Of a DNA stretch of 56,973 nucleotides, positions 1 through 56,973 are shown piece after piece. The stretch lies in contig JAURQH010000029.1 of the NCBI GenBank assembly GCA_030836185.1, forward strand, positions 1 to 56,973, in the 5' to 3' direction. Both the position numbers and the translations under genes were made by a program. Below the pieces are notes generated by a model that saw nothing but the letters and a program-made list of their open reading frames with translations, searched no databases and was not told where the DNA came from. Each line of letters opens with the position of its first letter. Within the stretch, counting starts at the first letter, position 1. Source of the DNA: Planctomycetota bacterium (lineage in GTDB: Bacteria; Planctomycetota; Planctomycetia; Planctomycetales; Planctomycetaceae).

Positions 1-360
1 AGCACAGCAAGATGCGGCTTCAGGAGCACAAGCAGCAGGAGCACAACAACTAGCAGCTTCAGGAGCACAGCAAGCAGCAGCTTCAGGAGCACAGCAAGCA
101 GCGGCTTCAGGAGCACAGCAAGCAGCGGCTTCAGGAGCACAACAGCTAGCAGCTTCTGGAGCACAGCAAGCAGCGGCAGCAGGAGCACAACAACTAGCAG
201 CTTCAGGAGCACAGCAAGCAGCGGCTTCAGGAGCACAAGCAGCAGGAGCACAACAACTAGCGGCTTCAGGAGCACAGCAGCTTACAGCTTCAGGAGCACA
301 ACAAGACACAGCTTCTGGAGCACAACAAGATGCTTCAGCAGGAGCACAGCAGCTAGGGGC
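1..360 (-). repeat. 24-bp tandem coding repeat (CCAPEAAS units)
   Basis: About fifteen imperfect copies of a 24-bp unit lie head to tail. Many neighbours differ only at synonymous third positions or at the Ala/Ser codon, and a few units are shortened by 6 to 12 bases in frame. The near-identity at DNA level points to recent expansion by slippage or unequal recombination. The array continues beyond the left edge. Confidence 0.85.
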
Positions 361-483
361 TTCTGTACAGCAAGAGGTGTTACAGCTCTTACCGTGGCCA
401 AACAGGCCAAACAGCCCCGCATCTGCCTGTGCACCACTACAACACAGAACCACGATTGCGGTTAGACTCATCCACTTCTTCAT
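1..483 (-). CDS. Secreted cysteine-rich repeat protein (3' end outside window)
   Basis: Reading the minus strand from the ATG at 483-481 gives 161 codons with no stop before the window edge, so this is the N-terminal part of a longer protein. It begins with a signal peptide ([20 protein letters not shown], residues 1-20), then a short Gly/Phe segment, then tandem copies of an 8-residue unit close to CCAPEAAS or CCAPEAAA. Some units are shortened (CAPEAA) or have Val or extra Ala. A purine-rich GAGGAG lies about 7 bases before the ATG and supports this start. The product is probably exported; paired Cys in every unit suggest disulfide cross-linking or metal binding. Similar low-complexity CCAP proteins are, to my recollection, found in planctomycetes, but no function is known to me. 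Function not assigned. Confidence 0.8.
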
Positions 484-866
484 TTCAATTCTCCTCAGAA
501 TAATTGTTCGGTCTTCGAACGTGAGGAACTCTCGGTTCGTTATTGTGACAGACCACCCGTCAACATTTGCCGGAGTTCAACGCAACTCGCACGGCATCCG
601 TACGAGGTCTTTGTGTATCACTCGACATTGTGAGGAAGGACATTCTGGATAAATTGCGATAAATACGCTCGCTTTGGTTCTCCGCGTAGCCTGTGCCGGT
701 TATTACGGTTTTATCAGACGACAACTTGACTCAGCTTGCCTTGCCCTGTTCTGTTTGAATTGCTTTTCAGGCTTGGTGAGATTGTCTAACCTGTTTGTAT
801 TGTGCTGTGTACAGCATTTACGCAATCTCTAGTCATTCCCGAAGTTCGACAGATAAAGCCTCCACT
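484..866. other. Divergent intergenic region
   Basis: This 383-bp stretch separates the minus-strand Cys-rich gene from the plus-strand membrane-protein gene, so it must hold promoters for both directions. I see no convincing paired -35/-10 boxes, no tRNA and no riboswitch. The plus-strand frame that is open through 2-652 is the antisense of the repeat gene and does not look like a protein. Confidence 0.4.
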
Positions 867-1799
867 ATGTCTATGTCGCTGGCAATTCTTTCAATGCTGC
901 TGATATCAGGCACGCTGGGGCTTTGGATTATTCGTATTCAACCAACGCTCCGCTTCACAACTCTGTCGGGAGCAGGATATTGGTTGATGTTGGGTTTGGT
1001 CTTCTGGTTCATTGTGACTTCGTTGGAGGTTTGGTGCGGAGAAAATCATGCTTACTCTTTGATCAGTCGAGCCCATTACCTTTCGATCACGCTGATGCTG
1101 TCCCCTTTGGTGTCTGTGTTGGGAGCGAAGCGTCCGGGAATTCGGGTCTGGAACGTCTTCGTGGTCATTCCAATGTTGCTGATGCTCAATTGGCCGTTAA
1201 TTGCAGAATTGTTTGGGACGCCCCCCAATCAGTCGCTGAATCTCGAACCTCCCGCTTTGATGGGAGTGATCGTGGTTTTGTTGATGGTCTTGGGCAACTA
1301 TTTTGGTACACGCCTCACACTGCCTGCCATGATGTACTGTCTGGCGATGGCAATCGCGTTATCAACTTGCAGTGAATCCTTGCCCATTCCGTTCCGATCA
1401 CCGTTATTAGTTCGTGCTTTTTCAGGAATACTCGTCTGTTCTTCACTCTTTTTAATGTCTTGGCGCATGAATTCTGCTGCCAACGACAGAAGAGGCTACG
1501 AAAGGTTATGGCTCGATTTTCGGGATTGGTTCGGGATCTTGTGGACACGTCGAGTCATGGAACGCTTGAATCAGTCAGCAGAAAGTGAGAATTGGTGTGT
1601 GCGTCTTTCACTCGAAGGGTTTGTTTGGGAAGATGATCTCGCGGAAGAGCGACGTCAGGAAACTCTCATTAAGATGGATCACGCATTTCGCTGGATCTTT
1701 CGTCGATTCGTTGATGAAGGGTGGATTGATGAGCGTATTCAGCGAACAGAAACCGAAGAATCTCCCGATATCACTGCTGGCCCGGTTCAGATAGACTAG
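867..1799 (+). CDS. Conserved multi-pass membrane protein, unknown function
   Basis: The predicted 310-residue product is hydrophobic over its first two thirds, with about six or seven membrane segments (from MSLAILSMLLISGTLGLW onward to about residue 200). A cytosolic tail of about 100 charged residues follows, containing Trp-rich segments (RLWLDFRDWFGILW). No catalytic motif is recognised. The ATG at 867 is preferred because the upstream in-frame TTG at 795 would add a polar, non-membrane leader; ATG 873 is also possible. The stop TAG at 1797-1799 directly abuts the next possible ATG at 1800, so the gene is probably cotranscribed with the phosphatase gene that follows. It could be a membrane partner or sensor for that phosphatase, but this is inference from position only. 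Confidence 0.65.
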   Translation: MSMSLAILSMLLISGTLGLWIIRIQPTLRFTTLSGAGYWLMLGLVFWFIVTSLEVWCGENHAYSLISRAHYLSITLMLSPLVSVLGAKRPGIRVWNVFVVIPMLLMLNWPLIAELFGTPPNQSLNLEPPALMGVIVVLLMVLGNYFGTRLTLPAMMYCLAMAIALSTCSESLPIPFRSPLLVRAFSGILVCSSLFLMSWRMNSAANDRRGYERLWLDFRDWFGILWTRRVMERLNQSAESENWCVRLSLEGFVWEDDLAEERRQETLIKMDHAFRWIFRRFVDEGWIDERIQRTETEESPDITAGPVQID

Positions 1800-3128
1800 A
1801 TGCACTTTGTGAGTTCTCTCGTGAATGGTTCTGATATGTCATCATCTCCAAGTACCAATTATCAATTGCTAGCCGAGCAGCATCTTGAAGGATTAAACAT
1901 CCTTTTGGATGTCACCAATAAGCTGACTCAACAGCAGGATCTTGCAGAGATTCTCGCGCTGGTCACAGATGCAGTGTGCGCAGCCCATCATTGTGACCGT
2001 GCCAGTTTGTTCCTCTACGACGAAGAGCAAGGCGATTTGTACACAGAAGTCGTTACGGAACTCGAAATTTCCGAGATTCGTCGAGGAATGGGTGAGAGCG
2101 TTGTCGGGTGGGTGGGAGAGCATCGCGAACTGCTCAATGTTTCCGACGCTTATGCGGAAGAGCGGTGGGACCGAACCGTCGATCAACAGACCGGATACCG
2201 AACGGAATCCATTCTTGCCTGTCCGATTCTGTCTGTTCGCAATGACAAATTGCTCGGTGTGCTACAGGTACTCAATAAGAATGCGGGACTCTTTACCGAT
2301 CTGGATGAAAAACTGATTCAGGCGTTTGCCGCTCATGCCGGAGCCGCTATTGAGCGACAACAGTTGATCGAAGAAGTTCAAGAGAAAGCCCAGTTTCAAT
2401 CGGCTATCGAATTGGGACGAGAAATTCAGACCAGTTTCTTACCAACCACAATGCCCAAAATTCCTCAGTATGAATTGGCGAGTTGGTGGGAACCGGCCGA
2501 ATCAGTCAGTGGAGACTATTACGACTTTGTGAAACTTCCCGACAATCGACTCGGCATTATGGTGGCTGATGTCAGTGGGCACGGTGTGGGGCCGAGTTTG
2601 ATTATGGCATCGTTTCGCGCCATGTTCCGAGTGTTGGCAAGGAATCGGTCCCGCGTGTCAAAACTGTTTCATCTCTTGTCCGAATCCATTTACCCGGATT
2701 TACACGATGGTCGTTTCATTACGGCGATCTTCGTGGCGATTTGTCCCTCCACTCATGAGTTGAGTTTTACTAATGCCGCTCACGCACCGGCTTTGTTTCT
2801 CGAACGAAAGACAGGGATCATTCACGATCTGGAGACCACCAGTTTGCCGATTGGAGCGATCCCCGACATGCCGGTCAAACCGGGAACTCTCAGAAATATT
2901 CATCCAGGTGATTTGGTCGTGCTGGCGACCGATGGTCTAATCGAGTTACGGAATCACAAAAATGAAATGTTTGGGGTCGAACGTCTGAAGTCAATCATCT
3001 TGGAAAATCAGGAACTACCGGCAGAAAAATTGCGGGATCTGATCCGCAATCGAGTTCGTGAGTTTCATCCCGACCCTCATCTTCCGGATGATATTACGCT
3101 GTTGTTGATCGAACGCAAATCTCGTTGA
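1800..3128 (+). CDS. GAF-domain SpoIIE/RsbU-type PP2C serine phosphatase
   Basis: The 442-residue protein has an N-terminal GAF domain (about residues 30-195, including DRASLFLYDEEQGDLYTEV and ACPILSVRNDKLLGVLQVLN). A short helical linker follows, then a SpoIIE-type PP2C domain (about 225-440). Metal-binding acidic motifs of the phosphatase are present: SGDYYDF, VADVSGHG, ATDGLIE and the terminal DDITLLLI. Family members dephosphorylate anti-anti-sigma factors or related switch proteins in response to a ligand sensed by the GAF domain. No STAS or HATPase kinase gene is adjacent, so the substrate must be encoded elsewhere. Start: ATG 1800 sits immediately after the upstream stop; ATG 1836 (MSSSPSTNY) is an equally reasonable alternative, and neither has a clear Shine-Dalgarno site. 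Confidence 0.88.
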   Translation: MHFVSSLVNGSDMSSSPSTNYQLLAEQHLEGLNILLDVTNKLTQQQDLAEILALVTDAVCAAHHCDRASLFLYDEEQGDLYTEVVTELEISEIRRGMGESVVGWVGEHRELLNVSDAYAEERWDRTVDQQTGYRTESILACPILSVRNDKLLGVLQVLNKNAGLFTDLDEKLIQAFAAHAGAAIERQQLIEEVQEKAQFQSAIELGREIQTSFLPTTMPKIPQYELASWWEPAESVSGDYYDFVKLPDNRLGIMVADVSGHGVGPSLIMASFRAMFRVLARNRSRVSKLFHLLSESIYPDLHDGRFITAIFVAICPSTHELSFTNAAHAPALFLERKTGIIHDLETTSLPIGAIPDMPVKPGTLRNIHPGDLVVLATDGLIELRNHKNEMFGVERLKSIILENQELPAEKLRDLIRNRVREFHPDPHLPDDITLLLIERKSR

Positions 3129-3174
3129 ATCATCATGCGTTGTTTTTAGCAATGTTCGCGCCTAGAATCGGTGC

Positions 3175-3606
3175 ATGACAAAGGCAATGTCGACATTCCG
3201 TAAACCGACTCCTCCTTCGGTGTTGGTGCTGGAAGAGACGCCCTTCTGGTCTGCGGAGTTAAGCCGACAATTTGTTGATCAGCCGGTGAGCATTCGGATG
3301 CGGACGAGAGTTCAGGATGTCGTACCACTGGTGGCCACGAAAACAACGAGTTTGTTGGTCGTTGGTTTGGAAATTGATCTCCCTGCGGTGTTGCGTTTGT
3401 TGGCAGTGCTTCGTCAGCAGTCGTACTCGGTCCGTACGATTGTTTTGCTCCCTGCGGAAAATTTGGAGCTGGAATGGACAATTCGTGAGTTGGGAGCAGT
3501 TGAAGTATTACTTGCTCCCGTTTTGCCAGACCGATTGAGTCACATCGTCATGAGATACCTGTTTCACGAAACCGATCAAGTCATAGATTCCCGAAACTCG
3601 GGATGA
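3175..3606 (+). CDS. Degenerate receiver-like (pseudo-receiver) small protein
   Basis: The 143-residue protein shows the alternating strand/helix pattern of a response-regulator receiver: SVLVLEET (15-22), SLLVVGLE (59-66), TIVLLPA (88-94) and EVLLAP (110-115) occupy the places of strands 1, 3, 4 and 5. The phosphorylatable Asp at the end of strand 3 is replaced (VVGLE). The conserved Lys-Pro after strand 5 reads AP, and the Thr/Ser of strand 4 is missing. It therefore cannot be phosphorylated in the usual way. It lies 46 bp after a GAF-SpoIIE phosphatase and 31 bp before the Mrp ATPase gene. The receiver assignment is a fold-level guess from pattern, not a family match. Start ATG 3175, or ATG 3187 (MSTFRK). 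Confidence 0.55.
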   Translation: MTKAMSTFRKPTPPSVLVLEETPFWSAELSRQFVDQPVSIRMRTRVQDVVPLVATKTTSLLVVGLEIDLPAVLRLLAVLRQQSYSVRTIVLLPAENLELEWTIRELGAVEVLLAPVLPDRLSHIVMRYLFHETDQVIDSRNSG

Positions 3607-3637
3607 TCCGCCTGAATAAGAATCGAGTTGATAGACA

Positions 3638-4702
3638 ATGAATGAATCCGAACTTCTTTCTTCTTTGGAAGCTGTCAAAGATCCGGCATTTGGTCGGACC
3701 CTGAAAGAGCTACAAATGCTCGTCGGTGCGACTGAATCGGAGGGCCGGTGGACTCTGAAAATTCAGCTTCCTACCTATGCGTATTTATCGAAAGACGAAC
3801 TGACCTCTGCGATTCAATCTACGATTGCGGAAAAATATCCTGAAGTGGGCGAAATCAATTTCGAATATTCCGTGAAAGTTCTCGGCAAAAACGCAGGCGG
3901 TTCCATTGGTCTGAAAGTTAAAAATGTGATCGCAGTGGGAAGTGGTAAAGGAGGTGTTGGGAAAAGCACTGTTGCCGCCACTCTTGCTTATGGTTTGAAA
4001 AGTTTTGGAGCGACCGTCGGCCTGATGGATGCCGATGTCTATGGTCCCAGTATCCCACATCTTGTAGGTGCCAAAGGCGAACCTGAAGTCGTCGAAAAAG
4101 AAAATCCCGACGGTCAAAAAGTGCAACGCTTGCAACCCATCATGGCCGATGGCATGCCGATGATGTCCATCGGGTTTATGATCCCCGAAGATCAGGCAGT
4201 GATCTGGCGTGGTCCGATGTTGCACAAGTTGCTCACACAGTTCATGCAACAAACGGATTGGGGTGATCTCGACTATTTGATCATCGACATGCCACCCGGA
4301 ACGGGCGATGTGGCCATCACGCTCTCACAAATGGTGAGCCTGGCGGGAGCCGTCGTGGTTTGCACACCGCAAAAAGTGGCGCTACTGGATGCCGTCAAAG
4401 CGATTGGCATGTATCAACAGGTCAAAATCCCCGTCCTGGGAATTGTCGAAAATATGAGTGGCGAAATGTTTGGGCAGGGGGGAGCCGCCGGGAAAGCAAA
4501 AGAGCTATCGCTACCGTGTCTGGGAGAAATTCCCAGTGATCCCGTCATTCGGGAATACGGTGATGAGGGGCAAATCTCCAAATTGTTCAGTGAGGAGAAT
4601 TCCGCTCGCGAATCATTGGAAAAGATGTGTGCAGAAATCACTCGGCAAATCGTGTTAAATTCTCTCGATGCTCCCAAAATGCCATCACTGGAAATTCTGT
4701 AA
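3638..4702 (+). CDS. mrp: Mrp/NBP35-type P-loop ATPase (Fe-S carrier family) without CxxC
   Basis: The 354-residue protein has an N-terminal MIP18/DUF59 domain (about 1-85) and a ParA/MinD-like ATPase domain. The latter carries the deviant Walker A GSGKGGVGKST (residues 101-111), the DADVYGPSIPH segment and the switch motif IDMPPGTGDV. The family carries Fe-S clusters to apoproteins. In most bacterial Mrp/ApbC proteins a CxxC pair that bridges the cluster follows the ENMS motif. Here ENMS runs directly into GEMFGQGGA with no Cys, so the usual cluster-binding site is absent. The nucleotide-binding parts are complete and the length is normal. A start at ATG 3638 fits the domain boundary. Confidence 0.9.
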   Translation: MNESELLSSLEAVKDPAFGRTLKELQMLVGATESEGRWTLKIQLPTYAYLSKDELTSAIQSTIAEKYPEVGEINFEYSVKVLGKNAGGSIGLKVKNVIAVGSGKGGVGKSTVAATLAYGLKSFGATVGLMDADVYGPSIPHLVGAKGEPEVVEKENPDGQKVQRLQPIMADGMPMMSIGFMIPEDQAVIWRGPMLHKLLTQFMQQTDWGDLDYLIIDMPPGTGDVAITLSQMVSLAGAVVVCTPQKVALLDAVKAIGMYQQVKIPVLGIVENMSGEMFGQGGAAGKAKELSLPCLGEIPSDPVIREYGDEGQISKLFSEENSARESLEKMCAEITRQIVLNSLDAPKMPSLEIL

Positions 4703-4830
4703 TCGCTGTAATCTGCGAGAATCTTTGTTCAAGGCGTACAAACCTGCCAGATCGGACGTTGCGTTCGTCGCTGGTTGCGTATAATGGAAACCCTCCCGAC
4801 TTGGCCACTACGACCGAAGGATGACCCACC

Positions 4831-5250
4831 ATGTCCGTCTCCATTGTGCTGATTGAAGATGATCGCGAGATCTCTTCGACGATGACCGCTGTCTTGCAAA
4901 ATGCCGGCTATACTGTTGATACCGCCCCGAATGGCGTCGATGGGCGTAAGTTGATCGAAGAAAAGAATCCCGACCTCGTCATCACAGATATGATGATGCC
5001 ACGTATGGGTGGGTTTCCGGTGCTCGAATATTTGACAGAACTCGATTCACCGCCGCGCGTGATTATGATCACAGCAAACGAGGGAAGCCGTCACAAAGCG
5101 TATGCAGAGATGTTGGGAGTTTCGGATTACTTACGCAAGCCGTTTGCCATGGACGTGCTGTTAGAGACGATTGAGAAGGTCTTGTCTTCTAAAGAAGAAA
5201 CGCCGTCTGCCAAAGGCTCGGACAAGTTACGCCGCAGCAAAAAATCTTGA
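4831..5250 (+). CDS. Single-domain response regulator (CheY-like)
   Basis: The 139-residue protein is a complete receiver domain with no output domain. The acidic pair is ED/DR at 9-12, the phospho-acceptor is Asp53 ([12 protein letters not shown]), Thr81 lies in IMITA and Lys103 in LRKPF. A short basic tail (KLRRSKKS) follows. Such stand-alone receivers relay phosphate or dock on a partner protein. No histidine kinase is adjacent. AAGGA about 9 bases before the ATG at 4831 supports the start. The intact receiver contrasts with the degenerate one encoded at 3175. Confidence 0.92.
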
Positions 5251-5263
5251 GTTCACCGAGCAT

Positions 5264-5563
5264 TTAGTAATATTCAACACCGAGGCTTCGTTCGATGCTT
5301 CGTGCTTCGGGCGACATGATTTTTTCAAACCACCATTTATCCACTTCCGTCGATTTTGACATATCAGTTCGTGATTGCAGCATCATGTCTTCGTGGCCTT
5401 TATCGACGCGGTTTTCATCGGCAAAGTCGTTACTGCGTTCTTGAGGGACAGGAAACATCGAATTGATGGTGTTGTGGCCCAGTTGACGAGAGTCGTTCAT
5501 AGCTTGGCAGCCACAACTCAAACAACCGATAGTCAACGCAAAGAGTAGATACAAATTTTTCAT
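5264..5563 (-). CDS. Small putative lipoprotein, unknown function
   Basis: The 99-residue protein starts with MKNLYLLFALTIGCLSCGCQ, a lipoprotein-like signal with possible acylated Cys at 17 or 19; the -3 to -1 positions are not fully canonical. The mature part is polar, rich in Asp, Glu, Met and Arg, with no domain recognised. It converges on the response-regulator gene with 13 bp between the two stops. Short planctomycete lipoproteins of this kind are usually orphan hypotheticals. Confidence 0.6.
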   Translation of the reverse strand: MKNLYLLFALTIGCLSCGCQAMNDSRQLGHNTINSMFPVPQERSNDFADENRVDKGHEDMMLQSRTDMSKSTEVDKWWFEKIMSPEARSIERSLGVEYY

Positions 5564-5729
5564 GGGAGAATCCCGAACGGATTTGACAGGAGTGGGATTT
5601 TAAGTGGCAAAGGATTTGCCAAGGATGGGACTGAGATTGTAGGTCATCGCGGGAGACTGTCCAGATCATTCATCTCTTCAGAACCGTTCACTGACACCCC
5701 GTTGAAAATATTACAAGAAGTACCACTTC

Positions 5730-6452
5730 ATGAATGTTCGCCAGCTACCAACTTTAGATTCTCCACTTGATTTGCTGGTGGTCGCACCGCACCCCGATGA
5801 TGCTGAGATCAGTGTGGGAGGAATCATTGCAGCGTCGCGGGCAGAGGGATTACGGGTAGGAGTCGTTGATCTCACTTCTGGTGAACCAACACCTCATGGG
5901 ACTCTTGAAGTACGCAAACAGGAAACTGATCGTGCGACTGAAATTCTCGATCTCACCTGGCGAGGTAATCTGGATTTGCCGAATCGGAGTTTGGAAAACA
6001 CCTTAGACGCACGGCGTAATCTGGCGGAAGTGTTTCGTTTAACACGTCCGCAGATCATTCTTGCACCTTATTGGGAAGACTCGCATCCTGATCACGTGGT
6101 TGCATGCCGGTTGGTCGAAGATGCCCGCTTCTGGTCGAAGCTCAGTCGTTCAGACTTCGCTGGTGAGCCGTTTTTGCCACCGAAGCTGTACCATTTTTTG
6201 AGTGTTCATCTCCGCGTTCATCCTTCTCCCTCATTTGTTTATGACATCTCGGCGCACATCGAAACCAAGATGCAAGCAGTGCATGCGTTTGAAAGTCAGG
6301 TTTTGACGGGTCGCTCGACAGAATTTCCGACCGGGATTGACGATGTCAAAGATCGGGCCCGTTATTGGGGCTGGACGATCAATACCGCCTATGCAGAACC
6401 CTTGTACTCGCGTGAAGAAATCGGCGTTGGTTCTCTTAAAACATTTCTGTAA
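5730..6452 (+). CDS. bshB1: LmbE/PIG-L family deacetylase, BshB1-like
   Basis: The 240-residue protein has the zinc site of the LmbE/PIG-L N-deacetylase family: PHPDDAE (His21, Asp23, Asp24) and EDSHPDH (His119-His122). Length and internal sequence ([16 protein letters not shown]) fit BshB1, which removes the acetyl group from GlcNAc-malate during bacillithiol synthesis. Substrate identity is inferred from similarity; bshA and bshC are not in this window, so a different GlcNAc-type substrate is possible. The stop is followed after 3 bases by the ATG of the MoaD-like gene, indicating one transcript with the aldehyde ferredoxin oxidoreductase. Confidence 0.82.
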
Positions 6453-6455
6453 CGC

Positions 6456-6728
6456 ATGAACAACTCACACGTCACGGTCGAATTTCTGGGCATCGTCAGG
6501 CAAAAAGTCGGACTCGAGCAGGCTGAGTTTACGGCGTGTCGTCTCGATGACCTCTGGACTTTGGTGGGGGAAAAGTATCCGCAACTGGAAGGTGTTTGCG
6601 TCGAGCGGGGAGAGTTAAAGAACGGCTACCTCGCAAGTATTGATGGCAGACGTTTTACTCGTTCAGCCGATGAGACACTCTCTGCCGGCGATCATATCTT
6701 GCTGCTTTCTGCAGATGCAGGCGGTTAA
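6456..6728 (+). CDS. MoaD/ThiS-like ubiquitin-fold sulfur carrier
   Basis: The 90-residue protein has a beta-grasp pattern beginning VTVEFLGIVRQKVG and ends in the exposed Ala-Gly-Gly tail (LLLSADAGG). This tail is the hallmark of MoaD and ThiS, whose terminal Gly is thiocarboxylated to donate sulfur. It sits 26 bp before the aldehyde ferredoxin oxidoreductase gene. MoaD-like genes are commonly linked to AOR genes, where the carrier is thought to serve assembly of the tungsten-pterin cofactor. It may be a dedicated carrier distinct from the housekeeping MoaD; no moaE is adjacent. Confidence 0.85.
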   Translation: MNNSHVTVEFLGIVRQKVGLEQAEFTACRLDDLWTLVGEKYPQLEGVCVERGELKNGYLASIDGRRFTRSADETLSAGDHILLLSADAGG

Positions 6729-6754
6729 AGTCGATTCGTTAAAGAGCTTCCATC

Positions 6755-8572
6755 ATGAATGACGCCACTCCAGGATATTTCGGACGTTACTTGCTGGTCA
6801 ATCTTTCGACTGGTCAGTCGGAATCAAAGCCACTGTCCGAATCCGTTTTGAGGAATTATATTGGTGGTGTTGGGTTGGGGACGTGGATTCTCCGCGCAGA
6901 GACAATCGGACAACATGTGGACCCATTGGCGCCGGAGGCTCCCTTGGTATTTACCTTTAGTCCGTTGGTGGGAAGCCCACTGACCACCTCTGCCAAGTTT
7001 GCCGTGGTCGCGAAATCACCACTCACACAGCGCATCAATGACTCTCTCGCGTCTTCACATTTTGCGATTGCCGGAAAAAAAACGGGACACGACGCGATTG
7101 TCATTGTGGGGCAATCAGAAAGTCCGAAAGTCCTACTGATCACAACTGACGGAATCGCTTTACACGACGCTGATTCTTATTGGGGAATGAATATTCCTTC
7201 CGCTGAAGATTCTCTCAAAGAGAGCATCGGAGCACAGTACCGTTATGCCGTGATTGGCCCCGCGGGTGAAAATCTCGTCCGCTACGCGACCATCTCTCAT
7301 GATGGACGACACGCGGGGCGGGGCGGGCTCGGTGCCGTCATGGGTTCCAAATTTCTCAAAGCAATCGGCGTTGCGGGTGACGAGCGCATCCAGTTCGCGC
7401 ATCCCAAAGAACTTGTTGCCCTTAGCAAGTCGGTCTCCCAAAAATCATTCGGTCCCGCGACAGAGAAGTATCGCGAACTCGGGACGGCAGGCAATTTGTT
7501 AGTTTTCAATCGACTGGGGACGTTACCCACTCGCAATTTTCAGGAAGGTGAGTTTGAGCAGGCAGTCGATCTCGCTCCCGAAACCTTGACGCTCAGTCGT
7601 GACAAAGCCCGGAAATCGTGCGCGGCATGTACCATCGGTTGCGAGCATCTGTATGCTCTTGAAAAAGGGGAAAAACCAGTCCGGTTGGAATACGAAAACC
7701 TCTTTGCTCTTGGTCCGATGTGCGGAGTGGGAGATGCCGAAGAAGTCCTTAAAGCCTCACAACTGTGCGATGAGTTGGGAATCGATACCATCTCGGCGGG
7801 AGGCACCATTGCGTTTGCGATGGAGTGTGCAGAGCGTGGACTGATTGATTGGAAGGGGTTCGAGTTCGGTCGAGGGGACACACTTTTATCTGCCTTGGAA
7901 AAAATCGGTCATCGTCGGGATGAGGGTGATTTGTTGGCAGAAGGATCTCGAATATTAGCAGAACAAATTGGGCAGGGAAGCATCGCGTTTGCACCGCAAG
8001 TGAAAGGGCTGGAACTCCCCGGATATGAACCGCGTGCTTTGCAATCCATGGCACTCGGTTTTGCCGTCGGATCTCGTGGAGCCGATCACAATCGTTCGGG
8101 AGCTTATCAAGCCGATTTCTCGGACTCCGTGGACCGCATGAACATCACCGAAGCCGATGTGTCGGCAGCCATTCAAACCGAAGACGAGGCTGCGATCATC
8201 GATTCTCTGATTCTTTGCAAGTTTCTCCGCGGTGTGTTCGAAGACAAGTATGCCGAGATGGCAGAGATGTTGTCGCTGGTGACCGGTTGGAATGTCGATG
8301 GTGAAGAGTTACAGCAGTCAGCCAAAAATATTGTCGAATTAAAAAAACGCTACAACATTGAGCAAGGCTGGACCCCTGCTGAAGATACTCTCCCCGAGCG
8401 ATTTCTTTCCAGTTCGCTGCAAACCGGTGGCAGTAAGGGTGCGACTTTACCGCGAGAACGACTGGATCGGTTGATTCGTGCTTATAATCTTGGTCGCGGT
8501 TGGAGCGAAGAAGGATATCTTTCCTCCGACGTCTGCATGGATCAAAACGGTGTCGATCAAAACAACGTATAG
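6755..8572 (+). CDS. aor: Aldehyde ferredoxin oxidoreductase family (tungsten enzyme)
   Basis: The 605-residue protein matches the AOR family over its full length. The N-terminal domain starts YFGRYLLVNLSTG and has RGGLGAVMGSK (about 189-199) near the pterin site. [4Fe-4S] ligands are present as Cys289-x2-Cys292-x3-Cys296 (CAACTIGC), with a distal Cys488 (LILCKF). These enzymes oxidise aldehydes, or reduce carboxylates, using a W- or Mo-bis-pyranopterin and ferredoxin. The subfamily and substrate cannot be told from sequence alone. It is the third gene of a tight operon with a MoaD-like carrier and a BshB1-like deacetylase. The 3' end overlaps the convergent DUF5989 gene by 16 bp. An AOR is unexpected in an otherwise aerobic-looking gene set. 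Confidence 0.88.
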   Translation: MNDATPGYFGRYLLVNLSTGQSESKPLSESVLRNYIGGVGLGTWILRAETIGQHVDPLAPEAPLVFTFSPLVGSPLTTSAKFAVVAKSPLTQRINDSLASSHFAIAGKKTGHDAIVIVGQSESPKVLLITTDGIALHDADSYWGMNIPSAEDSLKESIGAQYRYAVIGPAGENLVRYATISHDGRHAGRGGLGAVMGSKFLKAIGVAGDERIQFAHPKELVALSKSVSQKSFGPATEKYRELGTAGNLLVFNRLGTLPTRNFQEGEFEQAVDLAPETLTLSRDKARKSCAACTIGCEHLYALEKGEKPVRLEYENLFALGPMCGVGDAEEVLKASQLCDELGIDTISAGGTIAFAMECAERGLIDWKGFEFGRGDTLLSALEKIGHRRDEGDLLAEGSRILAEQIGQGSIAFAPQVKGLELPGYEPRALQSMALGFAVGSRGADHNRSGAYQADFSDSVDRMNITEADVSAAIQTEDEAAIIDSLILCKFLRGVFEDKYAEMAEMLSLVTGWNVDGEELQQSAKNIVELKKRYNIEQGWTPAEDTLPERFLSSSLQTGGSKGATLPRERLDRLIRAYNLGRGWSEEGYLSSDVCMDQNGVDQNNV

Positions 8573-8769
8573 ATGAACGGTGCAGCCCCCGTGGTTGTCA
8601 GGAATGCCAATACTCCCACCATTCCCAGCACCAAAATGATGGGAAGCATCCACCAGATTTTATTTTCTTTGATGAACATCAAAAATTCAGTCGCGAGTCC
8701 CAGTTGCTTATCCTGGCTCAGTTCCTCGAAACTCTTTTCGCTATTCGTTTCATCTTGTTGTTCGGGCAT
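8557..8769 (-). CDS. DUF5989 family small membrane protein (SxtK-like)
   Basis: The 70-residue protein has a polar N-terminus, a basic segment (FIKENKIWWMLP), one transmembrane helix (IILVLGMVGVLAFLT) and the typical ending APFIYTLF. This pattern is that of DUF5989, a small protein found downstream of SxtJ and NodU/CmcH-type carbamoyltransferases. Its role is unknown; association suggests a membrane accessory of the carbamoylation system. It is the last gene of the minus-strand cassette and ends inside the 3' end of the AOR gene. Confidence 0.85.
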   Translation of the reverse strand: MPEQQDETNSEKSFEELSQDKQLGLATEFLMFIKENKIWWMLPIILVLGMVGVLAFLTTTGAAPFIYTLF

Positions 8770-8830
8770 GGCGATTCTGGCCTGATCAAATTATTGGGAA
8801 TGTCTCTCGGAAGCGACTGACAATCTTGCT

Positions 8831-9238
8831 CTAGTATTGTCGAAAATAGCGTTCTTTACGAGAGGGAATTTCTTTCGGCTGCCAGTAACTGGTTTGGCTT
8901 CGGTTGATTGACAGTTGTAAGCGGTCACGTCCCATCATGCGAAAGACGAGCCCAATTGGCAGGAAAACCAATAGAAAGACAAGCAACATCAGGATCTCAC
9001 CAACGACCAACCCAATTGGCATCAGGATAAGTGAGAGCCCCAGAAAAACTGGTTTGAGAACGCTTGGGACGGCCATTCCCAGAAGGGCGAACAAGGCACC
9101 AATTCCCAAACAGATACTGATGACAAATGTTGTGGCCCCCCACAGCCATGCCAGAAAAGGAAGCATGATCAGAGAAAACCAGCCGAACTGTTTTAGTTGA
9201 CGGTTTTCGGGATTCCAGTTGAGTTGAACGAGTGCCAT
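8831..9238 (-). CDS. SxtJ family membrane protein
   Basis: The 135-residue protein starts with a short soluble stretch (LNWNPENRQLKQFGW). About four hydrophobic helices follow, the last running through LMLLVFLLVFLPIGLVFRMMG, and then a basic C-terminal tail (DRLQLSINRSQTSYWQPKE). This layout and tail are typical of the SxtJ family, named from the saxitoxin cluster, where it accompanies the carbamoyltransferase SxtI. Function is not established. It lies 38 bp downstream of the carbamoyltransferase and 61 bp upstream of the DUF5989 gene. Confidence 0.85.
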   Translation of the reverse strand: MALVQLNWNPENRQLKQFGWFSLIMLPFLAWLWGATTFVISICLGIGALFALLGMAVPSVLKPVFLGLSLILMPIGLVVGEILMLLVFLLVFLPIGLVFRMMGRDRLQLSINRSQTSYWQPKEIPSRKERYFRQY

Positions 9239-9276
9239 GATGATCTCTGAATGCTAATATTGCTTTGGTGTGTTGG

Positions 9277-11121
9277 TCAGTCGAGTTGGAATTGGGCAAG
9301 ATGTTCTTGCTGCTGCGATTCATCGACATCCAGTTTTTGATTTTTCTTTTCCACGACATGTCGTCCCAAAACGAGTACATCCATACCCGTCATCTGGAAG
9401 CAGCGGAATGCATCTTCGGGCGTACAGACGATGGGTTCTCCACGAACATTGAAACTGGTATTGATGAGAACCGGGCAATCGGTTTGATCGTAAAACTTCG
9501 TCATCAGATTATGCAGAACCGGGTTTCGTTCATCATCGACAGTTTGAACTCTGGCAGAATAATCGACGTGTGTGACCGCGGGGACAGTCGAACGGCTGTA
9601 GTTTAACTTCTCGATTCCAAATGCCTGTTCATATTCTTCCCCGAGTTCCTTGTTCCGAATTTGCTCATGCACGGGAGCCACCATGAGCATGTACGGGCTT
9701 TCTTCCCCCTCGCGCATTTCAAAATATTTGTGGACGTGTTCTTGTAAGACAATCGGAGCGAAAGGACGGAATGATTCGCGATATTTAATTTTCAGATTCA
9801 TGACCTGTTGCATTTCAGGACTGCGGGCATCACCGATGATGCTGCGTGATCCTAATGCTCGCGGTCCAAATTCCATACGTCCCTGAAACCAGCCGATGAC
9901 GTTCTCATCGGCGATCAGTTTGGCGACGTGCTCGCACATTTCATCATCGGTCTCAAACCGGGTGGATTCAACGCCTTCCTTCTGAAGGAACGATGAAACT
10001 TCTTCGTCACTGAATTCAGGGCCTAGTCGTGAACCGTGTTGTGCATCTTTACCAACAATTTTGCGAGGCTTGTCGAGTAATTGGTGCCAGATGAATTGTG
10101 CCGTGCCGAGTGCTCCCCCTGCATCTCCCGCAGCCGGTTGTATCCAAACCTGATCGAATGGGCCTTCTCGCAAAATCACTCCATTACCGACACAGTTCAG
10201 AGCGACTCCCCCTGCCATCACCAGGTTTTTCATGCCGGTGACTTCATGGACGTGACATGCGGTTTTCAGCATGATTTCTTCCGTCACTGCCTGCACTGAG
10301 GCTGCGAGATCCATTTCTCGCTGTGACAGTTCGGACTCCGGTTCTCGTGGGGGCGCTTCAAACAAACGATGAAACTTCTCGTTTGTCATGGTGAGTCCCT
10401 GGCAATAATTGAAGTAACTCATGTCCATGCGGAACGAGCCATCTTCTTTCAGGTCCATCAGTTGTTCACGAATGCGGTCAGCAAACACGGGGCGACCATA
10501 GGGCGCCAAACCCATGACTTTGTATTCACCACTGTTGACCAGAAAACCTGTGTAATAAGTAAACGCGGAATACAACAAACCCAGCGAATGAGGAAATCGA
10601 ATTTCCTGATCGAGCGTGATTTTGTTTCCTTCACCTCGGCCATAGCAAGTTGTTGACCATTCCCCCACGCCATCAAAGGTAATGATGGCGGCTTCTTCAA
10701 AAGGTGATGGGAAGAAAGCGCTGGCGGCATGAGACTCGTGATGATCGGTGAATACGAAACGTCCTTTGTAACGGTTTCGAAGACCTTTTCTCATCTCCCG
10801 AGGGAGATGCAATTTTTCCTTCAACCACAAAGGCATTGCTCGTCGGAATGAGCGATAGCCGAGAGGCGCAAACTTCAGATAGGTTTCGGTTAAGCGTTCA
10901 AATTTTGTGAACGGCTTATCATAGAAGCCGACGTAATCAAGATCTTCAGGAGAAAGACCGGCCTTGGAAAGACAGTAATCGATGGCGTTTTGTGGAAATC
11001 GATAATCATGTTTGACGCGCGTAAATCGCTCTTCCTGCGCAGCGGCAATGATTTCGCCATCGACGACCAATGCCGCTGCCGAATCGTGATAAAACGCCGA
11101 GATGCCAAGAATTGCCGTCAT
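9277..11121 (-). CDS. NodU/CmcH/SxtI family O-carbamoyltransferase
   Basis: The 614-residue protein has both domains of the family. The N-terminal ASKHA/Kae1-like part begins ILGISAFYHDSAAALV and includes AAQEERFTRVKHD, DHHESHAASAFFPSPF and TFDGVGEW. The C-terminal part includes WFQGRMEFGPRALGSRSI and LINTSFNVRGEPIV. Members transfer a carbamoyl group from carbamoyl phosphate, via carbamoyl-AMP, to a hydroxyl of a sugar or natural product. The genes that follow (SxtJ, DUF5989) and the SGNH-type gene before it form a recurring cassette. Placement behind lpxC and skp suggests an envelope glycan or lipid as acceptor, but that is inference. Confidence 0.93.
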   Translation of the reverse strand: MTAILGISAFYHDSAAALVVDGEIIAAAQEERFTRVKHDYRFPQNAIDYCLSKAGLSPEDLDYVGFYDKPFTKFERLTETYLKFAPLGYRSFRRAMPLWLKEKLHLPREMRKGLRNRYKGRFVFTDHHESHAASAFFPSPFEEAAIITFDGVGEWSTTCYGRGEGNKITLDQEIRFPHSLGLLYSAFTYYTGFLVNSGEYKVMGLAPYGRPVFADRIREQLMDLKEDGSFRMDMSYFNYCQGLTMTNEKFHRLFEAPPREPESELSQREMDLAASVQAVTEEIMLKTACHVHEVTGMKNLVMAGGVALNCVGNGVILREGPFDQVWIQPAAGDAGGALGTAQFIWHQLLDKPRKIVGKDAQHGSRLGPEFSDEEVSSFLQKEGVESTRFETDDEMCEHVAKLIADENVIGWFQGRMEFGPRALGSRSIIGDARSPEMQQVMNLKIKYRESFRPFAPIVLQEHVHKYFEMREGEESPYMLMVAPVHEQIRNKELGEEYEQAFGIEKLNYSRSTVPAVTHVDYSARVQTVDDERNPVLHNLMTKFYDQTDCPVLINTSFNVRGEPIVCTPEDAFRCFQMTGMDVLVLGRHVVEKKNQKLDVDESQQQEHLAQFQLD

Positions 11122-11171
11122 GAACGCGACTCGATTTCTATACCGATATCATATTGGACCTGTGGAACGAG

Positions 11172-12425
11172 TTACTCTCGAATCACAGGATTCTCATTGG
11201 TTTCAATTGTGATTTGTGTTTCGAGTCTATTATTTGAGGGAAGACCTGAAGAACTGGGTGCCAAATGTGAATTGAGAAAATCTCGCGATCTTTCAAACGC
11301 AAGCTTATGCCCAGCTTCATTCCAATGTGCATCGTACTCAAACGTCAAGCGGCTTTCGTTGGCTTGTTTCCACTTCACAAATGGAGAACTCAAATCGTGA
11401 AATGGGATGTCGAGACGTTCTGTGATTGAACGAATGGTCGGGCGGTAAGAGGACCGTAGCTCTAGGTTAGTGAGTTGGTGAGGAGGTGATTCCCCAAACT
11501 CATTCCGGTAAGGAACTCGAACCATCAACAATGGCACTTCTTTATTGCGACACTCTGATTGAATCTCAGAAAGTAAATATTCCATGACCGTGATTCGGGG
11601 ATCATCCTGAATCATAGTGGGATCCTCTTTAGACTTCCCTTTTTGCTTGGTAAGTTTTGTCTCTTCCTTACGATGATTTGAGAGTCGCTTTTAATAATTG
11701 ATCACGTAAGCGAGGTAGTTATAAAAGTAAGAGGTGTCTTTCAGTTTTTGTTTCAGACCGGAAGACCATCGCTCAGGGGGAGGAAGTGAAATATTGACTT
11801 CGCCCGTCTCTGAGAGATAAGCATGTGGTGCATTATCGGCTGTCTTTCTGACATTGTCATCAAAGTCGTTTCCAAAATGGAGAATCATCACCGCATCGTC
11901 ATTCTTGAGATTAGCTTGCACGAATCGGTCAAAGACCATTTTTTGTTGCAATGTTCCATAGCCGGGTAGCGAGTAATTGATGACGTTCCAATTCGGGAAT
12001 TCGGTCGCAATGTAGTCGCTGATTGATTTTCCCGGTTTGACACCCCATCCCCACCCATACGAATCTCCCAGAATATAGAGTGTTCGTTCTGTAGAGCTGT
12101 TTTGTTTGTGAGTGTGCCTGAATCCATGCTGATTGTAGGAAACCGGAATATTGAAATCGGTGGTGTGAAAAATCCCGGAAAACTTCGGCTTTCCGATAAA
12201 ACCCAATTCGGGGTCGTGTTGGTGAAAAGAACCAGAGGGATTCACAAATTCTGGGGAATATCCAATGACGCGAAAGATGAGTTCCCCACAAACAAAACTC
12301 ACCATGACGCCAAACGACAGCGCCAAAAGGATCAGCTTCAGTTTTCGGTTTCTCGGTTGTGAGGTTGTTTGAGTCTTTGTCCTGATTTCATTCACGAGAG
12401 CATCTCCACTGTTTCTTCTTCTCAA
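11172..12425 (-). pseudogene. SGNH/GDSL-type hydrolase interrupted by an in-frame stop
   Basis: Two pieces lie in the same reading frame: 12425-11691 (244 residues) and 11690-11172, separated only by a TAA at 11693-11691. The first piece has an N-terminal membrane anchor (about 31-52), the nucleophile motif GDSYGWG (Ser122), a Gly in PGYGT and the oxyanion motif FGNDFDDN (Asn185). The second, with an ATG at 11615, has DAHWN (AlgX/AlgJ-like Asp-His pair) and ends soon after. Ser and Asp/His are thus split. Translating through the stop gives a seamless protein of about 417 residues, with the linker KRLSNHRKEETKLTK joining the halves. It is therefore a nonsense-mutated gene, a sequencing error or a readthrough case. 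It is 50 bp upstream of the carbamoyltransferase. Confidence 0.82.
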
Positions 12426-12436
12426 CTGCTTTTATA

Positions 12437-13516
12437 TCAGGCTGCTTTTTGCTGATTCTCATTGCTGGTATCGAAAATTCGCGGTCCCACCAATGATTGT
12501 GGTCCATTACCCCAGGCATGCGACGCGACCGCTTTTTGAATTTCGTCTGCAACTTCTAACGCAGCCACGGCCGTCCAGCCATTGACGAGAGGCGTCGAAT
12601 TTGTTTTGACGCATTTGACGAAGTGGGTCAGTTCGGCGGTCAATGCGTCATCGTCAGAGACATCGGCATCAGTGACAGTGATGAATCGGCCAAACACGTC
12701 GTCTCGCAACTGCGCGATGTCAGCTCCGGGTTGAAAAGCCATTTCCACCGGAGAGACTCCAGCGAGAAGCTCTGCTCCGGGAGCATACTGTTTCACTTCA
12801 CGAGTGGTGAAATCAACGGTCGTGCATCCGCTTTCCGAGAAAATTTGCATCGCACGACCGGCAGTTGGATTAATCCGGCTTGCGGAAACATCGGCGATGC
12901 AGCCGTTTTCAAATTCAAGCCGAGCTTGAACGGCATCTTCCTGTTTTCCAAACAAAGAGATCCCAAACGCTTGAACACTTTTCAGTTCAGACTGAACCAA
13001 ACCCAAAATCAGGTCGAGGTCGTGGATCATCAGGTCGTGAACGATGCTGATGTCGGTTGAACGGAACGAAAACGAACTGAGTCGTTCGGATTTGATGTAT
13101 TTAGGGTTTTGGCAGAGAGGTTCTGCGGCAACGGTGGCGGGATTGAATCGCTCCACATGGCCGACTTGCAGAGTGAGTCCTTTTTTGTCTGCCATCTCGG
13201 CGATTTGACGAGCATCACTGACATTACCAGCCAGCGGTTTTTCCATCATCATTGGAATGCCGTGAGACACACACTCTTTTGCAACTTCCAAATGAGCAAA
13301 GGTCGGTACCGCAATCGAGGCCGCTTCAATGTGTGGCAGCATTTCACGATAGTCGGCGTACCATTCACAACCCCAGCTCTCGGCGGCTTCACGGCCACGT
13401 TCTTCGGAAGAGTCGGCCACTCCAACCAGAATGACACCTTCTATTCCCGCAAGAATACGAGCGTGATGGCGTCCAAGCGCGCCCACTCCGATAACACCAA
13501 CTTTGAGGTCGTTCAT
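12437..13516 (-). CDS. Gfo/Idh/MocA family NAD(P)-dependent oxidoreductase
   Basis: From ATG 13516 the protein has 359 residues. The Rossmann motif GVIGVGALGRHHARI is at the N-terminus, the family EKPLA motif follows (MMEKPLAGN), and the substrate domain includes VGHVERFNPAT and HDLMIHDLDL. The longer open frame upstream of 13516 reads into lpxC and lacks family similarity, so the internal ATG is chosen. It starts 17 bp after the lpxC stop. The HVERFNPA segment and the lpxC link recall GnnA-type UDP-GlcNAc 3-dehydrogenases that make amino-sugar lipid A; no GnnB aminotransferase gene is in the window, so this is only a hypothesis. Confidence 0.85.
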   Translation of the reverse strand: MNDLKVGVIGVGALGRHHARILAGIEGVILVGVADSSEERGREAAESWGCEWYADYREMLPHIEAASIAVPTFAHLEVAKECVSHGIPMMMEKPLAGNVSDARQIAEMADKKGLTLQVGHVERFNPATVAAEPLCQNPKYIKSERLSSFSFRSTDISIVHDLMIHDLDLILGLVQSELKSVQAFGISLFGKQEDAVQARLEFENGCIADVSASRINPTAGRAMQIFSESGCTTVDFTTREVKQYAPGAELLAGVSPVEMAFQPGADIAQLRDDVFGRFITVTDADVSDDDALTAELTHFVKCVKTNSTPLVNGWTAVAALEVADEIQKAVASHAWGNGPQSLVGPRIFDTSNENQQKAA

Positions 13517-13533
13517 AATATTGTTTTTCAGTT

Positions 13534-14418
13534 TCAGGCGACATGCGAGGTCGGTGGGACAGACTGTTGTCTGTTCGCAGCCTCGATATTTTGGGCGAGT
13601 TGTTGATTCAAGTGATGTCCTGAACGCCAAGCTGTGATGTGACCTTTTAAGTCACATCCCAAAAGGGCAAAATCTCCGATGGCATCCAGAATTTTATGAC
13701 GGACGCATTCATCGACGGCCCGCAACGTGTTTCCAATCACTCCGTCTTCACCGTAGACGAGTAGATCTTTCTCAGTCACACGTTGCCCATAACCGGCAGC
13801 CTTTAACGTCGCCACTTCAGATTCCAGGACGAATGTTCTGGCGAAGGCGATTTCCTGCAAGAATGTTTCTGGTGTGACGTTGACCGTGAATGTTTGTGGA
13901 GGAATGGGAGAACTATGACCGTAATCCAAGTGATAGGTAATCACCAAACCCTCGGACATGTGAGGGCGAATCTGGACACTGGCATCACCTCGCTCAGACT
14001 CTACTTCCAGAGCTTGTTCAATCCGTAAGGACGAGCGCAACGCCGACTGTTCCACAATTCCAGCCGCAAGTAACTCTTCGACAAACGGTCGACAGGAACC
14101 ATCCACACCGGGAACTTCCGCCGCATCGATTTCGATCAGGCAGTTATCAATCTGTAATCCTGCCAATGCTGCCAAAACATGTTCGGTCAGTTCGACGCGA
14201 GCATTGCCGTTGACGAGAGACGTTCGACGATGAGTCGATTCCAAAAAAGCCAACGAGACCGGGACATCGGGCTGACCTTTCAGGTCAACACGATGAAAAA
14301 CCACACCGGTATTTTCGGGAGCCGGATGAAATCGGAGGCTGACATCGACGCCGGAGAAAAGTCCGAATCCACAGATTTCGGCATTTCGCTTGAGTGTCTT
14401 TTGCCGTCGTTCGGCCAT
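13534..14418 (-). CDS. lpxC: UDP-3-O-acyl-N-acetylglucosamine deacetylase
   Basis: From ATG 14418 (MAERRQKTLKRN) the protein has 294 residues, normal for LpxC. It performs the committed step of lipid A synthesis. Zinc ligands are His80 (LTEHVLAALAGL), His241 and Asp245 (VDECVRHKILDAIGD); the catalytic His268 lies in RSGHHLNQQLA. All match the expected spacing of the E. coli enzyme. ATG 14433 is another possible start; the open frame upstream to 14547 has no LpxC similarity. It lies between a Skp-like chaperone gene and a Gfo/Idh oxidoreductase. Its presence shows that this organism makes lipid A. Confidence 0.95.
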   Translation of the reverse strand: MAERRQKTLKRNAEICGFGLFSGVDVSLRFHPAPENTGVVFHRVDLKGQPDVPVSLAFLESTHRRTSLVNGNARVELTEHVLAALAGLQIDNCLIEIDAAEVPGVDGSCRPFVEELLAAGIVEQSALRSSLRIEQALEVESERGDASVQIRPHMSEGLVITYHLDYGHSSPIPPQTFTVNVTPETFLQEIAFARTFVLESEVATLKAAGYGQRVTEKDLLVYGEDGVIGNTLRAVDECVRHKILDAIGDFALLGCDLKGHITAWRSGHHLNQQLAQNIEAANRQQSVPPTSHVA

Positions 14419-14564
14419 TGTCTTGTCCCGCATCTCGAACAGACAGGTAAATCGTTGGAAGATGATACGAGTCAACCGACAACGAAGAAAACTCCTTCGC
14501 TGCCGGTCAGGCTCGTCGTCAGCATAAGCCTCACCGTAAATCGGCAAGACGATAGATCAAATCA

Positions 14565-15176
14565 TTATTGGGATGATGTCGCACCGGGAGCAGCAGCTGT
14601 TTTCTGATACTTCTTGTTCAGATATTCGAGCACTGCTTCGGTGATATCGTTTTCCGGGTTATGGTAAACGACTTGGCGATTCATCCCGTTGATGACGCCA
14701 CGGGCATCATCTTCCTGACTCAGTTCAGTACGATTAAATCGCAGAACGAGCGTGTACTTGTAGTACTCGGCGTACATTTTGACGGCCGATTGCACTTCCA
14801 TGTACACTTCTTTGTAAATTTGCGATTCCTTACGCAGGAAATCACGTTGCATCACTTTACGGCGAGCGTCAATCTCGGCCGCTTTGGAAGCAAGTTGCGC
14901 TTCTGCTTGAGCGTAACCAGGTGATGTTTCGGTCATCATCTGCAACTTCAAAGACAGCGCTTTGATTCCTTCGACATCGGCTTTGATGGTTTCTTCGGAA
15001 CCGGCGATTTCGTTCTTCAGTCCTTCACGCAAGGCTTCAAACTTTTTGTATTGTTTGAAAACTTGTGCCATGTCAATCAAGGCGACTTTGTGAGGGTCTG
15101 ATTGTGCCTCGGCACGAACCAATCCCATTCCACAGATCATCGCCACAGCAGCGGTAAATACGACGAGCTTCTTCAC
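14565..15176 (-). CDS. skp: OmpH/Skp family periplasmic chaperone
   Basis: The 203-residue protein starts at GTG 15176 and has a signal peptide (residues 1-22, VKKLVVFTAAVAMICGMG...). A short strand (KVALIDMAQVFKQYKKF) follows, then a long charged coiled-coil of about 70 residues, then a return segment. This is the Skp/OmpH tentacle architecture. Skp chaperones carry outer-membrane proteins through the periplasm. AAAGGAG about 8 bases before the GTG decides the start; in-frame ATGs upstream (as at 15206) give a leader with no signal sequence. The C-terminus has an Ala/Pro-rich tail. It heads the skp-lpxC-Gfo/Idh series. Confidence 0.85.
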   Translation of the reverse strand: MKKLVVFTAAVAMICGMGLVRAEAQSDPHKVALIDMAQVFKQYKKFEALREGLKNEIAGSEETIKADVEGIKALSLKLQMMTETSPGYAQAEAQLASKAAEIDARRKVMQRDFLRKESQIYKEVYMEVQSAVKMYAEYYKYTLVLRFNRTELSQEDDARGVINGMNRQVVYHNPENDITEAVLEYLNKKYQKTAAAPGATSSQ

Positions 15177-15519
15177 GATATGCACTCCTTTGCAAATGCC
15201 GTTCATTCGGCGTGTTTCACAAGTCCCTTTGTGACAGGGTCCCTTATCCACGGGGTCGGAGTTTTGGCAAAATCTGCCGATTGCGTCAATACGAGCCAAC
15301 CCCCCGTAGCATCGTTTTTTGGGGAACTTTCTGAAATAATGCGGTTTCGGTTCGTTCAACACATTTGTTGAGCACCCGAGATTGCATTCGGATCCCGCCA
15401 CTTTAGACTGGTTCTACAGAGTCATTGTCCGTTTTGCGAACATTTGCGGCCTGCGAGGCGTCTCGTTAATCGAGGTCTCGAAACCGACAATATTACTGAA
15501 CTGATGGAAAGACGCTTTC
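15177..15519. other. Divergent intergenic region between skp and leuS
   Basis: This 343-bp region must contain promoters for the minus-strand envelope operon and for leuS. A small perfect hairpin, TCAACA-CATT-TGTTGA, lies at 15356-15371. I looked for a T-box antiterminator before leuS and did not find its conserved core. No other gene is evident. Confidence 0.4.
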
Positions 15520-18324
15520 ATGCCACGTTACGACGCCCGACGCATCGAACCCAAATGGCAGGAATTCTGGGATCAAAATCAAACCTTTCGCGCACCAGGC
15601 GGTGTGCCTAAGGGACCGAAATATTACGCACTCGATATGTTCCCCTATCCGTCGGGCAGCGGCTTGCATGTCGGACACCCTGAAGGATACACGGCAACCG
15701 ATATTGTCTCGCGCTACAAACGAATGAACGGCGTCAACGTGATGCACCCCATGGGCTGGGATGCCTTCGGTCTTCCCGCCGAACAATACGCCATCGAAAC
15801 GGGAACACACCCTCGCGTTACCACTTACAAGAATATTGATACCTTCCGGCGCCAACTCAAAAGTCTCGGCTTCAGTTACGACTGGAGTCGAGAGATTGCA
15901 ACCACCGACATCGAATACGTGCGTTGGACACAGTGGATCTTTCTCCAATTGTTTAATACCTGGTACGACCCGGAATTCGTCTGGACCGGACCCGATGGCA
16001 AAGAGCGGACCGGTAAAGGGCGACCAATAGACGAGCTTCCCATCCCCGATGATGTTCAGGGAGAGGATGCGATTCGCGCATTTCAAGACGATCACCGTCT
16101 TGCCTATCAGTCACACGCTCCCGTCAACTGGTGTCCCGCATTGGGAACCGTTCTCGCCAACGAAGAAGTGACCGCCGACGGTAAAAGTGATCGTGGAAAC
16201 CACCCTGTCGAACGTCGGGCGTTGCGACAATGGATGTTGCGCATCACGTCTTACGCGGATCGACTTGGCAGCGAATTGGACGGTGTCGACTGGTCCGATT
16301 CGATCAAGTTATTGCAACGAAACTGGATCGGCAGAAGTATCGGAGCTGAGGTCGATTTCTATATTGGTGACGACTTCGATTCGTGGAAAAAGTCACGCTC
16401 TCAAAATGGCTTACCCAGTGCAGCCGATGATGATGTCTTGCGCGTCTACACGACCCGACCGGATACGTTGTTCGGTGCAACGTACATGGTCATCGCACCC
16501 GAGCATCCCTATGTCGAGAGATTAACAACCGACGACCACCAAGACGCTGTTGAAGAATACTGTCGCAAAGCGGGTCTCAAAAGTGACCTCGACCGAACCG
16601 ATCTCGCCAAAGAGAAATCGGGCGTCTTCACGGGAAGCTATGCCGTCAATCCCGTCAATGGGGAAAAGATCCCGGTTTGGATCGCCGACTATGTTTTAGT
16701 GAGTTACGGCACCGGTGCCATCATGGCGGTTCCCGCTCATGACGAACGCGACCTCGAATTTGCACAACAATTCGATTTGCCAGTCATCGAAGTGGTCGAA
16801 ACCCCCGATGATACTCCCAATCTTGGCTTCACGGGTGAAGGAACAGCCATCAACTCGGGCGAGTTTACCGGCACTCCAACTGCCGACTTCAAACGGAAAA
16901 TTATCGAAAAACTTGATCAGGAAGGGATCGGTAAGAAAGCCGTCAACTTCAAGTTAAGAGACTGGCTCTTTTCCCGTCAACGATATTGGGGAGAGCCGTT
17001 CCCGATCTGGCACGAACTCGATGACGAAGGCAATCCCACGGGACGAATTGAAGCGGTTGATGAAACCGAACTTCCCGTCGAACTTCCCGACATGGAAGAC
17101 TTCAAGCCGAAAGGGACACCCGAACCGCCGCTCTCATTCGCACCCGATGAGTGGCTGAATAAAACTGACGATGACGGCACACGCTGGAAACGTGAAACCA
17201 ATAGCATGCCGCAATGGGCGGGAAGTTGCTGGTACTATCTTCGCTATTGCGATCCGCAAAACGGCGAGGCGTTCATTGATCCCGAGAAAGAGAAATACTG
17301 GTTGCCCGTCGATCTTTACATCGGTGGAGTCGAACACGCGGTGTTGCATTTGTTGTACTCGCGCTTCTGGCACAAGGTTCTCTTTGATTTGGGACACGTC
17401 ACCTGTCCCGAGCCTTTCCAGAAACTTGTCAATCAGGGAATGATTCTCGGCGAGGCGGAGTTGTCTGGTTATCAGGATGGTTCTGGAAACTGGATCTCGG
17501 CTAAAGATGTTCCCGATGGATTTGATGGCAAGACCGTTTCAGTCTCGGCTGAGGATGTCGAGAAGAAAGGGGAATCTTTTGTATTAAAAGAGAATCCCGC
17601 AATCGTCGTTGATTCTCGCGCTCATAAAATGTCCAAGTCTCGTGGTAATGTGATCAACCCGGATGATGTGACCGCCGATTATGGTGCCGATTCTTTACGT
17701 CTTTATGAGATGTTTATGGGACCGCTCGAACAAACCAAGCCGTGGAGTATGTCGGGCGTCGAGGGAGTCTATCGCTTCCTCTCGCGTGTGTGGCGTATGG
17801 TTGTCGATGATCGTGCCGAAGAGGTGCAATTGAACGCAGCCGTTCAGGATGTTGAACCCAACGATGATCAGCTTCGTATTTTGCATAAGACGATCAAAGC
17901 CGTCACTGAAGATATCGAGAAGCTGTCTTTCAATACGGCCATCAGTCGCATGATGGAATTCACGAACGAATTGAGCGGCCATGATGTGCGGCCGAAGGCG
18001 ATTCTCGAACCGTTTGTCTTGTTGTTGAGCCCGTTTGCGCCGCATTTGGCCGAAGAGTTATGGCAGTTGCTGGGTCACGACGAGTCCCTCGCTTATGCAG
18101 ACTGGCCACAGCATGACGAATCCAAATTAGTAGAAACAGAAGTCGAAATTCCCGTTCAGATCAAAGGCAAAGTTCGTGGTCGAGTGAAGGTGTCTCCCGA
18201 TGCCGATCAAGAGACCATGATTGCCGCCGCCAAAAGTGTGGTCGCCGACCAAATTGAAGGCAAAGAGATCATTAAAACAATCGCCGTCCCCGGGCGGATG
18301 GTCAATTTTGTAGTCAAAGGGTAA
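15520..18324 (+). CDS. leuS: Leucyl-tRNA synthetase
   Basis: The 934-residue protein is a full-length class I LeuRS. It starts [16 protein letters not shown], has the HIGH-equivalent HVGH (residues 50-53, in [16 protein letters not shown]), a CP1 editing domain with [12 protein letters not shown], and KMSKS at 703-707 ([10 protein letters not shown]). The C-terminal anticodon-binding and tail region ends [14 protein letters not shown]. It charges tRNA-Leu in the cytosol. An S4-domain gene follows after 6 bp and is probably translated from the same message. Confidence 0.97.
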
Positions 18325-18330
18325 TCCAAC

Positions 18331-18588
18331 GTGTCCGAAAAACCAGTTGATGACGGCTCGATTAGGCTCGATCAATTGCTGAAAGTGAGCGGATTGGCTC
18401 AAACCGGTGGTCACGCCAAAATGGTGATCCAGGGGGGAGAGGTGGTTGTGAATGGCGAAATTGAGACCCGTCGTCGACGTAAGTTGTTTGCTGGTGACAA
18501 GATCGAGTATAATGGGGAAACTGTTGTCATCGACGAAGGGGATTCTGGGTCGGACCGTGCCGAGGAATCGAGTCCTGATCGGCCTTGA
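18331..18588 (+). CDS. S4 RNA-binding domain protein (YbcJ/RqcP-like)
   Basis: The 85-residue protein starts at GTG 18331, 6 bp after leuS. It consists almost wholly of an S4 fold: IRLDQLLKVSGLAQTGGHAK, then VIQGGEVVVNGEIETRRRRK and LFAGDKIEYNGETVVI. An acidic tail follows. Small S4 proteins bind structured RNA such as rRNA or stalled ribosome-tRNA complexes. The exact member of this group cannot be told from sequence alone. Close linkage to leuS suggests cotranscription. Confidence 0.85.
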   Translation: MSEKPVDDGSIRLDQLLKVSGLAQTGGHAKMVIQGGEVVVNGEIETRRRRKLFAGDKIEYNGETVVIDEGDSGSDRAEESSPDRP

Positions 18589-18597
18589 GTGAATTGC

Positions 18598-18638
18598 CCT
18601 GAAGTTCGATGATTGAAGGAATGATACGGAACTTCAGG
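18598..18638. repeat. Perfect 10-bp inverted repeat upstream of exbD
   Basis: CCTGAAGTTC at 18598-18607 and GAACTTCAGG at 18629-18638 are exact reverse complements separated by 21 bases. No T-run follows, so it is not a standard terminator. Lying 37 bp before the exbD start, it may be a protein-binding operator or an RNA hairpin in the leader. Confidence 0.6.
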
Positions 18639-18675
18639 AGGCCGCAAGGCGTCTTGTCAAAAGGATTATTGGCCG

Positions 18676-19089
18676 ATGCCGTTAAAATCACTCCCTGTCG
18701 AAGAACCTACGCTCAACCTGACGCCGATGGTTGATATCGTCTTTTTGTTGATCATCTTCTTTATGGTCGGGACGCAGTTTGCAGAGATGGAGCGTTCCAT
18801 CGATGTGCAATTGCCGACCGTCTCCAGTGTCACTCCTTTGACGGGAGTCCCCGATGCGAAAGTCGTCGATATTCATGCCGATGGCAAAATTGAATACGAA
18901 GGAGAAGAGCAGTCTTTAGAAACCTTGCAGGAGACGTTGAAGACTGCACAAGAAAACTATTCGGGGCAAGCGGTTGTGTTGCGAGGTGATCAGCGATGTG
19001 CGTATCAACAGATCATGAATGTGATCGCGGTCTGCAAACGGGCCAAGATTGCTTCAATTTCACTGGCCAACAAACCGGAACAAGAATAA
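18676..19089 (+). CDS. exbD: ExbD/TolR family proton-channel subunit
   Basis: The 137-residue protein has a short cytosolic start, one membrane helix with the essential Asp (LTPMVDIVFLLIIFFMVG, Asp20) and a periplasmic domain (GTQFAEMERSIDVQLP ... VVLRGDQRCAYQQIMNVIAVCKRA). ExbD/TolR works with a five-subunit ExbB/TolQ channel to couple the proton gradient to a TonB/TolA-type partner. No exbB/tolQ is adjacent, so the channel is encoded elsewhere. The next gene, 13 bp on, encodes a protein with a TonB-like anchor and is the likely partner. Confidence 0.93.
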   Translation: MPLKSLPVEEPTLNLTPMVDIVFLLIIFFMVGTQFAEMERSIDVQLPTVSSVTPLTGVPDAKVVDIHADGKIEYEGEEQSLETLQETLKTAQENYSGQAVVLRGDQRCAYQQIMNVIAVCKRAKIASISLANKPEQE

Positions 19090-19102
19090 CAGTTTCATCA
19101 CT

Positions 19103-21343
19103 ATGAGTCTCAGTCTCGATACCGGATTAATGATCGTCGTTGGGCTGCTGTCACTGACAGCGGTTGCGGCGGTGGTGTTGCTGGTCACGATGATGCTGGG
19201 CCGCAAAGCGGTCGCTCATGCGACGGGTCTTTCCTTCATCGTCTCTGTCTTGGCGCATCTTGGTTTTGTTTGTGCCTGGTTTGCGTGGTATCTCTACGTT
19301 GAGTTGAATCCGTCAGCGAGCGCCGTTGCCGCGGCGGAGCTTCCCCAACAAGAGGAAGTTGTCGAAATTCGGGATGTATTCGATGCGGCGGATGATCGTG
19401 TCACAGCGGAATCTGCTGGCGAGAGCGCGTTGTCCGAAGTGACTGAAAACACGATGGTTCCCGAACTCGAACGATTCGTTCCCGATGTCGAAGTCGAAAC
19501 ATTTCCTCCTGTTGATCCACAACGTGATGTGGTGACCGCGGAAATGTCACCTCCTATTGATATTCCCGATGTTCGTAGCGAACCTGATTTGCCGGTCTCG
19601 GTTCCCGTGCCTGTCAAAGCGGGAGCGACTGGACCCATGACACAGGCTCAGATCCCGCTGGAAGTTGAAGCGCCTGTTCGACAAGCCCGGCCAGAAGTCA
19701 AAATTCCCGATACACCGTTGGAGCGAACGGTCACTCCGACCGTCGCGCAGCAGGACTCCGCGTTGGAGCGGTCTCAAAAAACGGGAGCCGTGAATCGAAT
19801 CGACATTGATTCCAAACCGCTGCTCTCAGCCCCCAATTTGGTGGAAGATCCTGAAGCAATGTTGGAGAAAGCGGAAAATGATCTGACAATCAGCCAACTT
19901 GCCGGACCAACTCCCACGATTATTGACGATTCCAACTACGGAACCGAAGCCAACGCAGATTCTGACGACGGCAAGATCAGCGATTCCCTCGAAGAGAATA
20001 TCACACGCACCAAATTGGCCGAGCCAATTGGTATTGAAGGAGGATCGATGCAGCGGGACCGTCCCAATTTCGCCCCGTCGATTCCCTTCCCTGATGTTGA
20101 TGGGCTCATGGTGACGCCCACCGTTCCCGATCTTGGGTTACCGACAGTCGATACCAACGCCCCTAATTTGGTGAAACCCAATTTTGATTTCCCATTGGAA
20201 CGGTCTGTCGAAACAGTTCCTGAGACTTACCGATTGCGTTCCATCGAACGTCGGGCCGATATTGCCCGTAAGTTTGGCGGAACGGAAGAAACCGAACGTG
20301 CGGTCGAGAATTCATTAGCGTGGCTGGCCTCTCATCAAAGTGCCGCCGGGTATTGGGATGCAGATCGATATGGGAGTGGTCGTGGACCGGAAACCGATGT
20401 GGCCGATTTGAATCTGACCGAAGAACGAAAAAAAACACGCCGCGAGTCGGGCATTCAAGCCGATAGTGGTGTGACCGCATTATCATTATTGGCGTTTCTT
20501 GCAGCAGGATACACCAATGAAGAAGGCCAGTATGCCGACAATGTTGATCGAGCGATTCGCTGGATGATCAAACAACAACGTGAAGATGGATATCTGGGAG
20601 GCAACGCCAGTTATTTTGCGGCGAATTACTGTCATGGTATGGCAACATACGCGATGGCGGAAGCATTGGGAATGCAAAGCAATCCTGCGGCTGCCACCGA
20701 ATTGAAGGCAGCCGTTGAGGATGCCGTTAGCTATTCGCTGTTAATGCAAAATACGACGGACGGCGGTTGGCGTTATCGTGCGCAATCGGCTGAAGGGGAT
20801 ATGAGTATTTTCGGTTGGCAATTGATGGCCTTGAAATCTGCCGATATCGCCGGAATCACCATTCCTGAGACCGCCAAGAATCGGATGATTGGTTTTTTGC
20901 GAGATCGGTCGTTGGGTGAAGGAAAAGGATTAGCGGCCTACCGACCGGGTGAACCGGCAACGCATGCGATGACTGCCGAAGCACTCTTCTGCAAACAAAT
21001 TCTCGGCATCCGACGCGGTAACCCCCAATCGACCGAAGCCGTCGAGTTTCTGCTTCGTAAACCACCAAAAATTTCAGACTGGAATCTCTATTACTGGTAC
21101 TACGGAACTTTGGCCATGTACCAGTATGGGGGCGACGAATGGGACCGCTGGAATCTCTCAATGCGAGACACCTTGGTGTCCACTCAAAAACTCAAAGGGG
21201 ATAACGCAGGAAGTTGGGATCCGGTCGGTCCGTGGGGACCGTATGGAGGGCGAGTTTATTCGACCGCACTGGCCACTTTATGCCTGGAAGTCTATTATCG
21301 CTTCTTGCCATTGTACGAACACGGCGGTCGCTTCGACGAGTGA
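19103..21343 (+). CDS. TonB-anchored protein with squalene-cyclase-like alpha/alpha repeats
   Basis: From ATG 19103 the protein has 746 residues. Two membrane helices come first (about 8-32 and 42-66). The second contains Ser48-x3-His52 (FIVSVLAHLGFVCAW), the S-x3-H signature seen in TonB and TolA. A Pro/Glu/Asp-rich region of about 300 residues follows, probably spanning the periplasm. The last 370 residues are prenyltransferase/squalene-oxidase-type repeats (ENSLAWLASHQSAAGYW, DRAIRWMIKQQREDGYLG, LLMQNTTDGGWRYR). No DxDD cyclase motif is seen, so it is unlikely to cyclise hopene precursors; a binding or structural role is more probable. The longer frame from 19049 overlaps exbD and is not preferred. 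Confidence 0.8.
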   Translation: MSLSLDTGLMIVVGLLSLTAVAAVVLLVTMMLGRKAVAHATGLSFIVSVLAHLGFVCAWFAWYLYVELNPSASAVAAAELPQQEEVVEIRDVFDAADDRVTAESAGESALSEVTENTMVPELERFVPDVEVETFPPVDPQRDVVTAEMSPPIDIPDVRSEPDLPVSVPVPVKAGATGPMTQAQIPLEVEAPVRQARPEVKIPDTPLERTVTPTVAQQDSALERSQKTGAVNRIDIDSKPLLSAPNLVEDPEAMLEKAENDLTISQLAGPTPTIIDDSNYGTEANADSDDGKISDSLEENITRTKLAEPIGIEGGSMQRDRPNFAPSIPFPDVDGLMVTPTVPDLGLPTVDTNAPNLVKPNFDFPLERSVETVPETYRLRSIERRADIARKFGGTEETERAVENSLAWLASHQSAAGYWDADRYGSGRGPETDVADLNLTEERKKTRRESGIQADSGVTALSLLAFLAAGYTNEEGQYADNVDRAIRWMIKQQREDGYLGGNASYFAANYCHGMATYAMAEALGMQSNPAAATELKAAVEDAVSYSLLMQNTTDGGWRYRAQSAEGDMSIFGWQLMALKSADIAGITIPETAKNRMIGFLRDRSLGEGKGLAAYRPGEPATHAMTAEALFCKQILGIRRGNPQSTEAVEFLLRKPPKISDWNLYYWYYGTLAMYQYGGDEWDRWNLSMRDTLVSTQKLKGDNAGSWDPVGPWGPYGGRVYSTALATLCLEVYYRFLPLYEHGGRFDE

Positions 21344-21348
21344 CAGTT

Positions 21349-21867
21349 TTATTCTTGGTCGTTCTGTTTTCTCTCACGCTCGCGAACTTCTCGTTCGCGC
21401 GTCGCTGCATCACGTCTTTCTTCGGGAGGACGATGCGGTCCTCGTTCTTCACGCAGTTCATTCACTTCGCGGCGTAACGTCCGAACTTCATTCCGCAAAT
21501 CACCAACAAGCTCGAAGAGTTCACCCAATTCACCGCGAGGCTCGTCACCTTCTTTTTCGCCATGTTCGTGGTGTTCGAGAACTTCAGAGATTTCTTCCAC
21601 TTCATGTTCAAGCCGTTCACGCACCTCACCGATTTCCTCCAACTCCCGCTCGGCTTCCTCCATTTCACGTCCGAGATTGTGAAGGTGTTTTTCCAGCTCC
21701 TCTTCCCGTTGACCGAGTTTCTCGTGTTCTCGTTCCAAGTTCTCACGATGTGCGTGCATTTCATCGGGGCTTGGTTCCCGCTCGGCAATGGCCGAGGTTC
21801 CCCACCACAACAGAGGGATCGACAGAAGAGATAGACAAATGGTGCATCGCATTAATGTTCTTCGCAT
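21349..21867 (-). CDS. Secreted coiled-coil protein, unknown function
   Basis: From ATG 21867 (MRRTLMRCTICLSLLSIPLL) the product has 172 residues: a signal peptide to about residue 28, then an extremely charged Glu/Arg/His-rich coiled coil (repeats such as REEELEKHLHNLGREMEEAE) and a basic Arg/Glu tail. AAAAAAGG about 7 bases before the ATG supports this start over the upstream ones. It converges on the preceding gene with 5 bp between stops. The low-complexity composition makes homology calls unreliable; a periplasmic spacer or scaffold is a guess. Confidence 0.65.
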   Translation of the reverse strand: MRRTLMRCTICLSLLSIPLLWWGTSAIAEREPSPDEMHAHRENLEREHEKLGQREEELEKHLHNLGREMEEAERELEEIGEVRERLEHEVEEISEVLEHHEHGEKEGDEPRGELGELFELVGDLRNEVRTLRREVNELREERGPHRPPEERRDAATREREVRERERKQNDQE

Positions 21868-21980
21868 GACATACCTTTTTTGGCAAGATCGTGTGGTGGA
21901 ATCGACATCTGGGACTCGCGTCCGTCCTCCATTTAGCATACCCTGAAATGGATCGTACGTCGAACTTTTTCGAGTCTGCC

Positions 21981-22904
21981 ATGCCACTCAATCGACTCTC
22001 CGAATGGGTCGCCATTCAACGAAACCCAAGCTCTGGTAGTGGGGCAGGGCGTGAAGAGTTAGTGCGGCTTGTTCTCAGATTGCAAAATTTTGGTTATCAG
22101 GTCCGATCATTCAAAGATCGCGACAAACTGTTGCAGGCATTGAACAATCCCGAGAAGCGATCTCGACTGAAATGTCTCGTCGCGGCTGGTGGAGACGGAA
22201 CGGTTAACGATGTGCTCAATCGATACCCCAGTGTGCCGATCTCTTTGTTCCCGATGGGAACAGAAAATCTGCTCGCTAAATATCTGCAAATCACCGATTC
22301 GGGGGAACGGCTAGCCGAGATCATTCACGAGGGCAGGACGGAGAAATTTGACCTGTGTCAGGTGAATGGACGTAAGTTCCTGTTAATGGCCAGTTTTGGT
22401 ATCGATGCCGAGGTTGTTCATCGCACTAGCCAAGCTCGGAAGGGAAACATCAGTAAACTCAATTACGTCCAACCTTTTTGGGATTCCGTTCGTAATTACG
22501 AGTACCCGGAAATACGCATTTTCGTTGATGATGCGGTGGAGCCGGTGGTCGGACGATTCGGCATCATTAGCAATATTCCGGCGTACGCCTTACAGTTGCC
22601 ATTCGCAACAGCAGCGAGCCCGTTTGATGGCAGGCTCGATCTGCGATTATTCGAGAAAGGGTCACTCTGGTCGACGATGGAATATTTGTATTATGTCACG
22701 AATCGTTGGCACGAAGACCGGGACGATGTCACCTGTCTGAGTGGAAGTCGATTTCGTCTCGAAAGTGATGTGCCGGTTCCGATTCAGGTGGACGGGGATC
22801 CGGCAGGATTTACACCCGCATTGATCGAATTGAGTTCATCGGATGTCTCATTATTGGTACCCAAATATTTTTTATCTGATCAGTCGGAAAGGATTCCTCG
22901 ATGA
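21981..22904 (+). CDS. Diacylglycerol/lipid kinase family protein (YegS-like)
   Basis: From ATG 21981 the protein has 307 residues. The catalytic nucleotide loop GGDGTVND (70-77) is intact, preceded by [12 protein letters not shown] and followed by [13 protein letters not shown], matching the DagK/YegS family that phosphorylates lipids such as diacylglycerol or phosphatidylglycerol. The later part ([18 protein letters not shown]) also fits. ATG 21948 is an alternative start. Its last four bases (ATGA) overlap the kdsA start, indicating translational coupling with an LPS gene, so its lipid substrate may relate to the envelope. Confidence 0.88.
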
Positions 22905-23746
22905 CAGTTACTGATGTTCCCGTGGGGCAGTGGACTTGTGGAGTCCAGCAACCGTTATTGTTCATCTCCGGGCCGTGCGTTATGGAAGATGAAGAATTGG
23001 TCAAGCGAACCTCGGGGGAACTCGCCGAGATTGCCGAACGGTTGGGTGTCCAACTTGTCTACAAATCCAGTTTTGATAAAGCCAATCGAACCAGCATTCA
23101 CTCGTATCGTGGCCCTGGTCTTGAACAAGGGTTAGATTGGCTGGCAGCCGTGAAAGAACGTACCGGCTTGCCCGTCACCACCGACGTTCACGAGCCGGAG
23201 CAAGCCCGCAGAGCGGCGGAAGTGTGCGATATCATTCAGATCCCCGCATTCCTGGCTCGCCAAACCGATCTGTTACAAGCCGCCGCGGAAGGAACCGCCA
23301 AGCATGGAGGTGTCGTGAACATCAAAAAACCGCAGTTTGTTGCTCCTGAGGATACCGAACATGCGGTGCAAAAATGTCGAGAGTCGGGGAACGACCGCGT
23401 CTTATTGACGGAACGGGGAACAACCTTTGGATACGGCAGGCTAGTCAACGATTTTCGCTGTGTCTCGATCATGCATGACATTGGAACGCCGGTCATTTAC
23501 GATGCAACACACAGTGTTCAAACCCCCGGTGGAAAAACAACCGGCGGGCAACGTGAGATGGTGTGGCCCCTCTCACGAGCGGCAGTGGCGTGTGGCTGCG
23601 ATGGTGTCTTTTTTGAAACACACCCCGATCCCGACAACGCCAAGAGTGATGGCCCCAACATGGTTCCTCTGTCACAAGCGGAACAATTGATGACACAATT
23701 GACTCAAGTGAGAGATCTCATTCTTTCTCTTCCGACCAACTCATAA
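22901..23746 (+). CDS. kdsA: 3-deoxy-8-phosphooctulonate (KDO-8-P) synthase, metal-dependent class
   Basis: The 281-residue protein condenses PEP with arabinose 5-phosphate to give KDO 8-phosphate for LPS. It has [11 protein letters not shown] at the N-terminus, then [18 protein letters not shown] and KKPQF. Cys26, His204 ([11 protein letters not shown]), Glu239 (FFETHPDP) and Asp250 match the four metal ligands of the class II (Aquifex-type) enzyme; class I enzymes have Asn at the first position. The gene overlaps the lipid kinase gene by 4 bp. Confidence 0.95.
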
Positions 23747-23776
23747 ATTATCTACGAATAATTCAGGTTCAACAGC

Positions 23777-25483
23777 ATGACTTTTTCCGTTCGCCTTGGT
23801 TTGTTCTGGTCTCTTTCCGCCTGCTTGTTGGTCGGTTGTCCCTCACCTCCACCTTCGAGTGGAACGGGAGGAAGTTCAGAGACATCGAGTACTGCTGAGG
23901 AACAGCGCTGTGCTGACAGCCTGAAGAATGCTTTTAATTCACTCGATCCGCATCGTCTGGAAATTGACGCTGATCTCGAAGCGACAGCCAATGAGCTTAA
24001 CAACTGGCTTTCATCATGCGGTCAATCGGAATGGGACGATGAGAAGGCCTTAAAGAGATTAAACAAAATACTTAGCGACGAGCAGATGGCCACGATTCAG
24101 GCCGAGCGATTTGGAAGTCGCGATGTCGCCCATGTGCGAACTTCGATTTTGTTGCGTCAAATCGCAGAACAAGCAGCAGAAGACGCAGATTCAGATCTCG
24201 AACGCGCTGTCAGCCTGTTTCGGTACGTGACTCGTACGATAATCCAGCAGCCCGACAACCAAAACATCCCGCTCACTTTGTATCAAGTCTTTCTCTTCGG
24301 TCGAGCCACAGCCGAGCACCAGGCGTGGGCCTTCACTGAACTACTGCATCAGTTACGGATTGATGCGGTCGTACTAACGCCGCAACAACAAGGGGACAAG
24401 AAATGGATCGTCGCGGTTTGCCTCGAAGAGGGGAATTATCTCTTCGATTTTTCTTTGTTGACGCCTGTGCCGTCCAAATCTTCGACATCTTGGCGGATTG
24501 ACACTCCTGCCACTCTCCAGGAAGTCATCAAGAGTCCCAAACTTCTCACTGTTCTTCAGGAACTGGGAAGTCAAGTGCCTTCAGCGACCGAGTTAACAAC
24601 TCCTCATGTACTGGTCCCCTATAGTGCAACATTCTGGTCGATGCGAATGCGTTCTCTCAACCAGACACAGTCTGGGTTGGCCGCGGTGTTGGCCGACCCT
24701 TTACTCGATGGTGAGTATGGAATGGGGGCTCTCGCTCGAATTGCCAAGAGCTCCGAAAATTGGGTGCTATCCAATTTGACACTCTGGGAGTTCTCTGAAG
24801 AACAGGAAACCAAATATTGGTCGATTCGCAAAAACTCCTCGCAAGAGCAGGCGTTAATTGCTCGCATGATGCCATTTCTCGCTCCGTTGGAAGTTCAGGT
24901 GAATAAGGAAAAGCAGGAGGTGAATATTACGAAAGAAGGAAAGAAACAGTGGGCAACACGACTCACCCAGCTTCAGGGAGAGTTTCCGAAAGCCATCAGA
25001 AACTACGGCGGTTTACGAGTGGGTAGCAAGAACACGCGAAACTTAATATTGGCTCAAGATATCGATCCGTCGATTCAAGCAATTTTACCAGTGATCATAC
25101 AAAGAGAAGATGCTGCCGCCGAAGATGCCCATTTTTGGGTGGCGGCTTCGCAATACGACCTCGGAGAATGGACCGATGCTCGTAGTACTTATCAGGATTA
25201 CCTGAATCGGTATGACGCAGCTCGATGGACCGATTCCGTTCATCTTATACTGGCCCAGATCGCAATGTCTGAAGAGGATTTTGAAACGGCACGAAACCAC
25301 TTGAGCAGCATCTTGAAAACTTCCTCGCTCAAAAAGGCGGCAATGTTTCTGGAGTCGCAGATTTCGGAATCATCCACAAGCGAGCCAACTAAAAAAGAAG
25401 AGTCCAAAGCACCGAAGGAAGAGACTGAGATAAAATCGGAATCGAAAGAAGAATCAAAAACAGCGAAGCCCGGCGATTCTTAA
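23777..25483 (+). CDS. Lipoprotein with degenerate transglutaminase-like domain and TPR-like repeats
   Basis: The 568-residue protein has a lipoprotein signal (SLSACLLVGC, acylated Cys21) followed by a Ser/Gly/Pro linker. A transglutaminase-like region (about 155-240) includes ERAVSLFRYVTRTI and FGRATAEHQAWAFTELLHQL. The Cys expected in the GxCxxxA motif is absent from residues 175-184, so the thiol chemistry is probably lost. TPR-like helices lie near 465-540 (AAASQYDLGEWTDARSTYQDYL), followed by a low-complexity Lys/Glu tail. A periplasmic scaffold role is likely. It starts 30 bp after kdsA; the two may share a transcript. Confidence 0.75.
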   Translation: MTFSVRLGLFWSLSACLLVGCPSPPPSSGTGGSSETSSTAEEQRCADSLKNAFNSLDPHRLEIDADLEATANELNNWLSSCGQSEWDDEKALKRLNKILSDEQMATIQAERFGSRDVAHVRTSILLRQIAEQAAEDADSDLERAVSLFRYVTRTIIQQPDNQNIPLTLYQVFLFGRATAEHQAWAFTELLHQLRIDAVVLTPQQQGDKKWIVAVCLEEGNYLFDFSLLTPVPSKSSTSWRIDTPATLQEVIKSPKLLTVLQELGSQVPSATELTTPHVLVPYSATFWSMRMRSLNQTQSGLAAVLADPLLDGEYGMGALARIAKSSENWVLSNLTLWEFSEEQETKYWSIRKNSSQEQALIARMMPFLAPLEVQVNKEKQEVNITKEGKKQWATRLTQLQGEFPKAIRNYGGLRVGSKNTRNLILAQDIDPSIQAILPVIIQREDAAAEDAHFWVAASQYDLGEWTDARSTYQDYLNRYDAARWTDSVHLILAQIAMSEEDFETARNHLSSILKTSSLKKAAMFLESQISESSTSEPTKKEESKAPKEETEIKSESKEESKTAKPGDS

Positions 25484-25577
25484 TTAAGCGACAGAAATTC
25501 TAAACACGATCACTTGCAACAGTCTTTGAAGACCGACACACTTCGTGGATCGATTCTTCATTTTTCGAGAGACTGAT

Positions 25578-26570
25578 ATGTCTGTGATTCTTCGTCGATA
25601 TTGGTTTTTGCTCGGCCTCTTGGTCATGATCCCAATGGGGCTGGGGGTTGGTTACACCATCACCGGGGGCTTTGTCCCGTTTTGGTTGAGAACTGTTAAT
25701 CCACGCTGGATCACAGCAGTCGTCCTGTTCTTGATGACATTTACGCTCGACTCTCGTCAGTTTTTGGTATCACTCAAAAAGCCCAGTCCTGTCTTGTTTG
25801 CAGGACTTGTCAACCTGGGCATGCTTCCGGTCATTGCCTGTGGATTGGCACCGTTACAACTGACGCTCGACTTTCAAGTCGGGTTGATGATCGCGGCCAC
25901 AGTTCCTTGTACGTTAGCAGCCGCCTCGGTCTGGACGCGTAAGGCGGGTGGCAACGACGCTGTTTCTCTTCTGGTCACACTTACGACCAATTCTCTCTGC
26001 GTGATCGTCACACCCTTCTGGTTGGCACAATCCACGGCGCAGGCTGTCGAATTTAATCTTTGGTACATGACTCTTCGATTGGTGCAAGCGGTTTTGATTC
26101 CCACAATTCTCGGCCAACTGTTGCGACTCATCCCCGCAAATGCTCGATTTGCAACCGAACGAAAAATCCCTATCGGAGTTCTTGCACAAGGGATGATTCT
26201 GATATTAGTGTTCACGGCATCGATGAATGCGGGTTTACAACTCGCCAGTGGAGAAGCAGAAATCGGAGCGGCTGCATTATTGTTGGTCTGGAGTTGTTGT
26301 TTGGGTCTCCACCTGACCGGAGCAGCCGTCGGATGGTGGGGAAGTGGCCTTTTAAAGCTTCCACTTGCCGACCGAAAAGCGGTTTTGTTTGCTGCGAGTC
26401 AGAAAACATTACCAATAGGCGTGTTATTGGCAACCGACCCAAGCATGTTTGGTAATGCAGGAGTTCCTTTTGCGATATTCCCGATGCTGATGTATCACAC
26501 CACACAACTTGTAGTCGACACCTTGATTGCACATCGCCTATCGTTGGTGACCGAAGAGAGCACCAATTGA
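25578..26570 (+). CDS. Bile acid:sodium symporter family-like transporter
   Basis: From ATG 25578 (MSVILRRYWFLLGLL) the protein has 330 residues and about nine or ten hydrophobic helices. It shows SBF/BASS-type features: MTFTLDSRQFLVSLKKP in the second helix region, MIAATVPCTLAAASVWTRKAGGNDA around the helix-break motif, and ASQKTLPIGVLLA in the later half. The nearest type appears to be the SBF-like (PF13593-type) branch. Substrates in bacteria are organic anions, but the actual one here is unknown. The ATG at 25578 is chosen because the upstream frame adds a polar leader. Confidence 0.78.
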   Translation: MSVILRRYWFLLGLLVMIPMGLGVGYTITGGFVPFWLRTVNPRWITAVVLFLMTFTLDSRQFLVSLKKPSPVLFAGLVNLGMLPVIACGLAPLQLTLDFQVGLMIAATVPCTLAAASVWTRKAGGNDAVSLLVTLTTNSLCVIVTPFWLAQSTAQAVEFNLWYMTLRLVQAVLIPTILGQLLRLIPANARFATERKIPIGVLAQGMILILVFTASMNAGLQLASGEAEIGAAALLLVWSCCLGLHLTGAAVGWWGSGLLKLPLADRKAVLFAASQKTLPIGVLLATDPSMFGNAGVPFAIFPMLMYHTTQLVVDTLIAHRLSLVTEESTN

Positions 26571-26596
26571 GACGAGCCTATCGCTCGAACATTCCA

Positions 26597-26632
26597 TAAA
26601 AAACGCCACAAGAATATTTCATCTTGTGGCGT
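26597..26632 (-). terminator. Rho-independent terminator for the vWA operon
   Basis: ACGCCACAAGA (26603-26613) and TCTTGTGGCGT (26622-26632) form a perfect 11-bp stem with an 8-base loop. Read on the minus strand, the stem is followed by TTTTT, so it terminates the minus-strand vWA genes. It may also slow plus-strand transcription from the transporter gene, whose stop lies 32 bp upstream of the stem. Confidence 0.85.
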
Positions 26633-26656
26633 CCGCTTATTGAAGAGTGTTCGTTA

Positions 26657-28576
26657 TCAGAACTTGGGAACGACGATTGTCTTATTGTCGTATTGAGGAT
26701 TTCGGTAGACATCGACGAATGTCATCCCGAATCCTAAGCGAAGTTCGTACTGAGCCCGTCCAGCCCAAGGCGTATTCGTATGAGTTGTCACCACTTCCCG
26801 TAGAAGATTTTGGGCTTCTTTTCCTTGAAGCTCCAATTCGGCAAGATACTCAGCACGTGTCATTTTCAGTCCAAACTCTTTATTTAAGCGAGCATACTGC
26901 TCCTCATCAGGAATAATCATTTTGGGAACACGTCGGGCATCCCAACGGTTGGAGGGAGCGTCCTTGTTCTTTCTTTTTGGCTCCGGGTTGGTGGCAACAT
27001 GCTGATCAATGGCCAACAAAAATTGGAACAAACGAATTTTGAAGGTGACCAGTTGGGCATAAGCCAAGTCGTAATTGGCACGCCAACGCATCGAAGCTTC
27101 TGTGTCGCGAAGCGGTTTGATTTTCTCCAACATGGCCATCGCCTGGTTAACCAGCCCCATTGACTTAATGGCCTTGGGAACTTGTTTGGCGGCTTCCGAC
27201 TGGAACGGGCCGACTTCCATCGGGTACCAATTTTCTTTGATGTTCAACTGACCGTCGAGGTAAGGGTTGAGCCGTTCGATGACGTCAAAAACGATTCGCC
27301 GGAACTCTTCGCGATCTCGATTTTGTATATAGGAGCGACGATCACCGAGAAATGGCTGATATTCTTTCATATCAAGAAACTCGTACTTCCGATCCTCGAT
27401 CTGGCGAGGATTCACCAAGTTCTCTTCTTCACCGGGAAGAATAAAGAAGATGCCGCCTGATTCGCGTGCCATGCGCACTTGTGCGTAAGGTCCGAATCCG
27501 GCTGATTGAGTATCCCAGCGGCTGTGCAAGCCATCCCATTGCAAACATTCCACCATAGGAGTCTCTGGGCCACGTCGAACTTGTAACCAGTGTGTTGTCT
27601 TAAACTCTGGATGGACCCATCGGACTCGGGCATACGGATATCCAAACATCGATTCACGGCCCATGAAGTAAGCCGGGACGCGACCCTGTTTCAGTTTCGA
27701 GACGGTCGCTTCCAGAAGCTGAGCGTTATCCCCATCGTCCCCCGATTCATCGGAAACGACAATCAAAACCAGTCGGCGCCCTTGTCGCCGAGCTTGCCCA
27801 ATAAATTCGTCGACCGTGGCATTAATCGACTGACACATATTTTCCTTACCTGATCGATCGATGGGAATTTTTCCGATGGAGGCTTTGACTTCTTCAATGT
27901 CGGAAGTTGGCTTGGTGTGTTGGTGGATCGTTTCACCGAAGGAAAGGATGGAGGTCAGAATGTGTTCATCTGAGGCCCGTTTCTTAAGTTCTTCATCCTT
28001 CTTAGTCAGAATTCCGAGTTCTTCGTACACTTTGTAGAAGTTTTCGGCGATTTCTTTTTGATCGTCTTTCATACTGCCCGATTCATCGAACAGCCAAACC
28101 GCCATGATCTTTTCTTTACGCATCATACGGATCAACTCAGCCGTGATTCGTCCCATGGCGGCACCATAGCCTTCAACGGCCGCACCAGTTTCTCCGGTTA
28201 CTTCGCCTTCACCGAAGTCTTTACCGATCGTCTCATCGCTGGGGAGTGTCACTTCAGTCAGCGAGACCTCAATTTGTGGATCTTCGAGTGTCTCGGCTTG
28301 CTCGACTTTGCTGGTCGTCACAACCGGTCCTGCCGAAGAGCCAATTTCACCGGTCACGGCTCCACCGGGTTGCGTGTTGAATGTTTCGGAAACCTGCGTG
28401 TCCATTTCGAGTTCTTTCGTGAACTCTTCCTGGGTTCGCTCAGGCTCGAAGACCGTTTCCAAATCCAACTGAGTGGCGGGGTCAATCACGGTCAACTTGA
28501 TGAGGAAGAGGCCCGCGAGAACAACTACGTGCGCACCTAAAGAAACACCCAATGCGGGCAAATCGCTGGTTTTCAT
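26657..28576 (-). CDS. vWA-domain protein with TonB/TolA-like membrane anchor (A)
   Basis: From ATG 28576 (MKTSDLPALGVSLGAH) the protein has 639 residues. A single N-terminal helix carries Ser12-x3-His16-x6-Leu23, like the SHLS motif of TonB/TolA. An acidic linker of about 120 residues leads to a von Willebrand A domain. Its MIDAS motif is Asp164-x-Ser166-x-Ser168 (WLFDESGSM), with the later metal-site strand VVSDESGDDG. The C-terminal 300 residues are mostly helical and unassigned. GGAG about 10 bases upstream supports the start. It is a paralogue of the gene 149 bp upstream and is followed by a terminator. Likely location: inner membrane with the vWA domain in the periplasm. Confidence 0.8.
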   Translation of the reverse strand: MKTSDLPALGVSLGAHVVVLAGLFLIKLTVIDPATQLDLETVFEPERTQEEFTKELEMDTQVSETFNTQPGGAVTGEIGSSAGPVVTTSKVEQAETLEDPQIEVSLTEVTLPSDETIGKDFGEGEVTGETGAAVEGYGAAMGRITAELIRMMRKEKIMAVWLFDESGSMKDDQKEIAENFYKVYEELGILTKKDEELKKRASDEHILTSILSFGETIHQHTKPTSDIEEVKASIGKIPIDRSGKENMCQSINATVDEFIGQARRQGRRLVLIVVSDESGDDGDNAQLLEATVSKLKQGRVPAYFMGRESMFGYPYARVRWVHPEFKTTHWLQVRRGPETPMVECLQWDGLHSRWDTQSAGFGPYAQVRMARESGGIFFILPGEEENLVNPRQIEDRKYEFLDMKEYQPFLGDRRSYIQNRDREEFRRIVFDVIERLNPYLDGQLNIKENWYPMEVGPFQSEAAKQVPKAIKSMGLVNQAMAMLEKIKPLRDTEASMRWRANYDLAYAQLVTFKIRLFQFLLAIDQHVATNPEPKRKNKDAPSNRWDARRVPKMIIPDEEQYARLNKEFGLKMTRAEYLAELELQGKEAQNLLREVVTTHTNTPWAGRAQYELRLGFGMTFVDVYRNPQYDNKTIVVPKF

Positions 28577-28725
28577 CGAACATAATCTCCATGAGATTGC
28601 CGAACGGCTCATCTCGGGGGAAGGGAAATAATTTCACAAATTGCGGAAACAAAATTGGATAAATAAGTCAGGCCAGAGAGTAAATACGACCCGCAGTCCT
28701 CACCTGTTTCTTCGTTCGTCGTTCT

Positions 28726-30741
28726 TTACAGTTTTGGACGCTTCTTGGGTTGTTCAGGACGTTCACGATTGCGGCGTCGCTCAATTTCATCAGCGAGCAA
28801 CAATCGGGCTTCGTCATTATCGCCATTCCGCGTCATCACATTCCCATTCTTGGAAATCGCCGCTTCTTCCCACCCCCAACCCATTGGCTGAGACAACTCT
28901 GCTTTCGCAAGATCGGCCCATGGGGTTCCGGGGTGTTCATCCATGACTCGTGTCAGATACGATTCGGCTTCTTTGGCCATCTTTCTGACAGAGGGAGTCG
29001 CATTTTTCAAATCGGTCGAAGGACGCAAGTACCAGAAGTTGGAACGTGGGTCTTCGAAAGGTCTTAAGTTTGTTCTCATTTCGGCCAGCATTTGGCCGTA
29101 TCCGTACGCACGAACTTTTAGTGCCATTGCACGGCCCATTGCCAAGTCGAACGCAGCACGCCAACGTGGCTCGACAATTTTGTCGCGTTCTTTGCTGCCA
29201 GCATCCAGCAAGGCAACCAAACTACTGATTTTGTAGTCCAACACGGAGGTTGGTTTTTGAGCCTCAAAGATTTCATTTCGTAGCGTGTTGTCGTCTTTCG
29301 CGTCGAAGGAAAGCGTCGGCATACTAAGTCGTTCGATGCGCAAAGCGCGAGTCGCATCGATCAATGAAGCGATCGCTTTGTTATCGCGAATGGTTTGATC
29401 CAATTCTCGAATTGGGCTGTAGTCGGGCTGGTAGGCTCGCATGATTTCATAGTCATACTTCACTGCCCGACCATTCTCCTGAGCCACTAAAAACAGGCCA
29501 CCCGTTTCCGCACACAAGCGATTGAGGGGATAAGGACCGAAGCTGGAAGACATATTGTTCAAGCCGCGTCGGTTGGTCAGTCCCCAGAAATCGATATCGA
29601 GCAGTTCGGGATAGAAAGATTCAGGGCCAGCATCAACTGGCAGATAGTCGGTGAATGACTTGCCATCTTCTTCCCAAGTATATTGGACGTACGCTTTTTC
29701 TTTACCGAAGATTGCTGCGTTGCCAACACAGTGAACCTTGATGCCCACTCGTGCCAATTGAGAGATGACGTTTTCCATTTTGTCGAAGTCGTCACCACGC
29801 TCATCAGTCACGATGATGTACATCACGTTTCGGCGTTCTTTGGTGCGAAAATTCCCCCATTTACGGGTGATGTCTTCTAGTGCTGTGAAGACCATTTCCT
29901 TGCCGCTTTCATCGGCTGGAATTTCGCGAATCTTATCAGTCAAAGGTGTGACATCACTGGTCGGTTCTTTCGCGAGAAAGACGGTCTTTTCACCGAAAGT
30001 TGCTGCCGCGGTGAGCAATCGGTCACTCTCGCCAATTCCTTTGAGTCCAACTTGTTCGTAGACATTGTGAAAGCGGTCGGCGATGGCATCGCGACGTTCT
30101 TTCACCGAGCCGGACGCATCGAATAACCAGACGACTAATGTTTCTTTGTCTTGGACGGCGTTCGTAATTTCAAACGCGAGACGATCCATGGCGCCTTCGG
30201 TTCCACCGGTATGCTCAGTGGTTCCCTGTGTTTCCATAACCGCGGTCATTTGATCCCGAGAAGGTTGTGTCATCAAATCCTGAATTTGAATGTCTGGATT
30301 GATCTGCGAATCTTCGATACGACGTTCGATTTCTTGGGGTTCCGATTCTCCGTTCTTCATGGCTGCCTGAAGAGAAGGACTGCGTTGATTCATGTCAGAG
30401 TTATTGCCCAAGTTGTCTTGAACAGTCGAGTCGAACTTGTAGGTTTCGATTTCCAATTCTTCGACGGGGGTGCTGACAATGTCTTCGGTCAGTACCATTT
30501 GGGTCACACGCGTGATGCTTCCCAAGGCCAGAAGGATCGCGAGATGCGCAACGAGGCTTACGGCCCAAGCGGGCGCTTCTTGCAAACTCGCCATGAGGCC
30601 ATCTTTCGAGACCTCTTCAAGCATCTCTTGAGTTTCAGCGACCACGGAATCGGATTCCGAAACACTTTCGAATTCTACAAAGTGTTCGTTGGGAGCTTCA
30701 TCAAAGACCGGTGTTCGATCGGGCAATATAGTCGAACTCAC
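28726..30741 (-). CDS. vWA-domain protein with TonB/TolA-like membrane anchor (B)
   Basis: This 671-residue paralogue of the downstream gene has a longer acidic cytosolic start of about 55 residues, then a membrane helix with Ser62-x3-His66-x6-Leu73 (AVSLVAHLAILLALGS). A polar linker and a vWA domain follow, with MIDAS Asp208-x-Ser210-x-Ser212 (WLFDASGSV) and VTDERGDDF. Both paralogues continue with a segment resembling SFGPYPLNRLCAETGGLF. The tail is basic. The two genes form one minus-strand unit. A metal-dependent protein-binding role driven by membrane energy is inferred from the anchor; no enzyme motif is seen. Confidence 0.8.
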   Translation of the reverse strand: MSSTILPDRTPVFDEAPNEHFVEFESVSESDSVVAETQEMLEEVSKDGLMASLQEAPAWAVSLVAHLAILLALGSITRVTQMVLTEDIVSTPVEELEIETYKFDSTVQDNLGNNSDMNQRSPSLQAAMKNGESEPQEIERRIEDSQINPDIQIQDLMTQPSRDQMTAVMETQGTTEHTGGTEGAMDRLAFEITNAVQDKETLVVWLFDASGSVKERRDAIADRFHNVYEQVGLKGIGESDRLLTAAATFGEKTVFLAKEPTSDVTPLTDKIREIPADESGKEMVFTALEDITRKWGNFRTKERRNVMYIIVTDERGDDFDKMENVISQLARVGIKVHCVGNAAIFGKEKAYVQYTWEEDGKSFTDYLPVDAGPESFYPELLDIDFWGLTNRRGLNNMSSSFGPYPLNRLCAETGGLFLVAQENGRAVKYDYEIMRAYQPDYSPIRELDQTIRDNKAIASLIDATRALRIERLSMPTLSFDAKDDNTLRNEIFEAQKPTSVLDYKISSLVALLDAGSKERDKIVEPRWRAAFDLAMGRAMALKVRAYGYGQMLAEMRTNLRPFEDPRSNFWYLRPSTDLKNATPSVRKMAKEAESYLTRVMDEHPGTPWADLAKAELSQPMGWGWEEAAISKNGNVMTRNGDNDEARLLLADEIERRRNRERPEQPKKRPKL

Positions 30742-31230
30742 AGTGGGACTCCTTCTCGTCGGTTGAAAAGACCGCGCTTGATACCTGATTGCGTTGTGTA
30801 CGCAGTGATCAGAAAATCTCTGAATATGTAGTTCTAAAGTATATCATCGGCGATTCGCAATCACAATGTTTTTCACTTCTGGAGCGACTATCGCCCAGGT
30901 TAGTCAAGAACTGCTACAAATCGTCAATTTTTGGATGCTGAGGGAACACTACTTCTCCCGTATTAAATTAACGCATAAAAATTCATAACGTGTATTAAGA
31001 TATGAGGTTATGGATATTTTGAGTAAGTCTCTATGTTGTTAATCAGACTTCAATAGATTACCCAAAGTGGGGCTTAATTCATTCGTATTGATTTTTGAGA
31101 ATTTTGGAAATGTCGAGATTCTCTGCGAGAACGTATAAAACGCTGTATCGTTAATGATAGTAAGTGGTTAAGTTAAATTGACTACTCATTCGCCGTTTTC
31201 ATTCACTGTTGAGACCAGAGGATTCACCAC
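30742..31230. other. A+T-rich divergent intergenic region
   Basis: This 489-bp stretch between the vWA operon and the thioredoxin-like gene is visibly richer in A+T than the coding DNA around it, especially 30960-31180. It must hold promoters in both directions. GAGG before ATG 31231 is the likely ribosome site of the right-hand gene. I see no RNA gene, no clear repeat and no open frame worth calling. Confidence 0.4.
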
Positions 31231-32199
31231 ATGGGACATCGATGTTGTTTTCTTTCAGTTGTACTCATTTTTGGAATCGTATTGCACGGTCCGTTGTTGC
31301 TGCCTGCTGAAGAAACCGAGTCCTTCTCAGAGTCAGCCCACCAAAATCATCATGACCATTTCACGCGCATGATGGAGTGGTTCAGCCAGCAGTCATCGCC
31401 CTACTCGAATGATGCTCTTGATGGCTTGGAATGGTTATTGGAAACCGGGATCGAACAGGGGTGGTATGCGGAATTGATGCCTTTAACCGATCATCCTGAA
31501 CTGAAAAAAGGCCTTCAAACTGCGCTGCAAAAAAAAGTACAGTCGGCCCGTATCCTGGGTTTGGCAGCAGAGCAGAAGCCTGAAGAGTCGCTGGGGTTGT
31601 TTGTCGATCATTTGAAAACGGTTCGTATCCGGCAACCGAATGACACGTTGGCTCTGGCATATGCGCTCTCAGCACAATTTCAAATCAATGAAGATTACAC
31701 GGCTGCTCGTGAAGTTTACCGTCGTACGATTGATGCTTTTTTTCTGAACGAGCAAGTACGCACGATTTGTGAACGCCGTCGGGCCAAATTGTTGTTGGCG
31801 GGTGGAGAGGCTCCCGCGTTGATGGCAGGCGATCAATCACTTTCCGACTTGCGGGGCAAGTACGTCCTGATTGACTTCTGGGCCACCAATTGTGCTCCGT
31901 GTTTGATTGACCTTCCTCATCTTCGTTCGGTCTCGCGACGATACTCGGGCGACAAATTTCAAATTCTGGGAATCAGTTTTGATACCGAACCATCGATTGT
32001 GAAAGAGTTCAAACAACGACATCGGATCGATTGGGCCACGCCGTTGTTAGAGAACTCCAGCCCCGAGGCTCGCGAGCAATATCGCGTGATTACAATTCCC
32101 TCCACCTTTGTCGTCGACCCGGCAGGGAGAATTGTCCTGGTGGACGGTCAGGCGCGTGATGTTCAACTTTTGCTCGAACAGAAACTGGACAAGAAATAG
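31231..32199 (+). CDS. TlpA-like thioredoxin-fold protein, exported
   Basis: The 322-residue protein has an N-terminal signal sequence (to about residue 26) and a helical region of about 160 residues with TPR-like character (ALAYALSAQFQINEDYTAAREVYRR). The C-terminal thioredoxin fold is of TlpA/ResA type, with FWATNCAPC (redox Cys221 and Cys224), GISFD and the cis-Pro loop ITIPSTFVVDP. It probably acts as a periplasmic thiol-disulfide oxidoreductase. The His-rich segment after the signal (HQNHHDHF) could bind metal. It converges on the sulfatase gene with 3 bp between stops. Confidence 0.85.
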   Translation: MGHRCCFLSVVLIFGIVLHGPLLLPAEETESFSESAHQNHHDHFTRMMEWFSQQSSPYSNDALDGLEWLLETGIEQGWYAELMPLTDHPELKKGLQTALQKKVQSARILGLAAEQKPEESLGLFVDHLKTVRIRQPNDTLALAYALSAQFQINEDYTAAREVYRRTIDAFFLNEQVRTICERRRAKLLLAGGEAPALMAGDQSLSDLRGKYVLIDFWATNCAPCLIDLPHLRSVSRRYSGDKFQILGISFDTEPSIVKEFKQRHRIDWATPLLENSSPEAREQYRVITIPSTFVVDPAGRIVLVDGQARDVQLLLEQKLDKK

Positions 32200-32202
32200 A
32201 AA

Positions 32203-33582
32203 CTACTTCTGAGTCGGCAAATCAACGTGAGCCTCTTTGATAATTGTGTGCATTTTGGCGATGACTTTGGGATGTCCCGAGGCAATGTTGTTTTGTTCGT
32301 AGGGGTCTTTGCCTAAGTCGAACAATTGCATTGCCTTTCCTTTTTCGCGATAGGCTTTCCAATCCCCCACACGGACAGCCTGTGAAAAGATCTGTTGTTT
32401 GGCTCCCTTGCAGAACTCAAAATACAGATATTCGTGTTCTTCTTGGGTCGATGTTTCTCCTTTCAGAGTCGGCAAAAATGAAATTCCGTCGTTCTGTTTG
32501 GGGATCGGTTGACCGAGCAGACTGGCCATTGTTGGCAAGAGATCTTGAAAACCACTGACATGCTCGGATGTGCTTCCCGGTTTGATCACGCCCGGCCAAC
32601 GAGCCAGCATGGGCGAACGAATGCCACCTTCGTGCATGTCCCGTTTATAACCTCTCAGGTTGCCGGTCGAGTTCCAGAAGGCGGGATCGTGCCCACCTTC
32701 TTTGTGTGCACCGTTGTCGCTGGCAAACATGATGAGCGTGTTATCGTCGATGCCCAATGTTTGGAGCAATTGAAGAGTCTTTCCCACTTCGTTATCAAGA
32801 TGTTCCATCATGGCGGCGAAGCCGGCAATCGGATTGACGACATCGGGGCATGGTTCGCCAGCCGCCCCGTACTTCCCAATTTTGTTGTCAAACTGTGGGA
32901 GTCTCTTGCGCCATTTCTCATGCAGTTCTTGAGGTGCGTGCATGGCGGCATGTGGAATCGCCGTGGGGATGTAGCAAAAGAAAGGTTTGTTGGTTTTCGC
33001 ATTTGAGGCAATGAATTCGCGTGCGTGTTTCAAGATGGGTTGGTGAATATAGGTCCCCGACTCTAAGGGAACTTCCTTGCCGTTATGCACGACGGTAGTC
33101 GGATAATAAGTGTGAGCAATCGATTGACTCTTCCAGCCGTAATATTCGTCAAAGCCGTGAGTGAGGGGATTCGCGTTTCCTTCCAGATGTGTTTGGCCGA
33201 GGCCCCATTTGCCGAAAGCGCCTGTCGCGTAACCTGCGGCTTTGAAGAGTTCTGGAAGAACTATCATTTTAGGATCGAGCGGAGCCCCAGTTTCACCCCC
33301 GAGGTTCCCTCGGACATGACAATGCCCCGAATGCTGGCCCGTCATCAAGACGGCACGTGACGGCGTACATACCGTGTTGCCCGAGTAATGGGCGGTGAAT
33401 TTCATGCCTTCCGAAGCGAGCCGGTCGATGTTGGGTGTTTCGAATTTCTGTTGGCCGTAGCAGGAGAGATCACCGTAACCGAGATCGTCGGCCAGAATGT
33501 AGATGACGTTTGGTTTTTCGGCACTGGCAGATGCGATCATGCAGCAGACAAATATGACGCAAGCACCCAGAAGACGTTTCAT
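32203..33582 (-). CDS. Secreted sulfatase (arylsulfatase family)
   Basis: From ATG 33582 the protein has 459 residues, with a signal peptide (MKRLLGACVIFVCCMIASASA). The metal-binding start is NVIYILADDLGYGDLS, and the active-site motif is Cys72-T-P-S-R, whose Cys is converted to formylglycine by a sulfatase-modifying enzyme. Further family segments are HVRGN, GKWGLGQ and FASDNGAHKEGG. It should hydrolyse sulfate esters of polysaccharides in the periplasm or outside. The substrate cannot be told. GGAAAG before the ATG supports the start. Confidence 0.92.
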   Translation of the reverse strand: MKRLLGACVIFVCCMIASASAEKPNVIYILADDLGYGDLSCYGQQKFETPNIDRLASEGMKFTAHYSGNTVCTPSRAVLMTGQHSGHCHVRGNLGGETGAPLDPKMIVLPELFKAAGYATGAFGKWGLGQTHLEGNANPLTHGFDEYYGWKSQSIAHTYYPTTVVHNGKEVPLESGTYIHQPILKHAREFIASNAKTNKPFFCYIPTAIPHAAMHAPQELHEKWRKRLPQFDNKIGKYGAAGEPCPDVVNPIAGFAAMMEHLDNEVGKTLQLLQTLGIDDNTLIMFASDNGAHKEGGHDPAFWNSTGNLRGYKRDMHEGGIRSPMLARWPGVIKPGSTSEHVSGFQDLLPTMASLLGQPIPKQNDGISFLPTLKGETSTQEEHEYLYFEFCKGAKQQIFSQAVRVGDWKAYREKGKAMQLFDLGKDPYEQNNIASGHPKVIAKMHTIIKEAHVDLPTQK

Positions 33583-33674
33583 GAAAGTCGCTTTCCAATG
33601 ACAAATGGTGTGTACCAATAGATAACCCCATCGTACTCTCGCGAGCACGATGGGGTCAACTGATTCCTGAGAAG

Positions 33675-34018
33675 TCAAAGAGACTTGTATGACTTGGTGA
33701 ACTTCAGCGGTTCTGACCCTTGGGTGTCTCCCAGCATGTAGAAATCGAGCTTGCTGCCATTCAGGACAACCTGTGCCAGCATGACATCGTCATCAATGGC
33801 CCAAACACCTTACACGGAACTGGAATCTCCGTTGGAAGGTTTGTAGGACCAGGTAAAATCTCCATTGGCTTGAAGATCCATGCCAAAAGTGTCTCCCCCC
33901 CGTTTGGCGGTCCAATTCTGATCGCTTTGGCGTCGCGAGTGGCGTAAGCATCAATGAATTTCTGAGCAGACTCCCAGAACGGTTTTTCTTCATTTTCTGG
34001 TCTGGGTTCTCGGTGACA
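33675..34018 (-). pseudogene. Decayed gene: NTF2/SnoaL-like N-part joined to a lipocalin-like tail
   Basis: On the minus strand, one frame reads KPFWESAQKFIDAYATRDAKAI (about 33982-33920), similar to the start of NTF2/SnoaL-like proteins. A shifted frame then reads WTAKRGGDTFGMDLQANGDF (from 33914) and, after an in-frame TAA at 33812-33810, GVWAIDDDVMLAQVVLNGSK and a natural-looking end KSYKSL with TGA at 33677-33675. The tail resembles a domain common at the C-terminus of planctomycete NTF2-like hypotheticals. One frameshift or internal deletion plus one nonsense codon show a dead gene. The match of both ends is from memory of family style and needs a search. Confidence 0.65.
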
Positions 34019-34196
34019 GCCCTTAACAGTTTTAGACCGAGGAGAGAGTCCATCCACAAAAAAGTTCGATGATTGGATTTTTGAATTCATGGCAAGTCGT
34101 GGCGAGAGGCCGATTAGGGCTGACATTTTTTGCCGAAACGTGGTATCACATATGCAATAAATGTCGCATTGATCGGCCATTGGAAGGCAGAATTTT

Positions 34197-35345
34197 ATGG
34201 GTGTCCCCGTCTCTCAAATGTGGACCGTTGCCAGCTATGTGCTCAAGCAACGAATTCGAGGTCGTAAGCATTATCCATTGGTGTTGATGCTGGAGCCTTT
34301 GTTTCGTTGCAACCTTGCCTGTGCGGGTTGTGGAAAGATTCAATTCCCGGCTGATATCCTCAAGAAGAATCTTTCACCCGAAGAATGCTTCACAGCCGTT
34401 GATGAATGTGGCGCACCGATTGTCTCCATCCCCGGCGGTGAGCCACTGCTGCATCCGCAGATTCACGAAATTGTGGATGGACTGATCGCCCGCAAGAAAT
34501 ACATTTATCTCTGCACAAACGCGATTCTCCTTGAACAGCATCTCGATAAATTCAAACCCTCAAAATATCTGACATTTTCCATCCACATGGATGGTCCCCG
34601 AGAAGAGCATGATGAAGCCGTCTGTCGGGAAGGAGTCTTTGATGTTGCCATCTCGGCGATCAAGGCTGCCGTCGAGCGGGGCTTCCGCGTCACCACCAAC
34701 ACCACATTGTTTAACACAGCCGACCCTTCCAAAGTTCGTGAGATGTTTGATATCCTCACCGAGTTGGGGGTTGAAGGGATGATGTTGTCTCCCGGTTACC
34801 AATATGAGAAGGCCCCCGATCAGGAACACTTTCTGTTACGTGATCAAACTATCGGCCTGTTTCGACGTACGTTTGCCAACGCCAAAAAGAGGTGGCATTT
34901 TAATCAATCGCCCCTGTTTCTGGAGTTCCTTAAAGGGCGTTGGGATCTCGAATGCACTCCGTGGGGAAACCCCACGTACAACGTCTTCGGTTGGCAGAAA
35001 CCGTGCTACCTGGTGGATGAAGGACATGTCGAAACTTTTCAGGAACTGATCGAAACAACCGAATGGGAAAACTATGGTCGCGCCAGCGGCAATTCCAAAT
35101 GTCAAAATTGTATGGTCCACAGCGGCTATGAGCCTTCTGCCGTCAATGACACATTTGGCAGCCTGCGTGGATTCTTGAAGACGGCACAATTGACGATGTT
35201 TGGGTCGAAGACGATGCCCGGAGATGAAACGGCTCCGTTGGCTCCACGCTCACGAACATCGCCGGCAGAATCAGAACTTGTTTCGTTGGAAACAAATTTC
35301 TCTCAACCTGAAGAATCACCGACCGAGTCCAACGTGGCGAGCTGA
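34197..35345 (+). CDS. hpnH: Adenosyl-hopene transferase, radical SAM
   Basis: The 382-residue protein has a radical-SAM cluster motif Cys38-x3-Cys42-x2-Cys45 ([12 protein letters not shown]), the GGEPLLHP segment and the HpnH-type C-terminal part ([19 protein letters not shown], then [11 protein letters not shown]). HpnH joins a 5'-deoxyadenosyl radical to diploptene, the first step toward C35 extended hopanoids, at the membrane. The hopene cyclase and other hpn genes are not in the window. GGAAGG about 9 bases before ATG 34197 supports the start. A Ser/Glu-rich tail of about 40 residues is added at the C-terminus. Confidence 0.93.
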
Positions 35346-35450
35346 TCGTTTCAGATTTTTCTCGATATCGAATCTGTTTCTGTGTCCGATTGCTGCTAGA
35401 ATAATCACTGTGGCAATTCATGTTTCAGGTTATCGAGCAAGCAGCTAATC

Positions 35451-35828
35451 ATGGCGCGTTGCGATCAAGGATATCTCTGCGAAGTTTGCGGAGAAGAAGT
35501 CGAAAACATTACAGACAGCGATCTCTATATGAGATTTGTGCTGGGTGAAATTGACGCCCGTCATCTGATGAATGCTCCAGAACGCCATTTGCGGTGCAAC
35601 CCGACTCAGTCGCAGTTCATCGTCGATGAGAAGTTCCCACCAGTTGCCGTTGAAGGACCATTCAATAAAGTGGAGCTCGATGCCGAGTATGTCGAGCAGC
35701 AGGAAATATTGATGACTCGCGCATGGCGAAGATTACAGGAAGTCCGGTCACTGGGGATTCCGATCAGCGAATATCCGTTACCGGAAGTTCTGGAACAAAA
35801 AACAAGGAAAAACGAGGCCGAGGCATGA
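35451..35828 (+). CDS. Small conserved protein with N-terminal Cys cluster
   Basis: The 125-residue protein starts MARCDQGYLCEVCGEEVENI, a CxxC-type cluster, with a further Cys in HLRCNPTQ; this could bind zinc. The rest is acidic and helical. I do not recognise a named family. Its stop overlaps the sigma-factor ATG by four bases (ATGA), so the two are translationally coupled. A role as partner or regulator of that sigma factor is possible but unsupported beyond position. Confidence 0.7.
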   Translation: MARCDQGYLCEVCGEEVENITDSDLYMRFVLGEIDARHLMNAPERHLRCNPTQSQFIVDEKFPPVAVEGPFNKVELDAEYVEQQEILMTRAWRRLQEVRSLGIPISEYPLPEVLEQKTRKNEAEA

Positions 35829-36487
35829 ATTCAATCTGGCCTCAATCGCAAGAAACCATTCAGCTTCTGGCCGATGCCGAACAGGGGAACGACGAAGCTC
35901 GAAATCAGTTGATGGAACGTCATCGAGATTCTCTTCGTCAGATGGTCAATATGCGAATGGATCGCAAGTTAAAAACCCGCATTGATGCTTCCGACATCGT
36001 GCAGGATGTCTTGATTGAAGCCAATCGACGATTGGATGATTTTATTTCAGCCGACGGCATGCCGTTCCATTTGTGGTTAAGGCAGCTCGCCAAAGATCGC
36101 ATCATCGACATGCATCGCCGGCATCGGCGTGCCAGCAAACGCTCTGTCGATAAAGAACAGCGATTGAACGTCGGTGGTTTTGGTGATCGATCATCACTCG
36201 AACTGGCCGCACAATTGCGAGACCCCGAACTCACGCCCGCAGCAGCCACTTTACGAAACGAATTGGAAGAACGATTTCGAGCCGCCGTTGAAGAACTCAA
36301 TGAAGATGACCGTGACATTATCTTGATGAGGAATTTTGAGCATTTAAGTAACACCGAGGTTGCCGAAGCCCTGAATCTTTCTCAGCCGGCTGCCGGAATG
36401 CGATACTTGCGTGCTCTAAAACGGCTACGCAAGGTCTTGGGCGACGCGGAAATCGGCGACGATGAGATTGTCGATTCTGAAGGATGA
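35825..36487 (+). CDS. ECF-type RNA polymerase sigma factor
   Basis: The 220-residue protein has a sigma-70 region 2 (DASDIVQDVLIEANRRLDDF, then FHLWLRQLAKDRIIDMHRRH) and a region 4 helix-turn-helix (DRDIILMRNFEHLSNTEVAE, then LSQPAAGMRYLRALKRLRK). The long insert between them and the linked kinase gene resemble planctomycete ECF groups. The ATG at 35825 overlaps the preceding stop. A membrane Ser/Thr kinase gene follows 134 bp on, which in related groups controls the sigma factor instead of an anti-sigma factor; here this is inference. Confidence 0.9.
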   Translation: MNSIWPQSQETIQLLADAEQGNDEARNQLMERHRDSLRQMVNMRMDRKLKTRIDASDIVQDVLIEANRRLDDFISADGMPFHLWLRQLAKDRIIDMHRRHRRASKRSVDKEQRLNVGGFGDRSSLELAAQLRDPELTPAAATLRNELEERFRAAVEELNEDDRDIILMRNFEHLSNTEVAEALNLSQPAAGMRYLRALKRLRKVLGDAEIGDDEIVDSEG

Positions 36488-36497
36488 TGTTCTTTCC

Positions 36498-36518
36498 CGA
36501 AGTCGGCTGAGGACTTCG
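36498..36518 (+). other. Hairpin after the sigma-factor gene
   Basis: CGAAGTC (36498-36504) and GACTTCG (36512-36518) form a 7-bp stem with a 7-base loop. It is not followed by a T-run, so it is a weak attenuator or processing-site candidate between the sigma factor and the kinase genes. Confidence 0.4.
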
Positions 36519-36621
36519 ATCTTTGCCAATAAATACTGAGTATCGTTTTCAATATGACAAGCCTCGCTCGCTTGCACGAGCGGCTCAAAATTCATCTCCC
36601 TGGAAACCTTCCTGGCGAAAC

Positions 36622-38283
36622 ATGACAGAACCTCCTTCGATCTCCTCCCTTGACGACCGTGAGGAACAGCTTGCTGTTCTCGTCGATTTTGCATTGCAGC
36701 AATGGCAACTTGGGCACCGCCCTGATATTGATTCATTGACGAAAGCATGCCCGCACCTTGCTCAAGAATTACGAGAATTGCTTGCGACGGCAGAACTTGC
36801 CGAAGAGTTTGTCTCTGAAAAAACGATCCCGTCAGCGATTCAGACGAGTTACGAGTTCTCAAATCCGCCTTCTTCAGTGGGTGACTATGAACTACTGGAA
36901 GAAATTGGCCGGGGCGGAATGGGCATTGTCTACAAAGCTCGCCAGAAGACTCTCGACCGTTCGGTAGCCCTCAAGATGATTCTCGGCGGGATGGCCGCAA
37001 CCGATCAGGATCAACAACGGTTTCGACAAGAGGCGGAAGCCGTTGCTAAACTTGATCACCCGCACATTGTCCCCGTTCATGATGTGGGAGAGACGGAGGG
37101 ACAATTGTATTTCAGTATGAAATACATCGCTGGCCAGACACTTTCACAACTTTTGCAAGCAGGAGCTTTGCCCGTCAATGACGCCATTCGCATGATGATC
37201 TCGTTGTGCGATGCCATCGCAGAAGCTCACAAGCATGGCATCGTCCATCGTGATCTGAAACCCTCCAACATTTTGCTCGACGCGGAGAGAAAGCCATACA
37301 TCACGGATTTCGGACTCGCCAAGCAATTGGAATCTCAACATCTGACGCTGACCGAAACGGGAGCCATTCTGGGAACACCCGGTTACCTGTCTCCCGAACA
37401 AGCGTCTGCCGGCAGACTAGAAGTTTCCAAGCCGAGCGACATCTATAGCCTTGGGGCGTTACTGTACGCCATGCTGACCGGTTCACCTCCGTTTGAAGGG
37501 GCCACTCCCGTTCAGACCATCATGAAAGTCTTGGAGCAGGATCCGATTCCTCCTCGCGTCATCAATCCTGAAGTCGATCCCGATTTGCAACTGATCGTTA
37601 TGAAGTGTTTGCAGAAGCCTCAAGAACTTCGCTATCACACTGTCGAAGCGTTGCGCAAAGATCTTCTGGCCTGGCTCAATCATGATCCCATCTCTGCACG
37701 TTCCTCCCGCTTTCGGGACATCATGAATCGTGCGTTTCGTGAATCACCGAATGCCGTCATTTTGGAAAACTGGGGGTTGTTGTGGATGTGGCATTCGTTG
37801 GTGTTGATTGTGCTGTGCGTCATCACAAACGTCATGCAGTTTCAAGGGATCAAAAATCGTATTCCGTATGTGCTGTTGTGGACCGTGGGGGTCGGAGTTT
37901 GGGCCGCGTGTTTTTGGACTTTACGTCGGCGATCGGGTCCGATCACATTTGTCGAACGACAAATTGCCCATGTCTGGGCGGGAAGCATGGTCGCCAGCAC
38001 GATGTTATTTGCGGTCGAGTTGATGATCGGGATGGATGTTCTTGCGCTCTCACCAGTCTTGGGGCTAATTAGCGGGATGGTCTTTCTGATCAAGGCGGGG
38101 ATGTTGTCGGGACAGTTTTATCTGGAAGCGGCGGCTTTGTTTATCGTAGGGATCGTAATGGCGTGGTTAGAGACAACCCAACTTCCACAAGTCGGAATTC
38201 TACTGTTTGGTCTGGTTTCGGGAGGATGCTTTTTCTTTCCCGGTTGGCAGTATCACAAACAACGGGTGAGACGTATCCAATAA
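36622..38283 (+). CDS. Membrane Ser/Thr protein kinase (Hanks type)
   Basis: From ATG 36622 (MTEPPSISSLDDREEQ) the protein has 553 residues. The N-terminal 85 residues are helical. The kinase domain has a Gly loop (IGRGGMGIVYKA), Lys118 (VALKMI), the catalytic HRDLKPSN with Asp211, DFGLAK with Asp229, and the GTPGYLSPEQA activation segment. The last 190 residues hold about five membrane helices instead of a PASTA or TPR sensor. It lies downstream of an ECF sigma gene in the same direction. Planctomycetes use many such sigma-kinase pairs. Signal and substrates are unknown. Confidence 0.93.
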   Translation: MTEPPSISSLDDREEQLAVLVDFALQQWQLGHRPDIDSLTKACPHLAQELRELLATAELAEEFVSEKTIPSAIQTSYEFSNPPSSVGDYELLEEIGRGGMGIVYKARQKTLDRSVALKMILGGMAATDQDQQRFRQEAEAVAKLDHPHIVPVHDVGETEGQLYFSMKYIAGQTLSQLLQAGALPVNDAIRMMISLCDAIAEAHKHGIVHRDLKPSNILLDAERKPYITDFGLAKQLESQHLTLTETGAILGTPGYLSPEQASAGRLEVSKPSDIYSLGALLYAMLTGSPPFEGATPVQTIMKVLEQDPIPPRVINPEVDPDLQLIVMKCLQKPQELRYHTVEALRKDLLAWLNHDPISARSSRFRDIMNRAFRESPNAVILENWGLLWMWHSLVLIVLCVITNVMQFQGIKNRIPYVLLWTVGVGVWAACFWTLRRRSGPITFVERQIAHVWAGSMVASTMLFAVELMIGMDVLALSPVLGLISGMVFLIKAGMLSGQFYLEAAALFIVGIVMAWLETTQLPQVGILLFGLVSGGCFFFPGWQYHKQRVRRIQ

Positions 38284-38290
38284 TCTACGG

Positions 38291-38839
38291 TCAGATCCAG
38301 GGCTGCACAATTTCGAGAATTTCATCTGACTCCAATGTTTCGTGAGCAACCAGATGATCGGCTAACGTGGCAATGATTTGCCAATAATCGTCTCGGCTAA
38401 GTAAACGATAGAGTTCGACCGAAACTTGCTCCAGATACTGCAACCGTTTTTGCTCGTCAGCCAGAAATGTTCTGGCTGATTCCCAGGCGAGTTTCCAGTC
38501 GCTCGACCATTCTGCAACTGCCGCAGGATGGTAAGGTTCACCAGAATGGATCATTTCCGCCACTGGTCCTGCGAGTGAAATCAAAACATTCTTTTCATGA
38601 AACTCCTTCTCGGTGAATTGGCCTGCTGGCCACTCGATCTGCACGTCGGCATATCGCTGAGGACCGTCATCCCAATCCGGGTCAACGGTCATCGAATGCA
38701 CACGGGCTCCGACATGCAAGGCCATAAAAGCATGTCCGGATTCGTGATAAGCGGAGAGATCGGACACTGATTTGGTTATTTCTCGTTCAGGATTGCCTTT
38801 ATTTTTGACCAGTTTAGAACTTCTCAGCGAACGACCCAA
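38291..38839 (-). CDS. Stand-alone FtsH/M41-type peptidase domain protein
   Basis: The 182-residue protein shows the zinc motif His32-Glu-Ser-Gly-His36 (SAYHESGHAFMALHVGARV), the segment SLAGPVAEMI in place of the FtsH GGRAAEEI region, and SSDWKLAWESARTFL. The last aligns with the Asp-containing third-ligand helix of M41 peptidases. The AAA+ ATPase domain and membrane helices of FtsH are missing. It therefore resembles an M41 domain used alone, perhaps as an ATP-independent protease or an inactive binder. It converges on the kinase gene with 7 bp between stops. Confidence 0.75.
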   Translation of the reverse strand: MGRSLRSSKLVKNKGNPEREITKSVSDLSAYHESGHAFMALHVGARVHSMTVDPDWDDGPQRYADVQIEWPAGQFTEKEFHEKNVLISLAGPVAEMIHSGEPYHPAAVAEWSSDWKLAWESARTFLADEQKRLQYLEQVSVELYRLLSRDDYWQIIATLADHLVAHETLESDEILEIVQPWI

Positions 38840-38927
38840 CTTCCACTTCCCTTAAATCCAAAAATCCGCATAATTTACGGCTTCGCACGGAAGCGATTCT
38901 CTTTCATAGATATTCACGGACCGAATT

Positions 38928-40388
38928 TTGTCTTCATTCTCTTCATGTCAACCCGATCAAATCTCATTTCACCTCCGTCTTTGGAAACAGACCGGGCGCA
39001 GCGAGCATGTGCATCTGATCGGAATCGCCGGAACGGGAATGCGTGCGTTGGCGGAATACCTGCATGAAACAGGATGTTCGATCAGCGGCTCTGACAGTGG
39101 GACATGTCCTCAATCATTCGCCGACAAAGGTTGGTCGGTTCAACAAGGACATTCGGCAGAAGAAATTGACGACACGACGGATTTGGTCATTTTCAGTCCC
39201 GCCATCCCGGAAGATAATCCGGCACGAATCGCGACTGTTGAGCGTGGCTTGCCCATCCTCAGTTATATCGATGTTCTGGCAGCGATGTCGGAAGAAGCCG
39301 AAACATTTTGTGTCGCCGGGACGCATGGAAAAAGCACGACTGCAGCAATGTTGGCACATTTGATGGATGACGCGAATGATCGCTGCGGAGCGGTCATCGG
39401 TGCTGAATCGATATTGCGAGCAGCAAGTGGATGGTGTGGAGACAGTGATCGGCTCGTTCTAGAAAGTTGCGAATATCGAAAACACTTCCTACAACTCAAT
39501 GCCAATCATGCCATCATTACTGGCATCGAACGCGATCATCTCGATTGTTACCCCGAATTGAGTGATTCGATTGAGGCATTTGCAGAATTCACAGCCAAGA
39601 TCCCAAAAGATGGAAAGCTGATCATTCCGAGTGATTCGGAAGCGGTCTGGCAGACCATTCGGCAGACACCCGCCCACGTCATTACATTTGGAGTTGATTG
39701 CCCGGCAGACTGGCAAGCGAAAGAACTTCGTATCGATTCCAGCGGCACCAGTTTTCAACTTTTTCATCACGCAAAACACTGGGGGCAAGTGAAACTCAGT
39801 ATTCCAGGACGGCACAACATCGCCAATGCTTTAGCGGCAATCGCTTTGGCGGCAGAGTTGGGGACGCCCGTGAGTCGCCTGATTGATCGAGCGAGTACGT
39901 TTGCCGGTATCGGGCGACGGTTGGAAGTGATTGCCCAGAATGAGAAATATGTCTTGTTAGACGATTACGCCCACCATCCTACGGCAGTCAGAACAGTTTT
40001 GGAGACAATTCGCCAGACGTATCCAAATCGCCGCATTCGTTGTCTGTTTCAGCCTCACCAGATTTCTCGCACAGAAAAGCTGTTTGACGATTTTGTGGAA
40101 AGTTTACAACTGGCGGATGATCTGATCATTCCCCCCGTCTTTGCAGCCCGAGAAGGGGACCAAATGCGGGCAGTCGAGTGTTCTTTGCATTTGGCGGCAG
40201 AATGTCATTCTCGGGGAGTTCCCGCTTTGGCGGTAGGGTCTCTTGACCAGATCGTCTCGACTATGGAGACTACAGCATCTATTGGTGATATTATTTTGAC
40301 CGTTGGTGCTGGCGATATTCATCGGATACATCATGAGCTCATTGGACGACTTTTCCGACATTCTGAAAGTGGACGAACCGCTGGCTGA
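38928..40388 (+). CDS. murC: UDP-N-acetylmuramate-L-alanine ligase
   Basis: The 486-residue protein has the Mur ligase layout: N-terminal UDP-binding VHLIGIAGTGMRALAEYL, ATP loop GTHGKST (131-137), LESCEYRKHFL, and the C-terminal LLDDYAHHPTAV and FQPHQISRT. It adds L-Ala to UDP-MurNAc in the cytosol. The only start that covers the frame is TTG 38928; no ATG lies in frame before the conserved region, and GTG at 39009 would cut into it. The gene overlaps murB by 56 bp. Confidence 0.93.
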   Translation: MSSFSSCQPDQISFHLRLWKQTGRSEHVHLIGIAGTGMRALAEYLHETGCSISGSDSGTCPQSFADKGWSVQQGHSAEEIDDTTDLVIFSPAIPEDNPARIATVERGLPILSYIDVLAAMSEEAETFCVAGTHGKSTTAAMLAHLMDDANDRCGAVIGAESILRAASGWCGDSDRLVLESCEYRKHFLQLNANHAIITGIERDHLDCYPELSDSIEAFAEFTAKIPKDGKLIIPSDSEAVWQTIRQTPAHVITFGVDCPADWQAKELRIDSSGTSFQLFHHAKHWGQVKLSIPGRHNIANALAAIALAAELGTPVSRLIDRASTFAGIGRRLEVIAQNEKYVLLDDYAHHPTAVRTVLETIRQTYPNRRIRCLFQPHQISRTEKLFDDFVESLQLADDLIIPPVFAAREGDQMRAVECSLHLAAECHSRGVPALAVGSLDQIVSTMETTASIGDIILTVGAGDIHRIHHELIGRLFRHSESGRTAG

Positions 40389-41211
40389 CTATACTTGGCT
40401 GAAAGTCGGGGGACCTGCCCAGTATTTGGCGGATCCACAGTCTGTCGAACAACTTCAATCTTTGGTGACTCGCTGTCACGAGTTGGATGTCCCCGTACGT
40501 TTATTGGGCGGAGGCTCGAATCTTCTAGTCCGGGATGATGGTGTCTCGGGTGTTGTCATTCAATTGTCGGCTCCTTGTTTCTCTGAGATCTCCTTGGAAG
40601 GAACAGTTGTCACTGCCAGCGGGGGAGCGTTGCTGAGCAACCTCATTTCTGAAAGTGTCAAAGCCGGTTTGGGTGGTCTGGAAGTTCTCACGGGAATTCC
40701 GGGAACGGTGGGAGGGGCATTGCACGGAAATGCGGGAGGCCGTGGTGGCGATATCGGGCCACTCGTGAAATCCGTCATCGTCCTCACAGCCAAAGGAGAA
40801 ATCTTCACTCGGAAAGAAGACGAACTCTCTTTTGAATATCGTAAGAGCAGTGTCAATGAGTTGGTTGTGTTGAAGGCAGAATTCGAGCTCCAAGAAGTCG
40901 ATACCGATGAATTGACGCAACGGATTCGTAAACTGTGGATCACAAAACGTTCGACGCAGCCCTTGTCTCATCAATCGGCGGGTTGCATTTTCAAAAATCC
41001 ACGCGGTTTAAGCGCCGGTGCGTTGATCGAACAGGCTGGCCTTAAAGGAACTCAGGTGGGAGGGGCAGAGATCAGTGATCGCCATGCGAACTTTATTGTC
41101 ACGAATGAGAAGGCAACCGCCGACGATGTGCTCCGGCTCATCGAATTGATTCAGACAAAGGTTTCAGATCGATTTGGTGTCGATCTGGAGACAGAAATCA
41201 ACATCTGGTAG
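40333..41211 (+). CDS. murB: UDP-N-acetylenolpyruvoylglucosamine reductase
   Basis: From ATG 40333 the protein has 292 residues and the FAD-binding motifs of MurB: TWLKVGGPAQYL, LGGGSNLLV (58-66) and GIPGTVGGALHGNAGGRGGD. The active-site segment reads HQSAGCIFKNP. Most MurB proteins carry a catalytic Ser where Cys218 lies here, so the proton donor may be Cys. The enzyme reduces enolpyruvyl-UDP-GlcNAc to UDP-MurNAc with NADPH. It starts inside murC and is 47 bp upstream of ddl. Confidence 0.93.
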   Translation: MSSLDDFSDILKVDEPLADYTWLKVGGPAQYLADPQSVEQLQSLVTRCHELDVPVRLLGGGSNLLVRDDGVSGVVIQLSAPCFSEISLEGTVVTASGGALLSNLISESVKAGLGGLEVLTGIPGTVGGALHGNAGGRGGDIGPLVKSVIVLTAKGEIFTRKEDELSFEYRKSSVNELVVLKAEFELQEVDTDELTQRIRKLWITKRSTQPLSHQSAGCIFKNPRGLSAGALIEQAGLKGTQVGGAEISDRHANFIVTNEKATADDVLRLIELIQTKVSDRFGVDLETEINIW

Positions 41212-41258
41212 ACTTCGCAGAATTACGGAACTGACTCGACGCGCAAGGAGGCCCGTCC

Positions 41259-42227
41259 ATGACCGAATCATCTTCTCTTTTCACGACTCCATTGCGAGTA
41301 TTATTACTTGCCGGAGGCCCTTCGGCAGAACGCGAAATCAGTTTTGCTTCGGGAGCCGCGGTCGCCTCGGCGCTGAGAAGTCGCGGTCATGTTGTCACCG
41401 AGTATGATCCCAAAGACGGTTCGCTCGACGGTCTCGATCCTGATCAATTTGATGTCGCTTTTATCGCCCTGCATGGCACATTTGGTGAAGATGGCCAAGT
41501 TCAGCATTTGCTCGAAGAACTTGGTTTACCGTTTACGGGAAGCCATTCGAAAGCGAGTCGCGTGGCCATCCGCAAAATAGCCACCAAAGAATCATTAACC
41601 GCCCATTCTTTACCGACTCCTGATTTCACCCCCATCCATCCGAGCGAATCGGCAGAAGCCATCCGCAAGAAAGCCGCCACATTCGGCTACCCTTTGGTGA
41701 TCAAACCGAATGCCGAAGGCAGCAGCTTGGGTGTCACAATTGTTCCCAGTTCACTCGAACTTCCCGCTGCTCTTGCACGGTGTTTTCATTATGGTCCCGA
41801 AGGGCTCATGGAAAACTGCATCAACGGCCAAGAATGGACGGTCGGGTTGATCGATGAAGTGGTTCTTCCACCCGTGCAAATTGTCTCGGCCCGAGAGTTT
41901 TACGATTTCGAAGCCAAATACGCCTCGGACGAAACACAGTATCTGTTCGAGACCGAGACACCAACGGTGGTGTTAGAGACCATGCAGCAAATTGCCATCG
42001 AGGCATGTTCGGCAATCGGAACGCAAGGAATTGTTCGTGTCGACTTTCGACTTGATCGATTCGGACAACCCTGGGTCTTGGAATTGAATACGATTCCCGG
42101 CATGACGTCACATAGCCTGATTCCAAAAGCAGCTGCTCGAATGGGGATCGACTTTGAAGAAGTGTGCGAACGAGCATTGCAATCGGCTCTAAACCATCAT
42201 CATGCCGAAGTACGACCTGCTGCCTGA
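41259..42227 (+). CDS. ddl: D-alanine-D-alanine ligase
   Basis: The 322-residue ATP-grasp enzyme makes the D-Ala-D-Ala end of the peptidoglycan stem peptide. Motifs present: LLAGGPSAEREISFASG, ALHGTFGEDGQVQ, FTGSHSKASR, YPLVIKPNAEGSSLGV, WVLELNTIPGMT and HSLIPKAAA. AAGGAGG about 8 bases before ATG 41259 is the clearest ribosome site in this group. It is the third gene of murC-murB-ddl. The usual next genes ftsQ, ftsA and ftsZ are absent; a convergent helicase gene follows instead. Confidence 0.95.
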   Translation: MTESSSLFTTPLRVLLLAGGPSAEREISFASGAAVASALRSRGHVVTEYDPKDGSLDGLDPDQFDVAFIALHGTFGEDGQVQHLLEELGLPFTGSHSKASRVAIRKIATKESLTAHSLPTPDFTPIHPSESAEAIRKKAATFGYPLVIKPNAEGSSLGVTIVPSSLELPAALARCFHYGPEGLMENCINGQEWTVGLIDEVVLPPVQIVSAREFYDFEAKYASDETQYLFETETPTVVLETMQQIAIEACSAIGTQGIVRVDFRLDRFGQPWVLELNTIPGMTSHSLIPKAAARMGIDFEEVCERALQSALNHHHAEVRPAA

Positions 42228-42241
42228 TATTCTGGACCAAC

Positions 42242-44101
42242 TCAGGCGGCGTGTTTGCTATCATCCAGGCCTTCGGATTTTTCAGGTCCGATTTTCTTCG
42301 TTCCCTTACCGGCCTTGGCTTTAAGATCGAACAAGCCGAAGATTTCCGATGCATTCATACTGAGTGACTCTGTCGAGGTGTCTCCGTCACCGAGAATCGC
42401 TTTGAAGAGTTCACGTTTTTGTTGCAGAACCAGATCAATCCGCTCTTCGACGGTGTCCTTACATATATACTTTGTCACGATCACAGGACTCTTCTGTCCG
42501 ATGCGGTGAGCGCGGTTAATCGCCTGATCTTCAACAGCGGGGTTCCACCAGCGATCATACAAGAAGACGTATCCAGCAAATTGAAGATTCAATCCGACGG
42601 CTCCGGTTCCGTAACTCATCAGTAGCAAGTTGGAGCTGGGATCATTTTCGAACTGATCGAGAATCGGTTCTCGTTTCTTGGTGGGAACGCCGCCGTGATA
42701 AATCAGCGTCCCGGCTTCGGGCACGCGCTTCGTCATTTCGTCTTTGATCCAGTCGAGAGTTTTTGTCCATTGACTGAACAGGATGGCTTTGCCTCCCGAG
42801 GCGGCGATTTCTTCCATCTCGGCTGCCAAACGATCCATTTTGGCCGATTCACCCGTCAGTGGGTCGTAGTTGGAGATTTGTTTGAGACGCAGAACCAATT
42901 CAAAGACGTGTTGAATGGAAATCGATTCTCCCATGTCGTTCAATTGGATGACGCCTTCTTTTTCAGCCGTCTTGTAAGCATGTTCCTGAGCAGGTAAGAG
43001 CTCCAGATGTTCGTCACGATCCAAGCGAGGGGGAAGGTCGGTCATGACCAAATCTTTGGTTCGTCGTAAAACATACACTTCCGAGAGTTTCTGCAACTGC
43101 CTTAAATCGGGAGTTCCTCTCGGTGGGACAATCTCCATAAATTCAAACAGCGACACCATCTCTTCCGGGCGGTTCTCTATTGGTGTCCCGGTCAGTGCCC
43201 AACTTCGTTTTCGACTGATGTCTTTGGTCACTTCGGAGGTTCGCGAATTGCGGTTTTTGATGCGTTGTGCTTCGTCGAGGATGAGGAGATCGAATTCGGG
43301 GCGATCATCTTCGTGCATGTTGTCGAAGTCGCGGACCATCGATTCGTAGTTGCAAATCAAAATCGGATTGCCGGGCATTTTCCACAACATATTGCGACGG
43401 TTCGTATCTCCCTCAACCGTCACGATGGGAAGTTCTTCCGCCCACAGTTTGAACTCGCGTTGCCAGTTCGGAATCAGAGGTTTCGGACAAGCCAACAACA
43501 CACGACGCACGCGGCCGCTGCGCAACAGCAGTCGTAAAGCGGTGATGGTCTGCATCGTCTTGCCGAGTCCCATTTCATCGGCCAGCAAGGCAGACTTCTG
43601 AGCAAACAGCCAAGCGATCCCTTCATATTGATAAGGGAACGGCTCAAACGGCATGATCAGTTCTTGACCCGACAACCAAGTTTGCAGCGGTGGTTGCAGG
43701 ACATAGAAAAGTCGGTCTTCCAGCGACAGAGCATCTTCGGGCGCCTTGAGTCGCGTCGGTTTTTTCTTGGACGCGTCACCCTTGGCTTTGGGGGGCTTCA
43801 GAGTTTTTAGTTTTGGCTTGTCGTCATCGTCCTCTTTTTTGGGAGGAAGAAACTCCATGCCGTCAGGGAAAGTCAGGCGAAACACTTTCACCTTCTGCCA
43901 ATGTGGTTTCCACGCAGGTACAAACGGTGCCTTACCAAGCATGGGGACAGATTGTGTTTCGACGGATGGCCAGCGGTGCAACGCCGCATTCATACCAGCC
44001 ATGTGGAGGTCAGTCGGAATACCGAGCGGAACCTGAGCACAGTCGGGGTTCGAGAGAATCTCGTCGGGACGCGAATCGGATTGTCCGAACTCGTCGGTCA
44101 C
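42242..44101 (-). CDS. SNF2 family DNA-dependent ATPase/helicase
   Basis: The 619-residue protein starts at GTG 44101. About 120 N-terminal residues include a Lys/Asp-rich stretch. The SNF2 motor follows with Walker [12 protein letters not shown] (Lys181), DEAQ box ([12 protein letters not shown]), [25 protein letters not shown] and motif [13 protein letters not shown]. It likely remodels DNA-protein complexes. The short accessory regions distinguish it from RapA. Its first four bases overlap the stop of the upstream gene, so the two are translationally coupled and probably act together. Confidence 0.92.
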
Positions 44102-44628
44102 CTGACTCCCCCCGGATTGAGAACTTCTTGGAGAGCTTCTCGGACGCGCTCAAATGGTTCTTCGAGATCGGCTTGTTCTGTCAACAAATGAGATCGCTTG
44201 AGAATTGATCCGCGATCAGTCTCGTGAGCATGATGCAATCGCAAATGTTGCCGACCGAGCGTGAGTGGTTCTTCCTCCGGTCCACCGACCAGAACGGGAA
44301 CTTTGGATTCGACCGACAAACAGGCAACCGGTTTGTCGATCAACTCTCGCAGACCGAGCAAGTCATCATCTTCGACAAGCAAGACGTCGGGTTTGACATC
44401 GGCACGTTCGAAGAGTGTCTTGCCAATTAACTCGGTCATCACGAACGGCTTGAGTGTTGGACCGTAAAGAATTTTTTGTGTGGAATTCGGGCGAACCGGA
44501 GTCGTACATTGAAACTCCAGTGGACGACCGAGGTGGTTGGTGATCAATAACCCACCGACGAAACAGTCGTTCGATTGTTCGATGGTGGTTAAGAAACCGA
44601 GGCGAAGTGTTTCCCGCGAAGCTGTCAC
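44098..44628 (-). CDS. Conserved planctomycete hypothetical coupled to SNF2 helicase
   Basis: From GTG 44628 the product has 176 residues and starts [28 protein letters not shown] about 8 bases upstream supports this start over an upstream ATG. Conserved-looking segments are [39 protein letters not shown] and [21 protein letters not shown] recall similar proteins in planctomycetes but know no function. The 4-bp overlap with the helicase gene suggests a functional pair. Confidence 0.78.
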
Positions 44629-44983
44629 AGAGTGGGCTCTCCTTCGGCAGAAAATCAAGAAATGGCTGTCGATGGAAACATCTGTTCGACAGCTTGGGAA
44701 TATGGGGTAACCCCCAAAAGTTAATCGTCCGCTCGTCCGCAGGACTTGAACGATGAGGCAAGATCCCCGGCTGTTCGGAAAGAATCGTCTCGCCGGGAAC
44801 CTCCCAATCGGTAAATTGAATCGATTTGAGGAAAAATCGGCAGAATTCTGAAAATCCTGTTCCCATAGATAGATCCTAAAACTCCGGTTCGGTGAAATAG
44901 ATTGAGAAATTCGTTACCCTGAAGAGTTCCCCAATTTCTCATTCGTTCAGAAACATCTGAGCACCATCGACGGAGAAACAACT

Positions 44984-46807
44984 TTGGATATCAGCGTGCC
45001 CACAATGACCTGGAATGGCGAAACCGCTCTTCTGCCGATTCGTTCTGACTCAACCCCTTGGAACGATATTGTTTCACTGCGCGAAAGTCGCGGCGAAGAA
45101 GTCTTTCTTCGCAAGATGACCAAAGCCTTAAAGAAAAACTTACTTCGGCTCCCCAAGAAGACTCGCCAGCAATGGGCTACTGAATCGCTCACTCTCGAAC
45201 CTTGGGAAGAACTGTCGGCAGGCGACGAAGCACTCCGAGACTTTTGGTTGTCCTGTCAGAAACAACCCAACTCTGATGAAACGATTGCCGCGTTTCAGGC
45301 GTGGATAGAATCGCGAACTGACGGTCAAAAGTATTCACTCTGGGAGACCTGGCATCTCTTGTCAGCATTGATTTTGTCTGGTGCTCAGTTAGCCGATGCG
45401 ATTTTCTGGCAGGTTTGGAATCTTGGGGCTGAAGCCTTTCTGCAAATTCGTTCGGAACTCGACGCCCCCGACGGTGCGGAAGGAGAACTGGATGAATTTC
45501 TGATCGCGGGTGTCGAAATACGTTGGTTGGCTCTAGCCGTCTATCCTGAAATCGAAGAAGCCTCTCAACTACCAAAACAAGCACGCAAAGCCTTGTCGGA
45601 TTGGAGTGAAGGTTTTTTCCCGGTCATTGGTAATCCCGATGCCGAAGACCTGCATCGCTTACCGTGCATTTGGCGTTCGCTCGCACGAACCTCGTTGCTC
45701 TGTACCGAATTGAAAGAAAACTATTTTCGTAAGTCCGATCAGAAAGAGTTACGCAAATTACTCACCACGACATGCCGATTAGCGGGTGCGGAAGGTAGTT
45801 TGCTAATCAGCATCGACAGACTGCCTTGGAGCTTTCTGCATGAATTGAGTCAGCAAGTCGCCACGAAGAAACAGTCTGGTTTGGTCGATTTGCTCAAAAC
45901 TTACGCCTCTCCCAGCAAAGCCGGTAAAGCGAAACACAGCAAAAAGCAAAACCTCCCGAATGGCAAACCTTGTCATCAACTTGATGATTGTGCCTGGTCG
46001 GTGTTACGAACCGATTGGACGGCCGAAGCCGATTGTTGCAGCGTCCTACACCAAGACAGTTCAGTCCATCTCAATGCCCGCACACCCAAGTTGGACTTAC
46101 TGACGGGCGCGTGGGAACTTGAGATTGAAGTGAACGGCAAAGCCGTTCCGATCAACGGGGATTGGGAAGCGACCTGTTGGCATACTGATTCCGATGGAGA
46201 TTATCTCGAACTTCAACAATCACTCGCTGACGACATCACGGTTGACCGTCAGATTTTTCTCTCTCGGAAGGATCACTTTCTGTATTTCGCGGAAGTGGTT
46301 CATGTTCCCGATGATGCTGCGTTGACGGTACGTTCGAATCTCCCTTTTACGGAAGGGCTTAATCTCGCTCAGGACAAGTACACGCGGGAGTGGCAAATTA
46401 AACAAAAGAAAAAACTGGCCGCACGCCTCTTCCCGGTCGCCTTCGATCAGGAAGTTGTCAATAAGACGGACGGCCGCATTTCTGCTTCTGATACAGGAGT
46501 CACTATCGAACGGTCCTCCACGGGTAGTCAGTATTTGCCAATGGTGATTGATTGGCATCCGCATCACATTGCAGCACCGGCAGAATGGCGCAAACTCAGC
46601 ATCACGCAAGCTCGCAATGCGACTCCTTCGTTTCAGGCAGGCGGCTATCGTTTGCGGTTGGCCGAACAACATCTCTTCATGTATCGGTCAATGGTCAAGC
46701 CGTATTCTCCCCGCGCAATTTTAGGAGAACACACCTTGAACGAATCACTGATCGGTAAGTTTGATTCCGAAGGCGATGTCTTGCCTTTACTGGTTGTGGA
46801 AGAGTAA
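44984..46807 (+). CDS. Large hypothetical with heparinase-like C-terminal beta domain
   Basis: From TTG 44984, with GGAG 8 bases upstream, the protein has 607 residues; ATG 45005 is the next start. No signal peptide is seen. The first 300 residues are helical. The C-terminal part (about 340-600) looks like a beta-sandwich similar in style to heparinase II/III-like proteins (SSVHLNARTPKLDLLTGAWE, DITVDRQIFLSRKDHFLYFA). The match is by pattern only. Lack of a signal and an apparently incomplete alpha/alpha catalytic barrel argue against a working polysaccharide lyase. It is divergent from the helicase pair. Confidence 0.65.
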   Translation: MDISVPTMTWNGETALLPIRSDSTPWNDIVSLRESRGEEVFLRKMTKALKKNLLRLPKKTRQQWATESLTLEPWEELSAGDEALRDFWLSCQKQPNSDETIAAFQAWIESRTDGQKYSLWETWHLLSALILSGAQLADAIFWQVWNLGAEAFLQIRSELDAPDGAEGELDEFLIAGVEIRWLALAVYPEIEEASQLPKQARKALSDWSEGFFPVIGNPDAEDLHRLPCIWRSLARTSLLCTELKENYFRKSDQKELRKLLTTTCRLAGAEGSLLISIDRLPWSFLHELSQQVATKKQSGLVDLLKTYASPSKAGKAKHSKKQNLPNGKPCHQLDDCAWSVLRTDWTAEADCCSVLHQDSSVHLNARTPKLDLLTGAWELEIEVNGKAVPINGDWEATCWHTDSDGDYLELQQSLADDITVDRQIFLSRKDHFLYFAEVVHVPDDAALTVRSNLPFTEGLNLAQDKYTREWQIKQKKKLAARLFPVAFDQEVVNKTDGRISASDTGVTIERSSTGSQYLPMVIDWHPHHIAAPAEWRKLSITQARNATPSFQAGGYRLRLAEQHLFMYRSMVKPYSPRAILGEHTLNESLIGKFDSEGDVLPLLVVEE

Positions 46808-47602
46808 ACAGGTTGGATAAACGGCTTGAGTGGCCATAGCAAGTTGGCCTGGGGTTTCCCGAACACTCAACCGCCGTTTCAAGATGTCAAGATTTGGAGA
46901 TTCGGGGACACACCTTGACCGAATCTTGACCAAATGTTGAATCAAATCTTCCCGAATCTTGATTCCAAATCATGTGTACTCTTGAGCAAGTCGTTGGCAG
47001 CGTTCACCTTGTGTCGATCTTCATTTTGTGAAGGCGTGTCACTTTTTGACGGTGCGCATTTTCCACGTCACGCGAGATCGCTCTCTTTCTCACGTTGCAG
47101 CGGTCGTCATTGATGAACAATGAATGACACTCGAACCAGCCCCAACTGCTTGCGCAGTAGGGCTATGTTGACGTTGTCATGACATTCTAATTGCCAAAGA
47201 TCAATTCGCCCTCAGGCGAACCACGAACGCTAACTCTGGTACATCGTGTTTGGCAAGATGAGTTTGAGCGACCATTATTTTGACGCAAAGCCGCCAAGAG
47301 GCGAAGAAACGCAAAGGGTTCATTCTCTTCTTGGGTGGCACTGGCGGCTTGCCCGCCAGTGAGATGGGAGGGAACCATATTTAATTCACCGCAAAGTTCG
47401 CATAGCCCGATCTGCGCCAGCAGTCGGGATGGAGGCAAGTGTCATTCGACGTGCAATGAAACTCTCGAATCAGACGAATAAAATTATAACAGGGTGGCGG
47501 TGGGTGCTCCGTGAAACGGAAGCCCCCGGTGATTGATCGTTTGCACTATTGATTTCACCGATGATCATCTTACATGCCCACGCGAGCAAAATCATACCGC
47601 CA
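46808..47602. other. Repeat-rich non-coding region
   Basis: This 795-bp stretch has no convincing gene. It holds a split 9-bp inverted repeat (AGATTCGGG near 46900 and CCCGAATCT near 46955) and short TCTTGA-type direct repeats. TCATTG-ATGAA-CAATGA (47108-47124) is another perfect hairpin. The stretch CGCAAAGCCGCCAAGAGGCGAAGAAACGCAAAG (two near-repeats of CGCAAAG, around 47284-47316) precedes a strong hairpin at 47339-47361. A G/C-rich imperfect hairpin GCTCCGT-GAA-ACGGAAGC lies near 47508-47525. These look like dispersed intergenic repeats. The short minus-strand frame 47438-47187 is a translation of such repeat DNA and is not called. Confidence 0.6.
47339..47361. repeat. REP-like perfect hairpin
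   Basis: CACTGGCGG (47339-47347) pairs exactly with CCGCCAGTG (47353-47361) around the 5-base loop CTTGC. The sequence is the kind of short G/C-rich palindrome found many times between genes in planctomycete chromosomes. No T-run follows. A similar half motif (GCCGCCAGCGCAAGCTG) occurs near 55720 before the SDR gene. Confidence 0.75.
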
Positions 47603-47878
47603 CTAAGTTTCCTGACGATAGACGAGAATACTCTGATCGCCAGAGTGTGAGCCAAAACGATGCATGTCATGGTCAACATACATCGCACCACACTCACAGC
47701 TAAAGTCATCATTCTGCGTAGCGGGCATCAGGATTCCGCACTTTACGCAACGGTAAAGAATATTATCCGAACGAGACCAGTGATTCTCTTGGCTTGAACA
47801 ATACGGGCCGCATCCAACAAAAACAAAACCCGAAACTGTTAGGTCAAAATCAGGCTCGATAATGTCTTTATCGCTCAT
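47603..47878 (-). CDS. Small zinc-ribbon-like protein, unknown function
   Basis: From ATG 47878 (MSDKDIIEPDFDL) the protein has 91 residues; AAGG about 9 bases upstream supports this start over the longer frame to 47908. Cys residues occur as CGPYC, CVKC and CECG, suggesting a zinc-binding fold. The C-terminus (HRFGSHSGDQSILVYRQ) is a conserved-looking motif that I recall from small bacterial hypotheticals sometimes near toxin or immunity genes. No toxin is adjacent. It is followed by repeat-rich DNA and preceded by a sulfatase gene with 33 bp between. Confidence 0.6.
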   Translation of the reverse strand: MSDKDIIEPDFDLTVSGFVFVGCGPYCSSQENHWSRSDNILYRCVKCGILMPATQNDDFSCECGAMYVDHDMHRFGSHSGDQSILVYRQET

Positions 47879-47911
47879 TTCTATCGCCTTGTCACTTTGA
47901 GACTTCACCCT

Positions 47912-49330
47912 CTAAAACGGTCCCAACCTCGGTGGTAGCGGGTCCATCGTGAAGACGCTCGCGTCGAATGCGTCTTTTAACATCTGCTGTTTCAGGTCTG
48001 CATGGTCGGCGGAATTCCACAAGTTGGTGAACTCGTGCGGGTCGGTTTCCAGGTCATACAGTTCCCCTTCCTCGATGCCGTGATAGACACAGATTTTGTA
48101 GCGGTCAGTCCGCAACATCGAGCCGTAACTGCGAGGGTGTGTCCACGAGTTGTAATACTCGCAGAAGACCGAGTCCCGTATGGTCCCTTTCTCCGACTGT
48201 CCTGTCAGTTGCGGCACGAGAGAATACCCCTGCATACCGGCAGGAATATCGATGCCTGCGGCATCACACAAAGTGGGGGCCAAGTCCAGTAATTCGGTGA
48301 GATCGTCAACGACCTCGCCTTTGGAAAATTGATCGGGATAACGCATGACGAGTGGAATCCTGATCGCACCTTCATAAAAGTGCGGGCCTTTGAAGTAGAG
48401 GCCGTGGTCACCCAGCATCTCGCCGTGATCCGACATGAAAATCACCAATGTGTCGCGGGCTTGATCGGTTTCTGCCAAGGCGGCCAACATTCGCCCCACT
48501 TGATCATCGACCAATTCAATCATGGCATAATAGGCGGCGGTGACGGCACGTCGATCATCATCGGTCATCCCGCCGACATGGAATTCCCCCGGAGAGTTGT
48601 GAGCCCATTCGTGATCGAGTTGTTGGTAGGGCGTTTTGTCGTCGAGTTCTCCCGGTTGATAACTGGGCAACGGCATGTCGTCGGGATGGTAACGTGCCAG
48701 ATATTCGGGAGGTGGATCGAACGGATGATGGGGGTCAAACGGATTCCAACTGAAGAACCACGGCTCATCACGATGTCGCTTGATGAAATCGACGGCTACT
48801 TCGGTACACCAGGTCGTTTGATGTAATGCTGCCGGGACACCGTCTTTCACGTACCCGGTCGTCGGTCCGTTATAGATTTCTTCCCAACTTGTTCCTTTGG
48901 CCTTGAGCCATTGGGAATAGGCGTTCTCTTCCCAATCGGGCGGTGGATGATGGGACCACTGGAACTCGGAATATCCGTCGTCTCCACGAACTTCCACCTT
49001 ACCATCACTGCACGATGCCAGATGAAGTTTTCCCGACAGGCCACACACATAGCCTGCATCGGCAAAAATCCGACTGATGAGCGTTTCTCGCTCCGGCAAT
49101 GTTTGACCGTTTTGGCGACAACCGGTGGTTCGCGGATAACGCCCCGTCAAAAACGACGCACGACTCGGCGAACAGACGGTGCTTTGACAAAACGCATTCG
49201 TGAACGCGACGCCGTCATTGACCAAAGAGTCAACGTGCGGCGTGCGCACCGATGTGTTGCCGAGAGCCGCGATGGTGTCCCAGCGTTGTTGATCAGTACA
49301 GAGCCACAGAATATTCGGGCGCGTTGTCAT
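47912..49330 (-). CDS. Sulfatase-family hydrolase without signal peptide
   Basis: The 472-residue protein starts directly with the metal-binding segment (MTTRPNILWLCTDQQRWDTI). It has the active-site motif Cys53-S-P-S-R (TVCSPSRASFLTGRYP), GKLHL, WNPFDPHHPFDPP and MSDHGEMLGDHGL. The missing signal peptide suggests a cytosolic enzyme of the choline-sulfatase or phosphonate-hydrolase type; alternatively the start is wrong. The Cys needs conversion to formylglycine. It lies 24 bp downstream of metH, so some cotranscription is possible although no metabolic link is evident. Confidence 0.88.
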   Translation of the reverse strand: MTTRPNILWLCTDQQRWDTIAALGNTSVRTPHVDSLVNDGVAFTNAFCQSTVCSPSRASFLTGRYPRTTGCRQNGQTLPERETLISRIFADAGYVCGLSGKLHLASCSDGKVEVRGDDGYSEFQWSHHPPPDWEENAYSQWLKAKGTSWEEIYNGPTTGYVKDGVPAALHQTTWCTEVAVDFIKRHRDEPWFFSWNPFDPHHPFDPPPEYLARYHPDDMPLPSYQPGELDDKTPYQQLDHEWAHNSPGEFHVGGMTDDDRRAVTAAYYAMIELVDDQVGRMLAALAETDQARDTLVIFMSDHGEMLGDHGLYFKGPHFYEGAIRIPLVMRYPDQFSKGEVVDDLTELLDLAPTLCDAAGIDIPAGMQGYSLVPQLTGQSEKGTIRDSVFCEYYNSWTHPRSYGSMLRTDRYKICVYHGIEEGELYDLETDPHEFTNLWNSADHADLKQQMLKDAFDASVFTMDPLPPRLGPF

Positions 49331-49354
49331 GTCTGAAATTCCAGTTTGATTTCA

Positions 49355-52300
49355 TCAATCCGGGTCGTAGCCGAGATTCGGTGACAACCAGCGTTCTGTG
49401 TCTTGCAAGCTCATGCCGGTTCGCTTGGCATAGCTCTCCACCTGATCTCGCGTGATCTTATCGACCGAGAAATAGCGGCTTTCCGGGTGGGCAAAGTAGA
49501 GCCCACTGACGGATGCCATTGGGAACATCGCCATGTGTTCGGTCAATGTGATACCGGTGGATTTCTCTGCGTCCAGTAACTCCCAGAGGAGTTGCTTAGG
49601 TGTGTGGTCGGGACAAGCTGGATAGCCAAAGGCGGGGCGAATGCCACGATACTTCTCGGCGATCAAATCGTCTTGCGCGAGATCTTCTTGTTGGCCGAAA
49701 CCCCAATCGAGACGTGCTTGATGATGCAGGTATTCGGCGAACGCTTCCGCAAAACGGTCGGCTAAGGCTTTGACCATGATGGCAGAATAGTCGTCGTGAT
49801 CGGCTTCATATTTCTGGACAATTTCATCGGTCCCGAATCCGGTCGAGACGGCGAATGCTCCCAGATAATCGGTTCGCCCGGAATCAACCGGGGCAATGTA
49901 ATCCGCCAAAGAGCGAAACTCGCTTTGCCCTTTCCGTTCCCATTGCTGGCGTAACATCGGGAAGCGATACAATTCGTCTTGAGTTCCCGGCGTATAAAGA
50001 ACGACATCATCGCCGTCGGAATTTGCGGGAAAGAAACCGTAGACCGCCTTGGCCGTGAGTAACTTTTCATCCACGATTTTCTTCAGCATCGCTTGTGCAT
50101 CGTCGTAGAGCTTCTTGGCTTCTTCGCCGACAAAATCATCTTCGAAAATCTTGGGATACTTCCCTTTCAGCTCCCACGCCATGAAGAATGGCGACCAGTC
50201 GATGTAATCGACCAACTCGCTCAAAGGCAAATCATCAATGACTTTCGTGCCGGTAAAAGCCGGTTCGGGAACATCAACATTGTTCCAATCAGTCGCAAAG
50301 CGACGTTCCAGCGCCTCAGCGTAAGAGACCAGCTTTTTATCTTTTCGATCTGAGAAGGCATCGCGCTCTTTTTGTTGACGTTCCTGCACCTCGGCAATGA
50401 AGGTCTCTTTAGCATCTTTGTCGATGAGCTTCTCGACAATCGGGACACTGGTTGACGCATCGCGAACATGGACAACCGGTTGATTGTACTCGGTCGCAAT
50501 TTTCACCGACGTATGTTTGCTGCTTGTCGTCGCGCCGCCGATGAGCAACGGTTGCGTCATCCCGCGACGTTTCATTTCGCGAGCAACGATCACCATTTCA
50601 TCGAGAGACGGCGTGATCAATCCCGAAAGACCGATGATTTCGGCTCCTTCTTCGACCGCTTTGTCGAGGATCGTGTCGCAAGGCTGCATCACACCCAAGT
50701 CGATGACATCGAAGCTGTTACAGCGCAATACCACGCCGACAATATTTTTGCCGATGTCGTGAACGTCACCTTTCACCGTTGCGATCAGTACCTTACCGCG
50801 GGAGGTGGATTGATCACCCAGCTCTGCCTTTTCGGCTTCCATATAAGGTGTGAGCCAGGCGACCGATTTTTTCATCACGCGAGCACTTTTGACAACCTGC
50901 GGCAGGAACATTTTTCCTTCGCCGAACAGTTGGCCGACAACTCCCATCCCGTCCATGAGCGGGCCTTGGATGACTTCCAAAGGGCGTCCATATTTTTGAC
51001 GTGCTTCTTCGGTATCTTCGTCGATGTGATCGAGGATTCCTTTGAGGATCGCATGAGCGAGTCGCTCTTCCACTGTGCCGTCTCGCCAGGAGACTTTGTT
51101 CGGGTCCTCTTGCGTGTCCTTGGCTTTCACGGTTTCTGCGAAATCGATCAATCGTTCGGTCGCATCTTCACGACGATTGAGGAGCACGTCTTCAATATGG
51201 ACTAACAACTCGGGTTCGATCTCTTCGTAGACTTCGAGTTGACCGGCGTTAACGATGCCCATATCGAGGCCGGCTTGAATCGCGTGATATAAAAACGCCG
51301 CATTCATCGCCTCACGGACAACATTGTTCCCCCGGAATGAGAACGAGACATTGCTGACGCCGCCCGATGTGAGTGCTCCCGGACATTCTGCTTTGATTCG
51401 TTTGACGGCATCGAAGAATTCGACCGCGTAATTGGAATGTTCTTCCATTCCCGTGCCGACGGTGAGGATGTTCGGATCGAAGATGATGTCTTGTGGCGCG
51501 AAATTGGCTTCATCAGTGAGGAGCTTGTACGCACGTTTGCAAATCGAAACTTTCTGATCGGCTTCGACCGCCTGACCTTCTTCATCGAATGCCATCACCA
51601 CAACCGCCGCACCATATTGATGAGCCAAGCGGGCGTGATATAGGAACTGCTCCTCGCCTTCTTTCAGGCTGATGGAGTTAACAATCGGCTTGCCTTGCAC
51701 GCATTTCAGTCCCGCTTCGATCACGTCCCATTTGGAGGAATCAATCATGACGGGAACTGTGGCGATATCGGGTTCGGAGGCAATCAAGTTGAGAAACTTG
51801 GCCATTGCCGCTTCACTGTCGATCATCCCTTCGTCCATATTGACGTCGATGATGTTGGCCCCGTTTTCGACTTGGTCGCAGGCGACCGAGAGGGCTTGTT
51901 CGTATTGTTCCTCTTTGATGAGACGCGCAAATCGACGCGAACCGGTCACGTTGGTTCGCTCACCCACCATGATAAAAGTGGACTCAGGACGAATCGTGAC
52001 GGTTTCCAGACCGCTGTAGCGTGCGAACGAAGTTGGTTTCGATTTTCCGTGCGGCGACATGCCTTCAACGGCTTCACCGATTGCTTTTAAGTGAGCCGGT
52101 GTGCTGCCGCAACAACCGCCGACAAAGTTGAGCCAACCCTGTTCGGCAAAGTCACGCAGATGATCGGCCATTTCGGTCGGCGTCATATCGAACTCACCCA
52201 TTTCGTTGGGGAGCCCTGCATTCGGATAGCAACTGACATAGCGGTCGGTTCGATTGGCGACATCTTCGATGTACGGTCGCATTTTTGTCGGACCGAGGCC

Positions 52301-53053
52301 GCAATTTAACCCAACACTCATCATCGGAAAGTGGCCGATGGAGTTCACAAACGATTCGAGAGTTTGTGCCTGAAGCGTGCGTCCGCCATCAAAGACGGTC
52401 CCCGAGACCATGACCGGTAGCGTCATGCCTTCTTTGTTGAAGACATTTTGGATCGCAAACAAGCACGCCTTCATGTTGGCCGTGTCAAAGGAGGTCTCGG
52501 GCAGAAGAATATCGACGCCCCCTTCAATCAATCCATAAATCTGTTCGGTATAAGCGGCGACCACCTGGTCCCACGTCGCGCCGCGGAGGGAAGGGTCGTT
52601 GTCATCGATGGTTTGCGTGAGCGAGACATTCATCGGGCCGATGCTGCCCGCCACGAATCGAGGTTTGTTAGGGTTCTTGTCGGTGTATTCCTGCGCCGCC
52701 TTTTTCGCAAGTTGAACGGCGGTCCGATTCACTTCGCGTGTGTACTCGGCAAGCTGATATTCGCCCATCGAAATGGAGTTTGCGTTGAAGGTATCGGTCT
52801 CGATGATGTCCGAACCGGCATCGAGATATTGACGATGGATTTTGTCGATAATCTGAGGTTGCGTGAGCACGAGAATATCGTTGCTATTGCGCAAATCAGC
52901 AGGATGATCGGCGAATTTCTCACCCCGATAATCTTCTTCGGTCAGTTTCTCGGCGAAGATCAGCGAGCCCATCGCCCCATCAAGAACAAGAATGCGGTCG
53001 TTGAGCAGTTCTTCGAGTTGTTTTTGTGTGTCAGAAAGGGGCAATTTGGGCAT
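49355..53053 (-). CDS. metH: Cobalamin-dependent methionine synthase
   Basis: From ATG 53053 ([17 protein letters not shown]) the protein has 1232 residues and all four MetH modules. These are a homocysteine-binding domain (about 1-335, zinc Cys in GLNCGLG and [11 protein letters not shown]), a methyltetrahydrofolate domain (about 350-620, [13 protein letters not shown]), a cobalamin domain with Asp763-Val-His765-x2-Gly768 (GDVHDIGKN), and a C-terminal reactivation domain ([34 protein letters not shown]). It transfers the methyl group from 5-methyl-THF to homocysteine. TTG 53062 is a weaker alternative start. It sits 53 bp after metF. Confidence 0.97.
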
Positions 53054-53106
53054 GGAAATCAATCAGTTCTGTCGGTTCAATCTCGGTATCTGGCGTGACC
53101 ACATCC

Positions 53107-53991
53107 TCAAATGGTGGCCGGATGAATGTCGAGAGCATCCAGGATTCGTTCGCAGGCTTCCGACTTATTGAGGACATAAAAGTGAATGCCGGGAACTCCT
53201 TGGTCCATCAACTCACGACACTGGGCAATCGCGTGTTCAACCCCGATCTCAAACTGGGCTTCTTGATCATCCTGAACGGCTTCCAATTTTTCGGCCAGCC
53301 TGTTTGGGATGACGGCTCCGCACATGGATGTAATTCGTTTGATGCGTGCGAATTCTGTGATCGGCATGATGCCGGGAACAATGGGGATCTCGATTTGCGC
53401 GTCTTGGCAGTTGTCTCTAAACTTAAAGAAGCTTTGATTATTAAAAAAGAGTTGCGTGAAAACGGCGTCGGCCCCGCTGTCCACTTTGCGTTTCAAGTTG
53501 ACCAGATCGGTTTGGGCGTCCGTCGCTTCGGGATGCTTTTCAGGATAACCGGCGACTCCGATGCCGAACTCGTCTCCAAAGTTCTCCCGAATCAAAGTGA
53601 CCAACTCATTCGCATAAGTCAGACCACCTTCGGTGGCTTCGAATTTGTCCGCTCCATCGGGGGCATCTCCTCGCAAAGCCATGATATTCTGGACACCGCG
53701 AGCCTTGGCCCGGTTCAGCCACTCGAGGAGATCCGTACGCGTCGAACCAACACAAGTGAAGTGAGCCGTTGCACTTTGCTCGAACTCATTGACCAGCCGC
53801 CCACACCATTCCAGCGTCTTTTCCTGAGTCGATCCTCCCGCTCCATAAGTGCAGGAAATAAAGGCAGGTTGGTAGCGAGTCAGCCGACTCAGATTGCTCG
53901 CGAGTGCGTTTTCTCCCGCCTCGGTTTTGGGAGGAAAGATCTCAATAGAAAGCCCAAATGGTTTGGTGTGAAAGATTTCGGGAATTTTCAT
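53107..53991 (-). CDS. metF: 5,10-methylenetetrahydrofolate reductase
   Basis: From ATG 53991 ([20 protein letters not shown]) the protein has 294 residues, normal for MetF. It is an FAD TIM-barrel with [13 protein letters not shown] (catalytic Glu), [30 protein letters not shown] and VPGIMPIT. It reduces methylene-THF to methyl-THF, the methyl donor for MetH encoded next. A TTG at 54036 would add 15 residues. The pair metF-metH faces away from ahcY, placing the folate and homocysteine arms of the methyl cycle at one locus. Confidence 0.95.
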
Positions 53992-54306
53992 ATGCGACAA
54001 GCCTTGGCTTCCATCGACAATTTCTATCAGTTTCAAAAGTCGAACCGGGTGTCTCAGTATTGAGAGTTCACCGCGAATTCCTTATCTTAGTCCAGAAGTG
54101 AAGCGTTCGACAGGTCATGAGGACTACTTGTTCGTCCTGTTTTAGAGATAATCTCCTGTCATAATCGTTTTTCTGAGGATTCTGGTTATCACAACCTGCT
54201 GACTACGGTTTATTACCTCGTAGCATATTGATGAAGTCACTCATCTGTCACGATCCACTAAATCTCACTATTCAATAGCAGTCACAGTCCAACAGAAGGA
54301 AATCGC
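53992..54306. other. Divergent regulatory region between metF and ahcY
   Basis: The 315 bp between two methyl-cycle operons should carry their promoters and any shared control. Seen: GAGATAATCTC (about 54147-54157, near-perfect palindrome) and a weak hairpin AGGAC...GTCCT followed by TTTT (about 54119-54145, plus strand). I looked for SAH, SAM and cobalamin riboswitch cores on both strands and cannot claim any by eye. Confidence 0.45.
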
Positions 54307-55635
54307 ATGTCGACCACGACACCTCTCCCTTACAAAGTCAAAGATCTTGAATTGGCGGCACTAGGCCGCAAAGAGATCGAACTCGCCGAGATCGAGATGC
54401 CCGGCCTGATGGCTCTTCGCGAAAAGTATGGAGAATCCAAGCCTCTCAAAGGAGCACGCATTGCCGGTTGTCTGCATATGACCATCCAGACAGCCGTCCT
54501 GATTGAAACACTGATTGAGCTGGGAGCCGAAGTTCGCTGGTCGAGCTGCAACATTTTCTCCACACAAAATCATGCTGCTGCTGCAATGGCTGCCGCCGGG
54601 GTCCCCGTCTTTGCATGGAAGGGGATGTCAGAAGACGAATTCTGGTGGTGCATCGAACAGACATTGGTCTGGCCCGATGGTCAATGTCTCAACATGATTC
54701 TCGACGACGGTGGAGACTTGACCGCCTTAGTTCATGACAAGCATCCCGAAATGCTGGAAGAGATCAAAGGTCTCTCGGAAGAAACAACCACGGGAATCAA
54801 AACACTCCGCAAGCTCATCAAAGATGGCAAGTTGGGTGTTCCCGCGATCAACGTCAACGACTCTGTCACTAAAAGTAAGTTCGACAACTTGTATGGATGT
54901 CGCGAGTCACTCGCCGATGGTATCAAGCGTGCGACCGACGTGATGGTGGCCGGTAAAGTTGTTGTTGTCGCCGGTTACGGCGATGTCGGAAAAGGTTGTG
55001 CCGATGCCATGAAGGGCTTGGGAGCCCGTGTGATTGTCACCGAGATTGATCCCATCTGTGCCTTGCAAGCTTCCATGGAAGGTTTCCAAGTCACCAATAT
55101 GTCCGAAGCCTCCGCTTTGGGAGACATCTTTGTCACCACCACCGGTAACAAAGACATCATTCGTCCCGAGCACTTTGAAAAGATGCGGCACAACGCCATT
55201 GTCTGCAATATCGGACACTTCGACACCGAAATCGATGTGGCGTTTCTCAATAATACAGAGAGCATCACACTCGATCGGATCAAAGACGAGAACAACGAAG
55301 GTGGTCCCGTCGATAAGTACACCTTCGCCAACGGCAAGTCGATCCTGCTATTGGCTGAAGGCCGTTTGGTCAACCTCGGCTGTGCGACCGGTCATCCGTC
55401 ATTCGTGATGTCGAACAGTTTCACAAACCAGGTGATGGCACAAATTGAATTGTGGGAGAACTCCGACAAGTACGAGAATGATCTTTACATGTTGCCGAAG
55501 CAACTCGACGAAGAAGTGGCTCGCTTGCACCTCGAAAAGATCGGCATCGTGCTCGAAGAACTGACCAAAGACCAAGCCGACTACATCGGCGTTTCAGTCG
55601 AAGGCCCTTACAAGCCAGAGCATTACCGCTATTGA
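54307..55635 (+). CDS. ahcY: Adenosylhomocysteinase
   Basis: The 442-residue protein hydrolyses S-adenosylhomocysteine to homocysteine and adenosine, feeding MetH. Motifs include [40 protein letters not shown], the NAD-binding [36 protein letters not shown] and the C-terminal KPEHYRY. AAGGAA about 7 bases before ATG 54307 supports the start. It ends at a strong terminator 31 bp downstream. Confidence 0.98.
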
Positions 55636-55666
55636 TTTTCGGAGTTATCAAACGATTAAAATCCAA

Positions 55667-55697
55667 CCTTCGAGCCATACGGCTCGAAGGTTTTTTT
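55667..55697 (+). terminator. Rho-independent terminator of ahcY
   Basis: CCTTCGAGCC (55667-55676) pairs perfectly with GGCTCGAAGG (55681-55690) around the loop ATAC and is followed by seven T. This is a classic intrinsic terminator. Confidence 0.96.
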
Positions 55698-55779
55698 GTC
55701 GGTTGTTAACCTGAAAATGAGCCGCCAGCGCAAGCTGACCGGGAAGATTGATTCACAAGCCATCTAATCGTCACACAAC

Positions 55780-55796
55780 GGTCCTCACAGAGGACC
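55780..55796. repeat. Perfect hairpin in leader of SDR gene
   Basis: GGTCCTC (55780-55786) and GAGGACC (55790-55796) form a 7-bp stem with loop ACA, 23 bp before the ATG at 55820. It is not followed by T, so it is a leader hairpin or operator rather than a terminator. Confidence 0.5.
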
Positions 55797-55819
55797 CTAC
55801 AAAAATAACATTGAAATTT

Positions 55820-56653
55820 ATGAGCAAACTCATCATCGGTTGCGGATACCTGGGAAAACGAGTCGCCCGTCAATGGCTTGAAAACGGCGACGAGGCTTAC
55901 GCCCTCACCCGTTCTGAAGAAACCGCCGAACAATTCCATCAGCAGGGAATTCATCCCATCATTGGTGATGTAATGCAACCGGAAACATTATCCTTCCCGG
56001 CAGACTTCACCACTTGTCTGTATGCCATCGGTCTCGACCGTTCCGCAGGCTTCTCGCAACGAGAGGTTTATGTCGAAGGGTTAAGCAATGTTCTCACCGC
56101 AGAGACGTTCCAACCGGAAAGACTCATCTACATTTCCAGTACCAGTGTCTACGGACAAACGGACGGCGGACTGATTAATGAAGAGTCTTCGACAGAACCA
56201 GTACGCGATAACGGAGTCGTCTGCCTGGATGCCGAAACCCTGGTTCGCGATCAGATCAAAACGCCGTGGAACATCTTACGACTTTCCGGCATCTACGGCC
56301 CCGGTCGATTACTAGCTCGGAAAGAAAAATTGGAAGCACGCGAACCGATGCGCGGCAACCCGGACGGTTACCTCAATCTGATCCATGTGGAGGACGCCGT
56401 TCAAGCAGTTCTCAAATGTGAAACCAATGCCGATGCCGTCAATGAGTTGTTTTTGATTTCCGACAATCGTCCTATATTACGTCGTGAATATTACAGCTTA
56501 TTGGCTGAACAATTCGGGACACCAGAGCCAGTGTTTTATGATGTCGATGCCGACAACTTGGCGAAACAATGCGATAACCGCAAAGCCCGCAAGATGCTGG
56601 GCTTTGCGCCGAAATATGGATCAATTGAGGAAGGTGTTCCGGCGAGTTTGTAA
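55820..56653 (+). CDS. NAD-dependent epimerase/dehydratase (extended SDR, YeeZ-like)
   Basis: From ATG 55820 (MSKLIIGCGYLGKRVARQWL) the protein has 277 residues. The Rossmann Gly motif GCGYLGKRVA is at the N-terminus, YISSTSVYGQTDG gives the SDR Ser and Tyr (Tyr-x3-Lys is not intact: YGQTD), and RLSGIYGPGR and LNLIHVEDAVQAV follow. Atypical SDRs of the YeeZ/YbjT kind show the same loss of Lys. It probably binds NAD(P) but its substrate is unknown. The in-frame ATG at 55748 lies before the leader hairpin and is less likely. Confidence 0.85.
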   Translation: MSKLIIGCGYLGKRVARQWLENGDEAYALTRSEETAEQFHQQGIHPIIGDVMQPETLSFPADFTTCLYAIGLDRSAGFSQREVYVEGLSNVLTAETFQPERLIYISSTSVYGQTDGGLINEESSTEPVRDNGVVCLDAETLVRDQIKTPWNILRLSGIYGPGRLLARKEKLEAREPMRGNPDGYLNLIHVEDAVQAVLKCETNADAVNELFLISDNRPILRREYYSLLAEQFGTPEPVFYDVDADNLAKQCDNRKARKMLGFAPKYGSIEEGVPASL

Positions 56654-56663
56654 GAGTAACTTG

Positions 56664-56692
56664 TTGACATATTTACAGTTTGTGCTTGATAT
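56664..56692 (+). promoter_or_regulatory. Candidate sigma-70-type promoter
   Basis: TTGACA (56664-56669), a 17-base spacer and TGATAT (56687-56692) form a plausible promoter reading toward the right edge. The -10 box matches the consensus at only half its positions. The region is A+T rich. Confidence 0.35.
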
Positions 56693-56756
56693 TCTGAGTG
56701 AATTTGGAAAACTTAACCTCTTATCTGATAGTTGAGCATCACACTGAGTATAAAAA

Positions 56757-56879
56757 ATGCGAGCAACAACCAAACAAATTGCTGATCTTAGTTTTTGGCT
56801 TGTGGGGCCACTAGTGCTTCGTCGAACAATCACAGGCTGCGGTAGACCAACAATACCGAACGAATCCACCAGACGTTAA
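56757..56879 (+). CDS. Short open frame entering the IS-derived element (doubtful)
   Basis: A 40-codon frame starts at ATG 56757 (MRATTKQIADLSFWLVGPLV) and stops at 56877-56879. Its last 13 codons lie inside the miniature IS element. No Shine-Dalgarno site or homology is recognised. It is given only because it could be the truncated end of a gene into which the element inserted. Confidence 0.2.
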   Translation: MRATTKQIADLSFWLVGPLVLRRTITGCGRPTIPNESTRR

Positions 56880-56973
56880 ACTACCAGACGCCTGAGGAAT
56901 TCGAGAAAGACTACGCAGCCAGGCTGGCTGCGTGAATGAAAGATTTGTTCTCCGTTATTGTTGGTCTACCGCA
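56838..56973 (+). mobile_element. Miniature IS3-like element (internally deleted, MITE-like)
   Basis: TGCGGTAGACCAACAATA (56838-56855) and its exact reverse complement (56956-56973) bound a 136-bp unit that starts with TG and ends with CA, as IS3-family ends do. Between them is only the last part of a transposase reading frame and about 20 bp of 3' flank. This is what remains when the left end is fused to the 3' end of an IS of roughly 1.2 kb. The right end coincides with the window edge, so a target duplication cannot be checked. A 21-bp near-palindrome (ACGCAGCCAG-G-CTGGCTGCGT, 56913-56933) lies at the end of the frame. Confidence 0.75.
56846..56935 (+). pseudogene. C-terminal remnant of an IS3-family transposase (OrfB)
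   Basis: Frame from 56846 to the TGA at 56933-56935 reads TNNTERIHQTLNYQTPEEFE and ends DYAARLAA. The N-T-E-R-x-H-Q-x-L-x-Y-x-T-P-x-E-F pattern is the well-known end of rve-type IS3 transposases. The rest of the gene, including the DDE residues, is missing; an in-frame TAG lies in the left inverted repeat at 56843-56845. It cannot make an active enzyme and would need a full copy elsewhere for movement. Confidence 0.8.

Follow-up and report, generated by a model that had tools for sequence, protein, structure and literature searches.

Likely TonB/TolA-like force transducers with toroid and vWA heads on a Ser/His anchor in a planctomycete

Three anchored proteins on one contig

The window, meaning the whole 56,973-nucleotide stretch of DNA that was analysed, is one complete contig of a 5.16 Mb planctomycete genome (G000). 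On its forward strand lies exbD (P0004, 18676..19089), encoding a motor subunit that matches the Pfam ExbD family at 7.2e-28 (97.7 bits against a cut-off of 25.4) and carries the transmembrane Asp20; among the 66 ExbDs encoded upstream of cyclase-like genes in named relatives, this Asp is aligned in 65, with a gap in the other. Thirteen nucleotides after the exbD stop codon and on the same strand, the ATG at 19103 opens a gene (19103..21343) for a 746-residue cyclase-like (alpha/alpha toroid) protein, a candidate force transducer. Two further genes, both on the reverse strand, encode anchored vWA proteins with the MIDAS motif DxSxS: vWA-1 (P0002, 639 residues, 26657..28576; Pfam VWA 1.9e-7) and vWA-2 (P0003, 671 residues, 28726..30741; Pfam VWA 2.2e-4, 21.9 bits against a cut-off of 23.8). 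We rejected the three-gene neighbourhood as an operon because the vWA genes lie on the opposite strand and show no linkage beyond the genus: the distances between the three genes in complete genomes are 0.18 Mb (G024), 0.22 Mb (G069), 0.29 Mb (G048) and 0.44 Mb (G181).

The original prediction that each of these three proteins carries S-x3-H in a hydrophobic helix was borne out by the translations. In the cyclase-like protein, the anchor helix (19220..19300, forward strand) holds Ser48 (19244-19246) and His52 (19256-19258), counted from the ATG at 19103; in P0001, whose start lies one codon upstream, they are 49/53. The reverse-strand anchors are those of vWA-1 (28484..28558), with Ser12 (28541-28543) and His16 (28529-28531), and of vWA-2 (30502..30573), with Ser62 (30556-30558) and His66 (30544-30546). 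All three were placed by sequence, by alignment with relatives and by anchor-profile matches (19223-19300, 28487-28570 and 30502-30585), the window anchors being training rows of that profile. The predicted Leu at His+7 of both vWA proteins was likewise found, as Leu23 and Leu73; the cyclase-like anchor has Trp there. The final Ser of the SHLS signature is absent from all three, with Tyr, Lys and Thr at His+11.

Ahead of its anchor, the cyclase-like protein has an extra hydrophobic helix (approximately 19115..19201), followed by an Arg/Lys-bearing loop with a conserved TRWG..K consensus in an alignment of relatives (A2). Behind each anchor runs a polar linker, of about 300 residues and rich in Pro/Glu in the cyclase-like protein (approximately 19301..20227) and of about 120-130 residues in the vWA proteins, leading to a C-terminal domain. 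The predicted architecture of polar linker and globular head holds for all three on sequence and Pfam evidence, while its periplasmic side rests on charge counts. Lys/Arg residues per 20 positions before/after the helix are 2.9/1.5 in vWA-1, 2.2/0.6 in vWA-2 (where the N-side is also acidic), 3.7/1.6 in a family of short cyclase-like proteins and 1.9/2.2 in the cyclase-like proteins, which have the TRWG..K loop instead. Counts and loop fit, but do not prove, heads lying outside the cytoplasm.

Scored by DxSxS only, the MIDAS site is present in 19/19 aligned vWA-1 rows (one with Asn first) and 18/18 vWA-2 rows, 37/37 over both families; a MIDAS-type metal site is the probable means of ligand binding by these heads.

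The Ser/His pair in relatives and in TonB and TolA

We compared the frequency of S-x3-H in predicted transmembrane segments with that after shuffling within segments. The motif occurred in 6 of 179 segments of the window and seven own-genome stretches (2.4 expected) and in 51 of 558 segments of 39 relative stretches (12.3 expected). With the families removed, by a filter that also drops some unrelated proteins, the background was 11/633 segments (1.7%); these background rates describe selected stretches of the own genome and its relatives. One of the six own-genome segments belongs to an unrelated ten-helix protein.

Window rows included, S-x3-H is kept in 19/21 cyclase-like rows, the exceptions being Ala-x3-His in L093 and an S-x3-H helix located further along in L092, and in 19/19 vWA-1 rows. 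In vWA-2, Ser is present in 18/18 rows and the second position is His in 11/18 and Asn in 7/18; the seven Asn rows come from four genera, and Asn is the only change seen at the His position. Swayne and Postle are said to have found in 2011 that Asn substitutes fully for His20 of TonB, which the natural His-to-Asn change in vWA-2 fits. In a larger named set of 80 genome loci, with 74 cyclase-like ORFs uncut by a contig end, 71/74 have S-x3-H and 73/74 the His: 70 were flagged, one carries the motif below the hydrophobicity filter (L210), two have Ala-x3-His (L199, L215) and one has no helix in the ORF (L213). Among more distant loci, the motif was flagged in 8/13 (L031-L043), and 17/20 stretches (L121-L140) had at least one flagged cyclase-like ORF. 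It was unflagged in the cyclase-like ORFs of L038, L042, L123, L135 and L138, as well as in L033 (the Ala form of L093) and in L034 and L037, with no helix within the stretch examined. We discounted the invariance of S49/H53 in A2 as evidence because its 48 relatives were drawn from 70 ORFs already known to show an anchor; a further alignment, A1, was assembled from hand-picked rows, and L092, L093 and L123 are among those it omits. The occurrence of S-x3-H in these families is not due to chance: relatives of vWA-1 and nearly all relatives of the cyclase-like protein keep the predicted motif, and those of vWA-2 keep its Ser, with His or Asn to follow.

Pfam matches of the three proteins include no TonB or TolA family, and at E 1 the own genome has neither TonB_C nor the TolA domain PF06519; the latter model, which we take to be centred on proteobacteria, was searched in the own genome. 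In 61 genomes of the window's family, TonB_C is found in 12 and not in 49, whereas ExbD is found in 61/61 with 4 to 14 matches each, so that ExbD without detectable TonB_C is the rule in this family. A position-specific scoring matrix (PSSM) of all anchors ranked TolA 22 and TonB 136 among 1,211 background proteins when all columns were used, and 489 and 176 when Ser/His were masked, the background still containing the family members L092, L093, L114, L120, L178 and L212. Beyond Ser/His, neither protein ranks above background, and we do not take the helix alone as evidence of sequence homology.

Two further comparisons were also set aside. The A2 profile matches the PDB entry of TolA at 7.8e-6, falling to 0.094 without the first 45 residues of TolA and to 1.5e-4 with Ser18/His22 replaced; this match was rejected as evidence, being mostly low-complexity linker. 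In the same A2-PDB alignment, the Ser/His pair lines up with those of TolA and TonB. Behind the helix, a D-box-like strand, a feature described in PMC10907165, was found in 16/49 cyclase-like rows (3/49 and 3/49 in two control windows), 10/19 vWA-1 rows (7 and 0), 2/18 vWA-2 rows (3 and 0) and 4/17 short cyclase-like rows (1 and 1), an enrichment too weak for us to use as support.

To survey the anchor across genomes, we used a 30-residue profile built from 12 anchor strings, with a single mistyped letter in one row; it includes short cyclase-like and vWA anchors and no TonB. In the own genome it gave seven matches at E < 0.04 (two others, at E > 1, were discarded), of which five are training rows and two are new: a 624-residue protein (G000:C26:95878, E 4.1e-5; Pfam vWA 6.8e-4, under cut-off) and a 317-residue protein (G000:C19:7856, E 0.035; Pfam vWA 7.5e-9, over cut-off). 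In both new matches, a vWA domain follows a hydrophobic helix and a linker, and the heads of all seven are vWA or alpha/alpha. Of 59 genomes surveyed in the phylum, 30 gave a match at E <= 0.01, with 57 matches listed; the 29 loci read outside the own genome comprise 21 cyclase-like proteins, four vWA proteins (two assigned by Pfam, L249 and L257, and two by sequence motif only, L236 and L264), one TonB, one FHA protein, one unassigned protein (L258) and one locus without a readable anchor (L251). The cyclase-like and vWA matches were expected, since such anchors are among the training rows; the true TonB (L250, TonB_C 1.3e-18) was not, having been retrieved by a TonB-free profile. TonB_C occurs in 42/59 of these genomes compared with one TonB among the 29 loci, and the profile therefore misses most TonBs.

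Gene order and candidate motors

The gene immediately preceding the cyclase-like gene is exbD in 19/20 unnamed relative stretches and in 66/74 uncut named ORFs; of the eight without it, four have at most 713 bases of contig upstream, and the other four (L157, L159, L161, L179) have no exbD directly upstream although the contig continues. In 23/74 named ORFs, exbB precedes exbD, and in 21 of these 23 a long TPR gene precedes exbB, giving the order TPR-exbB-exbD-cyc (cyc denoting the cyclase-like gene). Contiguous exbB-exbD-cyc rows were also found in L090, L091 and L093, and, among 20 distant stretches (L121-L140) that we selected from the match list, five have the genes together: exbB-exbD-cyc in L122, L123, L139 and L140, and cyc-exbB-exbD-exbD in L128.

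Within the family of the window, exbB has left the neighbourhood of exbD and the cyclase-like gene. The own genome has seven ExbD and six MotA/ExbB matches, including a lone exbB with no exbD beside it (L117, G000:C104:149803-150162). In a maximum-likelihood tree of 37 ExbBs, with several long branches and unsure deeper joins, the lone ExbB groups with 25 operon ExbBs in a clade of 26 rows (support 98/99), as sister to L166 (support 99/96). Outside this clade lie the ExbBs of the other own-genome motors (L114, L115, L116) and the operon ExbBs of L093, L122, L123, L139 and L140. On account of this placement, the motor of the cyclase-like protein is likely formed by the lone ExbB and the window ExbD. 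According to PMC12215075, TolA His22 contacts TolQ Ser28, and TolQ Trp32 is the other contact; the equivalent of Ser28 is Ser in 36/37 ExbBs, that of Trp32 is Trp in 0/37, and TolQ Pro138, Thr145, Thr178 and Pro187 are kept in 37/37.

These gene orders bear on the nature of the cyclase-like head (20228..21340, approximate start), which carries QW-like repeats by a loose pattern. If the protein were a membrane enzyme of lipid or polysaccharide metabolism with an ExbD neighbour by chance, its cyclase matches would be accounted for: Pfam SQHop_cyclase_C at 1.1e-5, one bit under cut-off, a weak NCBIfam match, and squalene-hopene cyclases in the PDB at 1.6e-9 for the A2 profile, summed over repeats, with 0.023 for the best single stretch. 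However, the NCBIfam score is 25.4 bits against a cut-off of 322.7, DxDD is absent from the window protein and present in 1/49 rows chosen for a visible anchor, the thioester motif is absent from all 49, and neither the 66 upstream exbD genes nor the 23 exbB genes suit chance neighbourhood; we consider such an enzyme very improbable. The better reading of the sequence is that the head is a candidate binding barrel rather than a cyclase, which also suggests that some planctomycete proteins named squalene cyclase or prenyltransferase repeat are misnamed.

In 20 relative stretches, 14-18 kb long, neither exbB nor exbD was detected near the genes of the vWA pair; the cyclase-linked exbD comes within some kb of them solely in the window and in L074 and L141, which are near relatives. 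A third anchored vWA protein of the own genome (L114; vWA match 9.2e-5, under the Pfam cut-off) is encoded by the first gene of a cluster that also contains a TPR gene, exbB and two exbD genes. The vWA-1/vWA-2 tandem occurs in 12/21 loci (L074 and L095-L105 among L074 and L094-L113). This tandem, the missing motor genes and the seven Asn rows of vWA-2 would agree with a reading in which only the cyclase-like protein is motor-driven and the vWA pair are plain tethered binding proteins, their S-x3-H serving helix packing, for example of vWA-1 with vWA-2. Against it stand the Ser/His pair of every vWA-1 row, the Ser of every vWA-2 row and the L114 cluster, which has an arrangement published for vWA transducers (PMC12204202), and we hold plain tethering to be unlikely.

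Proposed mechanism and known systems

Taken together, we consider it quite probable that the three are force transducers of the TonB/TolA kind fitted with other heads, which would dock on and draw force from a proton-driven motor. As a reading of the original prediction of proton-motive-force-driven machines, this is strong for the cyclase-like protein, through its near-invariant Ser/His, the upstream exbD, the exbB-exbD-cyc rows and the matching lone exbB. It is probable for the vWA pair, where motif conservation and a published proposal (PMC12204202) weigh for it and the 20 stretches free of motor genes against.

In the mechanism that we propose, the anchor helix, which is the second helix in the cyclase-like protein, would span from cytoplasm to periplasm, and its Ser/His pair would dock on the first helix of the ExbB/TolQ pentamer. 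Proton flow through ExbB5-ExbD2 would move the ExbD dimer and so pull the linker, and the head, holding a periplasmic or outer-membrane partner, would transmit the tension, thereby moving or pulling envelope proteins. The partner of the cyclase-like protein would most likely have a connection to the long TPR protein whose gene precedes exbB in relatives, and the vWA pair may be driven by another ExbB/ExbD set of the genome or may share one. Regulators or stators of the ExbBD channel, bound to the motor and exerting no force on a distant partner, would also be compatible with this anchor and gene order; we find this rather improbable, as linkers of about 120 to 300 residues would suit an arm spanning the periplasm.

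Planctomycetes, whose envelope is unusual, take up large molecules, and to our knowledge the energy route to their outer membrane is not settled; an ExbB-ExbD-toroid row with a near-invariant motor-docking pair is a concrete candidate for that link. More broadly, Planctomycetota may possess proton-driven envelope machines of a class whose ExbB-ExbD motors pull toroid or vWA heads, replacing TonB, and perhaps TolA, in many members of the window's family, with a TPR-ExbB-ExbD-toroid core in several families and with unlinked short toroid and vWA transducers sharing motors; we regard the case for this wider proposal as evenly balanced.

The idea of a vWA transducer is already published. In Williams-Jones et al. 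2025 (PMC12204202), vWA force transducers with an SHLS helix are proposed for Planctomycetes among others; they are often encoded downstream of TPR, tolQ-like and two tolR-like genes, an arrangement frequent in PVC and not obligatory. The window pair matches them in its Ser/His helix, disordered linker and C-terminal vWA domain, and the L114 cluster has the same gene set, but with the vWA gene first. Unlike those systems, the window pair comprises two diverged vWA proteins in tandem without adjoining motor genes, and vWA-2 often has Asn for His; the pair is thus a further, motor-unlinked variant. A second family described there, TPH-vWA, lacks the SHLS residues and has a proton-binding Asp in the helix, whereas the vWA and cyclase-like anchors carry Ser/His or Ser/Asn and, in the aligned rows, no Asp inside the hydrophobic core. 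The main text of that paper does not mention squalene, cyclase, prenyltransferase or toroid, and a review (PMC12905483) does not mention vWA, squalene or prenyl. Among the matches listed, in a search with most subscription journals outside its scope, no report links a cyclase-like head with ExbD or force transduction; PMC5006271 contains the words prenyltransferase, ExbD and planctomycete once each. Two things are new here: the ExbB-ExbD-toroid row, which recurs in several of the phylum's families, and the lone ExbB's assignment.

Squalene-hopene cyclases (PF13243; PDB 2sqc, 3sqc, 1gsz) share with the cyclase-like head its alpha/alpha repeats with QW-like motifs, but the head has about 370 residues, rarely retains DxDD among relatives, and comes with a membrane anchor, a linker and adjoining motor genes. 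The FHA protein retrieved by the anchor profile outside the window (L262) has a GltG-like N-terminus, matching NCBIfam gliding_GltG at 7.6e-13 (47.9 bits against a cut-off of 650), and differs from the window proteins in having its FHA domain in front of the helix. Compared with TonB and TolA themselves, an alpha/alpha barrel or vWA head stands in place of the C-terminal domain, SHLS is incomplete and the cyclase-like protein has an extra N-terminal helix; all three proteins share the Ser-x3-His anchor, the linker and a C-terminal head, and the cyclase-like protein also the gene row exbB-exbD-transducer; the ExbBs have Ser at the contact site. The toroid gene row with its near-invariant docking pair suggests that the TonB/TolA anchor is a reusable module fitted with different heads.

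Replacement of the anchor histidine in vWA-2

In the aligned relatives, the anchor histidine of vWA-2, the second of the window's two anchored vWA proteins, is replaced by asparagine in 7 of the 18 rows, which represent four genera (L101–L105, L109 and L110). Five of these loci (L101–L105) also hold vWA-1, and there the histidine of vWA-1 is retained, so that labour is perhaps divided between the two members of the pair. Elsewhere in the window, an aldehyde ferredoxin oxidoreductase (6755–8572) and a B12-dependent methionine synthase (49355–53062) are encoded.

Cyclase-like proteins and their gene neighbourhoods

The genome from which the window derives also encodes a short paralogue of the squalene-cyclase-like protein, with an SVAVH anchor (L120:8806–10476, contig C12), and no ExbD was detected around it within the 19-kb stretch. 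Comparable short paralogues are present in many genomes of the phylum. Separately, in three genomes of one genus (L085, L086 and L087), an exbB-exbD-exbD set lies ~3 kb upstream of the exbD-cyclase-like pair, with mreD-like and penicillin-binding-protein-like genes, as read by eye, between the two.

Further motors and anchored proteins

On contig C7 of the same genome, a motor with two exbD genes adjoins an FHA/beta-propeller protein of 1191 aa (L115:4770–10359). In a single alignment, its ExbB carries alanine in the column of TolQ Ser28, the position contacted by TolA His22, with serine at the adjacent residue. The ExbD at 8405–9169 of this stretch opens with a CxxC zinc-ribbon-like segment.

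An FHA protein that bears the same anchor (L262) has a GltG-like N-terminus (gliding_GltG, 7.6e-13, far below cut-off), which is a possible connection to gliding-type motors.

Further anchored vWA proteins are encoded in the window's own genome. One carries a CxxC zinc-ribbon-like stretch N-terminal to the helix (L234:6571–8442, contig C26), and another, with an SLILH anchor, is encoded together with a TPR protein, exbB and two exbD genes (L114:4753–8610, contig C7), a cluster that resembles the published vWA transducer cluster.
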